Positions 1 to 64,000 of a stretch of 64,000 nucleotides of DNA are shown here, one piece after another. The stretch's first letter is position 1, and each line of letters opens with the position of its first letter. Origin of the DNA: Sandarakinorhabdus glacialis (lineage in GTDB: Bacteria; Pseudomonadota; Alphaproteobacteria; Sphingomonadales; Sphingomonadaceae). The stretch covers positions 62,001 to 126,000 of the forward strand of contig NZ_BMJM01000006.1 of NCBI RefSeq assembly GCF_014643455.1. The letters run 5' to 3'. The translations under genes and the position numbers were made by a program. The notes below the pieces were generated by a model. The model was not told the DNA's origin. It did not search any database and worked only from the letters and a program-made list of their open reading frames with translations.

Positions 1-57
1 CTGCGGCTGCTTGGTCACAACCTGCCGCCCGTCGGCGAATCATTGGCTGCCGAATGA
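1..57 (+). CDS. C-terminal end of an unidentified upstream gene (partial)
   Basis: From base 1 a frame reads 18 residues (ending VGESLAAE) and stops at TGA 55-57. That stop overlaps the ATG of the next gene as ATGA, the usual sign of translational coupling in this genome. The fragment is too short to assign a family. The call rests only on the open frame and the four-base overlap. Confidence 0.4.
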   Translation: MRLLGHNLPPVGESLAAE

Positions 58-413
58 CATTCGACATCGAACGTATCGAGACCCTGCTGCGCGCCGCCGC
101 CGGCCGCCGCCGGGCAATGAGTTATTCCGAACTGCTCGAAGCGATGGACATGCGCTTCACCCGCCCACGGATGCGCGCGCTTTGCGTCGTCCTCGACGAA
201 GTCGACAAGCGCGCCGAGGCCGCCGGCCAGCCCGCACTCGCCTCGCTCGTCGTCCGGGAGCTCGATCGCCTGCCGGGGCAGGGCTGGTGGACCTCGCGCC
301 ACGATTACGTCGGCCCATGGGAAGGCCCGGTGGCGGGAGCCTATTTGCGTTCGGTGCAGCGCGTCGCATTCGATTATTGGAAGACTAGCGAAGACCCCGA
401 ACCCGCGTTATAA
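54..413 (+). CDS. Conserved hypothetical protein (119 aa)
   Basis: A soluble 119-residue protein with no signal peptide or membrane segment. It contains a basic helical N-terminus (about residues 5-40) and a Trp/Gly-rich stretch (GQGWW, then a D-Y-VGPWEG segment) around residues 75-92. From memory, close homologues occur across sphingomonads and are sometimes labelled ribose-phosphate pyrophosphokinase, but I see no PRPP-synthase motif here, so that label should not be trusted. The start overlaps the stop of the preceding gene (ATGA). Function unknown. Confidence 0.75.
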   Translation: MTFDIERIETLLRAAAGRRRAMSYSELLEAMDMRFTRPRMRALCVVLDEVDKRAEAAGQPALASLVVRELDRLPGQGWWTSRHDYVGPWEGPVAGAYLRSVQRVAFDYWKTSEDPEPAL

Positions 414-440
414 CGGCCGTACTACCACGGGAGCCAGGCA

Positions 441-665
441 ATGCAGCACCTCAAGATTACCGCCATCGGCAACAGTGCCGGGATCATTCTGTCTAAGGAT
501 ATCCTGGCGCAGCTCGGCGTCGAGAAGGGCGATAGCCTGTCGGTGGTGCGGACACCCAACGGCATCGAACTCAGCCCCTATGACCCGACGTTCGACGAGC
601 AGATGGAAGTCGCTCGCGGAGTTATGGCACGCTACCGCGACGCCCTGCGCGAACTCGCGAAATAG
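441..665 (+). CDS. AbrB/MazE-family antitoxin of a Doc toxin-antitoxin pair
   Basis: This 74-residue protein has the swapped-hairpin AbrB/MazE DNA-binding fold in its first ~45 residues: ITAIGNSAGIILSKDILAQL followed by a GD-S-L-V-V strand pair. The hydrophilic C-terminal helix (about 50-74) is the part expected to wrap the toxin. It lies six bases upstream of a Doc-like gene, with GGGAG seven bases before the ATG. Antitoxins of this layout usually repress their own promoter and neutralise the toxin. Doc proteins classically pair with Phd antitoxins, so this is a hybrid pairing. Confidence 0.85.
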   Translation: MQHLKITAIGNSAGIILSKDILAQLGVEKGDSLSVVRTPNGIELSPYDPTFDEQMEVARGVMARYRDALRELAK

Positions 666-671
666 CACCCG

Positions 672-1055
672 ATGGATTGGTTCTGGATCAGCGAGCCTTT
701 GGCGCGCGCGTTGCACAGCGAGCAACTGGCAGCGCATGGCGGAAGTGCAGGCATACGCGATGCCAACCTGCTCGACTCGGCGCTGCAAAGGCCGCGAAAC
801 CTGGTTGCCTATGGCGATCCGGATGCCGCAGCGCTGGCCGCCAGCTTGGCTTATGGTATCGCGCGGAACCACCCGTTCGTCGATGGCAACAAGCGCACCG
901 CGTTCGTCGCCTCGGCGACGTTCCTCGAGCTTAACGGCTGGTCGTTCGACGCGACCCAGGCCGACGTCGTTGTCACGACGCTGGCCCTCGCTGCAGGAGA
1001 GCTTACCGAAGATGCCTTGGCCGACTGGTTCCGTGCCAACATCCAGCCGCGCTAG
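672..1055 (+). CDS. doc: Doc/Fic-family toxin (death-on-curing type)
   Basis: A 127-residue, mostly helical protein carrying the Fic/Doc active-site motif HPFVDGNKR at residues 67-75. Catalytic His67 sits in the helix-loop that binds the nucleotide. Phage P1 Doc phosphorylates EF-Tu and arrests translation; the same reaction is inferred here, not shown. The size fits Doc (about 126 aa) and is too small for a full Fic AMP-transferase. The gene follows its AbrB-type antitoxin by six bases and is probably co-transcribed with it. The motif looks complete, so the toxin is probably active. Confidence 0.87.
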   Translation: MDWFWISEPLARALHSEQLAAHGGSAGIRDANLLDSALQRPRNLVAYGDPDAAALAASLAYGIARNHPFVDGNKRTAFVASATFLELNGWSFDATQADVVVTTLALAAGELTEDALADWFRANIQPR

Positions 1056-1070
1056 CATATTGAAATAGCT

Positions 1071-1136
1071 GTCATCCCGGGCTTGACCCGGGACCCAGTT
1101 ACTTCTCTGCGCCAGCGAGCAACTGGGTCCCGGGAT
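1071..1136. repeat. Intergenic hairpin repeat (family C), likely terminator
   Basis: A 14-bp perfect inverted repeat (CCCGGGACCCAGTT at 1087-1100, complement at 1121-1134) encloses a 20-base loop, preceded by GTCATCCCGGGCTTGA. It sits just after the toxin gene and before a convergent gene. Elements of this sequence type are dispersed in sphingomonad and other alphaproteobacterial genomes. A role as a bidirectional transcription stop or mRNA end-protector is inferred. Confidence 0.7.
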
Positions 1137-1146
1137 AGCACCCCCC

Positions 1147-1389
1147 CTAACCCTCGCTCACATCCGCCTGCGGCCGGTCATCTCCGCGCGCGACTTCCTC
1201 ATGCCACTTGCCGTCCGCATCCTGCCAACTGATCGGCACCGTCTCGCCGCCGAGCTGCTGTTCCTCGGCGACCACCCGCGCGGCGGCGACGGCCTCGTCA
1301 TGCGTGCGGAACGTCTCGGCAAAGACATCGCCCAATTTATACGTCCAGCCGCCGTCATGCTCGACGATCTTGTAATGGATTTCAGTCAT
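1147..1389 (-). CDS. DUF2188-like small protein (80 aa)
   Basis: This 80-residue soluble protein matches the DUF2188 pattern: an N-terminal strand with H-Y-K-IVEHDGGWTYKLG, a helix with repeated Ala/Val (DEAVAAARVVAEEQ), and a final polar strand with W-DADGKWHE. The start at 1389 has GGGAGGA about six bases upstream, so longer in-frame extensions are rejected. The family is small, cytoplasmic and of unknown function. The gene diverges from the pirin gene across a short promoter region. Confidence 0.72.
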   Translation of the reverse strand: MTEIHYKIVEHDGGWTYKLGDVFAETFRTHDEAVAAARVVAEEQQLGGETVPISWQDADGKWHEEVARGDDRPQADVSEG

Positions 1390-1455
1390 GGAGATCCTCC
1401 CGCTAAGATGGCTCGCGCATAGAAACGCGTGTCCCGCGCAACCGGAGCCTACGCC

Positions 1456-2349
1456 ATGTCCATCGCCCAATCCATCGCCGGCCGCTCGCGTGACCTCGGC
1501 GGCTTCTCGGTCTCGCGTGTTTTGCCCGCGCCGCAGCGCCGCAGCCTGGGGCCGTTCGTGTTCTTCGACGAGATGGGCCCCGCCGACTTCCCCGCCGGTG
1601 CCGGCATCGATGTCCGCCCGCACCCGCACATCGGCCTGTCGACCGTCACCTATTTGTTCCACGGCGGCCTGACTCACCGCGACAGCCTCGGCACGGTCAT
1701 CGATATTGCGCCGGGCGCCGTCAACTGGATGACCGCCGGCCATGGCATCAGCCATTCCGAACGCTCGCCCGACGCCCTGCGCGAGGCCGGCCACCACATG
1801 CACGGCATCCAGTCGTGGGTGGCGCTGCCCGTCGCCTTCGCCGAGATCGACCCGGCCTTCGTCCATCACCCCGAGGCATCCTTGCCGGTCGTCGACCTGC
1901 CCGGCGGGCATGCCGTCATCATCGCCGGCACCATGTTCGGCCAGACCTCGCCGGTCGATTTCCCGCATCCGATCATCTATGCTGAAGTCCGCCTCGATGC
2001 CGGTGCGGTGATCGAGCTGCCGGCGGAATGGGGTGAACGCGGCGTCTATCCGGTCTCCGGCAACGCGCGCATCGACGGCGAAGCCCTTGTCGCCGGCGCG
2101 CTGGCCGTCGTCGGCGAAGGCGCCGCCACGCTTACGGCCGATACCGCCTTCCACGGCATGATCCTCGGCGGCGCGCCCTATCCCGAACCGCGTCACATCG
2201 AATGGAACTTCGTCAGCCATTCGCAGGACCGCATCGAACAAGCCAAGGCCGACTGGCGCGACGGCAAGTTCGCGCAGGTGCCGGGCGAAAGCGAGTTCAT
2301 CCCGTTGCCCGAGACCCCGGCGCCGGTGCCGGTCACCAGCTATCCTTGA
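1456..2349 (+). CDS. Pirin family protein
   Basis: A bicupin pirin of 297 residues. The N-terminal cupin carries the metal-binding HPHIG motif followed by THRDSLG and GHGISHSE, which supply the His/His/His/Glu iron ligands. The C-terminal cupin begins near residue 170. Bacterial pirins act as iron-dependent quercetin dioxygenases or as redox-responsive partners of metabolic enzymes; which applies here is unknown. ATG 1456 is chosen over GTG 1429 because GGAG precedes it by eight bases. Its stop overlaps the end of the convergent transporter gene by ten bases. Confidence 0.88.
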   Translation: MSIAQSIAGRSRDLGGFSVSRVLPAPQRRSLGPFVFFDEMGPADFPAGAGIDVRPHPHIGLSTVTYLFHGGLTHRDSLGTVIDIAPGAVNWMTAGHGISHSERSPDALREAGHHMHGIQSWVALPVAFAEIDPAFVHHPEASLPVVDLPGGHAVIIAGTMFGQTSPVDFPHPIIYAEVRLDAGAVIELPAEWGERGVYPVSGNARIDGEALVAGALAVVGEGAATLTADTAFHGMILGGAPYPEPRHIEWNFVSHSQDRIEQAKADWRDGKFAQVPGESEFIPLPETPAPVPVTSYP

Positions 2350-3713
2350 ACGGCCACTGGCGGCTGGCCGTGATCGGCCGCCAGCATCCGGCGAACGGCG
2401 GGGCGCAACGCCAGCAACAGCAACGCCCCGCCGGCGATGATCCCGGCGTGGAGCAGCCAGAAACGCCCCGGCGTCCACACTTCGTACAGCCCGCCGATTC
2501 GGCCGCTGATGGTCGATCCGACGAACACCGCCATCGAATTGACCCCGATCATCATCGCGTTGAGCGATTTCGGCGCCGCTCGCGCATAAAGTCCGACCGC
2601 GATCGGGGTGAAAAACACCCAGCCCCAGTTGGCGATCATGTGGAACCCCACCGCCCACAGCAACGGCACGCGACCGCTAAATACAGAAGATGATGCCGCC
2701 AGCCAGACCAGCGCGCTGCCGAAGATCAGGCATCCGATCGCCATCTTGGTGATCGCGTCGGGCTCGATACCGCGCCGCGCCTGCGCCCGCCAGATCCACA
2801 GTGTCAGCGGCAGCAACAGCCCTGGCGCGATGGCATCGAGCGCCTGCAGCCACGGAATTGGCATCTGCCAGCCGAGCACCGACATTTCGACATGGTCGCG
2901 CACCCACAGATTATAGACGTTCCACACCTGCGACTGGGCGACCCAGAACGCCGCCTGGACCAGCATGAGCAGCAGTAACAGCTGCACCGCGTGGCGTTCG
3001 GGCTTGGTCAACGGCGCGCGTGCCGCGGCGGCCACGCGCGGCGGATCGGGCGGCAGATGCGCGCCGCCGAGCCAATAGACCAGCAGCCCGGCCAGCATGC
3101 CGAACCCCGCCAGCCCGAACGCCTGATGCCAGCCGAGCTCCTGCCCCATCCAGCCGCAGATGATCGGCGCGACGAACGCCCCGCAATTGAGCGCGAAATA
3201 ATAAAGCTGGATGCCGTCGTCGCGGCGGCGATCGTCTGGCCCGTAAAGCCCGCCGACCTGCGAAAACAGGTTGGAATTGGCGCAGCCGGTGCCAAGCATC
3301 AGCAGCAGCAGCGCGAGCAGGAAACTCGCATCGAACGCCATGCAGAAATGCCCCGCCGTCATCAGCAGACAGCCGAGCATGATCGTCCGCCGCCGCCCGA
3401 GCAGCCGGTCGCCGATGTAACCGCCGAACACCGGGGTAAACCGCACCAGCCCGGCCCATAGCCCGAACAGCTGGACGGCGAAGGCCTGGTCCGAGATCGG
3501 CCCGGTGACGCTCTCGATACCGCGCCGCACCCCGCCCATCCCGACGACATTCTCGACATGGCCCGGCAAAAGCAACTGCCCGACCATGTACAGCGTCAGC
3601 AGCGCCTGCATGCCGTACAGCGAGAACGCTTCCCAGAATTGCGTCCCCGACAGCCACGCCAGCCCGCGCGGCTGGCCGAGAAGATCGCGCGCTGACGCGG
3701 TCGTTGCTGTCAT
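2340..3713 (-). CDS. POT/PTR2-family proton-dependent peptide transporter
   Basis: An integral membrane protein of about 457 residues with some twelve hydrophobic segments. The POT signature is in the N-terminal half: FTPVFGGYIGDRLLGRRRTI (Gly/Asp/Gly-Arg-Arg cluster), followed by a second family region around QLYYFALNCGAF. POT proteins import di- and tripeptides with protons. The large hydrophilic insertion with GVRRGIESVTGPISDQAF near residue 75 is somewhat unusual. Start is uncertain: ATG 3713 is preferred, ATG 3770 and 3797 are in frame, and none has a strong ribosome-binding site. Confidence 0.8.
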   Translation of the reverse strand: MTATTASARDLLGQPRGLAWLSGTQFWEAFSLYGMQALLTLYMVGQLLLPGHVENVVGMGGVRRGIESVTGPISDQAFAVQLFGLWAGLVRFTPVFGGYIGDRLLGRRRTIMLGCLLMTAGHFCMAFDASFLLALLLLMLGTGCANSNLFSQVGGLYGPDDRRRDDGIQLYYFALNCGAFVAPIICGWMGQELGWHQAFGLAGFGMLAGLLVYWLGGAHLPPDPPRVAAAARAPLTKPERHAVQLLLLLMLVQAAFWVAQSQVWNVYNLWVRDHVEMSVLGWQMPIPWLQALDAIAPGLLLPLTLWIWRAQARRGIEPDAITKMAIGCLIFGSALVWLAASSSVFSGRVPLLWAVGFHMIANWGWVFFTPIAVGLYARAAPKSLNAMMIGVNSMAVFVGSTISGRIGGLYEVWTPGRFWLLHAGIIAGGALLLLALRPAVRRMLAADHGQPPVAVQG

Positions 3714-3824
3714 GCGGCGTACGCCGCCGTCGCTGTATCGTTCATCCGCAGGCCCCGCTTTCGCAGCCATGAAATCCACAAAGTCCGGCAGACGCAAGTG
3801 ACACGATGCCCACCCAAAAACCGT

Positions 3825-3922
3825 TCGTCATGCCGAACTTGTTTCGGCATCCGTCGCGGTGCCAAGTATGCACGATCCCGCCTCGCCCGACACTGGATGC
3901 CGAAACAGGTTCGGCATGACGA
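3825..3922. repeat. Long inverted repeat (family A, copy 1)
   Basis: Arms of 28 bases at 3825-3852 (TCGTCATGCCGAACTTGTTT...) and 3895-3922 are inverted with one mismatch across a 42-base spacer. The element lies between divergently transcribed genes. A closely related copy with the same architecture lies at 45693-45785. Its position makes it a possible promoter-proximal structure rather than a terminator. Confidence 0.8.
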
Positions 3923-3973
3923 TCGCGTGGAAGGGCAGTAGCGCCGCGCCGCATCCGGGTTTAATGGGGACGC

Positions 3974-4402
3974 ATGTTCATTCGCCTCACCGACAGCATC
4001 TCCGTCGCGCCGCAGCTGGCGCCCGCGGATATCGCCCTTGCCGCGTCGCAGGGCTTCACCTCGATCGTCAACAATCGTCCCGACAGCGAGGCGCCCGACC
4101 AGCCGACATCGGCAACCATCGCCGCCGCCGCCGAAGCCGCCGGGCTGCGTTACGCCCATATTCCCATCGACCAGTCCGGCTATGGCCAGCCGCAGATCGA
4201 CGCGATGGGCGAGGAACTCGGCGCCACCACCGGGCCGCTGCTGGCCTTTTGCCGCTCGGGAACGCGGTCGACCAGCCTCTGGGCACTGGCCTTTGCTGCC
4301 CGCGATGGCGATCCCGAATCGATCGTCGCCACCGCCGCTGCCGGCGGTTATGACCTGTCCGCGATGCTGCCGGCGCTGCGGCGTCTCGCCGGCCAGGACT
4401 GA
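3974..4402 (+). CDS. TIGR01244 family phosphatase/sulfurtransferase-like protein
   Basis: A 142-residue protein with the compact phosphatase fold of the TIGR01244/DUF442 family. It has SISVAPQLAPADI at the N-terminus, the NNRPDSE motif at 33-39, and the active-site loop C93-R-S-G-T-R98-S. Relatives are fused to beta-lactamase-like persulfide dioxygenases (Blh) and act in sulfide handling or as phosphatases. The stand-alone form here has no established substrate. It is the first gene of a tight four-gene operon (next gene 6 bases away). Confidence 0.82.
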   Translation: MFIRLTDSISVAPQLAPADIALAASQGFTSIVNNRPDSEAPDQPTSATIAAAAEAAGLRYAHIPIDQSGYGQPQIDAMGEELGATTGPLLAFCRSGTRSTSLWALAFAARDGDPESIVATAAAGGYDLSAMLPALRRLAGQD

Positions 4403-4408
4403 GTCTGC

Positions 4409-4774
4409 ATGGTCTGGACCTCGCTGTTCGGCATCGTCACGCTGGTGTTCCTGGCGCGCGCGCTCGGCTTCACCAAGATGCCGGTGATCGCCGACGCGGC
4501 CGAGGCCCGGCGCATCGTCGCCGACGCGCTCCATGATTTCACCGGCGAAGACACCGCGCTCGCCAGCGACCGCCGCGGCGCGCTCGTCGCCGCCGCCGAT
4601 GGCCGGGTCGCGCTGGTCCGCCCGTTCGGTGATCGCTGGGTCGTCCGCGTCGTCAACGGCGCTGCCGCGACGGTGAAGGACGGTCGCCTGCGCCTCCAGC
4701 CCGCCGAAGCGATGTTCCCCGCCGCCGACCTCGATCTCGGCCCCGCCGCGGCAAGCTGGGCAGCCCGGCTATGA
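4409..4774 (+). CDS. Hypothetical protein with N-terminal membrane anchor (121 aa)
   Basis: This 121-residue protein begins with one hydrophobic segment (about residues 3-20, WTSLFGIVTLVFLARALGF). A soluble domain with alternating strands follows: VAAADGRVALVRPFGDRWVV, then a strand pair near residue 90. No family is recognised. It starts six bases after the TIGR01244 gene, and its stop overlaps the start of the sterol-desaturase-like gene (ATGA at 4771), so it is almost certainly co-translated with both. Confidence 0.7.
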   Translation: MVWTSLFGIVTLVFLARALGFTKMPVIADAAEARRIVADALHDFTGEDTALASDRRGALVAAADGRVALVRPFGDRWVVRVVNGAAATVKDGRLRLQPAEAMFPAADLDLGPAAASWAARL

Positions 4775-5694
4775 CCTTCCCCGATCCCGTCCAGATCGCC
4801 ATCCCGGCGTTCATCATCGCCATCATCCTCGAAATGTTCGCGATCCGCGCCGGCGCCCGCGGCGATTACGACTGGCGGGACACCGCGACCTCGCTGGCGA
4901 TGGGCATCGGCAACACCTTTGCCGCGATTTTGTTCGGCACCGCCCTCGTCGGCGTCGGCATTGCAGTTCATTCCGTCCGGCTGTTCGACATTCCCGTCAC
5001 CTGGTGGGCGCTGGTGCTCGCCTTCATCGGCGAAGATTTCACCTATTACTGGTTTCACCGCACCGCGCACCGCATCCGCTGGTTCTGGGCGAGCCACGTC
5101 ATCCACCACAGCTCGCAGCACTACAATTTGTCCACCGCCCTCCGGCAGACCTGGACCGGGCAGATTTCGCTCGGCTTCGTCTTCCGCCTGCCGCTGTTCC
5201 TCATCGGCTTCCCGCCCAAAATGATCCTGTTCTGCGCCGGGCTCAACCTCGTCTATCAATTCTTCATCCACACCGAGATGGTTCGCCGCCTGCCGCTCGG
5301 CCTCGAATGGGTGCTCAACACCCCGTCGCACCACCGCGTCCACCACGGCACCAACGCCCGCTATCTCGATCGCAATTTCGGCGGCGTCTTCATCGTCTGG
5401 GACCGCTTGTTCGGCACCTATGAAGGCGAGCGCGACGACGAGCCGGCGCGCTACGGCATCGTCCGCAATCTCTCGACCTTCAATCCATTATGGGTCGCCT
5501 TCCACGAATGGGTCGCCATCGGCCGCGACGTCATCCATGCCCCCGACTGGCGCCACCGCTGGATGGCCATCGCCGGCTCGCCGGGCTGGGCACAAGGCAC
5601 CACCGCCGACACGCTCCGCGCCCGCTGGGAAGCCGCCAACCCTCCCGCGCACGCGCCGCATTCCCCATCGACAACGCAGGTTCCCGCCGAGTGA
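4771..5694 (+). CDS. Sterol desaturase / fatty acid hydroxylase family membrane protein
   Basis: A 307-residue membrane di-iron enzyme. Hydrophobic segments cover about residues 8-25, 40-65, 78-95 and 140-165. The conserved histidine boxes are H96-R-T-A-H100, H109-V-I-H-H113 and a C-terminal HHRVHH near residue 190, which together form the di-iron site. The family oxidises C-H bonds of lipids using O2 (sterol desaturation, carotenoid or fatty-acid hydroxylation); the substrate here is unknown. It overlaps its neighbours at both ends (ATGA at 4771, GTGA at 5691). Confidence 0.88.
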   Translation: MTFPDPVQIAIPAFIIAIILEMFAIRAGARGDYDWRDTATSLAMGIGNTFAAILFGTALVGVGIAVHSVRLFDIPVTWWALVLAFIGEDFTYYWFHRTAHRIRWFWASHVIHHSSQHYNLSTALRQTWTGQISLGFVFRLPLFLIGFPPKMILFCAGLNLVYQFFIHTEMVRRLPLGLEWVLNTPSHHRVHHGTNARYLDRNFGGVFIVWDRLFGTYEGERDDEPARYGIVRNLSTFNPLWVAFHEWVAIGRDVIHAPDWRHRWMAIAGSPGWAQGTTADTLRARWEAANPPAHAPHSPSTTQVPAE

Positions 5695-6956
5695 TAAATC
5701 GCCGCACGGCGCTGCGCATCGGTGGCGGAACGGGCGCGGTCCTCGCCGCAGCGACGCTCCCCCGCGCCATCGACCAGGGGCTCATATTCGACCGCGCCCA
5801 GCCCGGCCTCAAGGCCTGGGACGACTGGAACAGCCGCCGCTACGACGGCGCGCTGTCGCTGGTCTCGGCCGGCATCCTCGCCGCCAGCCCGCACAACACC
5901 CAGCCATGGATCTTCGGCGTCAGTCGCTACGGTGTCGACATTTTCGAAGTCCCCGGCCGTAATCTCGGCGCGATGGACCCGTTCGGCCGCGAGCGCCTCG
6001 CCGGCCTCGGCGCCGCCATCCACAACATGGGCCTCGCCTCGACCGCAATCGACCCCGGCGCCGTCGTCCGCCTGCTCCCCGATCCCGGCGACCCCGGCCA
6101 TGTCGCGCGCATCGAGCTCGGCCCCGAAGGCGGCACGCCGCGCCCGCACCCGCTGCTGCCGATGATCGGCCGCCGCCACACCGACCGCGGCGCCTACCAG
6201 GGCGGCCCCACCACCGCCGCGCAGCAGATCGCGCTGCGCTCCGCCGCCGGCACGCCGCTGCTCCGCATCGCGCTGATCGACCCGGCCTCGCCCGCCGGCA
6301 AACGCTTTGCCGAACTGACCATCGCCTCGACCCAGGCCATCGCCGCCGACACCGAGATGATGGCCGCCAGCCACGCCTGGTTCCGTCACAGTCGCCGTGA
6401 CCGCGACAGATACAAGGACGGCCTCGGCATTCCCACCGCGGGCCTGTCGCCATTCACCGCCACGATGGGCGCCATCCTCCTCGACTCCTCACCGGCGACG
6501 GAGGGCCGCTACTGGATCGAAGCCACCCGCGAAACCGCGCTGCCGACCGCCTCGCTTTTCGGGCTGATCGTTGCGGGCGACCCCCACGACCGCCGCACCG
6601 CCATCCTCGCCGGCGCCGCCTGGCAGCGCCTCCATCTGACCGCGATCGCCCTCGGTCTCGCCGCGCAACCGCTCAACCAGCTCCCCGAGATGATCGACCG
6701 CGACCGCCAGCTCGGCCGCCCGCCGCGCTTCGCGACCGCCGCCAACGCGATCCTCGAGGACCCGCTCTGGCGCCCCACCTTCGCTTTCCGCATCGGCCAT
6801 CCCGCAACACCCGCGCTGCCCAGCCCACGCCGCCCGGTCTCGCAGGTCATTGGCCAATCGGCGCGCGAGGACTTCGAAATCGAGCGATCGCGTACCGAGA
6901 CCAGCGCACAGGACGCCGCGATGGCGCGCAAGCTGAAGGCCGGGCAGCAGCCATAG
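5691..6956 (+). CDS. Acg-like nitroreductase-fold flavoprotein with Tat signal
   Basis: A 421-residue protein starting at GTG 5691, which overlaps the upstream stop. The N-terminus INRRTALRIGGGTGAVLAAA is a twin-arginine-type signal, pointing to export of a folded, FMN-bound protein. The motif SPHNTQPW (66-73) and the paired half-domains (GRRHTDRGAY near 160, EATRETALPTASLFGLI near 290) match the Acg family. Mycobacterial Acg sequesters FMN and lacks clear reductase activity, so an enzymatic role here is not assured. It is the last gene of the coupled operon that starts at 3974. Confidence 0.78.
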   Translation: MINRRTALRIGGGTGAVLAAATLPRAIDQGLIFDRAQPGLKAWDDWNSRRYDGALSLVSAGILAASPHNTQPWIFGVSRYGVDIFEVPGRNLGAMDPFGRERLAGLGAAIHNMGLASTAIDPGAVVRLLPDPGDPGHVARIELGPEGGTPRPHPLLPMIGRRHTDRGAYQGGPTTAAQQIALRSAAGTPLLRIALIDPASPAGKRFAELTIASTQAIAADTEMMAASHAWFRHSRRDRDRYKDGLGIPTAGLSPFTATMGAILLDSSPATEGRYWIEATRETALPTASLFGLIVAGDPHDRRTAILAGAAWQRLHLTAIALGLAAQPLNQLPEMIDRDRQLGRPPRFATAANAILEDPLWRPTFAFRIGHPATPALPSPRRPVSQVIGQSAREDFEIERSRTETSAQDAAMARKLKAGQQP

Positions 6957-7006
6957 CCCCGCCTCATTCGTATCTCCCGCACCTTCCCCCAGACAGAGCA
7001 TCCCAA

Positions 7007-7864
7007 ATGGTCCCCACCCGGCGCTGGCTGATCACAATCGGCGTCCTCGCGGCACTCGCCGGCTGTTCGTCGCTCGGCACGCTCAACACCGTCAACGCCA
7101 TCACCCCCGGCGACGGCGGCGTCCGCCAGGTCGGCGCCGATATCGCCTTCGGCCCCGACCCGCGCCAGAAACTCGACATCTACGCCCCCGACAACGCCAA
7201 GGCCGCCCCCGTCCTGGTGTTCTTCTACGGCGGCAGCTGGAGCTCGGGCCGCCGCCAGGACTATGCCTTTGCCGCCAAGGCCCTCGCCGCGCGCGGCTTC
7301 ATCGTCGTCGTCCCCGACTACCGCCTCGTACCGCAAGTCCGCTATCCCGCCTTCATCGAGGACGGTGCCGCCGCCGTCGCCTGGACGTCCGAATACATTG
7401 CCCGATATCAAGGCGACCCCGCCCGCATCGGCGTCATCGGCCACAGCGCCGGTGCCTATATCGCCCTCATGCTGGCGCTCGATCGCCGCTGGCTCATCGC
7501 CGCCGGAGCCCCCGACGCGATAAAAGCCGCCGTTGGCTTGGCGGGGCCTTACGACTTCGCCCCGTTCGAACCCGGCGGCGCCGCACAGGCCGCCTTCGGC
7601 CGCGAGCCCGACCCCCGCGTTACGCAACCAGTCAATTCCGCGCGCAAGGACGCGCCCCCCGTCCTGCTGCTCTCCGGCAGCGACGACACCACCGTGAGGC
7701 CCCGCAACGCTACGGCCCTCGCCGCAGCGCTGGGCCGACCCGGGGCGGTCAAGCTATACCCCGGCATCGGCCATATCGGCATCATCCTCGCGGTATCGAA
7801 GCCGTTCCGCGGCAAGGCCCCCGTCCTTGCCGACGCAACCGGCTTCTTCCACCGCGAACTTTAG
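7007..7864 (+). CDS. Alpha/beta-hydrolase lipoprotein (carboxylesterase type)
   Basis: A 285-residue esterase with a lipoprotein signal (LAALAGC, Cys20). The alpha/beta-hydrolase core shows the oxyanion region FFYGGSW (about 72-78), nucleophile elbow GHSAGAY with Ser147, a likely Asp in SGSDDTTV and His in GIGHIGI. This places it with the HSL/BD-FAE-like esterases acting on small esters at the cell envelope. It lies 50 bases after the Acg-like gene and may belong to the same transcript. The last four bases overlap the convergent PEP-CTERM gene, leaving no room for a terminator. Confidence 0.85.
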   Translation: MVPTRRWLITIGVLAALAGCSSLGTLNTVNAITPGDGGVRQVGADIAFGPDPRQKLDIYAPDNAKAAPVLVFFYGGSWSSGRRQDYAFAAKALAARGFIVVVPDYRLVPQVRYPAFIEDGAAAVAWTSEYIARYQGDPARIGVIGHSAGAYIALMLALDRRWLIAAGAPDAIKAAVGLAGPYDFAPFEPGGAAQAAFGREPDPRVTQPVNSARKDAPPVLLLSGSDDTTVRPRNATALAAALGRPGAVKLYPGIGHIGIILAVSKPFRGKAPVLADATGFFHREL

Positions 7865-9132
7865 GCCGCCGCCATCGTCTGCAGCCGCCGCCGCCGCCGC
7901 GTCGCCGCGCCAACGAGGCCGAAGCCGGCGATCAACTGCGCCCAGACGCCCGGCTCGGGAACCGCCGCCAGCGCCAGCCCCAGCCCCAGCTTGGCCTGCT
8001 CGAGCCCGACATAATCCGCCGTCTCGTACGACTTGTCGGCAAAATCGCCGGTGAAGTCCCAGCCATCCTCGAAGGCGAGGAAATCTTCGTACTCGGCCAG
8101 CTCGAACGCCGACATCGTATCGAACGACGCCGCTGCCACGAGCGACACCGCTGAATCGAACGTCGACATCGAGGTCATCGCCAGCAAATCATCCGGCGTC
8201 GAATTTGGGCGGGCGCCCTGGGTATTGCCCCGGATGATATTGTTGCTGCCACCGATGATGTTCATCCGGGTCATGTGATTGGCGCCCGGCGCGGTAATCA
8301 TCAAATTGTCGGTAAAGATGCTGTCGACGCAGCGGTAGCAGGCGACGCCCTGCGGCATCGTCGTTTCGACCCTATTGCGCGACATCTCGATCCGGATGCC
8401 GCCACCGCGGTTCAGCGGGTCGAACGAGGTAAAGCCCTGCGTGTGGCCATAGGCCTGGTTGTCGACGAGGCTGATGTCCGACTGCAGGGGGTTGCCCGCA
8501 AGGCTCCACAGCTGGATGCAATCGGGGTGCGAGCCCGCCGACATGTTGGTGGCCCGGCAGACGTTCTGGCTGGCGGTAACTCCATGGCTGCCGGCGATGT
8601 TGAAGCCGTCGCTGGTCGAGCCGGTTACGCTGTTGTTGTACAGCCTGCCGTTGGTCACCGTATTCATGCCGACGCCCATCCGCAGCCCGCTGAAGCTGCC
8701 GTTCTCGACCGAAGCGCCGTTGACGCCGCGAAACCCCAATCCCCGCGCCCGGCCGGCCCCATTGCCGATAACGGTCGGGTTGATGAAGCTGACGTTGCTG
8801 CCCCCCAGCACGCTTGCCGATCCGCCGACCTGCCAGGTCGCCGTCGCCGACCCGAACGTGCCGCCGACAACCCGCAGATTGTCGACGTCGCTGATGGTCA
8901 GCTTGCCGTTGAACGTCGCCGCGCTGGCATTGATCGTTACTGCACTGGTAAAGCTCCGATTGCGCAACTGCTGGGCGCTGAATTGCCCGCGCAGCACGAT
9001 GGTGTCGCCGGACCTCACCTTGGCAAAAACCGATTTCAAGGTCGCACTGGTCGCTGAATGCGTTGCCGCAGACGCCGGTACGGAGGCCAAAAGAACAGCC
9101 CCCGCGAAAATAACATTATAACGATTTGACAT
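7861..9132 (-). CDS. Beta-helix protein with PEP-CTERM sorting signal
   Basis: A 423-residue secreted protein. Residues 1-22 are a signal peptide ending ASA. Residues about 30-330 form repeated short strands with Asn/Gly turns (VDNLRVVGGTF, NGRLYNNSVTG, SHGVTASQNV), typical of a right-handed parallel beta-helix. The C-terminus VPEPGVWAQLIAGFGLVGAA followed by RRRRR is a PEPxxWA-CTERM signal, cut by an exosortase/EpsH. No exosortase is in this window. The closest fold match is to pectate-lyase-like glycan-binding or cleaving proteins, but no catalytic site is recognisable. GAGGGGACC precedes the ATG. Confidence 0.87.
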   Translation of the reverse strand: MSNRYNVIFAGAVLLASVPASAATHSATSATLKSVFAKVRSGDTIVLRGQFSAQQLRNRSFTSAVTINASAATFNGKLTISDVDNLRVVGGTFGSATATWQVGGSASVLGGSNVSFINPTVIGNGAGRARGLGFRGVNGASVENGSFSGLRMGVGMNTVTNGRLYNNSVTGSTSDGFNIAGSHGVTASQNVCRATNMSAGSHPDCIQLWSLAGNPLQSDISLVDNQAYGHTQGFTSFDPLNRGGGIRIEMSRNRVETTMPQGVACYRCVDSIFTDNLMITAPGANHMTRMNIIGGSNNIIRGNTQGARPNSTPDDLLAMTSMSTFDSAVSLVAAASFDTMSAFELAEYEDFLAFEDGWDFTGDFADKSYETADYVGLEQAKLGLGLALAAVPEPGVWAQLIAGFGLVGAATRRRRRLQTMAAA

Positions 9133-9478
9133 GTGGTCCCCTCGACAGAATCAATATCTGCAAAACAGCAAAAACACCCGTCCACATTTGGACGGGCTGT
9201 TAATAACAAAGTATTAAAATTTCTCCGTATGCCGGATGTTGTTTATTTGATTTGTGAATATTGAACGTGGTGCGGGCTGCGCCAGCATCTGGCAAGTGGT
9301 TATGCGTGATCACCAATGGCGTTTCTGGCTATTTGCGACAAACGCCCCGATCAGGGCGACAAGGCGAACGGGAACTTTCGTCGCCGCCATCGGTTCACCT
9401 GCCACGCACGCGCGGCCTTGCCGTTTGATACGCGCCGCCCAACCAGCGCTCCGGCGCCTCGCCGACAGGATTCATGTC
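9133..9478. other. 346-bp intergenic region with leader hairpin
   Basis: This relatively AT-rich region is upstream of the PEP-CTERM gene (minus strand) and of the DUF1328 gene (plus strand). It contains an 8-bp hairpin (CCCGTCCA 9177-9184, complement 9189-9196). On the minus strand the hairpin is followed by GTTTTTGCTGTTTTGC, so it resembles an intrinsic terminator about 45 bases before the PEP-CTERM start codon. The part from about 9260 to 9470 has coding-like composition but no supported gene. Confidence 0.6.
9177..9196 (-). terminator. Terminator-like hairpin in the leader of the PEP-CTERM gene
   Basis: Reading the minus strand: an 8-bp stem with a 4-base loop, then a T-rich run (TGTTTTTGCTGTTTTGC). 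It lies 5' of, and in the same direction as, the PEP-CTERM coding sequence. It could attenuate that transcript or end an upstream one. No matching antiterminator structure was worked out. Confidence 0.5.
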
Positions 9479-9652
9479 ATGATCAAATGGGCCATCATCT
9501 TCTTCGTCGCCGCGCTCATCCTCGGCGCGCTCGGTTTCGGCGGCCTCGCGGGTGCCGCCATGGGCATCGCCAAATTGCTGTTTTGGGTCGTCGTCATCAT
9601 CGCGGTCGTGCTGCTGGTGCTCGGCGTCACGGTGTATCGCAAGATCACCTGA
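9479..9652 (+). CDS. DUF1328 small membrane protein (57 aa)
   Basis: Two hydrophobic helices (residues 3-22 and 28-51) separated by the Gly/Ala-rich turn GFGGLAGAAMGIAK match the DUF1328 family (YtjA-like). These are tiny inner-membrane proteins often induced by envelope or general stress; their molecular role is unknown. The start is set by family length and by ACAGGA about nine bases upstream. An in-frame extension back to 9254 is rejected as non-homologous. A strong hairpin follows the stop codon. Confidence 0.85.
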   Translation: MIKWAIIFFVAALILGALGFGGLAGAAMGIAKLLFWVVVIIAVVLLVLGVTVYRKIT

Positions 9653-9658
9653 ACGGTT

Positions 9659-9690
9659 GACAGTGGCAGGGCGCACACCCTGCCACTGTC
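9659..9690 (+). terminator. Perfect 13-bp stem-loop after the DUF1328 gene
   Basis: GACAGTGGCAGGG (9659-9671) pairs with its exact complement at 9678-9690 around a six-base loop. There is no T-run after it, so it may act with Rho or as an mRNA 3' stabiliser. It separates the DUF1328 gene from the HMG-CoA lyase gene. Confidence 0.65.
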
Positions 9691-9739
9691 GAGACATCGA
9701 CGACTGTCAAAACCTGTCGGCGCGGATTATACTCGGCAT

Positions 9740-10672
9740 ATGCAAAACACCCTCCAGATCGTCGAAGTCAGCCCGCGTGATGGCCTCCAGAACGAGAAGG
9801 GCTTTGTCGAGACCGCCGACAAGCTGGCGCTGATCGATCGCCTGATCGGCATGGGTGCGACCCGGATCGAGGTCGCCAGCTTCGTCAATCCGCGCCGCGT
9901 CCCGCAGATGGCCGACGCCGAGGCCGTCGTCGCCGGCCTCCCCGACGCCCCCGGCGTGCGCTTCATCGGGCTTTGCCTCAACGAACGCGGCGTCGACCGC
10001 GCCATCGCCAGCCGCGATGCACCCGGGCGGAGCCTCGACGAAGCCGGCTGCGTCCTCGTCGCCACCGATGGTTTCGGCATCATCAACCAGGGCCAGACCG
10101 TCGCCGAAGGCATCGCCGCCAACACCCTGATGCTCGCCAAGGCGAAAGCCGCCGGGCTGTTCGCGCAGGTCACCATCTCCGCCGCCTTCGGCTGCCCCTA
10201 CGAGGGCCATGTCGACCCGGCGCACGTTGTCGAACTCGCCGCGCGCATGGCCGATGCCGGCGCGCAGGAGATCGCGCTGGCCGACACCATCGGCGTCGGC
10301 GTGCCGAACCAGGTCGGCGACCTGACCGGCGCGGTCATCGAAAAGATCGCCGGCGTCCCCGTCCGCCTCCACCTCCACGACACCCGCGGCCTCGCCCCCG
10401 CCAACGCCTGGGCCGGTTACCAGGCCGGCTGCCGGACCTTCGACAGCGCGCTCGGCGGCCTTGGCGGCTGCCCGTTCGCTCCCGGCGCCGCCGGCAACGT
10501 CGGCACAGAGGAACTGCTTTACCTGTTCGGCCGCTCGGGGCTGTCGACAGGCCTCGACATCGACGCCGCCGTCGCCGCCAACCACTGGTTCGCCGCCATC
10601 ATGGGCCGCCCGCTACCCAGCCGCGTCGGCAAGGCCGGCGACTTCATCATCAACGGCGAACGCGTAGCCTGA
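9740..10672 (+). CDS. mvaB: Hydroxymethylglutaryl-CoA lyase
   Basis: A 310-residue TIM-barrel enzyme of the DRE-TIM metallolyase family. It would cleave HMG-CoA to acetyl-CoA and acetoacetate, the last step of leucine catabolism. Signatures are VSPRDGLQNE near the N-terminus (metal-binding Asp), HLHDTRGLAPAN (metal-binding His pair) at about 212-223, and the loop GLGGCPFAPGAAGN with catalytic Cys at about 252. Length is typical. No other leucine-degradation gene is adjacent, so it appears separated from its usual partners. A repeat hairpin follows the stop. Confidence 0.92.
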   Translation: MQNTLQIVEVSPRDGLQNEKGFVETADKLALIDRLIGMGATRIEVASFVNPRRVPQMADAEAVVAGLPDAPGVRFIGLCLNERGVDRAIASRDAPGRSLDEAGCVLVATDGFGIINQGQTVAEGIAANTLMLAKAKAAGLFAQVTISAAFGCPYEGHVDPAHVVELAARMADAGAQEIALADTIGVGVPNQVGDLTGAVIEKIAGVPVRLHLHDTRGLAPANAWAGYQAGCRTFDSALGGLGGCPFAPGAAGNVGTEELLYLFGRSGLSTGLDIDAAVAANHWFAAIMGRPLPSRVGKAGDFIINGERVA

Positions 10673-10680
10673 GCCTTTGT

Positions 10681-10735
10681 CCTCCCCCTCGATGGGGGGA
10701 GGCGACTCGCCCTTCGGCGAGCGGGTGGGGGTGTC
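10681..10735. repeat. Double-hairpin GC repeat (family B, copy 1)
   Basis: CCTCCCCCTCGATGGGGGGA begins the element, followed by a second small hairpin (CTCGCCCTTCGGCGAG) and a GGGTGGGGGTGTC tail. It lies between mvaB and the glycosyltransferase gene. The same architecture recurs at 13279, 40181 and 45394. An in-frame extension of the downstream gene through this element is an annotation trap. Confidence 0.8.
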
Positions 10736-10802
10736 GCCCCAACCGATTAAAGTTGCAAAACCCCCGCCATCCCCCACAACCCCCCCGGGGGACGAACAAG
10801 CA

Positions 10803-12260
10803 ATGACCGGCAGCCAGGTCGCGGCATTAATCCTGACCGCCGACGCCATCGGCTGGCTGATGCTCGCGCTCCTGACTGCAAACGCCGTCATCGCCGCAAT
10901 CGCCATCGCCCTTCGCTTTTTGCCCGCTGCGCCCGCCGGCGCCATGCCCGCCCCAACCGCCCGCGCCGAACCCGCATCAGAGTTCGGCCCGACCCCGATG
11001 GTCTCGGTCCACCTGCCGGTCCACGACGAACCCGCCGCGATGGTCATCGCCACCCTCGATGCCTTGGCGCGCCTCGACTATCCGGCGTTCGAGGTCATCG
11101 TCATCGACAACAACACCCCCGACCGCGAAAGCTGGCTGCCCGTCGAGCGCCACTGCGCCGCCCTCGGCCCGCGCTTCCGCTTCGTCCACCGCGATGGCGT
11201 GACCGGCGCCAAGGCCGGGGCGCTCAACATCGCCGCCGCGATGATGCACCCGGCGGCGCGCTACATCGCCGTCGTCGATGCCGATTATAACGTGCTTCCC
11301 GGCTTTCTCGCCCGTGCCGTCGCCGCCGCGCACCACCACCGCGCCGATTACGTGCAATTTCCCCAGCGCTACTGGTTCGCCCCGGCTGCGGCACCCGTCG
11401 CCGACGAACTCGGCGATTATTTCACCGCCGTCGCCCGCCCCGCCAGCGACCGCGGCGGCATCCTGCTCACCGGCACGCTGTCGCTCGTCGCCGCCGAATG
11501 GCTGCACAGGATCGGCGGCTGGCCAACGGCGCACCTGACCGAAGATGCCGAGCTTGGCCTGCGCCTGCGCGGTGCCGGCGCGCGCGGGGTTTTCGTCGAC
11601 GAAACCGCCGGGCATGGCCAGCTGCCGCGCGACCTGACCGGGCTCATCATGCAACGCGATCGCTGGGCCGCCGGCAATATCCAGGCGCTGATCGGCACGG
11701 TGCCGCGCTGGGGGCGGGGTCATGTGGGTGCGGGCGCTGCCATCGCCATCGCGGCGCAACTCCTCGCCTGGCCGGCCTTCATCGCCATCCCGCTCGCCGC
11801 GCTGACCTTCGGCCTCGCGGCAAACATCACCGATGGCGCCTCGCCGATCTGGTCGCGGGTCATCGCTTTCGCCGCTTCGAGCGTCCTCGCCGAAATCGCC
11901 GCGCTGTTCGTCCAGCAGGCCCAGCTGCGCCGGCTCGGCCGCGATCCGCGCGCCGCCATCGTCAAATTCGCCATGCTCATCCCCGCCAGCCTGGCCTGGC
12001 TGCCCGCCGTGTGGGGCCAGCGCCTGCGTTTCCGCCGCACGCCGAAGCACGAGACTGCTTCCGCCGCCGTCCCCGCCTCGCTGCTGGCTTGCGGCCTTTG
12101 GGCAGCGACGATGGCATTCCTCTATACCGCCCAGGGTGCGCCGCTGCCCGCCCTCGCGCTGGTCGCCGTCGCCCTGACACTTCCCGCTGCCTTGGCCACC
12201 GGGCGGATGCTGCACCGGCCGGCGCCAAGGCTACGGGCGGCGGCGCAACTGCCGGTCTGA
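10803..12260 (+). CDS. Membrane glycosyltransferase, family GT2 (cellulose-synthase-like)
   Basis: This 485-residue protein is a processive-type GT2 enzyme. A membrane segment (15-40) precedes the catalytic domain with VSVHLPVHDEP (68-77), DAD at 159-161, TED at 246-248 and QRDRW at 284-288, the D,D,D,QxxRW set. Four or more C-terminal membrane segments follow. It would polymerise or transfer a sugar from a nucleotide donor across the inner membrane; product unknown. There is no adjacent BcsB/PilZ partner. ATG 10803 is chosen because a longer frame would run through repeat family B. Confidence 0.87.
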   Translation: MTGSQVAALILTADAIGWLMLALLTANAVIAAIAIALRFLPAAPAGAMPAPTARAEPASEFGPTPMVSVHLPVHDEPAAMVIATLDALARLDYPAFEVIVIDNNTPDRESWLPVERHCAALGPRFRFVHRDGVTGAKAGALNIAAAMMHPAARYIAVVDADYNVLPGFLARAVAAAHHHRADYVQFPQRYWFAPAAAPVADELGDYFTAVARPASDRGGILLTGTLSLVAAEWLHRIGGWPTAHLTEDAELGLRLRGAGARGVFVDETAGHGQLPRDLTGLIMQRDRWAAGNIQALIGTVPRWGRGHVGAGAAIAIAAQLLAWPAFIAIPLAALTFGLAANITDGASPIWSRVIAFAASSVLAEIAALFVQQAQLRRLGRDPRAAIVKFAMLIPASLAWLPAVWGQRLRFRRTPKHETASAAVPASLLACGLWAATMAFLYTAQGAPLPALALVAVALTLPAALATGRMLHRPAPRLRAAAQLPV

Positions 12261-12336
12261 CGGCACCGCGATCGCGCCGCGCTGCAGCATCGTTTCGATC
12301 TTGCCGCGCCACTGGCCCTGGCGCAAACCAGCCGCA

Positions 12337-13278
12337 ATGACATTGCTCGCCCTCCTCGCAGCCGGTTTGATGGCGGTTGCGCAATCATCCCCGCCTTCGC
12401 CAGCTTCGGTGCCATCCGAACAGGTCCCGACAATCCCGCCGGCCAGCATCGACGAAAGCCTCGAGATCACCGGCGAAAGCCTGGCGGTCGATTCGCTGCG
12501 CAGCCGGATGTTCCTCGATGTCCAGGTCAACGGCAAAGGCCCGTTCCGCTTCCTCGTCGACAGCGGCGCCGATCGTTCGGTCATCGGCGCGCTGCTCGCC
12601 GCCCAACTTGGGCTGCCGGCGGAAGACCCCGTCATCCTGCGCTCAATGGCCGGCACCAGCACCGCCCGCACCGTGCTCATCGAAACCATGACGCTGGGCA
12701 GCAGCGTCATCGAAACCATCACCGCGCCGGTCCTTTCGGAACGCGATATGGGCGCCCGCGGCATCATCGGCATCGATGCGCTCGCCGATCAGCGCATGAT
12801 GCTCGATTTCCAGAACAAGCGGGTGACCATCCAGGATTCGCGCCAGCCGGTCTATTCCGAACCCGGCGAGATCGTCGTCACCGCGCGCCGCCGCAAGGGC
12901 CAGCTCATCCTGACCCAGGTCAACGTCGACGGCGACCGCAGCTACGCCGTCATCGATACCGGCTCCGAACTCACCATCGGCAACTCCCCGATGCTCAAGC
13001 GCCTGTCGCGCGGCCGCCGGCTGGGGGAGGCGCGCACCGTCGAGATGGTCAGCGTCACCGGCGAGATCGTCGTCGCCCGGCTGCTTTACCTGCCCGAACT
13101 CCGCATCGGCGGCGTCATCATGCGCAACGTCCCCGTCGCCTTCACCGACGCACCGCCGTTCGCGCTGTTCGGCCTCGACAAGCAGCCGGCGTTATTGCTC
13201 GGCACCGACCTGCTCGAAAACTTCCGCCGCGTCTCGCTCGACTTCCGCAACCGCAAAGTCAGGTTCGTCCTGAAATAA
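12337..13278 (+). CDS. Two-domain retropepsin-like aspartic protease
   Basis: A 313-residue exported protein with a signal peptide (residues 1-16) and a Pro/Ser-rich linker. Two aspartic-protease half-domains follow. The first has FLVDSGADRSVIG (Asp75) and the second VIDTGSELTIGN (Asp207). Each motif is followed by a hydrophobic-hydrophobic-Gly element (GIIGIDAL near 142, LLLGTDLL near 289). Having both catalytic aspartates in one chain suggests a pepsin-like pseudodimer built from retropepsin units, as in bacterial gag-asp proteases. Periplasmic substrate unknown. TTG 12301 is an alternative start. Confidence 0.82.
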   Translation: MTLLALLAAGLMAVAQSSPPSPASVPSEQVPTIPPASIDESLEITGESLAVDSLRSRMFLDVQVNGKGPFRFLVDSGADRSVIGALLAAQLGLPAEDPVILRSMAGTSTARTVLIETMTLGSSVIETITAPVLSERDMGARGIIGIDALADQRMMLDFQNKRVTIQDSRQPVYSEPGEIVVTARRRKGQLILTQVNVDGDRSYAVIDTGSELTIGNSPMLKRLSRGRRLGEARTVEMVSVTGEIVVARLLYLPELRIGGVIMRNVPVAFTDAPPFALFGLDKQPALLLGTDLLENFRRVSLDFRNRKVRFVLK

Positions 13279-13337
13279 CCTCCCCCTCAAGGGGGGAGGC
13301 GAGAGACGCGCCCTTGCGCGGCCCGGGTGGGGGTGTC
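13279..13337. repeat. Double-hairpin GC repeat (family B, copy 2)
   Basis: CCTCCCCCTCAAGGGGGGAG, then a central CGCGCCCTTGCGCG hairpin and a GGGTGGGGGTGTC tail. It lies between convergent genes (protease and sugar dehydrogenase) and is well placed to end transcription from both sides. Confidence 0.82.
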
Positions 13338-13353
13338 TCCCCTCCCCAAATAA

Positions 13354-14493
13354 TCACCGACCAACCCGAAACACCACCCCATCCTCGTCATCGGTCGTAA
13401 CCCAAACCGCCCCGTCCGGCGCCACCCGCACATCCCGAATCCGCGCCTTGATTCCCGGAAACACCGACGCCTGCCCGACGACCTTGCCCGCCGCATCGAG
13501 ATCGACCCGCCGCACATCCTGGTCGACCAGCGCGCCCACCAGCAGGTCGCCGTTCCATTCGGGGAACATCGCGCCGCGGTACACCGCCAGCCCCGACGGC
13601 GCGATCGACGGCACCCAGACCTTGATGGCGTCGATCATGCCCTTGTAGGTCTTGAACGGCGAAATCGTCGCGCCGGAATAATCGACGCCGCGCGTCGCCA
13701 CCGGCCAGCCATAATTGCCGCCGCGCACGACAACATTGATCTCGTCGCCGCCCTGCGGGCCATGTTCATGCTCGTACAGGCGTCCACTCACCGCATCGAA
13801 GGCGAGCCCCTGCTCGTTGCGGTGGCCATAGGACCAGATGCTCGCCTGCGCCCCCTTGCGGCCGACAAAAGGGTTATTGGCCGGGATCGAGCCGTCGTCG
13901 TTGATTCGCACGATCTTGCCCAGCCCCGACCCGAGGTTCTGCGCCTGCTCGCGGAAATCGAAGCCATCGCCGACCGTCATAGCCAGCGTGCCATCACCCA
14001 GGAACGCCATTCGCCCGCCATAATGCACCGGCGTGTTCTTCGCCGGCCCGACCTGGAAAATCACCTTCTTCTGGGTCAGCACATTGCCGACCAGCTTGGC
14101 CCGCATGATCCGGGTAAAATTGGCCTTGGGCGTGCCGGCGGCATAGCTCAGATACAAAAGTCCGTTTTCGGCGAACCGGGGATGAAGCACGACATCGAAC
14201 AGCCCGCCCTGGCTTTCGGCAAAAACCGCCGGCACGCCGCTGATCGACCCCGGCTTCTGGCCGGCCGGCGCCTTGGCCGCGATCACCCGCAAGCGGCCGG
14301 CACGCTCGGTCACCAAAACCCGCCCGTCGGGCAGGAAAGCGACGCTCCACGGGTGGTCGAGACCGGTCGCAACCGTCGTGATCTGCGGCTCCGCCCCGGC
14401 ACGTACCGGCGAAACACCCGCCGCACCCGCTCCCGAGGCGAGAACATTCCCGCAAACAACCGCCACCAAACCCGCCACGATCCGCCGAACCAC
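13354..14493 (-). CDS. PQQ-dependent sugar dehydrogenase (GDH-B/Asd type), exported
   Basis: A 379-residue six-bladed beta-propeller of the glucose/sorbosone dehydrogenase family. After a signal peptide (1-24) come LDHPWSVAFLPDGRVLVTER, GGLFDVVLHPRF, YGHRNEQGLAFD and HEHGPQGGDEIN, which in the family include the catalytic His, the PQQ-binding Arg residues and the Ca2+ site. It would oxidise aldose sugars in the periplasm if PQQ is available; no pqq genes are in the window. GTG 14493 is chosen because GGGAG lies upstream at good spacing and the signal peptide then begins at once. Confidence 0.86.
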   Translation of the reverse strand: MVRRIVAGLVAVVCGNVLASGAGAAGVSPVRAGAEPQITTVATGLDHPWSVAFLPDGRVLVTERAGRLRVIAAKAPAGQKPGSISGVPAVFAESQGGLFDVVLHPRFAENGLLYLSYAAGTPKANFTRIMRAKLVGNVLTQKKVIFQVGPAKNTPVHYGGRMAFLGDGTLAMTVGDGFDFREQAQNLGSGLGKIVRINDDGSIPANNPFVGRKGAQASIWSYGHRNEQGLAFDAVSGRLYEHEHGPQGGDEINVVVRGGNYGWPVATRGVDYSGATISPFKTYKGMIDAIKVWVPSIAPSGLAVYRGAMFPEWNGDLLVGALVDQDVRRVDLDAAGKVVGQASVFPGIKARIRDVRVAPDGAVWVTTDDEDGVVFRVGR

Positions 14494-14556
14494 TGTATTT
14501 CTCCCGTTTTGCCCCGGACCTGCTAGGCTGGCGGCAATCGGATAAAGGAATGGTCT

Positions 14557-14988
14557 ATGCGCTGGCTCAACACAATCCTGCGCTGGCTTGCCGCCGTCGT
14601 CGTCACCGTAATCGCCGCCAGTCTCGTCCATAGCTGGACCATCCAGCGCGGGCTCAGCAACCTCGGCATCGACATTTCCGCCGGTCTCGGCCTGCGCACC
14701 GCGGCCGCCGATTTCGCCGGCCTCGCGCCCGCACTTTTCGTCGTTCTAGGCACAGCGCTGGCCGTCGGTTTTATCGTCGCGGCGGTCCTCAATCGCTACC
14801 TGAATTTGCCGCGCTGGGTCGCATTTCCGCTCGCCGGCGGCGTCGCGGTCGGCGTCACATTGGCCCTGATGTATCTCAGGATGCAGATCACACCGATTGC
14901 CAGCGCCCGCGAGCCGCTTGGTTTCATTATGCTTTGTCTCGCCGGCGCACTCGGCGGATGGGTGTTTGTGATCACCAAGCGCCGCTGA
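14557..14988 (+). CDS. Hypothetical four-helix membrane protein (143 aa)
   Basis: Four hydrophobic segments are visible at about residues 8-27, 52-75, 86-105 and 119-137, with short polar loops and a basic C-terminus (ITKRR). No known family motif is recognised. The gene ends just before the heat-shock-like promoter of clpB and diverges from the sugar dehydrogenase gene. Function unknown. Confidence 0.7.
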   Translation: MRWLNTILRWLAAVVVTVIAASLVHSWTIQRGLSNLGIDISAGLGLRTAAADFAGLAPALFVVLGTALAVGFIVAAVLNRYLNLPRWVAFPLAGGVAVGVTLALMYLRMQITPIASAREPLGFIMLCLAGALGGWVFVITKRR

Positions 14989-14990
14989 TA

Positions 14991-15018
14991 CTTGTGTTGC
15001 TCCAAAGCCACACCATAT
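14991..15018 (+). promoter_or_regulatory. Candidate RpoH (heat-shock) promoter of clpB
   Basis: CTTG at 14991-14994 and CCATAT at 15013-15018 are 18 bases apart, resembling alphaproteobacterial sigma-32 promoters. It ends 25 bases before the clpB ATG. ClpB is a classical heat-shock gene, so the context supports the call, but CTTG is a short motif. Confidence 0.5.
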
Positions 15019-15043
15019 CCGCCGGGACTGGAGGCAATCACCA

Positions 15044-17620
15044 ATGAACATCGAAAAATTCACCGACCGCGCCAAGGGTTTCCTGCAATCGGCGCAAACC
15101 GTCGCCATCCGCAACAACCACCAGCGTGTCGCCCCCGAACACGTCCTCAAGGCGCTCCTCGAGGATGAGGAAGGCATGGCCTCCAACCTCATACGCGCCG
15201 CCGGCGGCCGCCCCGAAACCGCGATACAGCAGACCGATCAGGCCCTCGCCAGGATCGCACAGGTCTCCGGCGCAGGTGCCCAGCAGCTCAGCTGGGACAG
15301 CGACACCGTCCGCGTCATCGACAGCGCCGAACAGATCGCCACCAAGGCCAAGGACAGCTTCGTGACTGTCGAACGCCTGCTGGTTGCACTGACGCTGGCG
15401 ACCACCACAGCCGCCGGAAAGGCGCTCGCCGCCGCCGGCGTAACCGCGCAAGCCCTTAACACGGCGATCGAATCTGTCCGCAAGGGCCGCAGCGCCGACA
15501 GCGCCGGCGCCGAGGCGAACTTCGACGCGCTGAACAAATACGCCCGCGATCTCACCCAGGCGGCGCGCGACGGCAAGCTCGATCCGGTCATCGGCCGAGA
15601 CGAAGAAATCCGCCGCACCATCCAGGTCCTGGCGCGCCGCACCAAGAACAACCCGGTCCTCATCGGCGAACCCGGCGTCGGCAAGACCGCCGTCGTCGAA
15701 GGCCTGGCGCTGCGCATCGCCAACGGCGACGTTCCCGATGGCTTGAAGGACAAGCGCCTGATGTCACTGGACATGGGCGCGCTGATCGCCGGCGCAAAAT
15801 ACCGCGGCGAATTCGAGGAACGCCTCAAGGGCGTGCTCGACGAAGTCCGCGCCGAAGGATCGGACGTCGTGCTGTTCATCGACGAGATGCACACATTGGT
15901 CGGGGCAGGGGCCTCCGAAGGCTCGATGGACGCCTCGAACCTGTTGAAGCCGGCGCTCGCCCGCGGTGAACTCCACTGCATCGGCGCGACGACGCTCAAC
16001 GAATATCGCAAATATGTCGAAAAGGACGCTGCACTCGAACGGCGCTTCCAGCCGGTCTTGGTTGGCGAACCGACCGTCGAGGACACCATCTCGATCCTGC
16101 GCGGGCTCAAGGAGAAATACGAACTTCACCACGGCGTCCGCATCACGGACGGCGCCATCGTCGCTGCGGCAACCCTCTCGAGTCGCTACATTTCCGATCG
16201 TTTCCTGCCCGACAAGGCGATCGACCTGATGGACGAGGCCGCCTCGCGGTTGCGTATGGAAGTCGAATCCAAGCCCGAGGAAATCGAGAACCTCGACCGC
16301 CGGATCGTCCAGCTGAAGATCGAGGAAGGCGCGCTGCAACGCGAATCCGATACGGCTTCGAAGGATCGGCTGGTCGCGCTCCAGACCGAACTGTCGGACC
16401 TTGACGAACAATCGCGCGCCCTGACGATGCGGTGGCAGGCGGAAAAGGACAAGCTCGACGCCGCGACCAAGATCAAGGAGCAGCTTGACGCCGCGCGCCT
16501 CGAAGTCGAGCAGGCGCAGCGCGGCGGCGACTATGCCAAGGCCGGCGAACTGACCTATGGCCGCATCCCCGACCTCGAGCGCCAGCTTGCCGAGGCCGAG
16601 ATCGCCACCGCCAATGCCATGACCCGCGAGGAAGTCACCGGCGACGATATCGCCGCCGTCGTGTCGCGCTGGACCGGCATTCCTGTCGACCGCATGCTTG
16701 AGGGTGAGCGCGACAAGCTGTTGAAGATGGAAGACCTTTTGTCGGCACAGGTCATCGGCCAGGCCGCCGCCGTGCACGCCGTATCATCGGCGGTCCGCCG
16801 CTCGCGCGCCGGGTTGCAGGACCCCAATCGCCCGCTCGGCAGCTTCCTGTTCCTCGGGCCGACGGGAGTCGGCAAGACCGAATTGACCAAGTCGCTCGCC
16901 AATTTCCTGTTCGACGATCCGCGCGCGATGGTCCGCATCGACATGTCGGAATATATGGAAAAGCACGCGGTTGCCCGGCTGATCGGGGCGCCTCCGGGCT
17001 ATGTCGGCTATGAGGAGGGCGGGATATTGACCGAAGCCGTCCGGCGGCGGCCCTACCAGGTCGTGCTGTTCGACGAGGTCGAGAAGGCGCACGGCGATGT
17101 CTTCAACATCCTGCTCCAGGTGCTTGATGACGGCCGGCTGACCGACGGGCAGGGGCGGACGGTCGATTTTACCAACACGATCATCATCCTGACGTCGAAC
17201 CTCGGCAGCCAGTATATCGCCGCGCTACGCGACGACCAGCAGGTGGCCGATGCCGAGGCGCAGGTGATGGAAGTGGTTCGCGGTCACTTCCGGCCCGAGT
17301 TCCTCAATCGCCTGGACGAAATCGTGCTGTTCCAACGGCTTGGTGAAAGCGCGATGGCGCCGATCGTCGACCTTCAGGTGGCGCGGGTCCAGGACCTGCT
17401 CAAGGATCGCAAGGTGACGCTCGACCTGACCGACGCGGCGCGGCGCTGGCTGGCGCGGGTCGGCTATGACCCGGTCTATGGTGCCCGGCCATTGAAGCGC
17501 ACCGTCCAGAAGCATCTGCAGGATCCGCTGGCCGACCTGATCCTGGCTGGCAAGGTCTCAGACGGCAGCACGATTCATGTCGACGAAGGCGATGGCAAGC
17601 TGGCGCTGACCCCGCAATAG
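15044..17620 (+). CDS. clpB: ATP-dependent disaggregase ClpB
   Basis: An 858-residue Hsp104/ClpB chaperone that, with DnaK, extracts proteins from aggregates. Domain order: Clp N-domain repeats (1-150), AAA1 with Walker A GEPGVGKT at about 208-215 and Walker B VLFIDEMH near 284, a coiled-coil middle domain (about 405-530, the ClpB hallmark absent from ClpA), AAA2 with GPTGVGKTE at about 605-613 and [11 protein letters not shown], and the C-terminal small domain. Length matches E. coli ClpB (857). GGAGG lies upstream of the ATG. A heat-shock-like promoter precedes it. Confidence 0.97.
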
Positions 17621-17623
17621 GGG

Positions 17624-17890
17624 TCAGTTGCCGCCGGGCTTGGTCCGTGTCGTGTCGACCAGGTCGCGACTGAACGCTTGGTTGGTGTCGTCGATATAGG
17701 CCCATTGCGCCCGAGTGTGGCAGGTTTTCCTAGACTTCACCAAGCTGCCGGTTTCCTTGTCGCGGCGGCAGATTGTTTCCTGCATCCGGTCGGCGGGCGC
17801 CACCGCGGCGGCGGTTTCGACGACTGCGACGGGTGCCGCGGCTATCGTCCAGAAAGCAACCGCTGCCGCAATGATGCTGATCGATCGCAC
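17624..17890 (-). CDS. Small secreted protein of unknown function (88 aa)
   Basis: A GTG start (17890) with AGGAGAG five bases upstream gives an 88-residue protein. It has a signal peptide (1-30, rich in Ala/Val) and a mature part of about 55 residues with two cysteines in ICRRDKETGSLVKSRKTCHT, then RAQWAYID. The two cysteines probably form a disulfide in the periplasm. Small exported proteins with this K-TCHTRAQW pattern seem common in sphingomonads, with no known role. It converges on clpB, only three bases apart. Confidence 0.75.
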   Translation of the reverse strand: MRSISIIAAAVAFWTIAAAPVAVVETAAAVAPADRMQETICRRDKETGSLVKSRKTCHTRAQWAYIDDTNQAFSRDLVDTTRTKPGGN

Positions 17891-17969
17891 GTCGCTCTCC
17901 TGTCATGGGTGTAATGATCGCAAAGATAGACCAAGCCAAACCTGCTGCAAGTGCGAATAGGGTTGCGGG

Positions 17970-19013
17970 ATGGGGGAGCGCTGGCCAAATGGTGGGATGA
18001 CGCAAGCCATAGCCAATATCGGCGCCATCGTGCGCGATCCCCTCTGGTATCCGCATCGCTATGATCCGGGCCATGATGCGTTTCAGTTCAGGCCGCTCTC
18101 CCGCGATCAGCACCGCAGCGCGACGTTCCTGACCGACGAGTATCTGGGTGCCGCCGCGCCGACGGCGATCCGGCGCAGCGATATCGAGACGGTGCCATAC
18201 GATCAGGCACCTCTGCATTTCATCTTTCATTCGGCGTTCTGTTGTTCGACGGTGCTGGCGCGGGCCTTCGATATAGATGGCGTTTCGATGGGGTTGAAGG
18301 AGCCCGTGCTGCTCAACGACATCATCGGCTGGCAGCACCGGGGCGGCACCGCGGCACAGATCGCGCCGGTGCTCGATGACGGACTGGCGCTGCTGTCGCG
18401 GCCATTTGCCAGCGGCGAGGCAGTGGTCATCAAGCCTTCGAACGTCGTCAACGGGCTGGCGCCGGGAATGTTGTCGATGCGTCCCGAAGCCCGGGCGTTG
18501 CTGCTGCATTGTCCGCTGCGGACGTACCTGGGCTCGATCGCCAAGAAGGGCATGACCGGGCGCTTGTGGGCACGCGAGCTGCTGGTCAAGCAATTGGCCG
18601 AGGGGCTGCATGGCTTTGGCTATTCGGCGCAGGATTATATCGGACAAACCGATTTGCAGGCGGCGGCGATCGGCTGGTTGGCGCAACATGCGTTGTTCCT
18701 CAAGATGATCGGGCATTTTCCGGGCCGGATCCGGACGATCGACTCTGCAACGCTGATGGCGAACCCGGCAAGGTCGATGGCGGCGCTGGCGGCGTTTTAC
18801 GGGCTCGATGTCGACGTCCAGGCTGTCATCGCGGGCCCGGCATTCACCCGGCACAGCAAGTTCGGCAATGATTTCAGCAGCGAGACGCGCGATGCCGAGG
18901 TCGAGCAGTCGGTGACCGCGCACCATGACGAGATCGAGAAGGTCGTGGCCTGGTCGGACGCGGTGGCGAAATCCGTGGGGATTCCAATGGTCTTGCCGGC
19001 ACCGCTGCTCTAA
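17970..19013 (+). CDS. Sulfotransferase-like protein associated with a TonB receptor
   Basis: A 347-residue soluble protein. Residues about 72-105 (LHFIFHSAFCCSTVLARAF, then GLKEPVLLND) resemble the 5'-phosphosulfate-binding loop and following helix of sulfotransferase/P-loop proteins, although the Ser-Gly-Thr-Thr form is replaced by Cys-Cys-Ser-Thr. Residues 130-165 hold VVIKPSNVVNGLAP, and the C-terminal half is helical. Catalysis has not been shown for this family as far as I know. It converges on the TonB receptor at 19260, beyond which lies an aspartyl hydroxylase. ATG 17997 is an alternative start. Confidence 0.65.
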   Translation: MGERWPNGGMTQAIANIGAIVRDPLWYPHRYDPGHDAFQFRPLSRDQHRSATFLTDEYLGAAAPTAIRRSDIETVPYDQAPLHFIFHSAFCCSTVLARAFDIDGVSMGLKEPVLLNDIIGWQHRGGTAAQIAPVLDDGLALLSRPFASGEAVVIKPSNVVNGLAPGMLSMRPEARALLLHCPLRTYLGSIAKKGMTGRLWARELLVKQLAEGLHGFGYSAQDYIGQTDLQAAAIGWLAQHALFLKMIGHFPGRIRTIDSATLMANPARSMAALAAFYGLDVDVQAVIAGPAFTRHSKFGNDFSSETRDAEVEQSVTAHHDEIEKVVAWSDAVAKSVGIPMVLPAPLL

Positions 19014-19034
19014 GGCCTGCTCGCGACCGCTGTC

Positions 19035-19050
19035 ACATGTGTTAACATGT
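19035..19050. repeat. Short palindromic repeat ACATGT-GTTA-ACATGT
   Basis: Two copies of the self-complementary hexamer ACATGT flank GTTA, giving a symmetric 16-base site in the convergent region after the sulfotransferase-like gene. It could bind a dimeric regulator or be chance. The remaining convergent region (19051-19205) shows nothing recognisable. Confidence 0.35.
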
Positions 19051-19205
19051 TCCACATTTTCCGCTTTCGCACGTTTTCGTGTGAAGCGCATTTCCGGCGC
19101 GCGAACGCAGCGATCCGGCCGGGTGTCGCTGTGTGATCTGGCTGCCAGACGCATATCGCCGCCGTAGCGGAAACGGGGCGTGTAGGACAGGTGACGACAG
19201 GCAAA

Positions 19206-19234
19206 GAAAAGGGCGGGTCTTTCGACCCGCCCCT
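19206..19234 (-). terminator. Intrinsic terminator of the TonB receptor gene
   Basis: On the minus strand a 9-bp GC stem (GGGCGGGTC 19211-19219 paired with 19224-19232) is followed by TTTTCTTTGC. It lies 26 bases after the receptor stop codon. Confidence 0.85.
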
Positions 19235-19259
19235 TCAGTCGCTTTCGATGTCTTGCAGA

Positions 19260-22200
19260 CTAGAACTTGAGGTTCACCTGCATTGCGTAACGGCGGCCCA
19301 GCGCGTCGTAGGTCGACGGATAGGTGTTGCCGCTGTTGAAGGTCGTCGAACCGGCGTTCGAACCCACGACCGGAGGCTGCTTGTTGAGCAGGTTGGTCAC
19401 GGTGAGAACCAGCGAGAGGTTCTCCATGACGCTGACGCGGCCGCTCAGATCGAAGTAATCGTACGCCTTGATCTTCGAGTATGCCGGCAGATACGAACCC
19501 TGCTCGACGACATCAAGGGGCTCCTGCTCGAGACCGTCGATGTGACGCCACAACAGCGAGATGTCAAAGTCGTTGAAGCCAAGCGTTGTGCGCAGCGACG
19601 ACTGCCACTTGGGCTGCAGCGAGCCGGTAAATGAGCAGTTGACCGAGTAGAAGCCAACGCACTCACGGCTCACGCCGCCGCCTGCTGCCGTTACATCGGC
19701 ATTGAACATCGAGTGGAACGTGTAGTTGAAGTTACCCGTAATGCCCAGCTTGGCGAAGCCGATATCGTTCGAATAGTTCAAAGTCACGTCGATACCGTCG
19801 GTTTCGATGCGGCCGAGGTTCGACGAAGCCAGGAACAGGCCCGGTGTCGTCGAAGGATCGCCGTCGAGACCACCAGTTGCCGGATTGCGCCGGATGGCAA
19901 GGCAAGCAGGGCTCGCAGCGCTGGCTGCTGACAGGTTACCAAAGCAGGCGGCAACAGCATCACCAGGAAGCGGGTTCGACACCGCGTCCTTGACGGTGAT
20001 GTTGTAGTAATCGACCGTCAATGCCAGGCCAGGAGCGAAGGTTGGCTGGAACACAGCGCCGACAGTCCAGGTGTTGGCCGTTTCCGGCTGCAGTTCGAGG
20101 TTGCCACCAGCCGTGGCGTTTGCCTGGCCCGCGGTCGGGTTCAGGATGCCGCCGATCGAAGTGCTTGGCGCACCCTGTGCAAGGCAGACCGCACGCAGGT
20201 TGGCGTTCGCCACTGGGGCGGCGCCGGCGCAAGGATCGTTCGACAGGTTGGTCAGGCCGGTGTTCTGCGGCGAAAACAGTTCGCCGATGTTCGGAGCGCG
20301 AACAGCGCGGCTATAGTTACCGCGAAGCTTGAGACCCTGAACCATTTCCCAGGTACCGCCGGCCTTCCAGGTGAAGGTGTTGTAGGCAGGCTCGGTCGGT
20401 GCATCGACCTTGTAGTCGGAGTAGCGCGCGCCGCCTTCCAGGGTCAGGTTTTCGAAGAATGGCTTGTCCTGGATGAGCGGAACGATAAGCTCGCCATAGA
20501 CTTCCTTGACTTCATAGCCGCCGGTGATGTCCGGAGCTGCGCCGCCGGCACCGCCAAGTTCGCCAGCCGTCTTGGCAAGCGAATCGGAACGCTGCTGTGC
20601 CTTGTACTTGCGATATTCGCCGCCGATGGCGAAGCCGATGGCATCGGTAGCGCCGGGAATGGCGACGCCCACATCACCCGAAACGATACCACGCACCTGG
20701 GCGAGCGACGTCTTGACGGTCGTCGTGCTCTCGCCGTTGATATAGGCTGCGCCGGCCTGGCTGATCGAACCCGCTGGGCCGAAGTAGTTGATCGGAACGC
20801 AGGTCTTGTCGGCGGTCTGGCAGACCGGGTTAGCGGCGGTGCCGTTGACCAGAAGCGTGTTGCGAACCTTCGAGGCCAGCACATAACCCTGAAGGGTCTG
20901 GCGGTTCTCGCTTTCACCGTAAGAACCGGACAGATCCCAATCGACGGAGTCGGTGACCTTGCCCTTCAGGCCGGCACGATAATCGAACAACGTGGTCGAA
21001 TAGTCGCTGATCCGCGGACCGACTTCGGTGGTGCGACGGGCCAGAGCCGTATCGACCGTGCGATAGTTTGGATCCGTTGGTCCCGTGGCAACCGCGGCTG
21101 CAGCGCACTGAGCAGGCGTGAAGCGCGCCTGGTAAGTGCCGGCAGCACCGACGTTGGCAGCGCAGAACTGGTTGCGCAGGCCGGCTGGCAGGAACGGGTT
21201 GTTGAGGTTGATCGTTACCGGGGTGCCGAATGCGCCCGATGGCGCAATGATGGTCTTGACGTTGTTCTTCGAGAACAGGCCGCGGGTATAGAATTGCAGC
21301 GAGTCCGAAACGTCGTACTTGGCGGCGCCATAGATGTTGAAACGTTCGAATGGCGTCTGGAAGATGTTGTAAGGGTTGAAGTTGAACGGCGCGTACAGCC
21401 CGCGCGCCGTGCCCGTGGCGGGGTCAAGCTGAAGGTTGCCGTTGGCAACCGCAGGGTTGGTGCTTGGCAAACCGGTGACGGGGTCGATCGGACGAAGGCC
21501 GGTGAAACGCGACGGAATAGCCGTTCCCGAACCGCTTGGAGCGCCAGTATAGGTGCTACGGCCGAAGATCGAGAAGTCGCGGGCGCCCTGATAGACAGGA
21601 TCGGCCTTCTGGTAGCCGACCGACAGGACGGCGTTGCCGCGGCCTTCGTCGAAGTTGCCACCGACGGTCAGATCGGCGCGATAGGTTGCGCCATCGCCGG
21701 CTTCGGTCAGGCCGGTGCCGAGCTGAAGATCGACACCCGAGAAGTCCTGCTTGGTGACGAAGTTGACGACGCCGGAGATGGCATCGGCACCATAGGTCGT
21801 CACGGCGGCGCCGGTCAGGGCGTCAACGCGCTCGACGAGAGCCAGCGGGATGTTGTTGAGATCGACGCGGCCGGCGATGCCGGCAGGTGCGATGCGGTTG
21901 CCGTCGAGAAGGACGATGTTGCGGGTCGAACCGATACCGCGAAGATCGACGAACGAGGCGCCGCCGTTGCCGTTGTTGACGGCCGAACCGATCGAAGGAA
22001 CGACGCCCGGGATGTCGCGAAGGACTTCTTCGGCGACGTTCGAAGCGCGCAGCTGGATGGTGTCGGCGGTGGTCACGGTGACCGGAGCAGCCGAAATCAG
22101 GTTCGGGTTGCGGATCAGCGAGCCGGTGACGACGATCGTGCCTTCGTCAGTCGTCGTGGCGACGGTTTCCGGCGTCGGCACGGCCTGGGCCAGTGCGGCG

Positions 22201-22286
22201 CCAGGAATGGCGAGAATGGCGATGACGAACGTTGCGACGCCGCCCTTCAGTGCTGCTCGGTTGAGCGAAGATTTCGCAGAGATCAC
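19260..22286 (-). CDS. TonB-dependent receptor (large, oligopeptide/substrate uptake type)
   Basis: An outer-membrane receptor of about 1008 residues. The signal peptide ends AALAQA (about residue 34). A short linker holds a TonB-box-like EGTIVVTGSLI, then the plug domain (about 60-170, LRGIGSTRNIVLLDGNR) and a 22-strand barrel ending ALGRRYAMQVNLKF with the terminal Phe needed for Bam assembly. GTG 22286 is preferred to TTG 22292 because AAAGGA lies seven bases before it. Flanking genes encode a sulfotransferase-like protein and an aspartyl hydroxylase, which suggests a peptide or modified ligand rather than iron. Substrate not provable. Confidence 0.9.
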   Translation of the reverse strand: MISAKSSLNRAALKGGVATFVIAILAIPGAALAQAVPTPETVATTTDEGTIVVTGSLIRNPNLISAAPVTVTTADTIQLRASNVAEEVLRDIPGVVPSIGSAVNNGNGGASFVDLRGIGSTRNIVLLDGNRIAPAGIAGRVDLNNIPLALVERVDALTGAAVTTYGADAISGVVNFVTKQDFSGVDLQLGTGLTEAGDGATYRADLTVGGNFDEGRGNAVLSVGYQKADPVYQGARDFSIFGRSTYTGAPSGSGTAIPSRFTGLRPIDPVTGLPSTNPAVANGNLQLDPATGTARGLYAPFNFNPYNIFQTPFERFNIYGAAKYDVSDSLQFYTRGLFSKNNVKTIIAPSGAFGTPVTINLNNPFLPAGLRNQFCAANVGAAGTYQARFTPAQCAAAAVATGPTDPNYRTVDTALARRTTEVGPRISDYSTTLFDYRAGLKGKVTDSVDWDLSGSYGESENRQTLQGYVLASKVRNTLLVNGTAANPVCQTADKTCVPINYFGPAGSISQAGAAYINGESTTTVKTSLAQVRGIVSGDVGVAIPGATDAIGFAIGGEYRKYKAQQRSDSLAKTAGELGGAGGAAPDITGGYEVKEVYGELIVPLIQDKPFFENLTLEGGARYSDYKVDAPTEPAYNTFTWKAGGTWEMVQGLKLRGNYSRAVRAPNIGELFSPQNTGLTNLSNDPCAGAAPVANANLRAVCLAQGAPSTSIGGILNPTAGQANATAGGNLELQPETANTWTVGAVFQPTFAPGLALTVDYYNITVKDAVSNPLPGDAVAACFGNLSAASAASPACLAIRRNPATGGLDGDPSTTPGLFLASSNLGRIETDGIDVTLNYSNDIGFAKLGITGNFNYTFHSMFNADVTAAGGGVSRECVGFYSVNCSFTGSLQPKWQSSLRTTLGFNDFDISLLWRHIDGLEQEPLDVVEQGSYLPAYSKIKAYDYFDLSGRVSVMENLSLVLTVTNLLNKQPPVVGSNAGSTTFNSGNTYPSTYDALGRRYAMQVNLKF

Positions 22287-22559
22287 AGGCAAATCCTTTA
22301 CCTAAAATGTTGCGCGATGATCACCACGTTGTGTCGCCATCAAGATTGATGGCCCCCTTCGCGACGATGGACCCTGCCCCACAGCAGCGCACCGCTCCAG
22401 CCCTTATGGCCTGTGCTGCCTTCTCCCCAAAGCGCGTCCGCGTGTAAAGCCGCCGCCTTGTCGCGAGGCGATTAGGAAAAACAGTGTTGCGCTGCGGCAA
22501 CAGGATGATGACCGTCCGGCGACTCTGTAATTAAGATTGTGTAAAGTTTTCGACCTCGA

Positions 22560-23741
22560 TCAGCCGGCGCCGAAATCCTCGAGAGCCTGTCCCGACGCCG
22601 CGATTGTCGCGACATAGTCGCGGACCAGCTCGCGCTCCGAAAGTGTCAGGTGCGGATTCCAGGTGTCGATGATCAGCACCGCGCGCAGCGTGTCGGAATT
22701 GTTCCAGGCTTCGTGCTCGATGGTATCGTCGAAGGCGAATGCCTCGCCTTCGATCCAGGGCCGCGTCTCGTTGCCGACGCGGAAGCTGCAGCCGTCGGGC
22801 ACGATCAGCGGCAGGTGGATGATCGTCCGGATGTTGGTGGCACCGGTGTGCGGCGGGATATGGGTGCGCGGTTTCAACAGCGAAAAGAACGCCACCGGGC
22901 CGCGTGTCTCCAGGTCGAACAGCGGCAACCGGTCGAGCAGGGCGGCGGTTTGCGGGCAATGCGCACGCACCGCGTCCTGCGGGATGCCGTGCTGGATGAG
23001 GAACTGCGCCGCCCAGGCATCATTATGGTTAAGCGCCGCCCATTGGTTGACCGGCGTGCCCGGGGCATAGGCCACATAGGGAGCAAAGCCGTTGTTTGCC
23101 CCGGCCATCAGCGCCTGGAGTTCGGCGCGGATGACGGGGGTCGCGGCCTCGAGCTCGGCGAGCCAGGGGAAATGCGCGCGCGGCACGAACTGTTCGGCGG
23201 GCAGATAGGGATAGTGGAGAACCAGCGGCGCTTGCTGGAAGACCCGCCGCCGGCCGAGCGCGACGTCGACGAAGTGGCGGAAGCGCTCGCTGTCCTCGGC
23301 CGGCAGCGATTGCAGGGCAGGGGCCAGCGCCGTGTCGAGCCGGGCCGAGACCTGCGCTTCGGCCTTGGCGACAAAGGCCCGCGCATGGGCGAGGCCGGCG
23401 GCAAAACCCGGCCCATGCGGCGCGGCGGGATCGACCGCCGCCAGCAGCCGCTGGTAATGTTCGAGCGCTGCGACAGGCTCGCCAGCGTCCTCGAGCAACC
23501 GCGCCTTGCCGAGCAGCGCATGATCGAAATAGGGTGCCAGATCGAGCGCGCTGTCGAGCGCCCGGCCCTGCGCGGCGGTATCCCTCGCCGCGCCATGCGC
23601 GTTGGCGAGATTGTACCAGAGCAGCGGCGAATCCGGGTCGGCGGCAACGGCGCGCGTTAACAGCGCGGCTGCTGTCGGTGCATCGCCCTGGCCGAGCGCG
23701 CGCAGCCCGGCGGCATTCAGCGCGGCTGGGTCATCGGTCAT
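22560..23741 (-). CDS. Aspartyl/asparaginyl beta-hydroxylase with TPR domain
   Basis: A 393-residue protein. Residues 1-100 form TPR-like helix pairs (LLWYNLANAHG, YFDHALLGKARLLEDAG). Residues about 220-375 are the Asp/Asn beta-hydroxylase domain of the 2-oxoglutarate/Fe(II) oxygenases. Conserved elements are PPHTGATNIRTIIHLPL (His298), then FDDTIEHEAWN (His343) and R353. The family uses two His iron ligands and hydroxylates Asp or Asn side chains, so a protein or peptide substrate is expected. The ATG at 23741 has GGAGG five bases upstream and overlaps the end of the M23 peptidase gene. It is the last gene of the xseA operon, 270 bases before the TonB receptor. Confidence 0.88.
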   Translation of the reverse strand: MTDDPAALNAAGLRALGQGDAPTAAALLTRAVAADPDSPLLWYNLANAHGAARDTAAQGRALDSALDLAPYFDHALLGKARLLEDAGEPVAALEHYQRLLAAVDPAAPHGPGFAAGLAHARAFVAKAEAQVSARLDTALAPALQSLPAEDSERFRHFVDVALGRRRVFQQAPLVLHYPYLPAEQFVPRAHFPWLAELEAATPVIRAELQALMAGANNGFAPYVAYAPGTPVNQWAALNHNDAWAAQFLIQHGIPQDAVRAHCPQTAALLDRLPLFDLETRGPVAFFSLLKPRTHIPPHTGATNIRTIIHLPLIVPDGCSFRVGNETRPWIEGEAFAFDDTIEHEAWNNSDTLRAVLIIDTWNPHLTLSERELVRDYVATIAASGQALEDFGAG

Positions 23742-24543
23742 TGCTGCCTCCATCGATGAGTCGCGCGGGATCGACGCGGACGTCGGTCCAGGTCACGCCC
23801 CAGTGCAGGTGCGGGCCTGTTGCACGCCCGGTGCGGCCGACGGTGCCGATCTGCTGGCCCCGTTCGACAAGCGCGCCCGGCACGACGTCGATCCGCGACA
23901 GGTGGAGGAACGCCGAGACCAGCCCGAAGCCGTGGTCGATCATGACCAGATTGCCCTCGAGCGTGAAGGGACCATCGGCGAGGCGCACGATGCCGGCGGC
24001 GGGAGCGAGCACCGGGGCGCCCGCGCCGGCGGCGATGTCGAGGCCCGAATGCGGCGCGGCGGGGGTGCCGGAGAAGATGCGTTGCGAGCCATAGACACCC
24101 GATATCGGTCCCTTGGCGGGTTTCCGGAAGCGGCCGTCCCACGCCATGCTGTCGCCGATGTCGGCGCGGGCGGCGGCGATCCTGGCGATCTCGGCGGGGC
24201 GGCGGGCTTCGAATTCGGCATCGGGCACAGGGCGCGGCGGCAACGTCGGCAGCGACTGGATCCGCCATTGGCGCGGCGCGACGTCGATGACGCGGGTGAC
24301 GGGCTGGCCGCCTTTCGTCCACACCAGCAATGCCTTGGGCTCGGCGTCGCGGCCGAAGCCGATGAGGAAACGGCCGCCAAGGCTGGTCTTGACCGGCTTG
24401 CCATCGAGGGTGAGCAACGTCGTGCCGGCGGGCACGGTCCCGCGCATGACGCCGCCCTGTTCCGGGGTGCCTTCGATTTTCAGGCCGTCTTCCGGGGCGG
24501 CGGCAATCAGGGCGACCGCCAACAGCCCTGCGACCAGCCTCAC
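23731..24543 (-). CDS. M23-family metallopeptidase (LysM-less lysostaphin type), exported
   Basis: This 270-residue protein has a signal peptide (1-15) and a beta-rich N-terminal domain (about 18-95). The C-terminal M23 peptidase domain shows the zinc ligands HSGLDIA (His/Asp) and HLHWGV (His). The family cuts peptide crosslinks in peptidoglycan or acts as an EnvC-like activator; all ligands are present, so it is probably active. It overlaps the genes on both sides (DUF2093 by ATGA, hydroxylase by 11 bases), so expression is coupled to xseA. Confidence 0.9.
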   Translation of the reverse strand: MRLVAGLLAVALIAAAPEDGLKIEGTPEQGGVMRGTVPAGTTLLTLDGKPVKTSLGGRFLIGFGRDAEPKALLVWTKGGQPVTRVIDVAPRQWRIQSLPTLPPRPVPDAEFEARRPAEIARIAAARADIGDSMAWDGRFRKPAKGPISGVYGSQRIFSGTPAAPHSGLDIAAGAGAPVLAPAAGIVRLADGPFTLEGNLVMIDHGFGLVSAFLHLSRIDVVPGALVERGQQIGTVGRTGRATGPHLHWGVTWTDVRVDPARLIDGGSNDR

Positions 24544-24758
24544 AGGCGGCCCTTTTCCTTCATTTCCTGGTAGCGCGCCGTGGCCGCCGCCGCATCGGCA
24601 TAGGGTTCCTGCAGCTCGTGGCTCCAGTAGCGCAGCGCCGGCAGGGCGATGCGCTTGCCGGTCACGGCGCAGGTGACGAACTCGCCCGGCGCCAGCACAT
24701 GGTAGGAGCCGGAGAGGTAGCGCAGGCGGGCAGGGCGTCCCAGTGTGTCGAGCATCAT
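24540..24758 (-). CDS. DUF2093 protein (72 aa)
   Basis: A 72-residue cytoplasmic protein with the DUF2093 pattern: RYLSGSYHVLAPGEFVTCAV, then TGKRIALPALRYWSHELQEPY. In alphaproteobacteria this gene habitually follows xseA, and it does so here with four-base overlaps at both ends. Its function is unknown; a role with exonuclease VII is only guilt by association. Confidence 0.88.
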   Translation of the reverse strand: MMLDTLGRPARLRYLSGSYHVLAPGEFVTCAVTGKRIALPALRYWSHELQEPYADAAAATARYQEMKEKGRL

Positions 24759-26248
24759 AACAGTCTCCCTTGCGCGGTGGCGCCGGCGGGCGGCGTCCTT
24801 GGCGCGGTTGGTGGCGCCGCGCCGGTGGCGACGGGCATGTCGCCGTCGGCGAAGCGGATCGTCAGGCGCGATTCGGACTTGGCGGCGGCGGCACTGGGGA
24901 CGAGCTTGCCGCCCGGCGCGATGACCAGCGCATAGCCGCGGGCGAGGACCTGGTCGGGGCCGAGCGAGCCGAGCAGGCGGGCGGCGGCGGCAAGGCGGGC
25001 CTGTGCCTTGGCGGTCGCGTTGGTGACGAGGAACAGGCGCAGCCGCGCGCTGCGGCGCTCGAGCTGGGCGCGGTCGCGGATTGCAACGCCGCGGGCTCCG
25101 CGGTCGAGGCCGGCGCTTGCCGCGGTGAGGGCGGCGGCGGCGCGGTCGCGGCGGCCGGCGATGAGGGCGGGGCGGAGGGCAGCACCGGCGCGCTCGGCCC
25201 GGCCGCGCCAGAAGCCGGCGCTGGCGCGCAGGCCGCGGGGCAGGCGGTCGAAGAGTTCGTCGGCGCGCTGGCTGGGAAGGGCCAATAATGTGCGGGCCTG
25301 GGGCAGGCGGCCGGCGACGGATTGCGTGCGGTCGCGGCGCTGGACGAGGGCGCGCGCGGCGGCACGGTCGAGGCGGGCGGCCTGCATGGCGAGCGCGGCC
25401 TTGAGTTCGGCAAGGACCGGCACGGCGCGCTCGGCGGCGGCGGTGGGGGTCGGGGCGCGCCAGTCCGACGCGAAATCGACCAGCGTGGTGTCGGTCTCGT
25501 GGCCGACGGCGCTGATCACCGGGATCAGGCTTTCGGCGACGGCGCGGACGACGATTTCCTCGTTGAAGGCGGCGAGGTCCTCGATCGAGCCGCCGCCGCG
25601 GGCGACGATAAGGAGGTCGGGGCGGGGGATACGGCCGCCGGGCGCGATGGCGTTGAAGCCGCGGACGGCGGCCGCGACCTGGCCGGCGGCGGCGTCGCCC
25701 TGGACGGCGACCGGCCAGACAAGGACGTGGCGCGGAAAGCGGTCGGCGAGGCGGTGGAGGATGTCGCGGATGACGGCGCCGGTCGGCGAGGTGATGACGC
25801 CGATGACGCGCGGGATGCTCGGCAATGGTTTCTTGCGCGCCGCGTCGAACAGGCCCTCGGCGGCGAGCTTGAGGCGGCGGGCTTCGATCTGCGCCAGCAG
25901 CGCGCCGACGCCGGCGGGCTCCATACGCTCGACGATGATCTGGTATTTGGAGCGGCCGGGGAAGGTCGTCAGCTTGCCGGTGACGATGACCTCGAGGCCG
26001 TCTTCTGGGCGAAAGCCGAGCGTTGCGGCGCTGGCCTTGAACATGACGAGGTCGATGACGGCGCGTTCATCCTTGATGGCGCCGTAGCAATGGCCCGAGA
26101 CGTGGCGCTTGAACCCCGACAATTCGCCGCGGACGCGGACTTGCCCGAAAGCGGTCTCGACGGTGCGCTTGAGCGCGCCTGCGATCTCGCTGACCGAATA
26201 TTCGGGGGTGTTGCCGACGGGGGCGTCCAGGACTTCGATATCGCTCAC
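24755..26248 (-). CDS. xseA: Exodeoxyribonuclease VII large subunit
   Basis: A 497-residue catalytic large subunit of exonuclease VII, which degrades single-stranded DNA in mismatch repair and recombination. The N-terminal OB-fold (about 20-115, VRGELSGFKRHVSGHCYGAI) is followed by the catalytic domain with GVITSPTGAVIRDI, DLLIVARGGGSIEDL and AVGHETDTTLVDFASDWRAP. A helical C-terminal region rich in Ala/Arg then leads to GYALV. Slightly longer than E. coli XseA (456). The small subunit xseB is not in the window. It heads the operon to DUF2093, the M23 peptidase and the hydroxylase. Confidence 0.95.
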   Translation of the reverse strand: MSDIEVLDAPVGNTPEYSVSEIAGALKRTVETAFGQVRVRGELSGFKRHVSGHCYGAIKDERAVIDLVMFKASAATLGFRPEDGLEVIVTGKLTTFPGRSKYQIIVERMEPAGVGALLAQIEARRLKLAAEGLFDAARKKPLPSIPRVIGVITSPTGAVIRDILHRLADRFPRHVLVWPVAVQGDAAAGQVAAAVRGFNAIAPGGRIPRPDLLIVARGGGSIEDLAAFNEEIVVRAVAESLIPVISAVGHETDTTLVDFASDWRAPTPTAAAERAVPVLAELKAALAMQAARLDRAAARALVQRRDRTQSVAGRLPQARTLLALPSQRADELFDRLPRGLRASAGFWRGRAERAGAALRPALIAGRRDRAAAALTAASAGLDRGARGVAIRDRAQLERRSARLRLFLVTNATAKAQARLAAAARLLGSLGPDQVLARGYALVIAPGGKLVPSAAAAKSESRLTIRFADGDMPVATGAAPPTAPRTPPAGATAQGRLL

Positions 26249-26293
26249 GGTGCAGACATAAGCCCAGTCCGCCCGCGCGTGAAGGCCTTAGCG

Positions 26294-26791
26294 TCAGCCC
26301 CGGAGCAGGCGCCGCACGGCCTCGGTGGTGAAACCGAACACGAGGTGCGAGACGATGGCGTAGACATGGAGTGCCGGGGGCGTTTCGGCGGGCGATGGGG
26401 CGAGGTCCAGCGCGGGGACGACAACATCGTCCATGCCGAGCGCGGTCACGATGCCAAAGGCACTGCCGCCGCCGAAGGTCACCACCCGTTCGCGTTCCGC
26501 CACCATGCCGTACAGCGCGCCGAGCCCCATGCCGAAGGCGTAGTGCACCGCTTCCCCGGCAACCGCCTTGCTGTTCTCGGGAACGGGCGATCCGGTCACC
26601 GCCTCTGCGGTCTTGTCGGCGGCGATCTCGGTTGCGGGCGGATCGTCGGACTTGGGCAGGAGGTCGGACACCATCGCCTGGAAAACACTCATCGCCGCCG
26701 ACGCGAAAAGGCCGGCGATCGCGCCCGCCGCAAGACCCCGAAGGTCGTCGGTGGCGGCAAAACGGCGGTGGGGCAGGGGCATGGGGTTCAT
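26294..26791 (-). CDS. Membrane protein, possibly YagU/DUF1440 family (165 aa)
   Basis: A 165-residue protein with hydrophobic segments at about 18-40, 82-104 and 143-160. The pattern GLAAGAIAGLFASAAMSVFQ and later AVHYAFGMGLGALYGMVAE resembles the YagU/DUF1440 inner-membrane family. Members of that family have been linked to acid resistance in E. coli; no specific role can be drawn here. It is divergent from purD and 45 bases upstream of xseA on the same strand. Confidence 0.55.
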   Translation of the reverse strand: MNPMPLPHRRFAATDDLRGLAAGAIAGLFASAAMSVFQAMVSDLLPKSDDPPATEIAADKTAEAVTGSPVPENSKAVAGEAVHYAFGMGLGALYGMVAERERVVTFGGGSAFGIVTALGMDDVVVPALDLAPSPAETPPALHVYAIVSHLVFGFTTEAVRRLLRG

Positions 26792-26867
26792 CCCTGCTCA
26801 ACTATCGCTGCCCGCGCAGGTTCCGGTAGCGGTTGCCGTCAGTGACGCACCTGTTAAGAACCGCGCC

Positions 26868-28106
26868 ATGAGCAAGTTCGACATACTGGTCCTGGGCAGC
26901 GGTGGCCGCGAGCACGCCTTGTGCTGGAAACTGCGCCAGAGCCCGTCCGTGGCCCGCCTCGTCTGCGCGCCGGGCAATGCCGGTATCGCGCAGGTCGCCG
27001 AATGTATAGCGCTCGACATCGCCGACCCGGCTGCCGTGCTGGCCTTCGCCCGCGACGGTGGCTTCGGCCTCGTCGTCGTCGGTCCCGAAGGCCCGCTGGT
27101 GGCCGGCGTCGTCGATGCCCTGCGCGCTGCCGGCATCCCGGTATTCGGGCCGACCGCCGCCGCGGCGCGTCTCGAAGGCTCGAAGGGCTTTACCAAGGAC
27201 CTGTGCATCGCTGCAGGCATCCCGACCGCCGCCTATCGGCGTTTCGCGAGCGGCGCCGAGGCTGTCGAGTATACTGCCGCCCATGCGCTGCCGGTCGTCG
27301 TCAAGGCCGATGGCCTCGCCGCCGGCAAGGGTGTCGTCGTCGCCGCGACTCATGCCGAGGCGCTGGCGGCGCTCGCCGACCTGCCCGGGCCGGTGGTCAT
27401 CGAGGAATGCATGACCGGTCCCGAGGCGAGCCTGTTCGTGCTTGCCGATGGCGAGACCTATTCGGTGTGGCCGTCGGCACAGGACTATAAGCGCGTCGGC
27501 GATGGCGACAAAGGCCCCAATACCGGCGGCATGGGGGCGATTTCGCCGGCGCCGCTGCTCAGCGACGCGCTGTGCGATCGCGCCGTCGCCGAGATCATCG
27601 AGCCGACTTTGGCGGCGATGGCCAGCGCCGGAACGCCCTTTACCGGCGTATTATATGCCGGGCTGATGCTGACCCCGACTGGCCCCAGGCTGATCGAATA
27701 CAACGTCCGCTTCGGCGATCCCGAATGCCAGGTGCTGATGGCGCGGCTCGACGGCGACCTCGCCGAGATCCTGCTGGCCTGTGCGCAGGGCCGGCTGCGC
27801 CAAGTTGCGGCCAACTGGTTGCCCGACCCCGCCGTGACCATCGTCATGGCGGCCAACGGCTATCCCGGCACGCCTTTGAGCGGCACCGTCATCGCCGGCA
27901 TCGACGCCGCCGAAGCCGAAGGCGCCATCGTCTTTCACGCCGGAACCGCACGCGACGGCGCCGACCATATCATCGCCACCGGGGGCCGCGTGCTGGCAGT
28001 GACGGCCATCGGAAGCGATAGTGGCGCCGCGCGCGCACGCGCCTATGTTGCGGCTGGCCGGATCGATTGGCCCGGCGGTTTCTACCGGCGCGACATCGGC
28101 GTCTAA
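26868..28106 (+). CDS. purD: Phosphoribosylamine-glycine ligase (GAR synthetase)
   Basis: A 412-residue ATP-grasp enzyme of purine biosynthesis that joins phosphoribosylamine and glycine. Domains: N-terminal Rossmann-like region with VLGSGGREHALCWKL (5-19), the A/B subdomains and ATP-grasp core (PVVVKADGLAAGKGVVVA near 140, GPEASLFVLADGE, GPNTGGMGAISPAPL), the metal-binding IEYNVRFGDPECQ, and the C-terminal domain. Length is normal. ATG 26868 gives the standard PurD N-terminus; a longer frame upstream to 26568 is antisense to the neighbouring gene and rejected. Confidence 0.96.
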   Translation: MSKFDILVLGSGGREHALCWKLRQSPSVARLVCAPGNAGIAQVAECIALDIADPAAVLAFARDGGFGLVVVGPEGPLVAGVVDALRAAGIPVFGPTAAAARLEGSKGFTKDLCIAAGIPTAAYRRFASGAEAVEYTAAHALPVVVKADGLAAGKGVVVAATHAEALAALADLPGPVVIEECMTGPEASLFVLADGETYSVWPSAQDYKRVGDGDKGPNTGGMGAISPAPLLSDALCDRAVAEIIEPTLAAMASAGTPFTGVLYAGLMLTPTGPRLIEYNVRFGDPECQVLMARLDGDLAEILLACAQGRLRQVAANWLPDPAVTIVMAANGYPGTPLSGTVIAGIDAAEAEGAIVFHAGTARDGADHIIATGGRVLAVTAIGSDSGAARARAYVAAGRIDWPGGFYRRDIGV

Positions 28107-28130
28107 ATCCGTAACTTGCAGGACAAAACC

Positions 28131-29204
28131 GTGGAAATGAGCGAACGCCAGCAGCAGTTTTCCGGCACCGGCGAGGTGCGTACCGGACAGGAGATCGATC
28201 CTGCGCGGCTCGAAGCCTGGATGACGGAGAACGTCGAGGGCTATGCCGGGCCGCTGACCATTCGCCAGTTCAACGGCGGCCAGTCGAACCCGACCTACAA
28301 GCTGGTCACGCCGAAACAGAATTACGTCCTGCGCCGCAAGCCGCCCGGCGTGTTGCTGCCCAGCGCGCACGCTGTGGACCGCGAATACCGCGTCATCACC
28401 GCTTTGCACGCGCAAGGCTTTCCGGCACCGCGGACCTTCGGCCTGTGCAAGGACGACGCCGTCATCGGCACCTGGTTCTACATCATGGATTGCGTCGATG
28501 GCCGGGTGATCTGGGACGCGACCTTCCCCGATGCGACGCCGGACACCCGCGCCGCCTATTTCGACGCGATGAACCAGACCATCGCCGACCTCCACATGAT
28601 CGACGTCGACAAGGCCGGCCTGACTGATTTCGGCAAGCCCGGCAATTATTTCGCCCGCCAGATCGCGCGCTGGTCTCGCCAATATATCGAGGATCCCGAT
28701 GCCGGCCGCGTGCCGTCGATGGACAAGCTCGTCGAATGGCTGCCGAACAATATCCCGGTCGGCGACGAAATTTCGGTCGTCCACGGCGATTATCGCTGCG
28801 ACAACATGATCTTCCACCCCAGCGAGCCCAAGGTTCTTGCCGTACTCGACTGGGAATTGTCGACGATCGGTCATCCGCTCGCCGATTTCAGCTATCACCT
28901 GATGATGTACCGGATGCCGCCAACGGGGACCACCGGCCTGGTTGGCAATGACTTGAAGGCGCTCGGCATCCCGTCCGAGGACGAATATGTCGCGGCCTAT
29001 TGCCGGCGCACCGGCCGCACCGGCATCCCCGACCTCGATTTTTACGTCGCCTACAACATGTTCCGGCTGGCCGGCATCATCCACGGCATTCGCGGCCGTG
29101 TCGTGCGCGGCACCGCCGCCAATGCCCATGCCCGCAAGACCGCCGAGGGCGTCGAGATGCTCGCCGATCTCGCCTGGGCGCAGGCGCAAAAAGTCGGCGC
29201 ATAA
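28131..29204 (+). CDS. Phosphotransferase family protein (ACAD10/11-like aminoglycoside-kinase fold)
   Basis: This 357-residue kinase-fold protein has the APH motifs: FNGGQSNPTYKL (nucleotide loop), YVLRRKP (catalytic Lys), SVVHGDYRCDNMIFH (catalytic Asp loop) and AVLDWELSTIGHPLADF (metal-binding Asp). This subfamily matches the kinase part of human ACAD10/ACAD11, which phosphorylate 4-hydroxyacyl-CoA during fatty-acid breakdown. Bacterial members often neighbour acyl-CoA dehydrogenases, none of which is here. GTG 28131 has AGGA seven bases upstream; ATG 28137 is the alternative. Confidence 0.85.
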   Translation: MEMSERQQQFSGTGEVRTGQEIDPARLEAWMTENVEGYAGPLTIRQFNGGQSNPTYKLVTPKQNYVLRRKPPGVLLPSAHAVDREYRVITALHAQGFPAPRTFGLCKDDAVIGTWFYIMDCVDGRVIWDATFPDATPDTRAAYFDAMNQTIADLHMIDVDKAGLTDFGKPGNYFARQIARWSRQYIEDPDAGRVPSMDKLVEWLPNNIPVGDEISVVHGDYRCDNMIFHPSEPKVLAVLDWELSTIGHPLADFSYHLMMYRMPPTGTTGLVGNDLKALGIPSEDEYVAAYCRRTGRTGIPDLDFYVAYNMFRLAGIIHGIRGRVVRGTAANAHARKTAEGVEMLADLAWAQAQKVGA

Positions 29205-29207
29205 AAA

Positions 29208-29240
29208 ACGGGCGGCACCCGAGGGTACCGCCCGCTTTTT
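29208..29240 (+). terminator. Intrinsic terminator after the ACAD10/11-like kinase gene
   Basis: A 12-bp stem (CGGGCGGCACCC 29209-29220 with 29223-29234, one G-T pair) with a tight loop is followed by CTTTTTAT. It is preceded by A-rich sequence, so it may also serve the convergent gene ending at 29256. Confidence 0.88.
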
Positions 29241-29255
29241 ATCCTGGTCGGGCGT

Positions 29256-29594
29256 CTAGCCCTGCGGCGGCGTCACACCGGTCGGCGGGGTTGTCGTATC
29301 AGCCGCCGGCGGTGCCGTCATATCGGCTGGCGCCGCATCGGCCGGCGGTGTCACGGGTTCGGCCGTTGCCGATGGTGCCGCCATCGAAGGCGACGCGCCC
29401 ATGCTGCCCTGCGACTGGCCCATCGCGCCGGCACTAGCACCGGCACTACCGCTCAGCGACGCCAGCTGCTGGCGGTTCAGTTCCGCCGTCGCTGCGGCCT
29501 GCGCCTTGGCTTCGGCCTTGGTAGGACGCGCATCCGCCGTTGCTGACACCATTCCGGCCATCATGGCAGTCGCGATAAGGGTCTTGGTGAACAT
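29256..29594 (-). CDS. Exported Ala/Pro/Met-rich low-complexity protein (112 aa)
   Basis: A 112-residue protein with a clear signal peptide (MFTKTLIATAMMAGMVSATA-DA). A charged Ala/Lys/Glu helix (about 24-45) and a low-complexity tail of Ala, Pro, Thr, Ser and Gly (about 46-112) follow. The start at 29594 has AGGAGA seven bases upstream; the 16-residue extension is rejected. No domain is recognised. The tail looks disordered and could span the periplasm or bind the cell wall. Confidence 0.72.
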   Translation of the reverse strand: MFTKTLIATAMMAGMVSATADARPTKAEAKAQAAATAELNRQQLASLSGSAGASAGAMGQSQGSMGASPSMAAPSATAEPVTPPADAAPADMTAPPAADTTTPPTGVTPPQG

Positions 29595-29746
29595 CGGAAA
29601 GTCTCCTGTAATTCTCGTCCCCTGCCCATCAACAACGCACATCCCCGCGCCCGGGTTTCAGCCGTACCATCGCTTCGTCCCACACCTGTTGCACTTGGCC
29701 GCGTCTGCCTTCATGCATGTCGGCATCGAAACGGTCGGGGGACAAG

Positions 29747-31483
29747 ATGGCAAGATGGCTGGCTCTGGTGGTGACGCTCGTTGCCGCCGCATTCCTGGGT
29801 TTTGCCGCTGCCCGGCCGCCCCTTCCCGTCCCTGCCAGCGCGCCCGCCGACCAGTTTTCCGCCATCCGCGCCATGGGCGATGTGCGTGTCATTGCCCGCG
29901 CACCGCACCCCACCGGCTCCGCCGCCAATGACGCCGTACGCGCGCATCTTGTCGCCCGCCTGCAGGATCTCGGCTTCACCGTCCGCGAGACCAGCTTCCC
30001 GATGCCCGACAAGGCCCGCCGGGGGCTCGTCAAGCGCGGCACCGCCGATGCCGCGACCGGCGTCAATATCACCGCGCTGCGCCCGGGCCGCGATCCCGCA
30101 GCGCCCGCGGTCGCCCTGATGGCGCATTATGACAGCGTGCCCGGCTCGCCCGGCGCCGCCGACGATGCCGCCGGCGTTGCCGCCGCGCTCGAGATCGCCC
30201 GCGCCATCCCGCGTTCGACCCAGGCGCGCGATCTCGTCGTGCTGCTGACCGATGCCGAGGAAGCCGGGCTGGTCGGCGCGCGCGCCTTCTTCGCACCGGG
30301 AATTGCTGGCGACCCGCTGGCCGATCGCATCGGCGTGCTGGTCAACATGGAGACCCGCGGCGGCGGCGGCCGTGCCTTCATGTTCGAAACCGGCGCTGAC
30401 AATGGCGCGATGATGGCGCTGTACCGCCGCGTCGTCGCCAATCCGACGACCACCGCGATGGCGGTCAAGATCTATGCCCTGCTGCCCAATTCGACCGATT
30501 TCACCCCGGTCCGCAAGCGCGGCATTCCGGGCTTCAACTTCGCTTTTACCGGCGATGCCCGGCTGTACCACTCGCCGCTGGCAACCCCCGACGCCGTCGA
30601 CCAGGGCTCGATCCAGCACATGGGCGGGCAGGCATTGGGCATCACCCGCGCGCTGGTGACCGCCGGCGCGTTGCCACCGGCCGCCCCCGACGCGATCTTC
30701 GCCGATGTCTTCGGGCTGTTCACTTTGTCGTACCCCGTCGCCATGGGCTGGCTGCTGCTCGGCGTTGCCGCCGTCCTGCTCGTCGCCGCCGCGCGTCGCC
30801 GCCGTGCCGACTGGACCGGGTGGGGCCTTGCCGCCGCCGGCCTCGATGCCGTCACCGTCACGCTGACCGCCGGCGTGCTGCTCTATCTCGGCAATCTGCT
30901 GTCGGGCGCCGACGCACCGGTCAATTATTATGATCGCCTCGCCGCGCTGCCGCGCCTCGAGACGCAGGCGCTGCTGCTGATGCTCGCGTCACTGGCGATC
31001 ACTGTCGCCATGTTGCCGCGCCGGCATTCGCGGCGGCATCCGCGCCGGCTATGGAGTGGATGGATCGGGCTTGCCGGGCTGAACCTGGTCATCGCCGCCG
31101 CGGCGCAGGTCTGGCTGCCCGCCGCGGGGCCGATCCTGGCCTGGCCGTTGCTCGTCGCGCTTGTCGCCATGACGATCGCCGCACGCGCGCCCGATACCGT
31201 GGGCACGATCGCCGCCATGGTGGCCGCCATCCTCGGCCTCGCCTGGCTGGGCAGCCTTGCCCATGGCGTCTTGCTCGGCATCGGCACCGGCATGCCGTCG
31301 GTCACGGCGGTGTTCGCGCCGCTCGGGCTCATGCTGCTCTGGCCGCTACTGCCGCACACCGCGGCCCGGCGACCGCTGCTGATCGCCGCGCTGTTGCTCG
31401 TCGTCGCTGCCGGCAGCCTGGCGCTCTGGGTTCGCGTCGACGCGCCGGCGCCATTGATCCCGGCTTATACCGACAGCAAATAG
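29747..31483 (+). CDS. M28-family metallopeptidase with C-terminal membrane domain
   Basis: A 578-residue protein resembling endoplasmic-reticulum metallopeptidase 1. A membrane anchor (residues 3-20) precedes the M28 peptidase domain with zinc-site motifs AHYDSVPGSPGAADDAAGV, LLTDAEEAGLVGARAF, NMET and a final YHSPLATPDAVD. About six to eight membrane segments follow from residue 310 to the end. The peptidase is probably in the periplasm and would act as an aminopeptidase or carboxypeptidase on peptides. ATG 29747 follows GGGGGAC. Its stop ends two bases before the convergent DUF21/CBS gene. Confidence 0.87.
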   Translation: MARWLALVVTLVAAAFLGFAAARPPLPVPASAPADQFSAIRAMGDVRVIARAPHPTGSAANDAVRAHLVARLQDLGFTVRETSFPMPDKARRGLVKRGTADAATGVNITALRPGRDPAAPAVALMAHYDSVPGSPGAADDAAGVAAALEIARAIPRSTQARDLVVLLTDAEEAGLVGARAFFAPGIAGDPLADRIGVLVNMETRGGGGRAFMFETGADNGAMMALYRRVVANPTTTAMAVKIYALLPNSTDFTPVRKRGIPGFNFAFTGDARLYHSPLATPDAVDQGSIQHMGGQALGITRALVTAGALPPAAPDAIFADVFGLFTLSYPVAMGWLLLGVAAVLLVAAARRRRADWTGWGLAAAGLDAVTVTLTAGVLLYLGNLLSGADAPVNYYDRLAALPRLETQALLLMLASLAITVAMLPRRHSRRHPRRLWSGWIGLAGLNLVIAAAAQVWLPAAGPILAWPLLVALVAMTIAARAPDTVGTIAAMVAAILGLAWLGSLAHGVLLGIGTGMPSVTAVFAPLGLMLLWPLLPHTAARRPLLIAALLLVVAAGSLALWVRVDAPAPLIPAYTDSK

Positions 31484-31484
31484 C

Positions 31485-32807
31485 TCAGGCGAGGAGCGGG
31501 CTCGTCGGCGTCCGCACCGGGCTGGCGAGCACCTTGTCGACCTTGCGTCCGTCCATGTCGGCGATCTCGAACTTCCAGCGGTCGAGGGTGAAGGTCTCGC
31601 CGGTCTCGGGCAGATGGCGGAAATGCTCGAGGACGAACCCCGCGACGGTCTCGTAATCCCGGTCGGGCGCGAGATCGAAGCCGAGCCGGTCGGCCATCTC
31701 GTCGGCGGGCAGCGCGCCCGAGAACAGCCATGAACCGTCGTCGCGCTCGACCGCCGGCGGGTCGTTGTGGTCATCGACATCGGAACGGAATTCGCCGGCG
31801 ATTGCCGCGAGCAGGTCGGCGGGGGTGACGATGCCCTCGAAATGGCCGTATTCGTCGTGGACCAGCGCCATCGTTATCGACGCCTCGCGCAGCACCGACA
31901 GCGCCTCGACGGCGTCGACGACGTCGGGGATGAAGGGAGCCGGCCTTGCCATCGCCGCGAGATCGAGCGGCCGGCCTTCGATCAACGCCTGGACGACGTC
32001 GCGCGCCTGGAGCACGCCGATGATGTTGTCGACGGTGCCGCGCGCCACCGGCAGCCTCGTGTGCGGGGTGGTGGCGAGATGCGCGCGGATGTCGGCATCG
32101 CTCATGTCGGCGTCGATCCAGTCGACATCGCCGCGAGGGGTCATCACGCCGCGCACGCGCCGGTCGGCAAGCCGCATGATGCCCGAGATCATCTGGCGCT
32201 CGCTCTCCTCGATGACGCCGGCGGTCTCGGCCTCCTGCACCACCGAGCGCAGTTCCTCCTCGGTGACGCGGTTGTCGCCGTGCTGGGCCTGGCCGAGCAA
32301 TTTGAAGACCGCGGCGCTCGATTTGTCGAGCGCCCACACCGCCGGGGTGGCGACCCGCGCCACCACCGCCATGATCGGCGCCACGAACGACGCCAGCTTT
32401 TCAGGCGAGCGCAGCGCGAACTGCTTGGGAACCAGCTCGCCGACGATCAGCGAAAGATAGGTGGTGAAGACGATGACGACGGCGAAACCGACCTCCTCGG
32501 CCATCGCCGGGCGCAACCCGAACCACGCCGTGAGGCGCTGCCCCATCGGTACTGCCAGCGTCGCGCCCGAATAAGCGCCGTTGATGATGCCGACGAGGGT
32601 GATGCCGATCTGGACCGTCGACAGGAAGCTGCCCGGGTTCTCCGCCAGTTGCAGCGCCGCGCGCGCGCCGTGGTGACCGCTGGTCGCCATACCGCGCAGG
32701 CGTGGGCGCCGCGACGAGACAATGGCCATCTCCGACATGGCGAAGAAGCCATTGAGCAGGATCAACGCCGCGATGATGGCGACATCCAACCAGGGGAAAG
32801 TCTGCAT
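31485..32807 (-). CDS. CNNM/HlyC-CorC family membrane protein (DUF21 and CBS domains)
   Basis: A 440-residue protein: DUF21 transmembrane domain with about four segments (1-185, starting DVAIIAALILLNGFFAMSEM), a CBS pair (about 210-330; DRRVRGVMTPRGDVDWID, then DIIAVLQARDVVQ-like and VHDEYGHFEGIVTPADLLA), and a CorC_HlyC C-terminal domain (about 350-430). The family mediates Mg2+ or Co2+ transport or resistance in an ATP-regulated way and is often called hemolysin, misleadingly. The start at 32807 has GGAG just upstream. Confidence 0.92.
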   Translation of the reverse strand: MQTFPWLDVAIIAALILLNGFFAMSEMAIVSSRRPRLRGMATSGHHGARAALQLAENPGSFLSTVQIGITLVGIINGAYSGATLAVPMGQRLTAWFGLRPAMAEEVGFAVVIVFTTYLSLIVGELVPKQFALRSPEKLASFVAPIMAVVARVATPAVWALDKSSAAVFKLLGQAQHGDNRVTEEELRSVVQEAETAGVIEESERQMISGIMRLADRRVRGVMTPRGDVDWIDADMSDADIRAHLATTPHTRLPVARGTVDNIIGVLQARDVVQALIEGRPLDLAAMARPAPFIPDVVDAVEALSVLREASITMALVHDEYGHFEGIVTPADLLAAIAGEFRSDVDDHNDPPAVERDDGSWLFSGALPADEMADRLGFDLAPDRDYETVAGFVLEHFRHLPETGETFTLDRWKFEIADMDGRKVDKVLASPVRTPTSPLLA

Positions 32808-32980
32808 TTGCTCCGAAGGATGACGCGGGGCCGGCCTGCCCGCATTGCGGCACCCTATAGGCAAATCGGGCCGGCGCGAAGAGGCTGTTCATCAAACGCT
32901 CACCGGCAGGCGCTAACGGAGCCATGCGCAAAGCGTATTAATGGTTTAACAGGTTGCGCGATCAACAAGGGAAGTCACGC

Positions 32981-33724
32981 ATGGCAATCAACAAGTTTCT
33001 CATCATCGGCGCCCTGGCATCGTCGCTGGCGGTTTCGGGCTGCGTAACGGATCCGGAAACCGGCCAGCGGACGATTTCGCGCGCCGGCGGCGGGGCGGCG
33101 GCTGGTGCCGGTGCCGGCGCGTTGCTGGGGGCTTTGCTCGGCGGTCGCAACAACCGCGCCGAAGTGCTGATCGGAACCGGCATCGGCGCCATCGCCGGCG
33201 GTTCGATCGGCGGCTACATGGACAGGCAGGAGCGTGAATTGCGGGCGCGCACCGCCGGCACCGGCATCGAGGTCGAGCGCCAAGGCGACGACATCAACCT
33301 GAAATTGCCGTCGGGGATCAGCTTCGATTTCAACTCGTCGGCGGTAAAGCCTGAATTCCGCCCGGTCCTCGACCAGGTCGCGCAGACGCTGGCGTCGTAC
33401 CAGTCGACCTTCATCGATGTTTCGGGTCACACCGATTCGGTCGGCACCGTCGCCATCAACCAGCGCCTGTCCGAGCAGCGCGCGCAGGCGGTCGCCGATT
33501 ATCTGAGCTACCAGGGCGTCAACCGCGCCCGCGTCGCGACCAGCGGCTATGGCAAGTCGTACCCGATCGCGTCGAACGACACCGACGCCGGCCGCGCCCA
33601 GAACCGCCGCGTCGAGATCAAGCTGTCGCCGGTGACCGAGCAGGACATGGGAAATCAGGGCGGCGTCCAGAACCAGCGGCCGGGGCAGCCGGTCCAGCAG
33701 CCACGCCCGGGCTATTCGAACTAG
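32981..33724 (+). CDS. OmpA-family lipoprotein with glycine-zipper region
   Basis: A 247-residue lipoprotein. The signal ends VSGC (Cys near 20). Residues about 37-78 form two glycine-zipper helices (GGGAAAGAGAGALLGALLGG, then IGTGIGAIAGGSIGGY), often membrane-inserting. The C-terminal OmpA domain (about 100-215) has the peptidoglycan-binding FDFNSSAVKP, GHTDSVGTVAINQRLSEQRA and NRRVEI motifs. A Gln/Pro-rich tail follows. It probably tethers the outer membrane to the wall (YiaD-like). A hairpin separates it from convergent pheT. Confidence 0.9.
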   Translation: MAINKFLIIGALASSLAVSGCVTDPETGQRTISRAGGGAAAGAGAGALLGALLGGRNNRAEVLIGTGIGAIAGGSIGGYMDRQERELRARTAGTGIEVERQGDDINLKLPSGISFDFNSSAVKPEFRPVLDQVAQTLASYQSTFIDVSGHTDSVGTVAINQRLSEQRAQAVADYLSYQGVNRARVATSGYGKSYPIASNDTDAGRAQNRRVEIKLSPVTEQDMGNQGGVQNQRPGQPVQQPRPGYSN

Positions 33725-33732
33725 GGTCGGCG

Positions 33733-33765
33733 CGCCGGGCGAGGGGCCAAACCTCTCGCCCGGCG
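33733..33765. terminator. Bidirectional GC hairpin between the OmpA-lipoprotein gene and pheT
   Basis: CGCCGGGCGAG (33733-33743) pairs exactly with 33755-33765, extendable by G-T and G-C pairs into the loop. There is no T-tract on either side. Its place between convergent genes supports a termination or end-stabilising role. Confidence 0.6.
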
Positions 33766-33769
33766 GCGG

Positions 33770-36181
33770 CTAGCCGCGAAGGACAGCCCCCAGCTTTGCC
33801 GCTGCCGCGATGACCTTGGCCGATACGGCTTCGATCTCGGCGTCGGTCAGTGACTTGTCGATCGGCTGGATGGTGACTTCGATCGCCAGGCTGACCTTGC
33901 CGATGCCGAGGGACTGGCCGGCGAAGCGGTCGAACAGGCGAACGCCCGCGATCAGCGCCTTGTCGGCACCGGTTGCGGCGCGCACCAGCGCATCGGCGGC
34001 CAGCGTGTCGTCGGCGACGAAGGCGAAGTCGCGGGTCACCGGTTGCAATGTCGCGGGGGCATAGACACCGCGCGACTTGCGGCCGCGAGCGGGGGGCAGG
34101 GCGTCCAAATAGATTTCGACCGCCGCCACGATGCCCTTGACGTCGAAGGCCGCCAGCGTCGCCGGATGCACGATGCCGAAATCGGCGAGCACGGCCTTGC
34201 CCAGCACCAGCCGGCCGCTGCGGCCCGGGTGCCACCAGGCGTTTGCAGGCGGAGCGACGATCAGGCGATCGACGGGCGCACCGGCTGCGGCCAGCACCGC
34301 GAGCGCCTCGGCCTTGGCGTCATAGGCGTCGAAGCCGGTGGCGCCGCCGGTCTGCCAGCCGCGCGCCTGCGCCTCGCCGGCGAGCACCAGCGCTGCCGAC
34401 GCATGCTCGCCGTCGGCCAGGTAGCGCTGGCCGAGTTCGAACAGCCGCACCGACGACTGGCCGCGATCGGCGTTGCGCTTTACCGCTGCGAGCAAGCCGG
34501 GCAGCAGCGACGGGCGCATCGCCGCCATGTCGGTCGAAATCGGGTTTTCGAGCGTCCACGCCGCGCCGCCAAAGGCATCGGCCTGTGCCGGCGGCAGAAA
34601 ACTCCACGTCACCGCTTCATGATTGCCGCGCGCGGCGAGGACGCGGCGCACCCGGCGCTCGAGCTTTTGCGCCGGGGTCGCGGTCGGCAAGGCGACGCCC
34701 TCGGCGCGTGCCAAGGGGGTCGAGACGACGCGGTCGAGGCCATGGATGCGCACCACTTCCTCGACGAGATCGGCCTCGCCGTCCCAGCTTTCGGTCGCGC
34801 CGGCAACGCCGACATCGCGGCGCCATGTCGGCACCGTCACCGACCAGGGCGAGCCGCGCGTCACGCCGAAGCCTAGCCGGGTGAGGATCGCCTCCTGCTC
34901 GTCTTCCGCGACATCGATGCCGACGAGACCGAGGACGCGCGCCGGGCGGTATTGCACCGTCCTCATTTCCACGGGTGCCTGCCCGGCGCGGCTGATTTCA
35001 CTGGCGGTACCGCCGCACAAGGCGAGGACGAGATGCGTCGCGATCGCCAGTCCATCATCGAGGAACGCCGGATCGACGCCGCGCTCGAAGCGCGTGCGCG
35101 CGTCGCTGGTCAGCAACAATTTCTGGCCGGTCCGGGCGATGCTTTCCGGGTCGAAATAGGCGCATTCGATGAGCACGTCGGTGGTCGTCTCGGAGCAGCC
35201 CGAATGCGCCCCGCCCATGATGCCGCCGATGTCGTGCACGTCATCGTCGTCGGCGATCACCGTCATGGTTTCGTCGACGGCATAGGTCTTGCCGTTGAGC
35301 GCGAGCACCTGCTCGCCGGCCTTCGCCTTGCGCGCGACGAGGGCGCCGCTCAGCTTGGCCCGGTCATAGACGTGGAGCGGGCGCCCGAGGTCGAACATGA
35401 TGAAGTTGGTGATGTCGACCAGCGCCGAGATCGGTTTCTGGCCGATCGCGCGCAGCTTTTGCTGCAACCACGGGTGCGAGGGGCCATTGCTTACGCCATT
35501 GACACTGCACGCGAGAAAGGCCGGGCAGCCGGCCGGATCGTCGGTACGGATATCCGGGCCAGCCCCAGCGCGCGCCACCGCCAGCGTCTCGATGCGATAG
35601 GCTTCGGCCAACGACTTCAGCCGCCCGAGACCTCCCGCCGCAAGGTCGCGGGCAATACCGCGGACACCCATGCAATCCTGCCGGTTCGGGGTGATCGCCA
35701 CGTCGAACACCGGGTCCGACAGCCCGGCCCAATCGACATAGCGCCCGCCGACCGGCGCATCCGCCGGCAGCTCGATGACGCCGTCATGCTCCTCCGACAG
35801 TTCGAGTTCGCGCATCGAGCACATCATGCCGCGCGATTCGACGCCGCGGATCGCCGCGACCTTGAGCGTGATCCCGGATCCCGGCACGAACGTCCCCGGC
35901 GCGCCGAAAACGCCCTTCATCCCGGCGCGCGCGTTGGGCGCACCGCAGACGACCTGCATCGGCTCGCCGCTGCCGGTGCTGACCGACAGGACCTGCAACT
36001 TGTCGGCCTGCGGGTGGCGCTCGGCGGTCAGCACTTCGGCGATAGTGAACGCCGAGAGCTTCGCCGCCGGGTCCTCGATGCCCTCGACCTCGAGCCCCAG
36101 GGAAACCAGTTTCGCCGAGATTTCCTCGATCGAGGCGGACGTCTCAAGATGCTCCTTGAGCCAGGAAAGCGAAAACTTCAT
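33770..36181 (-). CDS. pheT: Phenylalanyl-tRNA synthetase beta subunit
   Basis: An 803-residue beta chain of the (alpha-beta)2 PheRS. In order: N-terminal [13 protein letters not shown], the tRNA-binding EMAP-like domain (about 40-150, [26 protein letters not shown]), B1/B5 domains, the B3/B4 editing domain ([18 protein letters not shown] near 260), the synthetase-like core, and the C-terminal anticodon-binding FDX domain ([12 protein letters not shown]). Its ATG overlaps the pheS stop by four bases, which sets the start. A frame extending 129 residues upstream is an antisense-like read-through of pheS and rejected. Confidence 0.97.
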
Positions 36182-37254
36182 GCCCCGACTCCACCACTTA
36201 GCGTGGGCACGTCGAACGCCGAGAAGCCGTGATGCTTCAACCAGCGCAAGTCCGCGTCGAAGAACGCCCGCAAATCGTTCATTCCGTATTTGAGCATCGC
36301 CAGCCGGTCGATGCCGCAGCCGAAGGCAAAGCCCTGGTACACCTCGGGATCGAGCCCGCACGACGCGATCACCCGCGGATGCACCATGCCGCTGCCCAGG
36401 ATCTCGAGCCAGCTCGACGTGCCGCCGATCTTCAACCGGCCGCCCTCCCATGAACAGCCGACATCGACTTCGACCGAGGGCTCGGTGAAGGGAAAATAGC
36501 TCGGCCGCAGCCGCAACGTCACGTCGTCGACCTCGAAGAACGCCTTCACGAACGTCTCGAGCGTCCATTTCAGATTGGCCAGCGTGATGCCCTTGTCGAT
36601 GACCAGCCCCTCGACCTGGTGGAACATCGGCGTGTGCGTCGCGTCGCTGTCCGAACGATACGTCCGCCCCGGCGCGATGATGCGGATCGGCGGCGCCTGC
36701 GTCATCATCGTGCGGATCTGTACCGGCGAAGTATGCGTCCGCAGCAACATGCGTTTGTCGCTGCCGGGCTCTTGCGGGAAGTAAAACGTGTCGTGCATCG
36801 CCCGCGCCGGATGCGTCTCGGGAATGTTGAGCGCGCTGAAATTATGACAGTCGTCCTCGATCTCGGGACCCGTCGCGACGGCGAACCCCAGGTCGGCGAA
36901 AATCTCCGCCAGTTCGTCCATCACCTGCGAAACCGGATGGATCGAGCCGGTCACCGCCGCCGCCACGGGCAATGTCATGTCGAGGCGTTCGCTCGCCAGC
37001 CGGGCATTAAGCGCCTCGGCCTCAAGCGCGATCTTGCGCGCCGAAAGCGCCCCGGCGACAGCTTCGCGCAGGCCGTTGAGCAGCGGCCCACGCACCTGGC
37101 GGTCGTCGGGCGACATGCCGCCCAATGTCTTCAGCAGCGCGGTGACGCTGCCCGACTTGCCCATCGCGGCGACGCGCACCGCCTCCAGCGCCTCGGGGCT
37201 GGCGGCAGCGGCGATCTGGTCCAGCAGGTCGGTCTTCAGCGTGTCGATATCCAT
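36178..37254 (-). CDS. pheS: Phenylalanyl-tRNA synthetase alpha subunit
   Basis: This 358-residue class II catalytic chain has an N-terminal coiled-coil (1-85) that binds tRNA. The class II core follows, with motif 1 near [19 protein letters not shown], motif 2 [10 protein letters not shown]...[21 protein letters not shown], and motif 3 [17 protein letters not shown]. It charges tRNA-Phe together with PheT. Four-base overlap with pheT shows translational coupling. It is downstream of rplT, separated by 142 bases that include a terminator hairpin. Confidence 0.97.
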
Positions 37255-37337
37255 CGGCGGGGTCTAGCGGGCCGAGCTCTGAAACAAAAGGGCCGCTGTT
37301 CGACTTGCCTCCGCCACCGTGGGGAGGCCGAGCAAAC

Positions 37338-37377
37338 AAAAAGGGCGCGGAAGGTGTCCCCTCCGCGCCCCTTTTTC
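37338..37377 (-). terminator. Terminator/attenuator hairpin between rplT and pheS
   Basis: On the minus strand a GC stem (GGGGCGCGGA... pairing with TCCGCGCCC) is followed by TTTTTGTTTG, a textbook intrinsic terminator. Being inside the rpmI-rplT-pheST gene run, it either ends the ribosomal transcript or is a partial terminator/attenuator ahead of pheST. I saw no Phe-rich leader peptide in the frames between 37255 and 37396. Confidence 0.85.
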
Positions 37378-37396
37378 GTTCGTCCGATTATACTGC

Positions 37397-37774
37397 TTAA
37401 GCAGCCATCGCCGGCTTTGCATCGAGCGCGGTCTGGACCTGCGCGATGATCGCCTTGAAGATGTCGGGCTCGTGCATGGCGAGATCGGCCATGACCTTGC
37501 GATCGATCTCGATGCCGGCAAGCTTGGTGCCGTGCATGAAGACGCCATAGGTCAGGCCCTGCTCACGCACGGCTGCATTGATGCGCTGGATCCAGAGCGC
37601 CCGGAACGACCGCTTTTTGACCTTGCGATCGCGGTACGCATATTGTCCGGCCTTCTCCACCGCCTGGCGGGCGATGCGGATCGTGTTCTTGCGACGGCCG
37701 AAATAGCCCTTCGCCTGTTCAAGTACCCGCTTATGGCGAGCCTTGGTCGTTGTACCACGTTTGACGCGTGCCAT
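37397..37774 (-). CDS. rplT: 50S ribosomal protein bL20
   Basis: A 125-residue ribosomal protein. The long basic N-terminal extension ([20 protein letters not shown], then [16 protein letters not shown]) threads into 23S rRNA, and the globular C-terminal domain begins near residue 70. bL20 is essential for early assembly of the 50S subunit. The gene follows rpmI by 12 bases. In E. coli, L20 represses its own operon translationally; the RNA target for that was not identified here. Confidence 0.98.
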
Positions 37775-37786
37775 TTTCCGGCCTCC

Positions 37787-37990
37787 TTACTTCAGGCCGT
37801 ACGGAGCCCAGAGCTTCACCCGTGGCGTATCCGCCTCGGAGAGAACGCTGGTCCCGCGATTCTGGCGGATATACTTGGCATTGTGGCTGATCAAACGGTG
37901 ACGCTTACCAGCGACGCCGTGCTTGATCTTGCCGGAAGCGGTGAATTTGAAGCGCTTCTTCACACCGCTCTTGGTCTTGAGCTTGGGCAT
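37787..37990 (-). CDS. rpmI: 50S ribosomal protein bL35
   Basis: A 67-residue basic ribosomal protein beginning MPKLKTKSGVKKRFKFTASG and containing GKRHRLISHNAKYIRQNRG, both diagnostic of bL35. The start at 37990 has GGAG six bases upstream; the 15-residue in-frame extension is rejected. It is the first gene of the run rpmI-rplT-pheS-pheT. infC, which precedes rpmI in many bacteria, is absent: an AsmA gene lies divergently at 38129 instead. Confidence 0.97.
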   Translation of the reverse strand: MPKLKTKSGVKKRFKFTASGKIKHGVAGKRHRLISHNAKYIRQNRGTSVLSEADTPRVKLWAPYGLK

Positions 37991-38128
37991 TTTCGTCTCC
38001 ATTGGACGCATCTTTGAACAGCCACGGCAGCCCATTCAGCCGGGCAGTTCGGTCATGCGAAGCGGCAGGCCATAGCGGCGCCTACCCGGCAATGCAACAC
38101 ATCATGCGCCCGACCGTTTCGGGAACAC

Positions 38129-40174
38129 ATGGGGACGATGCGGGTTACCGAGCCAATGGATGTTGCCGCGCCCCCGAGCACCGAAGCTGTCCCGGAGCGC
38201 GCCCGGCGCCGCCGCCGCATATGGCAGGTGCTCGCCGCAATCGCCATCATACTCATCGGATTGTATATCTATCAGTATGTTACCAAGGGCACGTTCTGGA
38301 AATCGACCTTTGAATCTTTTGTATCCAAAAAAGCCGGCCGCCCCGTAAAAGTCGCCGGCGACTTCGAACTCTACCTCGATCCCGACATTCGTTTCCGCGC
38401 CGATGGGCTGACCGTCGCCAACCCCGACTGGGCCGAGGCCGACCAGTTTTTTGCGGCGCGATCGATTCGCCTCGATGCGTCGCTGTGGAAGGCGATCTTC
38501 GGCAGGCTGACCGTCAACGATCTCGTCGTCGACGGCGGCCGCCTCGCACTGCAACGCCGCGCCGACAGGACCAACACCTGGACCTTTGGCGGCGGCGAGC
38601 TCGAAATTCCCGACGTCATCCGCGCCGCCATCACCGATAGCCGGATCGCGCTGGTCGATGCACCCACCGCCACCCGCCTCGACATGGTCTTCGGCGACAT
38701 CGCCGGCACCGCGGCCAAGGGCAGCCAGAGCATCGCCGGCCCGCTGACCTTCACCGGCAAGGGCAGCACGCGCGGCGCCCCCTTCAGTCTCGAGGGCCGG
38801 CTGACAACACCCAACGAGGCCGCACTCGGCGGTCGCCTGGGCCTCGACGTGGCGGGTACCATCGCGCGCACCCGGATCACGCTCGCCGGCACCTTGCCGG
38901 GCGCCACCCGCATCGACGGCGCCAACCTGCGCGTCACCGCCGCCGGCCGCAATTTCCAGGATCCCGGCCGCCTGTTCGGCATCATCCTGCCGGCCACGCG
39001 CCCATATCGGCTCGCCGCCAACCTGACCAAAATCGACCGCGAATTTCGCTTCAGCAACCTCACCGGCCGCATCGGCGATTCGGACCTGGCCGGCAATCTC
39101 GTCGCCAAAATGGCGGCGAACGAGAACGAGCGTTTCCGCATCGACGGCACGCTCAATTCCAGAACGCTCGACATCAAGGATGTCGGCCCGCTGATCGGCT
39201 ACGATCCTGAACGCCTCGAAGCCGGCAAGGGCGTCGTCACCCAGGTGGCGGGACGGCCGCGCGTGTTGCCCGACGCGCCGCTGGCGGTCGACGCCCTCGG
39301 CAAGTTCGACGCACGCATCGATTACCGTGCCAAGGCGGTTCGCACCGGCAAGCTGCCGTTCGACAACCTTCACCTGGTGCTGGGCCTCGACAACAGGGTC
39401 TTGACGCTGTCGCCGTTCGCCTTCGACATCGCCGGCGGGCGGCTGATCGCCAAGATCGGCATCAATGCGCGCAACCTGCCGGTGCTGACCGACTATGACA
39501 TCCGCCTGACGCAAATACCGCTCGGGCGCGTGCTGACAGGTTTCAATGTCGAGGACGCCGGCACGACCGCATCGATTCGCGGCCGACTCCAGCTGAAGGG
39601 GCAGGGCGACACCATCCGCAAGTCGCTGGCGTCCTCGACCGGACGGATCGCGCTGGTGGTGCCCACGGGCATGCTGTGGGTACGCAATATCGAGCTTGCC
39701 GAGCTCGACCTGCAGAATTTCCTCACCGCGATGATCGGCAAGAAACTGAAGGAAAAGCGTCAGATCAACTGCGGCGTGGTGGCCTTTACCGTCACCGATG
39801 GCCAGGCGGTCGCCGACCCCATCCTGATCGACACCAACAAGGCGGTATTCCGCGGCCGCGGCGGTTTCAGCTTCAAGGACGAGGCGCTGGCGATGTCGCT
39901 TGAGGCCGATTCCAAGCAGTTCAGCCTGTTCTCGGGGCAATCGCCGATCGGCGTCGGCGGCTATTTTGCCGACCCGTCGATCAACCCGATCTCGGGCGAG
40001 TTGCTGGCGCGCGGCGCTGCTGCGGTCGGGCTCGGGCTAGTCGCGACGCCGGTCGCCGCGATCGCCGCGTTCATCGACCTCGGCGATGCCAAGGACGTCA
40101 ACTGCACACCGATCCTCGCCGCAAAGCGCGACACCGCCAGAAGCCGCGCCGAAAACGCCAAAGCCAAGAACTGA
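38129..40174 (+). CDS. AsmA family protein
   Basis: A 681-residue inner-membrane-anchored protein. A basic cytoplasmic start precedes one membrane helix (about 31-50, IWQVLAAIAIILIGLYIYQY). A long beta-rich periplasmic part with the AsmA N-terminal pattern follows (VKVAGDFELYLDPDIRFRADGLTVANP trimmed here to its key VAGDF and LTV strands). AsmA/TamB/YhdP proteins form elongated grooves that carry phospholipids to the outer membrane. The C-terminal region has PLKGQGDT-like and GEL-ARGAAA segments. GGGAAC precedes ATG 38129; ATG 38138 is possible. Confidence 0.9.
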   Translation: MGTMRVTEPMDVAAPPSTEAVPERARRRRRIWQVLAAIAIILIGLYIYQYVTKGTFWKSTFESFVSKKAGRPVKVAGDFELYLDPDIRFRADGLTVANPDWAEADQFFAARSIRLDASLWKAIFGRLTVNDLVVDGGRLALQRRADRTNTWTFGGGELEIPDVIRAAITDSRIALVDAPTATRLDMVFGDIAGTAAKGSQSIAGPLTFTGKGSTRGAPFSLEGRLTTPNEAALGGRLGLDVAGTIARTRITLAGTLPGATRIDGANLRVTAAGRNFQDPGRLFGIILPATRPYRLAANLTKIDREFRFSNLTGRIGDSDLAGNLVAKMAANENERFRIDGTLNSRTLDIKDVGPLIGYDPERLEAGKGVVTQVAGRPRVLPDAPLAVDALGKFDARIDYRAKAVRTGKLPFDNLHLVLGLDNRVLTLSPFAFDIAGGRLIAKIGINARNLPVLTDYDIRLTQIPLGRVLTGFNVEDAGTTASIRGRLQLKGQGDTIRKSLASSTGRIALVVPTGMLWVRNIELAELDLQNFLTAMIGKKLKEKRQINCGVVAFTVTDGQAVADPILIDTNKAVFRGRGGFSFKDEALAMSLEADSKQFSLFSGQSPIGVGGYFADPSINPISGELLARGAAAVGLGLVATPVAAIAAFIDLGDAKDVNCTPILAAKRDTARSRAENAKAKN

Positions 40175-40180
40175 TCTTTC

Positions 40181-40237
40181 CCTCCCCCTAGAGGGGGGAG
40201 ACGAGAGACGGCCCTTGCCGTCCCGGGTGGGGGTGTC
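40181..40237. repeat. Double-hairpin GC repeat (family B, copy 3)
   Basis: CCTCCCCCTAGAGGGGGGAG, then a GACGGCCCTTGCCGTC hairpin and a GGGTGGGGGTGTC tail. It lies between the convergent AsmA and yqgE genes, again in a 3'-end position. Confidence 0.82.
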
Positions 40238-40258
40238 CCCTGTGCCAAAAAAAAGCCC

Positions 40259-40822
40259 CTAAGCCCGCCCCGCCGTCGAACTCAAATTCCCCACATCGAT
40301 CCCCAGCCCGCGATAAGCCGCCGGCCAGCGGCTGCCCACCGCAGTATCGAACAACAGCTCGGCATCCCCCGGCGCCGTCAGCCAGCCATGCCGGGTCAGC
40401 TCCCCATCGAGCTGCCCCGCGCCCCAGCCGGTATAGCCCAGCGCCGCCAGCCAGCGCGCCGGCCCCTTGTCGGCAGCAATGTCCTTCAGGATATCGAGCG
40501 TCGAGGTCAGGCCCCATTGGCCGCCGACCGAGATCGTGCTCTGCCCCTCGTATTCGGCGCTGTGGAGGACGAACCCCCGCGATGGCTCGACCGGGCCACC
40601 GTTCATCACCAGCGCCTGCGCCGGGGTCGCGCCCGGATCGATATCGAGCTGCTCCATCAGCGCCCGCACCGTCAGCGCGCCTGCGACATTATTGACCACC
40701 AGCCCGAGCGCGCCGTCGTCGTCGTGGAGGCACATGGCGATGACAACCCGCTCGAAACGCGGGTCGCCGATGCCGGGCATGGACAGCAAAAGCTGGCCGG
40801 ATAGAAAGGGAGCGTCTGCCAT
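40259..40822 (-). CDS. YqgE/AlgH family protein
   Basis: A 187-residue soluble protein with the UPF0301 pattern: FLSGQLLLSMPGIGDPRFER at the N-terminus, the CLHDDDGALGLVVNN strand-turn, GGPVEPSRGFVLHS, and a C-terminal YTGWGAGQLDGEL motif (close to the family GYAGWGPGQLE). AlgH was first tied to alginate regulation in Pseudomonas; the biochemical role is not settled. The start is set by homology (MADAPFLSGQ); frames that extend further upstream run antisense to the peroxiredoxin gene. Confidence 0.92.
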   Translation of the reverse strand: MADAPFLSGQLLLSMPGIGDPRFERVVIAMCLHDDDGALGLVVNNVAGALTVRALMEQLDIDPGATPAQALVMNGGPVEPSRGFVLHSAEYEGQSTISVGGQWGLTSTLDILKDIAADKGPARWLAALGYTGWGAGQLDGELTRHGWLTAPGDAELLFDTAVGSRWPAAYRGLGIDVGNLSSTAGRA

Positions 40823-40918
40823 AAGGCGGCGGACGATAGCCGCGTGCTGGACGATGGCCAAGGGGGCGTCTATGCGCGTGCAATCCCAATCCCGAACAAC
40901 GAATGCAAAGGACCTGCC

Positions 40919-41404
40919 ATGACCATCAAAGTCGGTGACACCATCCCGTCCGCCACGCTGATCAAGGCCAGCGAAGCCGGCCCGGCGCCGATCACCACCG
41001 CGGAGCTGTTCGATGGCCGCACCGTGGCGCTGTTCTCGGTCCCGGGCGCCTTCACCCCGACCTGCTCGGCCAAGCATCTGCCCGGCTTCGTCAATAATTC
41101 GGGCGCCTTCAAGTCGCAGGGCGTCGATGAAATCGTCTGCATCTCGGTCAACGACGCTTTTGTCATGGGCGCCTGGGGCAAGTCCGCCAGCGCCGACGAC
41201 AAGGTCACCATGATCGCCGACGGCAATGCCGAATTCACGAAAGCCCTCGGCCTCGAGATGGACGCCAGCAAGTTCGGCATGGGCATCCGCGGGCAGCGTT
41301 TCTCGATGCTGGTCAAGAACGGCGTCGTCGCCCAGCTCAACGTCGAGGAGCCTGGCGCTTTCGCGGTTTCGTCGGCCGAACACATGATGGGCCAGCTGGC
41401 CTGA
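40919..41404 (+). CDS. Peroxiredoxin, Prx5/AhpE-like (atypical)
   Basis: A 161-residue thiol peroxidase of the Prx5 group. The active-site segment is PGAFTPTCSAKHLPGF (peroxidatic Cys near 49), with the partner residues of the Pro-x-x-x-Thr-x-x-Cys motif present. GMGIRGQRFSMLVKNG further supports this group. It reduces H2O2 or alkyl peroxides with glutaredoxin or thioredoxin. A second, resolving cysteine is not evident, suggesting a 1-Cys mechanism. AAAGGAC precedes ATG 40919. Confidence 0.92.
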   Translation: MTIKVGDTIPSATLIKASEAGPAPITTAELFDGRTVALFSVPGAFTPTCSAKHLPGFVNNSGAFKSQGVDEIVCISVNDAFVMGAWGKSASADDKVTMIADGNAEFTKALGLEMDASKFGMGIRGQRFSMLVKNGVVAQLNVEEPGAFAVSSAEHMMGQLA

Positions 41405-41420
41405 TCTGAAACATTCCTCC

Positions 41421-43607
41421 ATGGCCGTTACCCGCCGCTCGCTGCTGATCGCCACCGGCGCCGGGGCGGCGGTGGCGATCGGCTGGGCGGTATGGCCGCG
41501 CCAGCGTACCGGCAACTGGAGCGCCGGTGACGGCGAGCACCTCGTCAACGCCTGGGTCAAGATTGGCGCCGATGGCCGTGTCATTGTCGCCGTGCCGCAG
41601 GCCGAAATGGGGCAGGGCATCTGGTCGGGCCTCGCCCAGATCGTCGCCGACGAACTCGGTGCCGATTGGGAGGCGGTGGGCGTCGAACCCGCACCGCTGG
41701 GGCCGGACTATGCCAATCGCGGCATGCTGAACGACCAGTTGGCGTCGATGCCCGCCGCGATCCGCGGCATCGCCGACTGGGCCGGCGCGCGGCTTGTCGA
41801 ATATTTCGATCTCCAGATCACCGGCGGCAGCACCTCGGTCCGCGCCTTCGAAACGCCGCTGCGCCACGCCGGGGCCTCGGCGCGCGCCATGCTGGTCGCC
41901 GCCGCCGCCCGTCGCTGGCAGGTCGCGCCCGAGGACTGCGACACCGCGGCGGGCTTCGTCATCCACAAGGCCAACCGCCTCAGCTTTGCCGATGTCGCCG
42001 GCGATGTGTCGGCGGATGACGCCCCAGATCCGCCGGTGCTGCGCAGCAAGCCTGTCTTAATCGGCAAGCCGGTGCTGCGGCTCGATATTCCATCGAAGAC
42101 CGACGGCAGCGCCCGTTTCGGCGCCGATGTCCGCCTGCCCGGCATGATGTACGCCGCCATCCGCCAGGACCCCATCGGCGCGGTCCGCACCGCTGTCGAC
42201 GCCAAGGCCTTGCCCCGGACAGCGCGGCTGGTCGAAGGGCCGGGCTTTATCGCCGTCGTCGCCGATGGCTGGTACGCCGCGAAAACCGCGCTCGACACGG
42301 TAAACACCAGCCACCGCGCCGCCGCGACGCCCGCCGGGCCGTGGCTCGAAGCCGGGCTGAAGGCAGCGCTCGACAGCCCCGGCGACCCGCTGCGCAGCGA
42401 TGGCGATCTGTCCGCGGCGTCGGCAGCGGACGCCATCACCGCCGACTACACCCTGCCGTTTCTTGCCCATGCCTGCCTCGAGCCGATGACCGCGACCGCC
42501 TCGCTCAACGGCGGCAAGTGCGAAATCTGGGCGCCGACCCAGTCCGCCAGCCTCGCCCAATGGGCCACCGCCAGGGCGCTCGGCATCCCCGACGCCGACG
42601 TCACCGTCTACCCGACCTTTCTCGGCGGCGGCTTCGGCCGCAAGGCGGAGACCGACGCCGTCGTCCAGGCCGCGCTCATCGCCCGCGCCGCCGGCCGTCC
42701 TGTCCAATTGATCTGGAGCCGCGAGGAAGACTTCGGCCACGACATGTGGCGACCCGCGGCTGCCGCCCGGATGCGCGGCGCCTCGACCCCGGCCGGGATC
42801 GTCGCCTGGAACGCCATTATCGCCGTCCCCGATGTCGCCGTCAGCTTTCTCGGCCGCAACCTGCCGGCGATGGCGAGCGAGCCCAGTTCCAGCGCCGCCG
42901 CGATCGATGGCGCCGCCGAACTTCCCTATGCCATCGACAATTTTCGCATCACTCATACGCTCGCCGCCTGCCCGGTGCCGCTGGGGTTCTGGCGCTCGGT
43001 CGGGCACAGTTTCACCGGCTTCATCACCGAAAGCTTCATCGACGAACTGGCCCATGCCGCCGGCGAAAGCATCGATCCCGGCGCATTTCGCCTCGCCATG
43101 CTCAAGGACAAGCCCCGCCACGCCGCCGTATTGCGCGCGGTCCTGAAAGCCGGCGGCCCCCTCGGCCAAGTCAGCCCGGGCGTCGGGCGCGGCGTCGCCA
43201 TGGTCGAATCGTTCGGCAGCATCGTCGCGCAGGTCGCCGAGGTCGAGCTCGTCAAGGGCGCCCCGCCGCGCGTCACTCAGGTCTGGGCCGCGATCGATTG
43301 CGGCCGCACCATCAACCCCGACAGCGTCCGCGCCCAGGTCGAAAGCGGCATCATCTACGGCCTGACCGCGGCGCTCCATGGCCGCGTCACATTCGCCGGC
43401 GGGGTGGCGCAGCAGGCCAATTTCGATACTCATCCCCTCGTATCGCTTGCCGATTCGCCGCTGATCGAGGTCATCATCATCGCATCCAACGAACCCCCCG
43501 GCGGCGTCGGCGAACCCGGCACCCCGCCGATCGCCCCCGCCGTGGCCAACGCCATCTTCGCCGCCGGCGGTGGCCGCCGGCGCAACCTGCCGCTCGTCTC
43601 GGCATGA
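41421..43607 (+). CDS. Molybdopterin-binding oxidoreductase, isoquinoline 1-oxidoreductase beta-subunit type
   Basis: This 728-residue large subunit of the xanthine oxidase family has a Tat signal (TRRSLLIATGAGAAVAIGWA) that directs the folded cofactor-loaded enzyme to the periplasm. Cofactor-binding motifs include PQAEMGQGIWSGL, TFLGGGFGRKAETDAV and, near the C-terminus, GGVGEPGTPPIAPAVANAIF with the catalytic Glu. The family hydroxylates N-heterocycles or aldehydes. The partner [2Fe-2S] subunit is not beside it, which is unusual. Its stop overlaps the ferrochelatase start (ATGA). Confidence 0.88.
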   Translation: MAVTRRSLLIATGAGAAVAIGWAVWPRQRTGNWSAGDGEHLVNAWVKIGADGRVIVAVPQAEMGQGIWSGLAQIVADELGADWEAVGVEPAPLGPDYANRGMLNDQLASMPAAIRGIADWAGARLVEYFDLQITGGSTSVRAFETPLRHAGASARAMLVAAAARRWQVAPEDCDTAAGFVIHKANRLSFADVAGDVSADDAPDPPVLRSKPVLIGKPVLRLDIPSKTDGSARFGADVRLPGMMYAAIRQDPIGAVRTAVDAKALPRTARLVEGPGFIAVVADGWYAAKTALDTVNTSHRAAATPAGPWLEAGLKAALDSPGDPLRSDGDLSAASAADAITADYTLPFLAHACLEPMTATASLNGGKCEIWAPTQSASLAQWATARALGIPDADVTVYPTFLGGGFGRKAETDAVVQAALIARAAGRPVQLIWSREEDFGHDMWRPAAAARMRGASTPAGIVAWNAIIAVPDVAVSFLGRNLPAMASEPSSSAAAIDGAAELPYAIDNFRITHTLAACPVPLGFWRSVGHSFTGFITESFIDELAHAAGESIDPGAFRLAMLKDKPRHAAVLRAVLKAGGPLGQVSPGVGRGVAMVESFGSIVAQVAEVELVKGAPPRVTQVWAAIDCGRTINPDSVRAQVESGIIYGLTAALHGRVTFAGGVAQQANFDTHPLVSLADSPLIEVIIIASNEPPGGVGEPGTPPIAPAVANAIFAAGGGRRRNLPLVSA

Positions 43608-44617
43608 CGGCCGCACCGCTCCGGCTGCCCCCCGATCACCCGCAAGTCCGCGCCGGCCGCGTCGGCGTGCTGCTCGTCAACCTGGGCTCGCCCGACGCCC
43701 CCGACACCGCCTCGGTCCGGCGTTTCCTCGGCGAATTCCTGTCCGACCCGCGCGTCATCGAGATCCCCGGCATCATCTGGAAGCCGATCCTAAACCTGTT
43801 CATCCTCACCACCCGGCCGCAAAAGACCGCGAAAAACTACGCCAAGGTGTGGACGCCCGGCGGCTCGCCGATCACCGCTTATACCCGCGCCCAATCCGAC
43901 GCCCTGCAAGGCGCCTTCGGCCCCGATGTCGTCGTCGACTGGGCGATGCGCTACGGCACTCGCTCGATTGCGGAACGGATGCAGGCGATGAAGGACCAGG
44001 GCTGCGACCGCATCCTGCTGGCGCCGCTCTACCCGCAATATTCGGCCGCCACCAACGCCACCGTTGTCGACGCCGCCAACGCCGCACTGGCCGGCTGGCG
44101 CTGGCAACCGGCATTGCGCACGCTGCCGCCCTATTACGACAGCGCCGACCATATCGACGCGCTCGCCGCCAGCATCCGCGAAGGCGTCGCTGGGCTCGAT
44201 TTCGAGCCGCAGCTCATCGTCACCAGTTTCCACGGCATGCCCCGGCGCACGCTCGAGCAAGGCGATCCCTATCATTGCCATTGCCAGAAAACCGGGCGCT
44301 TGTTGCAGGAGGCGCTGCAGATACCATTGAAGGTCACCTTTCAATCGCGCTTCGGCCGCGCCGAATGGCTGCAACCCTATACCGATGGCACGCTTCGCAC
44401 GCTGCCCGGCGAGGGCATTCGCCGCATCGCCGTGGCCTGCCCCGGATTCGCCGCCGATTGCCTCGAAACCCTCGAGGAAATCTCCATGGAGGGCCGCGAA
44501 ACCTTCATGGCGGCGGGCGGCACGCACTTCGGTTACATCCCCTGCCTCAACGCCGCGCCAGGATCTGTCGAAATGCTCAAGACTTTACTCGCGACGGAAC
44601 TTGCGGGCTGGATTTAA
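43604..44617 (+). CDS. hemH: Ferrochelatase
   Basis: A 337-residue class II chelatase-fold enzyme that inserts Fe2+ into protoporphyrin IX, the last step of haem synthesis. Motifs: VGVLLVNLGSPDAP (start of the N-terminal domain), PLYPQYSAATNATV, VTSFHGMPRRTLEQGDPYHC (catalytic His of SFHG), FQSRFGRAEWLQPYTD, and AVACPGFAADCLETLEEI (catalytic Glu region). It is membrane-associated but lacks an anchor helix. ATG 43604 overlaps the upstream stop, fixing the start; a long upstream frame is an antisense/out-of-frame read of the oxidoreductase gene. Confidence 0.96.
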   Translation: MTAAPLRLPPDHPQVRAGRVGVLLVNLGSPDAPDTASVRRFLGEFLSDPRVIEIPGIIWKPILNLFILTTRPQKTAKNYAKVWTPGGSPITAYTRAQSDALQGAFGPDVVVDWAMRYGTRSIAERMQAMKDQGCDRILLAPLYPQYSAATNATVVDAANAALAGWRWQPALRTLPPYYDSADHIDALAASIREGVAGLDFEPQLIVTSFHGMPRRTLEQGDPYHCHCQKTGRLLQEALQIPLKVTFQSRFGRAEWLQPYTDGTLRTLPGEGIRRIAVACPGFAADCLETLEEISMEGRETFMAAGGTHFGYIPCLNAAPGSVEMLKTLLATELAGWI

Positions 44618-44667
44618 GCCGGTAATGTGAGACCCGAACCCGATAAAGGGGCAGGGGAGATTAGTTC

Positions 44668-45390
44668 ATGCCACGCGTAGCGATCGTAACCGGCGGCACT
44701 CGCGGAATAGGCGAGGCGATCTGCCTCGCCCTCAAGGCAAACGGCATCACCGTCGCAGCAAATTACGGCGGCGACGATGCCAAGGCGCAATCCTTCACCC
44801 AGCGCCATGGTATCCCGGCTTTCAAATGGGACGTCGGCAATCACCAGTCGTGCCTCGACGGCGTCGCCGCTGTCGAAGCGGCGCTCGGCCCGGTCGACAT
44901 CGTCGTCAACAACGCCGGTATCACCCGCGACGGCACGCTGATGAAGATGAGCTATGAAGCCTGGGACGAAGTCATCCGCGTCAATCTGGGCGGCTGCTTC
45001 AACATGGCCAAGGCAACCTTCACCGGCATGAAATCGCGCGGCTTCGGCCGCATCGTCAATATCGGCAGCATCAACGGCCAGGCCGGCCAATACGGCCAGG
45101 TCAATTACGCTGCCGCCAAGTCGGGCATCCACGGCTTTACCAAGGCGCTGGCCCAGGAAGGCGCGCGCTTCGGCATCACCGTCAACGCCATCGCGCCAGG
45201 CTATATCGACACCGACATGGTCGCCGCCGTCCCCGCCGACGTGCTGGAAAAGATCGTCGCGAAGATCCCCGCCGGCCGCCTGGGGCAGGCCAGCGAGATC
45301 GCGCGGGGCGTGGCATTCCTGACGGGCGAGGATGCCGGCTTCGTGACGGGCAGCACGCTGAGCATCAATGGCGGGCAACATATGTATTAA
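44668..45390 (+). CDS. phbB: Acetoacetyl-CoA reductase (SDR family)
   Basis: A 240-residue short-chain dehydrogenase. It has the cofactor motif TGGTRGIGEAI (8-18), NNAGI near 88, catalytic Ser in NIGSINGQAGQYGQ, Tyr-x3-Lys as NYAAAKSG, and PGYIDTDMV. The residues and length match PhbB/PhaB, which reduces acetoacetyl-CoA to (R)-3-hydroxybutyryl-CoA for polyhydroxybutyrate. No PHB synthase or thiolase is adjacent, so the pathway link is inferred from the family only; a FabG-like role is the alternative. Confidence 0.88.
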   Translation: MPRVAIVTGGTRGIGEAICLALKANGITVAANYGGDDAKAQSFTQRHGIPAFKWDVGNHQSCLDGVAAVEAALGPVDIVVNNAGITRDGTLMKMSYEAWDEVIRVNLGGCFNMAKATFTGMKSRGFGRIVNIGSINGQAGQYGQVNYAAAKSGIHGFTKALAQEGARFGITVNAIAPGYIDTDMVAAVPADVLEKIVAKIPAGRLGQASEIARGVAFLTGEDAGFVTGSTLSINGGQHMY

Positions 45391-45393
45391 ATA

Positions 45394-45451
45394 CCTCCCC
45401 CCGTCGGGGGGAGGTCGGACTCGCGCCTTCGCGAGCCGGGAGCGGGGGCGG
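45394..45451. repeat. Double-hairpin GC repeat (family B, copy 4, degenerate)
   Basis: CCTCCCCCCGTCGGGGGGAG, then a CTCGCGCCTTCGCGAG hairpin and a diverged GGGAGCGGGGGCGGAG tail. It follows phbB. Its tail supplies the GGAG that serves as ribosome-binding site of the downstream small gene. Confidence 0.75.
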
Positions 45452-45460
45452 AGCGCAAAA

Positions 45461-45670
45461 TTGACTGGTAAACACTCCCTCACCATCGCCGGCCACGCCA
45501 CCTCGCTGACTGTCGAACCCATCTTCTGGGAAGCCCTGAAAGCCGCCGCCGAAACCGAAAACAAGCCGCTCGCCGCCCTTGTCGCCGAAATCGACGAGGC
45601 CCGAACCACCAACCTCAGCAGCGCCATCCGCGTCTGGCTATACGAACGCGCTACCGCCCCCCGGCACTAG
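45461..45670 (+). CDS. Ribbon-helix-helix domain protein (69 aa)
   Basis: This 69-residue protein has an RHH_4-type DNA-binding pattern: a strand (SLTIAGHATSLTVEP), then helix 1 (IFWEALKAAAETE) and helix 2 (LAALVAEIDEA), and LSSAIRVWLYERA. Such proteins are usually dimeric repressors. The likely start is TTG 45461, with GGAG about eight bases upstream in repeat copy B4. An in-frame ATG at 45368 would lie inside phbB and the repeat, and is rejected. Regulated target unknown. Confidence 0.75.
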   Translation: MTGKHSLTIAGHATSLTVEPIFWEALKAAAETENKPLAALVAEIDEARTTNLSSAIRVWLYERATAPRH

Positions 45671-45692
45671 GTTCGACTTTCCAACCAGACAT

Positions 45693-45785
45693 TCGTCATG
45701 CTGAACTTGTTTCAGCATCCATCGTCCAGCTGGGCAGACCTTCGCCAACGGCGGGATGGATGCTGAAACAAGTTCAGTATGACGA
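45693..45785. repeat. Long inverted repeat (family A, copy 2)
   Basis: 28-base arms at 45693-45720 (TCGTCATGCTGAACTTGTTT...) and 45758-45785 are inverted with a single mismatch across a 37-base spacer. They differ from copy 1 (3825-3922) by a few compensating changes that keep the pairing. It lies between convergent genes. Confidence 0.82.
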
Positions 45786-45834
45786 GGTGCGTTGAACGAG
45801 CCAGCATCACTTCGAGAGAGCCGCCCAAGTCAGC

Positions 45835-47292
45835 TCACCCGGCCCTCTCCCCCAGCTTCCGGATATTCTCCGCATGGTCCGCCCGATTGATCGGGTAAAA
45901 CGCCAGGCAGATGATCGCCACCGTCGATGTCACCATGATCGCCGCGATATAGGTGATAGCCAGCGAGCTCAGCACCTCGGGTGCCACCTGACCCGGCCGC
46001 GCCTGCGCCGGGAACGCCACCAGCGCCAGCAACAGCCCCGACAGGAACACCCCCATTCCCGACACCGCCTTGTTGACGAGGATCACCGCCGAAAACAGCA
46101 GCCCTTCCGATCGCTGCCCGGTTTCGAGCTGGATCTGGTCGGTGACGTCGGCGACCATCGACACCGCGAGGATGGCGCCGGCGAACACGCACGTCACCGA
46201 GAACGCATATTGCACCATCAGGATCGGCAACAGCAGCGGATCGCCGTTGGGTGGAAACAGGTCGATCGAGCGCAGGAACAGCGGCGTCACCCCCGAAAAC
46301 ATCGACAGCACGAACAGCGCCATCGCCGATCGTTTCTTGCCGAAGCGCGCCGACAGCGGCAGCACGACGACCATCGCGAGCACGATGCCGGCGATGCCGC
46401 TCGACGCCAGGCCGGCGATCTGGCTCGGGCTCAGCTCCCAGAAATAGGTCGAGAAATAGACTGCCAGCGCCGTGTTGAGCCCCGAGGCAATGGCAAAGAA
46501 CAGGCTGGCGAGCAGGATCGACACATACGACCGGTGCACGAAGATGCTCAGGATCTCGCGCAGCATCACTCTCAGCGAGAACCGCGGCGCCGGCGGCAGG
46601 ACGGGCAGGGTCAGCATGTGCTTCTGCGTGCCCAGCGACGACACCAGCACCGACACCAGCATCACCGCCGCCGCCACCCAGGCATAGGTGACATAGCCGT
46701 CGGGGTTGAGCTGCCCCACGGGGTGCGTCGGGGTCGCCTTCAGGAAAAACTGGAAGGTGAGGATCGTCATGGTCAGGCCGCCGAGGACACCGAAAAAGTA
46801 TCGCGCCGCGACCAGCTTGGTGCGCTCGTCATAATCGCTGGTAAATTCCGCCAGCAGCGCCGTCGACGGGATTTCGTACAGGCTGATCGAAAACCGCACG
46901 ATGATGGCGACCGTGACCAGCCAGGCGAACTGCCCGCCCTGCGACATCTCGGGCGGCGACCACAGGAACAGATAGGATATGGCGATCGGCAGCGCGGCCG
47001 CATACATGAACGGATGCCGGCGCCCGAGCCGCGAGCGAAAATTATCCGAATATTGCCCGAGCAACGGGTCGAACAGCGCATCGGCGACCATGGCGATCAT
47101 GATCGCCGCCCCCACCCACGCCGCCGGCAGGCCGACGACCTGGTTGTAGAACAGCATCAGCAGGGCGTTGAAGCCCTGGTCCTTGACCCCGAAGGCGACC
47201 GTCCCGGACCCGTACAACATACGGGTCGCGAACGGCACGGGCACCGCTGGCGGCGGTAATGATACAAGCGGCGGCGGCGAGATTACCGACAT
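45835..47292 (-). CDS. GPH-family sugar:cation symporter (MFS-like)
   Basis: A 485-residue membrane protein with about twelve transmembrane segments. The N-terminal half has the GPH pattern MLYGSGTVAFGVKDQGFNAL and the loop DALFDPLLGQYSDNFRSRLG-RRHPF, the conserved D-P-x-x-G-x-x-S-D element. The family imports glycosides, pentosides or hexuronides with H+ or Na+; sphingomonad members often sit in catabolic islands next to TonB receptors, as here. The start at 47292 is chosen from the family N-terminus; no strong ribosome-binding site is seen. Confidence 0.87.
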   Translation of the reverse strand: MSVISPPPLVSLPPPAVPVPFATRMLYGSGTVAFGVKDQGFNALLMLFYNQVVGLPAAWVGAAIMIAMVADALFDPLLGQYSDNFRSRLGRRHPFMYAAALPIAISYLFLWSPPEMSQGGQFAWLVTVAIIVRFSISLYEIPSTALLAEFTSDYDERTKLVAARYFFGVLGGLTMTILTFQFFLKATPTHPVGQLNPDGYVTYAWVAAAVMLVSVLVSSLGTQKHMLTLPVLPPAPRFSLRVMLREILSIFVHRSYVSILLASLFFAIASGLNTALAVYFSTYFWELSPSQIAGLASSGIAGIVLAMVVVLPLSARFGKKRSAMALFVLSMFSGVTPLFLRSIDLFPPNGDPLLLPILMVQYAFSVTCVFAGAILAVSMVADVTDQIQLETGQRSEGLLFSAVILVNKAVSGMGVFLSGLLLALVAFPAQARPGQVAPEVLSSLAITYIAAIMVTSTVAIICLAFYPINRADHAENIRKLGERAG

Positions 47293-47526
47293 GAAAACAC
47301 GGTTTGCGCCGCCGCAGCCCCAGTCCACAGGATCGTTCGACAGGTCATTGCGTCCCCCCCGCCGGCCAGGACCGGCAAACGCTTGTCCGGAACGCCCGTT
47401 TTTACGGGTCGCACCTTTCTTGCCGGGCAAGCCCGGCAACGAACCGGCAAGGTGGCATGTTTGCTCCCGCCGGAATACAGCCGGGGGGCCGAAAACGCGC
47501 CGACCCCCGACTAATGGCAGGCGGCG
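47293..47526. other. Intergenic region with two GC hairpins
   Basis: Between the minus-strand epoxide-hydrolase-like gene and the GPH transporter gene lie two hairpins: CCCGTTTTTACGGG at about 47394-47407 and TTGCCGGGCAAGCCCGGCAA at 47420-47439. Neither has a T-run. They may end the upstream transcript or modulate read-through. Nothing else is recognisable. Confidence 0.45.
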
Positions 47527-48537
47527 TCACCCGCCCGGAAAACGCCTGCCGAGCCAGTCGAGCAGTGCCTTGGAAACTTCCTCGGGCTTCTCCTGCTGGG
47601 TCCAATGCCCCGATTCCCTGACCAGATAGCGTTCGAGGTCGGGCACATAGGCCTCCATGCCCTCGGTCATCGCCGGGCTGAGCACGATGTCGTTCTCCGC
47701 CATGATCATCAGCGACGGCACCGCGACGTGCTCGCTGCGGCCCGCGGATTGCTCCCAGTTGCGGGTGAAGTTGCGGTACCAGTTGATGCCGCCGGTGAAC
47801 CCCGTCGCGGCGAAGGTCTCGGCAAAGGCCGCGATCTCGTCGTCGCTGAGGAACTGGAAGGCGTCACCGGCCTGGTCATAGACTTTCAGCGCCTCGCCGA
47901 GCGCGAGCGTGCGCTCCGCGGACGGGCGCTTTGCATATTGCTCGAGCGTTTCCATCGGCTTGCGCATGAAAAACCGGATCGTGCGCTCGGGGTCTTCGGC
48001 GAGTACCGCATCGGCGCGGCCGGGCTGCTGGAACCAGACGATGTACATGTCCTCGCCGAACACCGCGCGCATGCCGGCGATCGGATCGACCGGCCCGCGC
48101 GGCATGAAGGGCGTGTTGACCCCGATAACGCCGGCAACGCGATCGGGATGGCGCAGCGCCATTTCCCAAACCACCATGCCGCCCCAGTCATGGCCGCAAA
48201 AGATCGCCTTCTCGATGCCAAGGCTGTCGAGCAGCCCGACAAGGTCGCCGGTCAAATGCTCGAGGTCATAATTGGCGGCGCCATCGGGGCCGCCCGTTAG
48301 CCCATAGCCGCGCTGGTCCGGCGCAATCGCCCAGCGCCCCGCCGCTTCGAACGCCCGCAGCTGGTGCCGCCACGAAAACGCCAGCTCGGGAAAGCCGTGG
48401 CAGAAGACGACCGGCACGCCTTCGCGCGGCCCGACTTCGTAATAGGCCATGCGCAGGCCGTTGCTGTCGGCGTACTGAACCGGCGGCATCTGCCGCGCCA
48501 GTGCCCCGGACACGGGCTTGCTTTCGCCCGCGGTCAT
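47527..48537 (-). CDS. Epoxide-hydrolase-like alpha/beta hydrolase
   Basis: A 336-residue hydrolase. Diagnostic motifs are HGFPELAFSWRHQ (HGxP oxyanion element), the nucleophile elbow GHDWGGMVV with Asp rather than Ser, PDQRGYGLT, and catalytic His in ESGHWTQQEKPEEV. An Asp nucleophile plus HGxP is the pattern of soluble epoxide hydrolases. Reaction: water opening of an epoxide to a diol. It starts inside the stop of the upstream zinc dehydrogenase gene (ATGA), so the two are coupled. A limonene-monooxygenase-like gene nearby could supply the epoxide. Confidence 0.85.
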   Translation of the reverse strand: MTAGESKPVSGALARQMPPVQYADSNGLRMAYYEVGPREGVPVVFCHGFPELAFSWRHQLRAFEAAGRWAIAPDQRGYGLTGGPDGAANYDLEHLTGDLVGLLDSLGIEKAIFCGHDWGGMVVWEMALRHPDRVAGVIGVNTPFMPRGPVDPIAGMRAVFGEDMYIVWFQQPGRADAVLAEDPERTIRFFMRKPMETLEQYAKRPSAERTLALGEALKVYDQAGDAFQFLSDDEIAAFAETFAATGFTGGINWYRNFTRNWEQSAGRSEHVAVPSLMIMAENDIVLSPAMTEGMEAYVPDLERYLVRESGHWTQQEKPEEVSKALLDWLGRRFPGG

Positions 48538-49610
48538 GCGCCGGGCCTCACGACGATCTTGCACTGCGCCTCGGGGTCGGCGAGCGCTGCAAACGCCGCC
48601 GCGACGCCGGCCAGCCCGACTTCGCTCGTCACCGCCGGCAGCACGTCAATCTTGCCCTCGGCGATATTGTGCAGCGTGGCCGCGAATTCGATCGGCGAAT
48701 AGCCAAGCACGAAACGGAAATCGAGCTGCTTGCTGATGCACAGGAACGGCTCGATGCGGTCGGTTTCCATACACACGCCGGCGACGATGACCTGCGATCC
48801 CGTCGGCGCCGCCTCGATGATGCCCTGCAACACCCCGGGCACCCCGACGCATTCGAAGATCACCGCGCGCTTGCCGGTCTTGCCGGTCATCATCTGTAGC
48901 GTCCGTTCCGCCCCGGTCACCGGGACGCCGAGCGCCGACCAGCGGCCGTGCGGTGACTCCTTCGTCGGATCGACGATGACGTCGGCGCCCACCCTTTCCG
49001 CCACGGCGCGGCGCGCCGGCGAGAAGTCCGACGCGATCACCGGCCCCAGCCCGCGCGACTTCAGCGCCGCGATCACCGCCAGCCCGACAGGACCGCAGCC
49101 GATCACCAGATACGCCGAATCAGGCCCTATGTCCGACAGCGCCACGGCATGCTCGCCGACGGCGAACGGCTCCGTCATCGCCGCCTGCACATCAGAAAGC
49201 CCGTTCGGCACCGCCAGCAGCATCGCTTCGGTCAACACCATGCGTTCGGCGAACCCGCCCGGATAATTATTGGAATAGCCGATCGCATCGAAGCCATCGG
49301 CGCGCAGCGCGATCGGCATGCTGACGACCCGCGTGCCCGATTTCAGCGATTTGGCGGTGTCGGGACCGTGATCGAGGATCTCGGCACAGAATTCATGGCC
49401 GAAGACGATGTCGCCGGCCGGATCGACCGTCGACGGCGTCCCGGCGCGGGCACCCAGTTCGAGCATGTTCTCGAACGAGTGCAGCGCGTGCAGGTCCGAC
49501 CCGCAGATGCCGCAGCACAGGGTCCGCACCAGCACCTGCCCGGCGGCGGGCACCGGCTCGGCGATTTCATCGCAGACAAGCTGCTTGTTCCTGCGCACGA
49601 CGGCCAACAT
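48534..49610 (-). CDS. Zinc-binding alcohol dehydrogenase (MDR family)
   Basis: A 358-residue medium-chain dehydrogenase. The GroES-like catalytic domain has LCCGICGSDLHAL (catalytic Zn Cys) and VFGHEFCAEILD (His-Glu). The Rossmann domain has LVIGCGPVGLAVIAALKSRG. It would oxidise an alcohol with NAD(P)+. The set of four structural-Zn cysteines seems incomplete. GGGGAG precedes ATG 49610. It is divergent from the FAD oxidoreductase, and their shared promoter carries the CATAACACGT motif. Confidence 0.88.
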   Translation of the reverse strand: MLAVVRRNKQLVCDEIAEPVPAAGQVLVRTLCCGICGSDLHALHSFENMLELGARAGTPSTVDPAGDIVFGHEFCAEILDHGPDTAKSLKSGTRVVSMPIALRADGFDAIGYSNNYPGGFAERMVLTEAMLLAVPNGLSDVQAAMTEPFAVGEHAVALSDIGPDSAYLVIGCGPVGLAVIAALKSRGLGPVIASDFSPARRAVAERVGADVIVDPTKESPHGRWSALGVPVTGAERTLQMMTGKTGKRAVIFECVGVPGVLQGIIEAAPTGSQVIVAGVCMETDRIEPFLCISKQLDFRFVLGYSPIEFAATLHNIAEGKIDVLPAVTSEVGLAGVAAAFAALADPEAQCKIVVRPGA

Positions 49611-49692
49611 CTGCGTCTCCCCAACGTCCTTGCGGCCGGTGCCGCTTGCCGCGAATTCTGGACCTACGGAGCCTCGAGGTAAAGCCAAAAAA

Positions 49693-49702
49693 CATAACAC
49701 GT
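49693..49702. promoter_or_regulatory. Candidate TetR operator (copy 2 of the CATAACACGT motif)
   Basis: CATAACACGT lies in the divergent promoter between the zinc dehydrogenase and the FAD oxidoreductase. The identical 10-mer (minus strand) occurs in the promoter region of the TetR gene at 53439-53448. Flanks partly agree (followed by TTAGGAAT here and ATGAAT there). A shared regulator is inferred. Confidence 0.45.
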
Positions 49703-49773
49703 TAGGAATCTCTTTTATGTTTGCCTCAAGATGCGCTATGCCGGTGACACAAGGCGAAGATCGGGACCGGGCG

Positions 49774-51293
49774 ATGGCAGACGAAAACGCGAGCACGGTA
49801 TTCGTGGTGGGGGCCGGGATCGCCGGCCTGTGCACGGCGCTGTCGCTGGCGCCGATGGGGCGCCGGGTCGTCATCCTCGAACGCGACGCCGGGCCGCCCG
49901 AAGGCACCGCCGACGAAGCATTTCGCGACTGGCAGCGCCCCGGCGTCAGCCACCTCCGCCAAAGCCACGCCTTTCTCGCCCGCCTGCGCAACATCATCCG
50001 CGACAACCACCCGGAATTGCTCGCCGAACTTACGCCGCCGGCTGCCGCGACATCGTGTTCAAGGACTTCCTGCCCGCAGCGCAGATGGCGAGCTACGCGC
50101 CGCTGCCCGCCGACGACGATTTGACGATCATCACCAGCCGCCGCATCACCCTCGAACTGATCATCCGCCGCCACGTCGAGCGCCAGCCCAACACCGAGAT
50201 CCGCTCGGGCACCGTTGTCCGCGAACTGCTCACGTCCCGCGAACCCGACGGCACCATCCGCGTCACCGGACTGACCATCGAGGACGCCGATGGCCGGCGC
50301 GACATCGCCACCGGCCTCGTCGTCGACGCCGGCGGCAAGGGCGCCCGCCTGCTCGAAAAACTGATCAAGATCGGCGTGCCCATCACCGAGGAATTGGAAT
50401 CGGCCGGCGTGCTCTATTTCACCCGCCACTACCGCCTGCTCCCCGGCGTCACCGAGCCGCCGCGGCAGGAAGTCCCCGCCTCGGGCGACCTCGGCTATCT
50501 CAAGTTCGGGGTCTTCCCGGCCGATGGCGGCTGCTTCTCGATCACGCTCTGCGTTCCCGAAATCGAGCTCGAACTGCGCAAGGCGGTCAAGGAACAGGCC
50601 AGCTTCCACGCCATCTGCCTCGAGCTTCCCGGCCTGGTGCCGTGGCTCCGACCGGACGTCTCCGAGCCGGTGTCCAAGGTCATCGGCATGGGCGACCTCA
50701 GCAGCCGCTGGCGCGCCTTGATGGCGGACGGCAAGCCCTGCGTGCTCGGCTATATCCCGCTCGGCGACGCGCTGATCCGCACCAATCCGCTCTATGGCCG
50801 CGGCTGTTCGTTCGCCGCCGTCAGCGCCGGCATCCTGGGCGATGCGCTTGCGGCCAGCGACGATCCGGCGACGCAGTTCAGGCTGTTCGCCACCGGCATC
50901 GACACCGGGCTACGGCCGTTCTTCGATCATATGCGCGAGCAGGACCGCACCGCCATCCGCCGCGCCCAGGCCGTCCTCACTCTCGATTATCGCCCCCGCC
51001 TCAAGGCCCGGCTGGCCAAAAGCTTCGTCGACGACGGCATCACCATCGCGCTGCGCTCGGACATCGGCCTGATGCGCCAGGCGCTGCGCGGCTTCCACAT
51101 GCTCGAACACCCGTCGGCGTGGCTGAACAAGCCCGGCAACATGCTGCGGGTCCTCGGCTATTGGGCGCGCGGCAAGAAAGCCAACGCCGCCGCCTACTCA
51201 CCCAAGCCCGGCCCCGATCGCGCCGAGATGATGCACGCCATCGGCATCTCGCCCGACACCGACATGCGGACCGACTGGAAACAGGCCGCCTGA
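49774..51293 (+). pseudogene. FAD-dependent oxidoreductase, apparently frameshifted
   Basis: Two frames together form one protein of about 506 residues. The N-terminal frame reads MADENASTVFVVGAGIAGLC, an FAD-binding Rossmann motif, up to about base 50030. The frame starting at about 50031 continues with AAGCRDIVFKDFLPAAQ and stays open to 51293. One base seems to be missing in the CTTAC tract at 50029-50033. The family resembles PHBH/geranylgeranyl-reductase-like flavin hydroxylases. A genuine mutation, a sequencing error or rare recoding are all possible. ATG 49717, with AGGA nine bases upstream, is an alternative start. Confidence 0.8.
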
Positions 51294-51328
51294 CGCGCCT
51301 TCCCAAAGCGCCGACGCGGCGCCGGCGA

Positions 51329-52144
51329 TCAGCCGGCGTCGCGCCCCTCGGTCTCGAGAAACGCCAGAATCCCCCCGCTCGCCAAGCTGTCCCGGGTCTT
51401 CTCCGGCTCCAGCGTCGCCATCCGGTCAAGCGCCGCGATTTCGGGCGGCACATACCAGTGCAGCTTGTCCGAATGATACGCCTCCCAGACCGCCTGCGCG
51501 ACTTCGATCGGCGGGATCGGCCGGAACATGCCCTCCTTCGACGCCGCGCCGATCGCCTCGCGCGGGATGATCGGCGTGTCGATCAACCCCGGCAACACGT
51601 CGGCAACCCGAATGCCGAGCGCCTTGAACTCGATCGACAGCGCCTCGCTCAACCCCTTTACCGCATGCTTGGTCGCCGAATAGACCGCGATCCCCGGCAT
51701 GCCGAAGGTCGCCGACGACGACGATGTCGTGAAGCACATCGAGTTTTCCGTCGCCTTCAAAAGCGGCACCGCGAGATGGATGCCGTTCAATACCCCGACG
51801 AAATTGACCTGCACCAACGCCAGCACATCCTCGAACGGCTGGTCGGCGAACGGCCCGCCCTTGCCGATGCCGGCGTTGTTGTGGAGCATGTCCATCCGGC
51901 CGCCCGTCGCCGCCGAAAACGCCGCGATCGCCGCCGCATAATCAACCCGGTCGGTGACATCGAGCCGGCGCACCAGGCAATTCTCGGCGCCGATCTCGCC
52001 CGCCAGCTTGGCTAGCAGATCCTCCTGCACATCGAAGCCCCCGACGAACCAGCCTTTGCCGGCGAACAACAGCGCCACCTGCCGCCCGATGCCCGACGCG
52101 GCGCCGGTGATGAATATCGATTTACGCCCGTTTGCAGTACTCAT
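51329..52144 (-). CDS. Short-chain dehydrogenase/reductase
   Basis: A 271-residue SDR with the classical TGAASGIGRQV cofactor motif (14-24), NNAGIGKGG near 90, catalytic Ser in TTSSSSATFG, and Tyr-x3-Lys as YSATKHAV. PGLIDTPII follows. It probably interconverts an alcohol and a ketone on a hydrophobic intermediate. Its ATG overlaps the stop of the LLM oxidoreductase gene (TCAT), so the two are co-translated. The C-terminal tail after residue 240 is slightly longer than in minimal SDRs. Confidence 0.9.
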   Translation of the reverse strand: MSTANGRKSIFITGAASGIGRQVALLFAGKGWFVGGFDVQEDLLAKLAGEIGAENCLVRRLDVTDRVDYAAAIAAFSAATGGRMDMLHNNAGIGKGGPFADQPFEDVLALVQVNFVGVLNGIHLAVPLLKATENSMCFTTSSSSATFGMPGIAVYSATKHAVKGLSEALSIEFKALGIRVADVLPGLIDTPIIPREAIGAASKEGMFRPIPPIEVAQAVWEAYHSDKLHWYVPPEIAALDRMATLEPEKTRDSLASGGILAFLETEGRDAG

Positions 52145-53355
52145 TCGGCTGCCTTTGCCTTCCCGATGCCCATCGCCTCGAGGATCTCGGGCCGGATATT
52201 CTCGGTGCCCTCAGCCTGGATATGCTGCGCGATCCGCACCCCCACCGCCGTCCGCGCCTCGCCGATGAAGCGGTCGCGATTGCCCGCCGCCCATTCCAGC
52301 GACGACTTGCGACCGGCGTTGAGCTGCTGGAACTGCGGCGCCACATACCGCGCGATCAGCTCATAGGATTTCTTCTTGTTGTCCCATTCGGCCCAGTTGG
52401 TGTCCATCGACAGGAACGCCCCGAATCCGCCCGATTCGTGCTGCAACCGCTCGATCTGCGCAATCGCATCGTCGGGCGTGCCGATCACCGCCATCCCCGA
52501 AGCAATCAGCGATTTAACCGGGTCGCTGCCGTCCTCGGGCGCGAGCGGCAATGCCGCCACCTCGCGGAAATAATAGAGCCATTTCTCCAGCCCAAAGCGC
52601 ACCTGCGCCCGCGCTTCCTCGCGCGTCGCCGCGATGTGCATCGGCCCCACCAGCCGCCACTGGCTGCGGTCCATCACATGCCCATTGGTCGCCGCATTCT
52701 TCTCGGCAATCGCCCAGTTCGACGCCAGCGCGTTGAACCCGCCCGCCGAGGTCGCCCCGATCGACAACAGCCCCAGCCCATGCTTGCCGGCCGCGGTCGC
52801 GCCGCTCGGCGACACCTGGCTGGCGACCGAGAACTGCACCGATGGCCGGCTGAACGGCATCATCTGCAGCCGCGCTTCATTCAGCTCGAACCAGTCGGTC
52901 TTCTTCGTCACCACCTCGCCGCGCAGCAGCGGGATCAGCACCTCCAGCGCCTGGTCCATCCGGTCGCGCTGCGCCGAAACCGGGATGCCCATCATGAACG
53001 CATCGGAGGGCAGGGCGCCCGGCCCGACGCCGAGCATGACCCGCCCGCGCGTGATATGATCGAGCTGGTTGATCCGCCCCGCCAGCATCAGCGGATGGTG
53101 ATACGGCAGCGAGCTCACCCCGGTGCCGAAGCGGATCGTCCGCGTCCGCTCGGCGGCGGTCGCGATGAACAGCTCGGGGCTCGATATCAGCTCGTAACCC
53201 GCCGAATGATGCTCGCCGATCCAGGCTTCCTCGAACCCCAGCCGGTCCATGTGCTGGACCAGCTCGAGATCACGCTCGAGCGCCTGCGTCGGATTCTCCT
53301 CGAGCGGGTGGAACGGCGCAATGAACGCCCCGAAACGCAATTTCTCGACTGCCAC
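52141..53355 (-). CDS. LLM-class flavin-dependent monooxygenase, limonene-monooxygenase-like
   Basis: A 404-residue luciferase-like TIM-barrel enzyme. Motifs include LRFGAFIAPFHPLEENPTQAL, EEAWIGEHHSAGYELISSPE, GTGVSSLPYHHPLMLAGRI and GRVMLGVGPGALPSDAFMMG, the region binding reduced FMN. The pattern is that of LimB (limonene 1,2-monooxygenase) and its relatives, which need a separate flavin reductase. GTG 53355 is preferred because GGGGAG lies seven bases upstream; ATG 53430 would pass through the likely operator. It is divergent from the TetR gene. Confidence 0.88.
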   Translation of the reverse strand: MAVEKLRFGAFIAPFHPLEENPTQALERDLELVQHMDRLGFEEAWIGEHHSAGYELISSPELFIATAAERTRTIRFGTGVSSLPYHHPLMLAGRINQLDHITRGRVMLGVGPGALPSDAFMMGIPVSAQRDRMDQALEVLIPLLRGEVVTKKTDWFELNEARLQMMPFSRPSVQFSVASQVSPSGATAAGKHGLGLLSIGATSAGGFNALASNWAIAEKNAATNGHVMDRSQWRLVGPMHIAATREEARAQVRFGLEKWLYYFREVAALPLAPEDGSDPVKSLIASGMAVIGTPDDAIAQIERLQHESGGFGAFLSMDTNWAEWDNKKKSYELIARYVAPQFQQLNAGRKSSLEWAAGNRDRFIGEARTAVGVRIAQHIQAEGTENIRPEILEAMGIGKAKAAE

Positions 53356-53433
53356 GGACTCGACTCCCCAGAAACCTGTCTCTTCGCTTGGCGGAAAGTC
53401 TATGCGAGGTTGCACGCCTGTTCCACACATTAT

Positions 53434-53448
53434 TCATACGTGTTATGA
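53434..53448. promoter_or_regulatory. Candidate TetR operator (TCATA-N5-TATGA)
   Basis: An imperfect dyad TCATACGTGTTATGA at 53434-53448 lies between the LLM and TetR genes in an AT-rich stretch (53425-53460). It includes the 10-mer shared with 49693-49702 on the opposite strand. TetR regulators usually bind such dyads in their own promoter region. Confidence 0.5.
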
Positions 53449-53541
53449 TTATAGGGAGGATGGCGACCAACCGCGCCAGCCTTGCTTTTGCCCGATATTA
53501 CCTCGATGCGAAGCCGGCGAACCAACCACCGAAAGCCCTGA

Positions 53542-54210
53542 ATGAGCCAGCGCGAAGATGCCAAGGCCGAACGCAGACGACGCATCGTCGCCGCCGCCCG
53601 CGACCTGATCCGCGAAACCGGCGACGCCGGCCTGTCGATGCGCGCCATCGCCGCCCGCGCCCATGTCTCGCTGACGACGCCCTACAATTTGTTCGGCTCC
53701 AAGCGCGCCATCGTCATCGCGGTGCTCGAGGACGTCCGCGAGTTCCACGACCGCTTCTCGAACCTGCGCCACACCGACCCCATCGACCGCATCTTCCACG
53801 CGCTGCGCCTGTCGCTCGGCTATTATGCCGAGGATCCCGATTTCTACCGCACCCTGTGGAGCGAGGCGCTCAATCCCGGCGGCAAGGAGTTGCGCAGCGA
53901 ACTCATCACGCCGCAGCGCTATGCCTTCTGGTGGGCGTTGCTGGTCGAGGCGCAGCGCGACGGTGCCCTGCTCGCCGACCTCGATCTCGACCTGCTGCTG
54001 CGCAGTCTCGATCTCGTCTTCGGCGCCACCATGCTCGCCTGGGTCTTGGGCGGCCTGCAGGTCGACGAGCTCGAGGCGTCGGTCGGCTTCGGCTATGCGC
54101 TGGCGCTGCGCGGTGCCGCCAACCCCGATAGCCAGCCCGGCATCGAAAAGCGTTTGAAGACCTACCAGCGCCAACTCGTCCGCTCGCGCAAAAAGGCCCA
54201 GGCCGCCTGA
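53542..54210 (+). CDS. TetR-family transcriptional regulator
   Basis: A 222-residue regulator. The N-terminal helix-turn-helix (about 12-58: RRRRIVAAARDLIRETGDAG, LSMRAIAARAHVSLTTPYNLFGSK) is typical TetR, and the C-terminal ligand domain is helical (TDPIDRIFHALRLSLGYYAED). It is divergent from the LLM oxidoreductase and convergent with the TonB receptor. This suggests it controls the flanking catabolic genes in response to a substrate or CoA-thioester. It probably represses its own promoter through the dyad at 53434. Confidence 0.92.
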   Translation: MSQREDAKAERRRRIVAAARDLIRETGDAGLSMRAIAARAHVSLTTPYNLFGSKRAIVIAVLEDVREFHDRFSNLRHTDPIDRIFHALRLSLGYYAEDPDFYRTLWSEALNPGGKELRSELITPQRYAFWWALLVEAQRDGALLADLDLDLLLRSLDLVFGATMLAWVLGGLQVDELEASVGFGYALALRGAANPDSQPGIEKRLKTYQRQLVRSRKKAQAA

Positions 54211-54230
54211 ACCCCGCGCCAACCCCGCAT

Positions 54231-54262
54231 AAAAAGAGGGCGGGGGACACGCCCCCGCCCTC
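54231..54262 (-). terminator. Intrinsic terminator of the second TonB receptor gene
   Basis: A perfect 11-bp stem (GAGGGCGGGGG 54236-54246 with 54252-54262) is followed on the minus strand by TTTTT. It lies 21 bases beyond the receptor stop and also sits 3' of the convergent tetR gene. Confidence 0.9.
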
Positions 54263-54283
54263 AGGTATCGCTCCTGGTGCGAC

Positions 54284-57256
54284 CTAGAACCGGAAACCGA
54301 TGGCGCCGCCATAGCGCCGCGGTTCAAGCGTGAAAATGTTGGAGAACAGTCCCGACGACTGGTCGGTCACGTACAGTCCGGTGATCGCGTTGTTGGCGAA
54401 CAGGTTCTGCACGAAGGCCCGGGCGTACCAGCGGTCGTTGTTGCCGTTGACCTGGATCTGGCCGTTGACGACGGTATAGCTCGGCACCCGGTTGATGAAG
54501 GTGTTGTGGATGCTGCCATAGCTTTCGCCGGTAAAGGCGAGGTCGAGCCGCGGCGTGACCGACAGGCCGCTGGCCAGCTCGATGACATATTGCGCACCCG
54601 CCGAGAATTTGTACGTCGGCGCCTGCGGTACGTTGTTGTCCTTAACGTTCGTCCGGACGCCGTTATAGGCGACCGATACCCCGGCTGCCGCCGCAGAGGC
54701 GGCTAGCGAATTACAGATGCTGTAGGCACCGGTAACGCCGGTCGGGATGCCGTGGCCCGACGGGAAAGCGACGGGTGACCGCAGGTCGGTGCCGGTCGCG
54801 GCATTGATGCCGGAATTGACCGCGGCGACATAGCCGTTGGCGAGCGCCGAATTGCCCCGGACGTTTGGTACCACGGCGCAGTTGGCGGCGTTGGTGATAT
54901 CCTTGATGATCACCACATCGTCGCGGCCGCCCGATGGATCGGCGGGGTTGATCAGGAAAGTGTCGTCGGCGACCGCGGTGTGAAGGTAGCTGGCGTTCAG
55001 GTTGACGGTGAACTCCCTGGTCGGCTGGATGATGAACTCGCCTTCGACGCCGTAGATGGTGGCGTTGATGTTCTGGTTGACCGAGGTCCGCTCCTGGATG
55101 CTGCTCAGCTGCAAGCCTTTGTACTTGTAATAGAATGCCGTGAGGTTGGCGCGGAAAGTACCATCGAGGAAGGTGTTTTTGCTGCCGACTTCAAAGGCAT
55201 CGACGAATTCGGGCGAAAAGTTTGTCGGGATCGACGAGTTCGGGCTGAGCGGCGGGTTGATGCCGCCCGATTTATAGCCGCGCGAGTAGAAGGCATAGAG
55301 AAGGTTCTCGTCGGTGATCTTGTAGTCGACGACAAAACGCCCGGTGAACTCGCTGAACTTCACTTTCTGGCGGGCAAAGTCCTGCTTGCCGGGGGTGTTC
55401 TGGTCGAAATCGGCGCAGCCGAGATTGGCGACCGCGGTTCCGATGGCGTTGGGGCAATTGAACAGCGTGGTCCGCGCCGTCACCGACTTGTCGTCGTTGT
55501 TGTAGCGCAGCCCGGCGGTGAACTTGAGCCTGTCGTTGACCTCGAAATAGGCCTCACCGAAGAGGCCGTAGGACTTGAGGCGGTATTCCGGCGTATTGCT
55601 GCGGAAGAACGGTGCGGCGAGGAAGGCCGGGGTTCCGCCAATCGAGCCGAGCACGCCGGCGGCATAATCGAGCGCGAAGGTGTTGACGTAGTAAGCGACG
55701 TCATTGGCCTTGGTGTCGATGTAGATACCACCCAGCAGGAAGTTGAACTTGCTGTCGAAGTTGCTGGTGATGATGCCTTCACCTGTAAACGACCGGCTGC
55801 CGCCGCTCGAACGATCGAAGCCGAGTGGCACGGAGGCGCAGATGCCGTTGCCGGCGGCGCCAAAGATGCCGCTGTTATTCGGCTCGGGCTGCGAGCTGCA
55901 ATAGGGACCATTGGGGCCGTTCGGGATCAACAGGTTGGCGACCGGCTTGAGCGATGGAACGCCATTGTTGGCGAGGAACTGCAGGCCGGTCAGACCGGCG
56001 ACATAGGCCTTGGGGTTCGACGCCTGGCTGTTATAGTCCTGCTGCGAACGGGTCGAGTTTTTCTGATACATTCCAGAAACTTGCGCGGTTATTGAGCCGA
56101 AATCATGCCGCACGCGCGCCATGTATTGCTGCTCTTCGGACTGAAACTGCGGTTCGTAACCGGTGTTGACCGTCCGCAGGTCGGCCGGGTTGACCTCGCC
56201 GGTGAACATGTTGCTCGTGCCGTTTAGATTGTTCAGTGCGAGGAGACCGGCAGCCGGACCAAAGCCGTTGAGAGCGAGGAACTGCTTCGAGGTCAGGATG
56301 GAGCCCAATGTCGAGTTGCCGTTGGTGATGCCGTTTCGCAACTGGCCGGGAAGGCAGCCGAGGACGCCGGTCGGATCGGTGTCGCAAAGCTGCTTCTGGA
56401 TACGGGCGCGATTGTCCTTCTCATGGAAATAATAGCCCATGAGGTCGACGGTCGTATTATCGGTAGGTTCCCACCGGACCGAGCCGCGGAACGAATACAG
56501 GTTGCGGTTATCGAAGCTGGTGTCGTCGTAGGTGTTGTTGGTGAAGCCGTCGCGGTTGAGATAGACGCCGGCCAACCGCACGGCGAGCGTATCGGTCAGC
56601 GGCATGTTGATCATGCCCTTGACCTTGATCGAGTTGTAATTGCCGTATTCGCCTTCGCCGGCCGCGTGGATGCCACTGGAATCGGGCTTGGCGGTAATGA
56701 AGTTGATGACACCCGAGGTGGCGTTGCGGCCATATAGCGTACCCTGCGGCCCGCGCAGGACTTCGACGCGCTCGAGATCGTAGAACTCGGTTTCAAACAG
56801 CCGGGTGCCCAACAGCGGCATCTCGTTGAGCGCGATGCCGGTGGCGGCATCGCAGGTCGTGCCGACGCACAGATTGCCGATGCCTCGGATGGTAAAGCTC
56901 GGCGACCCGAAATTGGTCTGGGTAAAGGTGATGTTGGGCAGGGTCAGCTGCAGGTCCGAGGTGTTGTTGATCTGCTGCTTCTGCAGCGCCTCGGCGGAAA
57001 ATGCCGTCAGCGCGATCGGCACGTCCTGCAGGCTCTGCGCGGTGCGCTGCGCCGTGACGACGATTTCCTCGAGGCTGCCGCCGGTCGATGCAACCGGTAC
57101 CGGGCCCGTATTCGCCGGCCCGGCGAGTGCGGCCGAAGGCGCTCCGGCCGGCGCGGGCGTCGATCCGGCGGTCTGTGCGGACAACGGCGCTGCAAACAGG
57201 CCGAGCAACGAGACGCCGCCGATCAAGCCCGCACGGTATTGTGACATGGTGTTCAT
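54284..57256 (-). CDS. TonB-dependent receptor of the catabolic island
   Basis: A 990-residue outer-membrane receptor. A signal peptide (to about residue 28, PLSAQ) and a Pro/Ala-rich linker precede the TonB box LEEIVVTAQRTAQSLQDVPI. The plug (about 85-200, SFTIRGIG, RVEVLRGPQGTLYGRNATSG) follows, then a barrel ending YGGAIGFRF with terminal Phe. The sequence type is the sphingomonad catabolic class, which takes up hydrophobic or aromatic substrates rather than iron. The start at 57256 has GGGGAGGG upstream. Its genetic link to TetR, LLM and SDR genes supports a substrate-uptake role. Confidence 0.92.
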   Translation of the reverse strand: MNTMSQYRAGLIGGVSLLGLFAAPLSAQTAGSTPAPAGAPSAALAGPANTGPVPVASTGGSLEEIVVTAQRTAQSLQDVPIALTAFSAEALQKQQINNTSDLQLTLPNITFTQTNFGSPSFTIRGIGNLCVGTTCDAATGIALNEMPLLGTRLFETEFYDLERVEVLRGPQGTLYGRNATSGVINFITAKPDSSGIHAAGEGEYGNYNSIKVKGMINMPLTDTLAVRLAGVYLNRDGFTNNTYDDTSFDNRNLYSFRGSVRWEPTDNTTVDLMGYYFHEKDNRARIQKQLCDTDPTGVLGCLPGQLRNGITNGNSTLGSILTSKQFLALNGFGPAAGLLALNNLNGTSNMFTGEVNPADLRTVNTGYEPQFQSEEQQYMARVRHDFGSITAQVSGMYQKNSTRSQQDYNSQASNPKAYVAGLTGLQFLANNGVPSLKPVANLLIPNGPNGPYCSSQPEPNNSGIFGAAGNGICASVPLGFDRSSGGSRSFTGEGIITSNFDSKFNFLLGGIYIDTKANDVAYYVNTFALDYAAGVLGSIGGTPAFLAAPFFRSNTPEYRLKSYGLFGEAYFEVNDRLKFTAGLRYNNDDKSVTARTTLFNCPNAIGTAVANLGCADFDQNTPGKQDFARQKVKFSEFTGRFVVDYKITDENLLYAFYSRGYKSGGINPPLSPNSSIPTNFSPEFVDAFEVGSKNTFLDGTFRANLTAFYYKYKGLQLSSIQERTSVNQNINATIYGVEGEFIIQPTREFTVNLNASYLHTAVADDTFLINPADPSGGRDDVVIIKDITNAANCAVVPNVRGNSALANGYVAAVNSGINAATGTDLRSPVAFPSGHGIPTGVTGAYSICNSLAASAAAAGVSVAYNGVRTNVKDNNVPQAPTYKFSAGAQYVIELASGLSVTPRLDLAFTGESYGSIHNTFINRVPSYTVVNGQIQVNGNNDRWYARAFVQNLFANNAITGLYVTDQSSGLFSNIFTLEPRRYGGAIGFRF

Positions 57257-57713
57257 TGTAGCCCTCCCCACATATCCGCCGCGCTCCTCTTGTTCGGGGA
57301 GTCAAGGCAGTCACAAAGGCATATTGCCCGGGTGATTTGTGCAGTTGGACGTAGTTTTTCCGACTTGTCTAGCTCCCAACATGCCCGTAACGGGCCGCCG
57401 CCGGACCTCTCCCCTTGTGATTATTCCACAACACTATCAAAACTATGGTGTCGGTCACACATTCGCAGCCAGGCTGCTTGAGTCTTCTACTAATCAACTC
57501 GCTAGGGTGCCCGCCACCCGCGGCGATACCGTCGTTGTCGCACGCAACGATGTCCGGCGTTGCCTGGGCGTGGATCGAACCGACTCGCCTCACGCTCTTT
57601 CCCGTCACCCCCTTTTTCCCCGTCACCCCGGCGAAGGCCGGGGCCCATCTCGCACTCTCTCAAAACAAAACCACCACGCAACCACCCGAGCTCACCCCCC
57701 CCGCACCCACCCC
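57257..57713. other. 457-bp intergenic region upstream of the TonB receptor
   Basis: This region should hold the receptor promoter. It contains a short palindrome GCCCGTAACGGGC (57383-57395), the AT-richer stretch TGTGATTATTCCACAACACT (near 57416-57435) and the family D repeat at 57622-57650. No gene or known riboswitch was recognised. The cluster motif CATAACACGT was not found here. Confidence 0.55.
57622..57650. repeat. GC hairpin repeat (family D)
   Basis: GTCACCCCGGCGAAGGCCGG followed by GGCCCATCT forms a 7-bp stem (CCCCGGC 57626-57632 with GCCGGGG 57637-57643) around a GAAG loop. This motif is a widely dispersed sequence in alphaproteobacterial intergenic regions. Only one full copy is seen in the window; a truncated CGTCACCCC lies just upstream at 57603. 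Confidence 0.65.
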
Positions 57714-58931
57714 TCAAGGCCGCACAAAAATCACCCGCCCCCCGCGCATCACCAGCTGCACATCCGCCAAATTCTCCACCCCCACCGCCGGGTCACCACC
57801 CACTACAACCAGATCAGCGACATATCCCCTGGCCACCCGCCCGCGCCGATCCGCCTCGCCGAATGTCGCCGCCGGCGCCGTCGTCATCGCCGCCAGCACC
57901 CCGCGCCAATCCAGCGCCTTGCCCATCAGCCGCAACTCAGGCGCCGTATCGAACAATTCGGTAAAACCCGCATCGGTGCCGAACAAAATCGTCCCGCCCG
58001 CCTTGTGCAGCGCCGCCGTCTGCTGGACCGCCGCGCTGGTCGGCGTGCGCGCGTCCGGCGACGCATCGAACAGCGACAGCGTCGGCACCATCGCCACCTT
58101 TCGCGCCGCGATCGACGCCGCGTATTCCGCCGTCCAGTCCTCCATCAACGGCGCCGAATGCGCCAGGATATCGACGCCATTGGCCACCGCCAGGTCGGTC
58201 CCCTCGCGGTCGGTGCCATGCGCAAACACCGGCTTGCCGAGCCTGTGCGCCGCGTCCGCCAGCGCGCGGATCGTCGCTGCCGGCATGTGCACCACGCCTT
58301 GCGGCCCGCCGACGATCGATCCGGTGAACAGCTTGATCCCCGCCGCCCCCGCCGCCACCTGCGCCCGCACCCGCCGCTCGGCATCCGCCACCAAGACGAT
58401 CTCCGCCGACGGCAGCTTGAAGACGCTGTAGAATTCCCGCGCATATATCGGCGTCGCGCCGGTCGGATAAAACGGCTCGCCGACGCTCAACACGCGCGGC
58501 CCGGCGATTTTGCCGGTCGACACCCGCCCGCGAACATTCGCCGAAACCGCCGTCGTCGACGCAAGATCGAAGATCGTCGTGAACCCCCAGCGGGTAAAAT
58601 TCTTCTCGAGCTCGGCCCCAAGCGCCGCATCGGTCGTGGTCACGGCATTCAGCAGCACCGGCGTCGTCAGATGGACATGGTTGTTCCAGAATCCCGCCAC
58701 CAGGTACCGCCCCGCCTGGTCGATCACCCGATAGCCCTTGGGCACCGGCGTCGACGCGCGCGTCCCGACGCGCGTTACCCGGCCATCGACGACCAGCACC
58801 ACCGCATCGCGGATCACCGCCGCATCGGGCGACGCATAAACCGCCGCCCCGATGATCGCCGTATTTTCGGCCGCAGCCGGTCCCGCCGCCAACGCCAGCG
58901 CAGCGACAACCGCGCGTGCTATCCCGATCAT
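57714..58931 (-). CDS. Amidohydrolase family protein, exported
   Basis: This 405-residue metal-dependent hydrolase has a signal peptide (1-22). The amidohydrolase barrel shows NNHVHL (the HxH metal pair), the probable bridging Lys in GIKLFTGS, His in FAHGTDREG and AHSA, and Asp in FGTDAGF. These support an imidazolonepropionase/prolidase-like branch acting on cyclic amides or peptides in the periplasm. GGGGAG lies seven bases before ATG 58931. It is transcribed in the same direction as the TonB receptor but 457 bases upstream, so the link to the island is only positional. Confidence 0.86.
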   Translation of the reverse strand: MIGIARAVVAALALAAGPAAAENTAIIGAAVYASPDAAVIRDAVVLVVDGRVTRVGTRASTPVPKGYRVIDQAGRYLVAGFWNNHVHLTTPVLLNAVTTTDAALGAELEKNFTRWGFTTIFDLASTTAVSANVRGRVSTGKIAGPRVLSVGEPFYPTGATPIYAREFYSVFKLPSAEIVLVADAERRVRAQVAAGAAGIKLFTGSIVGGPQGVVHMPAATIRALADAAHRLGKPVFAHGTDREGTDLAVANGVDILAHSAPLMEDWTAEYAASIAARKVAMVPTLSLFDASPDARTPTSAAVQQTAALHKAGGTILFGTDAGFTELFDTAPELRLMGKALDWRGVLAAMTTAPAATFGEADRRGRVARGYVADLVVVGGDPAVGVENLADVQLVMRGGRVIFVRP

Positions 58932-58951
58932 CGGCAAGCTCCCCAATCGTC

Positions 58952-59413
58952 TCAGCCCCTGATCCGCGTCCACACCTGGTTACGGCAGATCACCTGCGCC
59001 GCACAGCCTTCGACCCGGATGCTGTTGCCATCCTCGAGCAATCGCGCCGTCCCCGTCACCCGCCGGTTCATGTCGGGCACGAACACCCGCCCCCGCCACT
59101 CGCGCGGCCCACGCGCCGTGAATTCCTCGAACAATTGCGTACCGACCAGCGGATCGGTGCCGCCCCGCCGCGCATCGCCCCGCGCCTTTTCATCGGCATA
59201 TACGATCGTGCCGCAGACCAGCTTGCCGCACCTTGCCGCCCGGATATGCACCGATCCCGACGGGTTCTGCCACGTCCCCAGATACGCGCCATCGGGCAAT
59301 CTCGCCACCGCCGCCGCCGGATCGGGGCTGTTCGCCGGGCTGTTTGCGGGGCTCTGGGCCATCGCCGAACCCGCCAGCAACCCCAGCGCGATAATCCCCA
59401 GTCGCATCTTCAT
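58952..59413 (-). CDS. DUF2147 exported protein
   Basis: A 153-residue exported protein: signal peptide (1-18, LLAGSAMAQ), a short Ser/Pro/Asn repeat (SPANSPANSPD), then the DUF2147 domain with YLGTWQNPSGSVHIRAARCG, LVCGTIVYADEK, and a WRGRVFVPDMNRRVTGTARL strand run. Four cysteines (two pairs) probably form disulfides. DUF2147 proteins are lipocalin-like periplasmic proteins of unknown ligand. ATG 59425 is an alternative start. Confidence 0.85.
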   Translation of the reverse strand: MKMRLGIIALGLLAGSAMAQSPANSPANSPDPAAAVARLPDGAYLGTWQNPSGSVHIRAARCGKLVCGTIVYADEKARGDARRGGTDPLVGTQLFEEFTARGPREWRGRVFVPDMNRRVTGTARLLEDGNSIRVEGCAAQVICRNQVWTRIRG

Positions 59414-59432
59414 CCCAACCCCCATATCGACC

Positions 59433-60938
59433 CTAGCGCCGCCGCACCCCCACCGTCAGCCGCGCCAACGGATGACTTGCCCCGGCATTCGGCACCCAGC
59501 CATCGACGTTACGCCCCACCAGCGTCCATTGCACCGGCGTTATCAGCGGGATCATCGGCGGCGCCGTCATCATCCGCGCCTCGACCGCCGCCAGCATCGG
59601 CGCGCGCCCCGCTGCCGGTGCCCTGCGGGCGGCTGCCAGCATCGTATCGGCTTCCGGGTTGCAATAGGCGCCCGCCCCGCACCGCCACCGCATCAGCAAC
59701 GCCGCGCTGTCGGGCACCGGCACGCTCGCCTCGGTCACCGCCAGGTCGAAATCGCCCCGCGCCAGCAGCTTGTCGCGCTCCACCGCGCTCACCTCGGTCA
59801 CCGCCAGCAACACCCCGACCTGCGCCCAGTCGTCGGCAACCCGCTCGGCGATACTGCGATGCTCGCGCCCCGGCGGTAGCAACAGCACCAGCCGCAGCGG
59901 CTGGTCCAATGTCCACCCCGCGCCCGCCAGCAGCCGCCGCGCCTCTGCCACCCGCGCCGCCGCACCCAGCCGGCGCCAGTCGCCTTCCTCCAGCACCGCA
60001 CCACCCGCCAGCAGCGGCGGCAACAGCCCGTCGGCAGCGACGATCGCCCCGATGCCCATCGCCGCCGCCAGCCGCCCCCGGTCGACCGCCATCGCCAGCG
60101 CCCGCCGTATCGCCGGATCCGCCACCGGCCCGCGCAAGCCATTGGCGACATAGCCATAAATGCCCCACAGCGGATCGACTTGCAGCATTTCGGGCCGCAC
60201 CGAGGCCCGCACCTCGCCCAGCCCCGCCAGCCCGTCGCCGAACACCAGATTGGCTTCGCCCCGCATGAACCCGGCGATCGCCGCGCGCAGATCCGGGCTC
60301 GTCGCCACGCTGATCTGCGCCGGCCGCGCCGCCGGGCTCGCCGCCATGCTCTTGCGCTGCAAAACCCGCCGCTCGGCGGTCCCACCGACGCGATACCGGG
60401 CCAGCGACACGTCCGCCTTGTCCGAAACCAGCCCCAGCGCCGGCTCCGCCAGCCACCCGAGCAACAGCGGCGACGGGCTCTCCAGCCGCAACTCCACCAC
60501 CCGTGCGATCGGCGCCGACACCCCCAGCTTGCTCGCCGGCGCGCGCTTCGCCGTCACCGCTTCGGACCCTACAATGCCCGCCATCACAAGCACCGGGTCG
60601 CGCCGACTACCAGCGCGGCGAAAGGCTGCCACCACGTCGCGCGCCACCAGCGTCTCGCCATTGCTCCACTGCGCCGGCCGCAACCGCAGTATAAGACTGC
60701 GCCCGTCATCGACGAACCGCCAGCTCGATGCCAGCCCCGCCACCGTCTGCCCGGCCTCGTCACGCGCCACCAGCCCCGGCTGCACCGCCTCTGCCACCAG
60801 CCGCTGCGCCAGTCCCTCCGGCTGCTCGGAATCGCCGATCACCACCACCGACAGCTTCGCCCCCTCGGGCGCGTCCGGAGAGCAGGCCGCCGCCGCCAGC
60901 GCCAACAGGCACACCAGGTTTCGCCATATCACCGCCAA
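59433..60938 (-). CDS. Peptide/nickel-type ABC substrate-binding lipoprotein
   Basis: A 501-residue lipoprotein. The signal ends ALAAAACS (Cys19). The mature protein has the solute-binding family 5 layout with GLASSWRFVDDGRSLILRLR, WSNGETLVARDVVAAFRRAG and a C-terminal lobe near IPLITPVQWTL. The family binds oligopeptides, opines or nickel for import. No ABC permease or ATPase gene accompanies it, and the length and Ala/Arg-rich inserts differ from OppA. An orphan binding protein or a wall-peptide scavenger are both plausible. Confidence 0.82.
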   Translation of the reverse strand: MAVIWRNLVCLLALAAAACSPDAPEGAKLSVVVIGDSEQPEGLAQRLVAEAVQPGLVARDEAGQTVAGLASSWRFVDDGRSLILRLRPAQWSNGETLVARDVVAAFRRAGSRRDPVLVMAGIVGSEAVTAKRAPASKLGVSAPIARVVELRLESPSPLLLGWLAEPALGLVSDKADVSLARYRVGGTAERRVLQRKSMAASPAARPAQISVATSPDLRAAIAGFMRGEANLVFGDGLAGLGEVRASVRPEMLQVDPLWGIYGYVANGLRGPVADPAIRRALAMAVDRGRLAAAMGIGAIVAADGLLPPLLAGGAVLEEGDWRRLGAAARVAEARRLLAGAGWTLDQPLRLVLLLPPGREHRSIAERVADDWAQVGVLLAVTEVSAVERDKLLARGDFDLAVTEASVPVPDSAALLMRWRCGAGAYCNPEADTMLAAARRAPAAGRAPMLAAVEARMMTAPPMIPLITPVQWTLVGRNVDGWVPNAGASHPLARLTVGVRRR

Positions 60939-61011
60939 CCTCTAACCCGGCTTCCCCTCCACAAACCAGAGCTTCCTTGCCCACGCCCCCGCACATCGGT
61001 AAGTCCGCCCC

Positions 61012-61977
61012 ATGGCAATCGCCCCCGACATCATCGCCCTGATCGGCAACACGCCCCTGGTAAAGCTGCGCGGCCCCAGCGCCGAAACCGGCTGCACCAT
61101 CCTCGGCAAGGCCGAATTCCTCAATCCCGGCGGCAGCGTCAAGGATCGCGCCGCGCTGTTCATCATCGACGATGCGGAGGCGCAAGGCTTGCTCAAGCCC
61201 GGCGGCACCATCGTCGAGGGCACCGCCGGCAACACCGGCATCGGCCTCGCCGTCGTCGGCGCCGCGCGCGGCTACAAGACCATCATCGTCATGCCCGACA
61301 CCCAAAGCCGCGAAAAACAGGACACATTGCGCGCGCTCGGCGCCGAACTCGTCCTCGTCCCCGCCGCGCCCTATTCGAATCCCTGCCACTATGTCCATAA
61401 TTCGCGCCGCATCGCCGGCGAGACTCCCGGCGCCGTCTGGGCCAACCAGTTCGACAACATCGCCAACCGCCGCGCCCATATCCAGACGACGGCACCCGAA
61501 ATCTGGGCGCAAACGGACGGCAAGGTCACCGGCTTCACCTGCGCCGTCGGCACCGGCGGCACGCTGGCCGGCGTCGCCATGGGCCTTCGCGCCGAAAACC
61601 CCGCCATCCGCATCGCGCTCAGCGACCCCGAAGGCGCCGCGCTCTACAACTGGTTCGCGCACGGCGAGCTCAGCAGCGAGGGATCGAGCGTCTCCGAAGG
61701 CATCGGCCAAAGCCGAATCACCGCCAACCTCGAAGGCCTCGCTGTCGATGCGCAGTTCCGCATTCCGGACACCGAAGGGCTCGGCTGGGTCCGCCGGCTC
61801 AATGCCGAGGAGGGCCTGTGCCTTGGCCTGTCGTCGGGAATAAATGTCGCAGGTGCCGTCCGCCTGGCCCGTGAAATGGGCCCTGGCAACACCATCGTCA
61901 CCATCCTCTGCGACAGCGGCCTGCGTTATCTTTCAACGATTTACAACGACGACTGGCTTGCCGCCAAGGGCCTCTGA
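61012..61977 (+). CDS. cysK: Cysteine synthase A (O-acetylserine sulfhydrylase)
   Basis: A 321-residue PLP enzyme that makes cysteine from O-acetylserine and sulfide. The PLP-binding Lys44 is in NPGGSVKDRAAL, the phosphate-binding loop in GTAGNTGIG, and the substrate loop in VGTGGTLAGVA. The C-terminal region has LGLSSGINVAGAVRLAREMG. Length and motifs match the longer alphaproteobacterial CysK form. It is divergent from the ABC-type lipoprotein gene. Confidence 0.93.
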   Translation: MAIAPDIIALIGNTPLVKLRGPSAETGCTILGKAEFLNPGGSVKDRAALFIIDDAEAQGLLKPGGTIVEGTAGNTGIGLAVVGAARGYKTIIVMPDTQSREKQDTLRALGAELVLVPAAPYSNPCHYVHNSRRIAGETPGAVWANQFDNIANRRAHIQTTAPEIWAQTDGKVTGFTCAVGTGGTLAGVAMGLRAENPAIRIALSDPEGAALYNWFAHGELSSEGSSVSEGIGQSRITANLEGLAVDAQFRIPDTEGLGWVRRLNAEEGLCLGLSSGINVAGAVRLAREMGPGNTIVTILCDSGLRYLSTIYNDDWLAAKGL

Positions 61978-62149
61978 CCGGGTAAAATGACACCGGCTGC
62001 GCAACTATGTCGACACGGACGCTGTTAACGATTATATCGTTCCCCTTACGCGCAAACGTCACGCGCCGTGTGTAGCCCAGTGTCCCGGGCCGCATCGGCG
62101 CACCACCCCGGCAACGACCGGCGGCGGAACAACGGAAAAGCGAGGGTCA

Positions 62150-62461
62150 ATGTTATTGCTGAGACAGACGTTCGGCAAACAGGATGACGGCACGGCTGCG
62201 GAAGCGTCCCGCTGCGAGGGCCTTCTGCGCCAGTCCGCGGCGCATCGCATCCGGCTCGGTCTGACCGGGCTCGCGGCAATCTTCCTGGTTGTCATGATCG
62301 CCGCTGCCGGCTTGCGTCCGACCGCATCGGTCGCCGCCACCGGCCCCCAGGCCGAACCGCTCGCCGTTCTCGGCGTCGCGCCCGGCGCGCCCGCCAGCAT
62401 GGCGGTATCGAGCAGCCAGCCCCGGCCAGCCGAGCTGCCACGCCAGCGCGCCCGCATCTAG
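62150..62461 (+). CDS. Hypothetical single-pass membrane protein (103 aa)
   Basis: A 103-residue protein with a polar N-terminus (1-35), one transmembrane helix (about 36-58, LGLTGLAAIFLVVMIAAAGL) and a Pro/Ala/Ser-rich tail to Arg-rich RQRARI. GAGGG lies upstream of ATG 62150. No family is recognised. It lies between cysK and the mraZ promoter region, and coding potential rests mainly on length, start context and composition. Confidence 0.55.
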   Translation: MLLLRQTFGKQDDGTAAEASRCEGLLRQSAAHRIRLGLTGLAAIFLVVMIAAAGLRPTASVAATGPQAEPLAVLGVAPGAPASMAVSSSQPRPAELPRQRARI

Positions 62462-62723
62462 GCGCGTGCTCTTACCGGAGCGCAACTCCGAGTCATTTTT
62501 TAACGAATCGCAAATCGCGCCCGGCAATCAGCGCCGCGCGCGGCAGCTCGATTCGGCTGATATGCCCGAACTGGTTCTTTCTCCAGCGCCCTGCCAAATT
62601 TGGCCCAACCCCCGCAACGCATTAACCTTTGTTTGATTTGGCAACCCAGGCAGGCCCGATCCATCGCCTTCCAGGCCCTCGAAACAGCAAATATCCCGTC
62701 CGCCACGCAAGTTCATCACAGAC

Positions 62724-62732
62724 TTATCCACA
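62724..62732 (+). promoter_or_regulatory. Consensus DnaA box
   Basis: TTATCCACA matches the strong DnaA-binding consensus exactly. A single box in a promoter region suggests DnaA may regulate the mra/dcw cluster, linking replication to division. A single 9-mer can occur by chance. Confidence 0.5.
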
Positions 62733-62816
62733 GGCAAGTAACAATAGAACAAGCCAAGAACACATTAAGTTGTCCGGTTGTTTTACCATGGATATCCCCA
62801 TGAATTGGACCCTTCG

Positions 62817-62850
62817 ACCATGATTACCCATTGAGGCCCATGATATCCCA
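62817..62850 (-). promoter_or_regulatory. MraZ-box operator array
   Basis: On the minus strand TGGG repeats with exact 10-bp spacing: core sequences at 62847-62850, 62837-62840 and 62827-62830. A fourth, degenerate copy (TGGT) sits at 62817-62820, and another TGGG lies in the same phase at 62797-62800. This matches the direct TGGG-N6 repeats bound by MraZ, which represses its own operon. The array lies 120 bases before the mraZ start. Confidence 0.88.
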
Positions 62851-62970
62851 TGGTAGATACTGTCCACAACATGGGCGGTAACGTCGCTGCATGGTCAGGT
62901 CGAAGCGTCCATCCGGATTAGCCGGTAACGTTGCAGCCAGGCCACCGCCCGCGTTGAGGGGACAGCACGG

Positions 62971-63459
62971 GTGGCCGACGATTTTTTCCATGGCTATGCG
63001 CTGAATGCGGTCGACGCCAAGAGCCGGCTGTCGATCCCCGCCGAATTTCGCGATGCCATCATGGCCCGCTCGGGCACCAAGGACGTCTTCATCGGCCCGG
63101 CGCCCGGCATCGATTGCCTGCTCGGCTATGACAAGTCGCACGCCGCCAAGCTCCAAGCCCGCCTCGATCGCCTCGATCATGACGAGGACACCGCCGAAGG
63201 CGCCTTCAAGTCGACCTTCCTGTTCGGCTCGGCGACGCCGCTCAAAATCGACGAAGCCGGCCGCATCGTGCTCACCGCCGGCTTGCGCGATCTCGGCGAC
63301 ATCACCTCGCACGTCTGGTTCGTCGCCGGCGGCAACTGGTTCCAGATGTGGAACCCCTACCGCTACCTCGAACAGACCGGCATCGACGCCCGCATGTTCC
63401 GCATCCTGCGCCGCGAAATGGAAGCCAAGGGTCTTCCTGTCACGGAGGCAGCACGATGA
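62971..63459 (+). CDS. mraZ: MraZ, transcriptional regulator of the division/cell-wall cluster
   Basis: A 162-residue protein made of two SpoVT-AbrB-like domains. The first has FHGYALNAVDAKSRLSIPAE (about 6-25) and the second PLKIDEAGRIVLTAGLRDLG (about 92-111); the D-x-K/A-G-R turns are the DNA-binding tips. MraZ forms an octameric ring and binds TGGG repeats in its own promoter, which are visible upstream. The GTG start follows GAGGGG. Its stop overlaps the rsmH start by ATGA. Confidence 0.95.
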   Translation: MADDFFHGYALNAVDAKSRLSIPAEFRDAIMARSGTKDVFIGPAPGIDCLLGYDKSHAAKLQARLDRLDHDEDTAEGAFKSTFLFGSATPLKIDEAGRIVLTAGLRDLGDITSHVWFVAGGNWFQMWNPYRYLEQTGIDARMFRILRREMEAKGLPVTEAAR

Positions 63460-64000
63460 ACGCCGCCCCGCATAACCCCGTCCTTCTCGCCGAAGTCCTC
63501 GCCGCGCTGCGTCTCGCGCCCGGCGACATCTACGTCGACGCCACGCTGGGGGCAGGGGGCTATCTCCGCGCCGCCCGCACCGCAGCGCGGCTCGGCCACG
63601 CCTATGGCTTCGACCGCGACGGCACCGCCATCGCGCTCAATTCCGACATCGCCGGCGCCGACGACGTCACCCTGATTGCCCGGCCCTTCGCCGAAATGGA
63701 GGCCGGGCTCGCCGATCACGACTGCAGCCCAGTACTCGGCGGCGTCGATGCCATCGCCTTCGACATCGGCGTCTCCTCGATGCAGATCGACCAGCCCGAG
63801 CGCGGCTTTTCCTTTCAGTCCGACGGCCCGCTCGACATGCGAATGGGCCAGGACGGCATGACCGCCGCCGATTTCATCAATTCGGCATCGGAAGCTGAAA
63901 TCGCCGACGTGCTGTTCCAGCTCGGCGACGAGCCCGGCGCGCGCCGCATCGCCCGCGCCATCGTCAACGACCGCCCGCTGACCCGCACTTCGGAACTGGC
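63456..64000 (+). CDS. rsmH: 16S rRNA (cytosine1402-N4)-methyltransferase RsmH (partial, 5' part)
   Basis: The first 181 codons of RsmH (MraW) run off the window edge. It begins MNAAPHNPVLLAEVLAALR, then the SAM-binding VDATLGAGGYLRAA, FDRDGTAIA, and the diagnostic AFDIGVSSMQIDQPERGFSF followed by DGPLDMRM. It methylates C1402 in the 16S P site. GGAGG lies seven bases before ATG 63456, which overlaps the mraZ stop. A complete gene of about 310-320 residues is expected. Confidence 0.95.
   Translation, partial: MNAAPHNPVLLAEVLAALRLAPGDIYVDATLGAGGYLRAARTAARLGHAYGFDRDGTAIALNSDIAGADDVTLIARPFAEMEAGLADHDCSPVLGGVDAIAFDIGVSSMQIDQPERGFSFQSDGPLDMRMGQDGMTAADFINSASEAEIADVLFQLGDEPGARRIARAIVNDRPLTRTSEL

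Follow-up and report, generated by a model that had tools for sequence, protein, structure and literature searches.

A TonB-dependent receptor locus with a sulfotransferase-fold protein and an aspartyl/asparaginyl hydroxylase suggests chemical modification of a bacterial surface protein or peptide

Within a 64,000-nucleotide stretch of the Sandarakinorhabdus glacialis genome (the window), a TonB-dependent receptor (TBDR) is encoded between a hydroxylase (HYD) and a sulfotransferase-fold protein (SUL), an arrangement suggestive of a system for chemical modification of a protein or peptide at the bacterial surface. Comparison of related sequences showed a core that consists of the receptor and, roughly six times in ten, a small secreted two-Cys protein whose gene lies on its 3′ side and shares its strand; in one clade of these receptors, SUL, mostly together with HYD, appears to have been added to this core. 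We tentatively propose, with a confidence that stops short of an even chance, a receptor locus equipped with its own protein-modifying enzymes: before Sec export, HYD and SUL would modify TBDR or the small protein just described.

The first-pass annotation had placed a TonB receptor between a TPR-linked Asp/Asn hydroxylase and a 347-aa sulfotransferase-like protein, and all three genes were confirmed at that place. SUL (17970–19013, plus strand, 347 aa) belongs to an unnamed family; an alternative ATG at 17997, corresponding to residue 10 and giving a 338-aa product, fits the homologues better, and residues 1–9 were modeled at a pLDDT below 50. TBDR (19260–22286, minus strand, 1008 aa, GTG start) contains a Plug domain (PF07715, E 6.4e-19) and a barrel domain (PF00593, E 9.9e-36), and its model showed many long strands. 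HYD (22560–23741, minus strand, 393 aa) combines TPR repeats with an aspartyl/asparaginyl beta-hydroxylase domain and starts at the ATG at 23741, preceded by GGAGG. Its start overlaps by 11 bases the upstream M23 peptidase gene (23731–24543, minus strand), which provides a housekeeping context with xseA and purD, as does clpB (15044–17620, plus strand) on the opposite flank. The convergent orientation of SUL relative to TBDR and HYD means that the triad is not one operon. Inspection of the sequence between SUL and TBDR revealed a 9-bp perfect inverted repeat with a T-rich tail on the minus strand (19211–19232), a probable terminator of the TBDR transcript; a promoter/terminator scan of the locus gave output at or below chance and did not list this hairpin. 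The source genome (3.3 Mb, 40 contigs) contained one SUL gene, two PF05118 genes and one PF13640 gene, and PADLOC returned no match for SUL, TBDR or HYD.

Conservation of this gene neighborhood in relatives, raised as a possibility in the first-pass annotation, was borne out. Of the related loci, 59 were roomy, with enough sequence on either side; TBDR was present at 53 of these, an AspH-type hydroxylase at 52 and both at 46, with TBDR absent from 6 and HYD from 7. In a separate search of 149 genomes, which is a less biased sample, at least 27 of 34 SUL orthologues had TBDR within 5 kb, at least 21 had AspH and at least 19 had both; these are lower bounds that leave out weaker rows (SUL ≥240 bits, 34 rows; HYD ≥169 bits; TBDR 77 of the listed rows). 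Counted from the hydroxylase, TBDR lay within 5 kb of 33 of the 40 AspH-TPR places scoring ≥250 bits. The locus counts rest on tblastn, and the gene callers used alongside missed genes.

The 80 loci compared, the best of 278 confirmed, were picked for their resemblance to SUL and share ancestry. Synteny with clpB, M23, xseA and purD was common to about half of them. Vertical synteny is part of the explanation of the gene order, as clpB was found at 35, M23 at 28, xseA at 27 and purD at 27 of the 59 roomy loci, and its plainest form would make the triad a set of unrelated genes retained between clpB and xseA-purD. However, in 18 roomy loci where none of these four genes was detected, HYD was kept in 15, TBDR in 12 and at least one of the two in all 18; HYD stays close even though its side and strand vary among loci; and G094, G001 and G095 have retained both SUL and such a TBDR even though the two genes are apart. 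These observations argue against retention by descent as the whole explanation, which we disfavor as very unlikely.

The receptor phylogeny pointed in the same direction, since membership in one receptor clade predicts the presence of SUL. SUL lay within 5 kb for 57 of the 64 rows of this clade, the remaining 7 having SUL elsewhere in the genome or contig, and among 13 related rows outside the clade only G107 had SUL of comparable strength, adjoining its other receptor copy. Across the 149 genomes, both genes were found in 31, TBDR only in 14, SUL only in 3 and neither in 101 (Fisher 7e-18, phylogeny uncorrected), a table valid only for cut-offs of ≥44% identity for TBDR and ≥240 bits for SUL. 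In one relative, masked bases had produced a receptor frame that was too long, and this frame was rejected as an artefact. Conserved sites on the receptor, a check proposed beforehand, were also found: Tyr468 was present in 64/64 receptors inside the SUL-linked clade and in 0/13 outside, Thr679 in 98% inside versus 8% outside, and a 6-residue insertion at 630–635 was clade-specific. Tyr468, Thr679 and the insertion fall in predicted extracellular loops, where all ten Cys of TBDR were also placed, the loop sides being read from strand order. These clade-specific sites may be the result of mere descent.

SUL is confidently predicted to adopt a sulfotransferase fold, in agreement with the initial suspicion. 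With this fold and the conserved neighborhood, both conditions set beforehand for refuting the observation came out in its favor. Its model reached a pLDDT of 92.6, and 49 of the 50 listed Foldseek matches in the PDB were sulfotransferases at TM of about 0.25 to 0.5, the best being 4gbm (E 8e-6) and 3ap3_A (E 1.3e-5) with probability 1.00. By sequence, SUL matched no Pfam or NCBIfam model, a PDB search with the single sequence or a profile returned nothing up to E 10, and Sulfotransfer_3 was touched weakly by 5 of 44 SUL relatives (best E 0.0038). Profile-profile comparison with wider profiles connected SUL to the TPR-Sulfotransfer_3 proteins of the same loci at 96.5% (E 7.7e-10), whereas narrower profiles gave a weak 9.8%; sequence searches in turn matched these TPR proteins to TPST (best E 2.4e-9).

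His87, Ser93, Glu111, Lys155 and Lys297 of SUL were invariant in 41/41 relatives, and Glu111 aligned with the catalytic Glu of tyrosylprotein sulfotransferases. The 5′-loop reads HSAFCCST as opposed to PRSGTT of the typical PAPS site; with the register set by profile alignment and motif, the position of the PRSGTT Arg was occupied by Phe in 30, His in 8, Gln in 2 and Tyr in 1 of the 41 relatives, leaving neither Arg nor Lys for the 5′-phosphosulfate. In the 3′-phosphate motif, the aligned first Arg of RDPR was never Arg (0/41), and Ser189 was retained in 23/41. Because these two arginines of typical PAPS sites are missing, sulfation is only a possible activity of SUL; the APS kinase gene in the source genome indicates that PAPS is probably made. 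The loss of both arginines in every relative, the lack of a Pfam match for SUL together with the faint Sulfotransfer_3 signal in its family, and the pairing with five dioxygenase groups described below would all suit a SUL that is inactive or has taken on a new role as a subunit, assisting the dioxygenase in finding or holding its substrate. The five invariant residues nevertheless resemble an active site, and we consider such a subunit unlikely, though worth keeping in mind.

A 2-oxoglutarate dioxygenase was encoded within 1.5 kb of 79 of 102 SUL-superfamily genes, with representatives of five Pfam-named groups (Asp_Arg_Hydrox, TauD and 2OG-FeII_Oxy_3, _4 and _5), the queries being partly drawn from SUL neighbors. 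Only the catalytic parts of the AspH and Oxy_5 queries were used for this count, because their TPR parts could match TPR-sulfotransferases; the first count had been 80/102, and Oxy_5 dropped from 3 to 2. The other 23 genes had no dioxygenase within 1.5 kb, and 16 of them had none in the examined flanks. The recurring SUL-dioxygenase pair indicates an unnamed enzyme family, probably with a shared chemistry. Loci of relatives carried further enzymes, including a TPR-sulfotransferase, a TauD dioxygenase, a second AspH and a SUL paralogue.

HYD matched Asp_Arg_Hydrox (PF05118) at E 2.3e-42 and 145 bits against a cut-off of 22.6, in addition to its TPR match. Its catalytic domain aligned over 135 residues (E 1.1e-27) with AspH, its best match among solved structures, and kept the HTG, EHE and Arg elements, which hold the two iron-binding His and the 2-oxoglutarate-binding Arg of such enzymes. 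The best NCBIfam matches were OlsC (E 2.1e-27, 95.9 bits versus a cut-off of 450) and LpxO (E 7.8e-12, 44.9 versus 500), both far under cut-off, and an assignment of HYD to either lipid hydroxylase by NCBIfam was rejected. Even so, the rank of these two families and the thiolase, SDR, enoyl-CoA hydratase and MarR genes found in several genomes near receptors just outside the SUL clade lend some credit to a scheme in which HYD is an acyl hydroxylase like OlsC/LpxO, SUL sulfates a lipid or small-molecule ligand, and the receptor takes up or exchanges a related compound. Against this scheme, the TPR repeats of HYD usually bind proteins, the closest solved structure is AspH, tyrosylprotein sulfotransferases are among the best folds for SUL, and no acyl-CoA gene was recognized among the immediate neighbors of the triad in the window annotation; a lipid substrate seems improbable on balance.

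The small two-Cys protein (17624–17890, minus strand, 88 aa) starts at a GTG after GGAGAG and carries the motif CRRDKETGSLVKSRKTCHTRAQW, its signal peptide being assigned by inspection. This gene was absent from the first-pass annotation. It is encoded 3′ of TBDR on the same strand, with SUL lying between them in the window. An ORF with the motif was found 3′ of TBDR on the same strand at 51 of 84 loci, on the opposite strand at none, and 33 loci had no such ORF; a looser receptor match than the one used here gave 52/86. A search of the source genome up to E 1 returned no second match to this protein, and in the alignment of relatives neither Asp nor Asn was conserved within the Cys loop. A bolder version of our proposal, which we regard as doubtful, would make it the precursor of a new Sec-exported class of modified peptides with the adjacent TonB receptor dedicated to them: dioxygenase-SUL pairs would hydroxylate the TGSL loop and then add sulfate or another group, and SUL would partner hydroxylases generally in a widespread two-step chemistry. 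Our literature search found no description of such widespread hydroxylate-then-transfer chemistry.

The locus might alternatively be what remains of a lasso-peptide pathway or another known RiPP pathway, or the part of one that serves uptake, as the gene table of PMC10040529 puts lasso B2, sulfotransferases and an aspartyl beta-hydroxylase under neighboring cluster numbers in Pontixanthobacter and Allopontixanthobacter. However, the B2 protease (PF13471) had no match in the source genome versus 62 of 149 family genomes, and listings compared by eye showed it not obviously commoner in SUL genomes than in the rest; this origin is largely refuted for the source genome and has very little probability overall. 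Import of a foreign lasso peptide as the receptor ligand is possible.

Returning to modification before export, HYD and SUL carry no export signal by inspection and would work in the cytoplasm, where their substrate would be either TBDR or the small two-Cys protein. The dioxygenase would add a hydroxyl to a side chain; SUL would next transfer a group, sulfate from PAPS or one from another donor, onto the new hydroxyl or a nearby Tyr, Thr or Ser; and the modification would alter the receptor's outward face or its ligand. To our knowledge, most sphingomonad TonB receptors have no assigned ligand, and little work has addressed either AspH-type hydroxylases or protein sulfation in bacteria. With its enzymes, its pair of candidate substrates and Tyr468 as a candidate residue, the locus bears on the question of whether uptake receptors, or peptides linked to them, are modified by the very bacteria that make them.

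We found no description of a TBDR-HYD-SUL triad in the literature searched, and the main text of PMC7142613 on sphingomonad TonB transporters includes neither a hydroxylase nor a sulfotransferase. Among solved structures, the SUL model is best matched by TPST1/2 and the curacin sulfotransferase domain, but only at TM-scores of about 0.4 to 0.5, and it departs from them in its altered PRSGTT loop, its missing first RDPR Arg and its lack of a Pfam or NCBIfam name. HYD resembles animal AspH in its catalytic elements and TPR repeats but is bacterial, has no membrane anchor by inspection and also bears a weak resemblance to OlsC/LpxO. PiuC/YbiX-type 2OG oxygenases adjoin siderophore receptors, and the locus likewise pairs a 2OG oxygenase gene with a TonB receptor, although both the oxygenase family and the receptor type are different; we know of no sulfotransferase-fold partner in those systems. 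In MNIO/bufferin RiPPs, as described in PMC12452194, precursors with Sec signals and Cys motifs are modified before export by iron enzymes acting with a partner protein. By analogy, these systems may offer a model for the handling of the small two-Cys protein, although the locus described here, among whose named genes no MNIO or DUF2063 gene was noticed, differs from them in its enzyme families.

The first-pass annotation had proposed that a TonB receptor, a hydroxylase and a sulfotransferase-like protein may act together on a peptide ligand or on the receptor itself. All three genes were found where it had placed them, encoding a 347-aa sulfotransferase-fold protein (SUL; 17970–19013, + strand), a 1008-aa TonB receptor with plug and barrel (TBDR; 19260–22286, − strand), which reached no NCBIfam model's cut-off, and a 393-aa TPR-AspH-type hydroxylase carrying PF05118 (HYD; 22560–23741, − strand). 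HYD could be aligned with AspH structures and retained the residues that, by likeness to AspH, presumably bind the metal and 2-oxoglutarate (2OG). The SUL and TBDR genes are convergent and separated by a hairpin, read from the sequence, that is a probable terminator (19211–19232), so the three genes do not form one operon. Searches of the own genome found one SUL copy, two PF05118 genes, one PF13640 gene, one APS kinase and four Sulfotransfer_3 matches over the cut-off, all four at other places. The second TPR-AspH gene (G000:C6:55395-56492, − strand) lies outside the window, ~28 kb from HYD, adjoins glnD and a mutase gene, and may correspond to the AspH copy adjoining SUL in same-genus relatives. 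Elsewhere in the window (54284–60914, − strand), successive genes encode a further TonB receptor, an amidohydrolase and a binding protein of the SBP_bac_5 family, which may form a peptide uptake locus.

SUL had no match in Pfam, NCBIfam or the PDB by sequence. Its AlphaFold2 model was built from the window protein and 43 natural relatives (pLDDT 92.6). In Foldseek, its top PDB matches were the sulfotransferase of curacin and the tyrosylprotein sulfotransferases (TPST) of human and tick (first eight: E 8e-6 to 7e-5, probability 1.00, TM ~0.4 to 0.5). All but one of the 50 matches listed were sulfotransferases, in keeping with the likeness suggested by the first-pass annotation. A profile of 41 relatives, with identity down to 24%, matched the TPR-Sulfotransfer_3 proteins of such loci (HHalign 96.5%, E 7.7e-10; only 9.8% with narrower profiles), a representative of which matches tyrosylprotein sulfotransferases by sequence. 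Glu111 aligned with the second glutamate in the "GEET" motif of TPST, the catalytic base of those enzymes, and F53, H87, S93, E111, P112, K155 and K297 were invariant in the 41 relatives. In contrast to typical PAPS sites, the Arg position of PRSGTT was F, H, Q or Y in 41/41, and the first Arg of RDPR was never Arg. A dead SUL serving as an adaptor was weighed as a rival, with the missing arginines for it and the invariant set against it. SUL thus belongs to a family that has the sulfotransferase fold but is divergent, keeps a set of residues resembling an active site, and may or may not use PAPS.

A 2OG dioxygenase lay within 1.5 kb of 79 of the 102 genes of the SUL superfamily that had 3 kb of sequence to either side, as counted with a query set in part drawn from SUL neighbours and, for AspH-TPR and Oxy_5, limited to catalytic parts (first count 80). 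The partners were of the AspH-TPR type in 58 (7 also with TauD, 1 also with Oxy_3), Oxy_4 in 10, TauD alone in 4, Oxy_3 alone in 3, Oxy_5 in 2 and small AspH-like in 2, and Pfam confirmed representatives of each group. Among the 23 unpaired genes, 5 had AspH at 3.4 to 4.8 kb, 2 had another match at least 4.7 kb away, and 16 had no dioxygenase in the available flanks. At three distantly related loci that share flanking genes (L153, L160, L161), a SUL paralogue and TauD form a divergent pair, and ~20 kb of sequence showed no TBDR match; thus, judged by gene neighbourhoods, the SUL–dioxygenase tie is broader than the SUL–receptor tie. L164 likewise carries a divergent SUL paralogue–TauD pair. TPR proteins with a 2OG-FeII_Oxy_5 domain, confirmed by Pfam on the representative L189:7981-9495 and presumed for cluster c13 (L159, L169, L182, L184, L190, L191, L210, L211), make up a further dioxygenase group near TonB receptors.

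The three-family neighbourhood proved to be conserved. Scanning one genome each for 84,980 species gave 278 SUL relatives; among the best 80, the 59 loci whose left flank reached 5.5 kb and right flank 7 kb contained AspH in 52, TBDR in 53 and both in 46, along with a TPR-sulfotransferase in 20 and, in 11 each, a SUL paralogue and a TauD dioxygenase (enzyme names checked by Pfam on representatives). The nearest AspH was divergent and left of SUL in 40/52; the window's order, with AspH beyond the receptor and on its strand, was rarer (5/52). The largest arrangement among the mapped loci, in Sphingomonas montana (L140), reads HYD, SUL, HYD, TPR-sulfotransferase, TBDR, F4, SUL paralogue, TauD. 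F4, a 174-aa, weakly VasI-like protein (E 0.094; e.g. L098:17743-18267), occurred in 42/59 loci, 5′ of the receptor and oppositely oriented in locus maps, and was not seen in the window. In L071 and L078, which belong to the window's genus or a close neighbour of it, the AspH gene is directly followed by one for a truncated protein of 493 aa resembling a TonB receptor (7018–8499, − strand; Plug E 2.7e-5 in L078), possibly a receptor decoy or remnant. Pure synteny was weighed as an explanation, and gene order is partly vertical, since clpB (35), M23 (28), xseA (27) and purD (27) were common at the 59 loci; in the 18 loci where none of these was found, HYD was present in 15, TBDR in 12 and at least one of the two in all 18. 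SUL also adjoins a TBDR in the Kordiimonadaceae loci L074, L085 and L087. Sampling was less biased in a set of 149 genomes of the family: of the 34 orthologues of SUL found there (at least 240 bits), 27 lay within 5 kb of a TBDR, 21 of an AspH and 19 of both; searches started from HYD (at least 250 bits) found TBDR within 5 kb at 33/40 places and SUL at 19/40.

The first-pass annotation overlooked a fourth gene (17624–17890, − strand), encoding an 88-aa, presumably secreted two-Cys protein in which a hydrophobic N-terminus is followed by the motif C-x5-[TI]GSL[VI]-x3-[KR]-x-C-x-T-x-x-[EQ]W. The pattern occurred 57 times in 80 loci and 0 times in the same 1,468,524 bases reversed, which shows chance rarity only, as reversal also breaks coding structure. 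At the 56 loci that offered 9.9 kb to either side, 37/37 hits lay at most 3.1 kb from SUL, on one strand. Across 84 loci with a TBDR-type receptor, 51 had the gene no more than 6 kb 3′ of the receptor and on its strand, and 0 had it on the other strand; none was there in 33, 3 of them with less than 6 kb to search. Ten copies lay 232 to 314 bp after receptors without SUL on the spot, 19 lay 1.2 to 1.7 kb after the receptor, one SUL length more, and others were farther off where more genes intervene. This spacing suggests that the receptor and the small protein were paired first and that SUL, and often HYD, came to be set between them.

In a quick tree of 84 receptors, whose rows with SUL were mostly sampled via SUL and those without it came from whole-genome search, a 64-row clade (branch support 100) had SUL within 5 kb in 57; the other 7 (two from G134, and G094, G084, G081, G001 and the L107 contig) had SUL elsewhere. 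Twelve of 13 related receptors outside the clade belong to genomes in which no SUL match reached 240 bits (G099 had one of 28 bits), and in the genome of the thirteenth (G107) SUL adjoins the other receptor copy. Receptor and SUL co-occurred in 31 of the 149 genomes, with receptor only in 14, SUL only in 3 (G085, G089, G110) and neither in 101 (Fisher 7e-18, kinship ignored); G094, G001 and G095 keep both at separate places. Comparing 64 in-clade with 13 outside receptors distinguished Tyr468 (64/64 vs 0/13), Thr679 (98% vs 8%), Val662, Pro734, Leu577, Gly578, Arg335 and Asp435, and a 6-residue insertion at 630–635 marked the SUL-linked clade. With strand order read from the TBDR model (pLDDT 82.8), Tyr468, Leu577, Gly578, the insertion, Thr679 and Pro734 lay in or next to predicted extracellular loops. 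The ten Cys were likewise placed in such loops; Arg335, Asp435 and Val662 fell within strands. These sites are compatible with a modified or re-targeted outer face of TBDR; descent alone could also yield them. Lipid or ligand tailoring was a further rival: receptors just outside the clade (L200, L201, L204, L205, L210, L211) have thiolase, SDR, enoyl-CoA hydratase and MarR genes in their vicinity (each identified on one representative), a hint that their ligand is lipid-like or an acid.

Taken together, the best supported reading is a receptor and small-secreted-protein pair carrying its own candidate cytoplasmic modifying enzymes. From the SUL–dioxygenase pairing we infer an order in which the dioxygenase would hydroxylate first and SUL would then transfer a group, with sulfate as the candidate, to a presumed substrate at the locus. 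Every enzyme family or fold in the locus is already known, as are oxygenase–receptor gene pairs; our literature search found no description of this locus, the SUL family or the small protein. Lasso peptides were weighed as a rival as well. Table 2 of PMC10040529 gives neighbouring cluster numbers, in Pontixanthobacter and Allopontixanthobacter, to lasso B2, sulfotransferases, aspartyl beta-hydroxylase, PqqD and asparagine synthase; these may represent a cluster for a tailored lasso peptide whose enzyme pair resembles the one described here.
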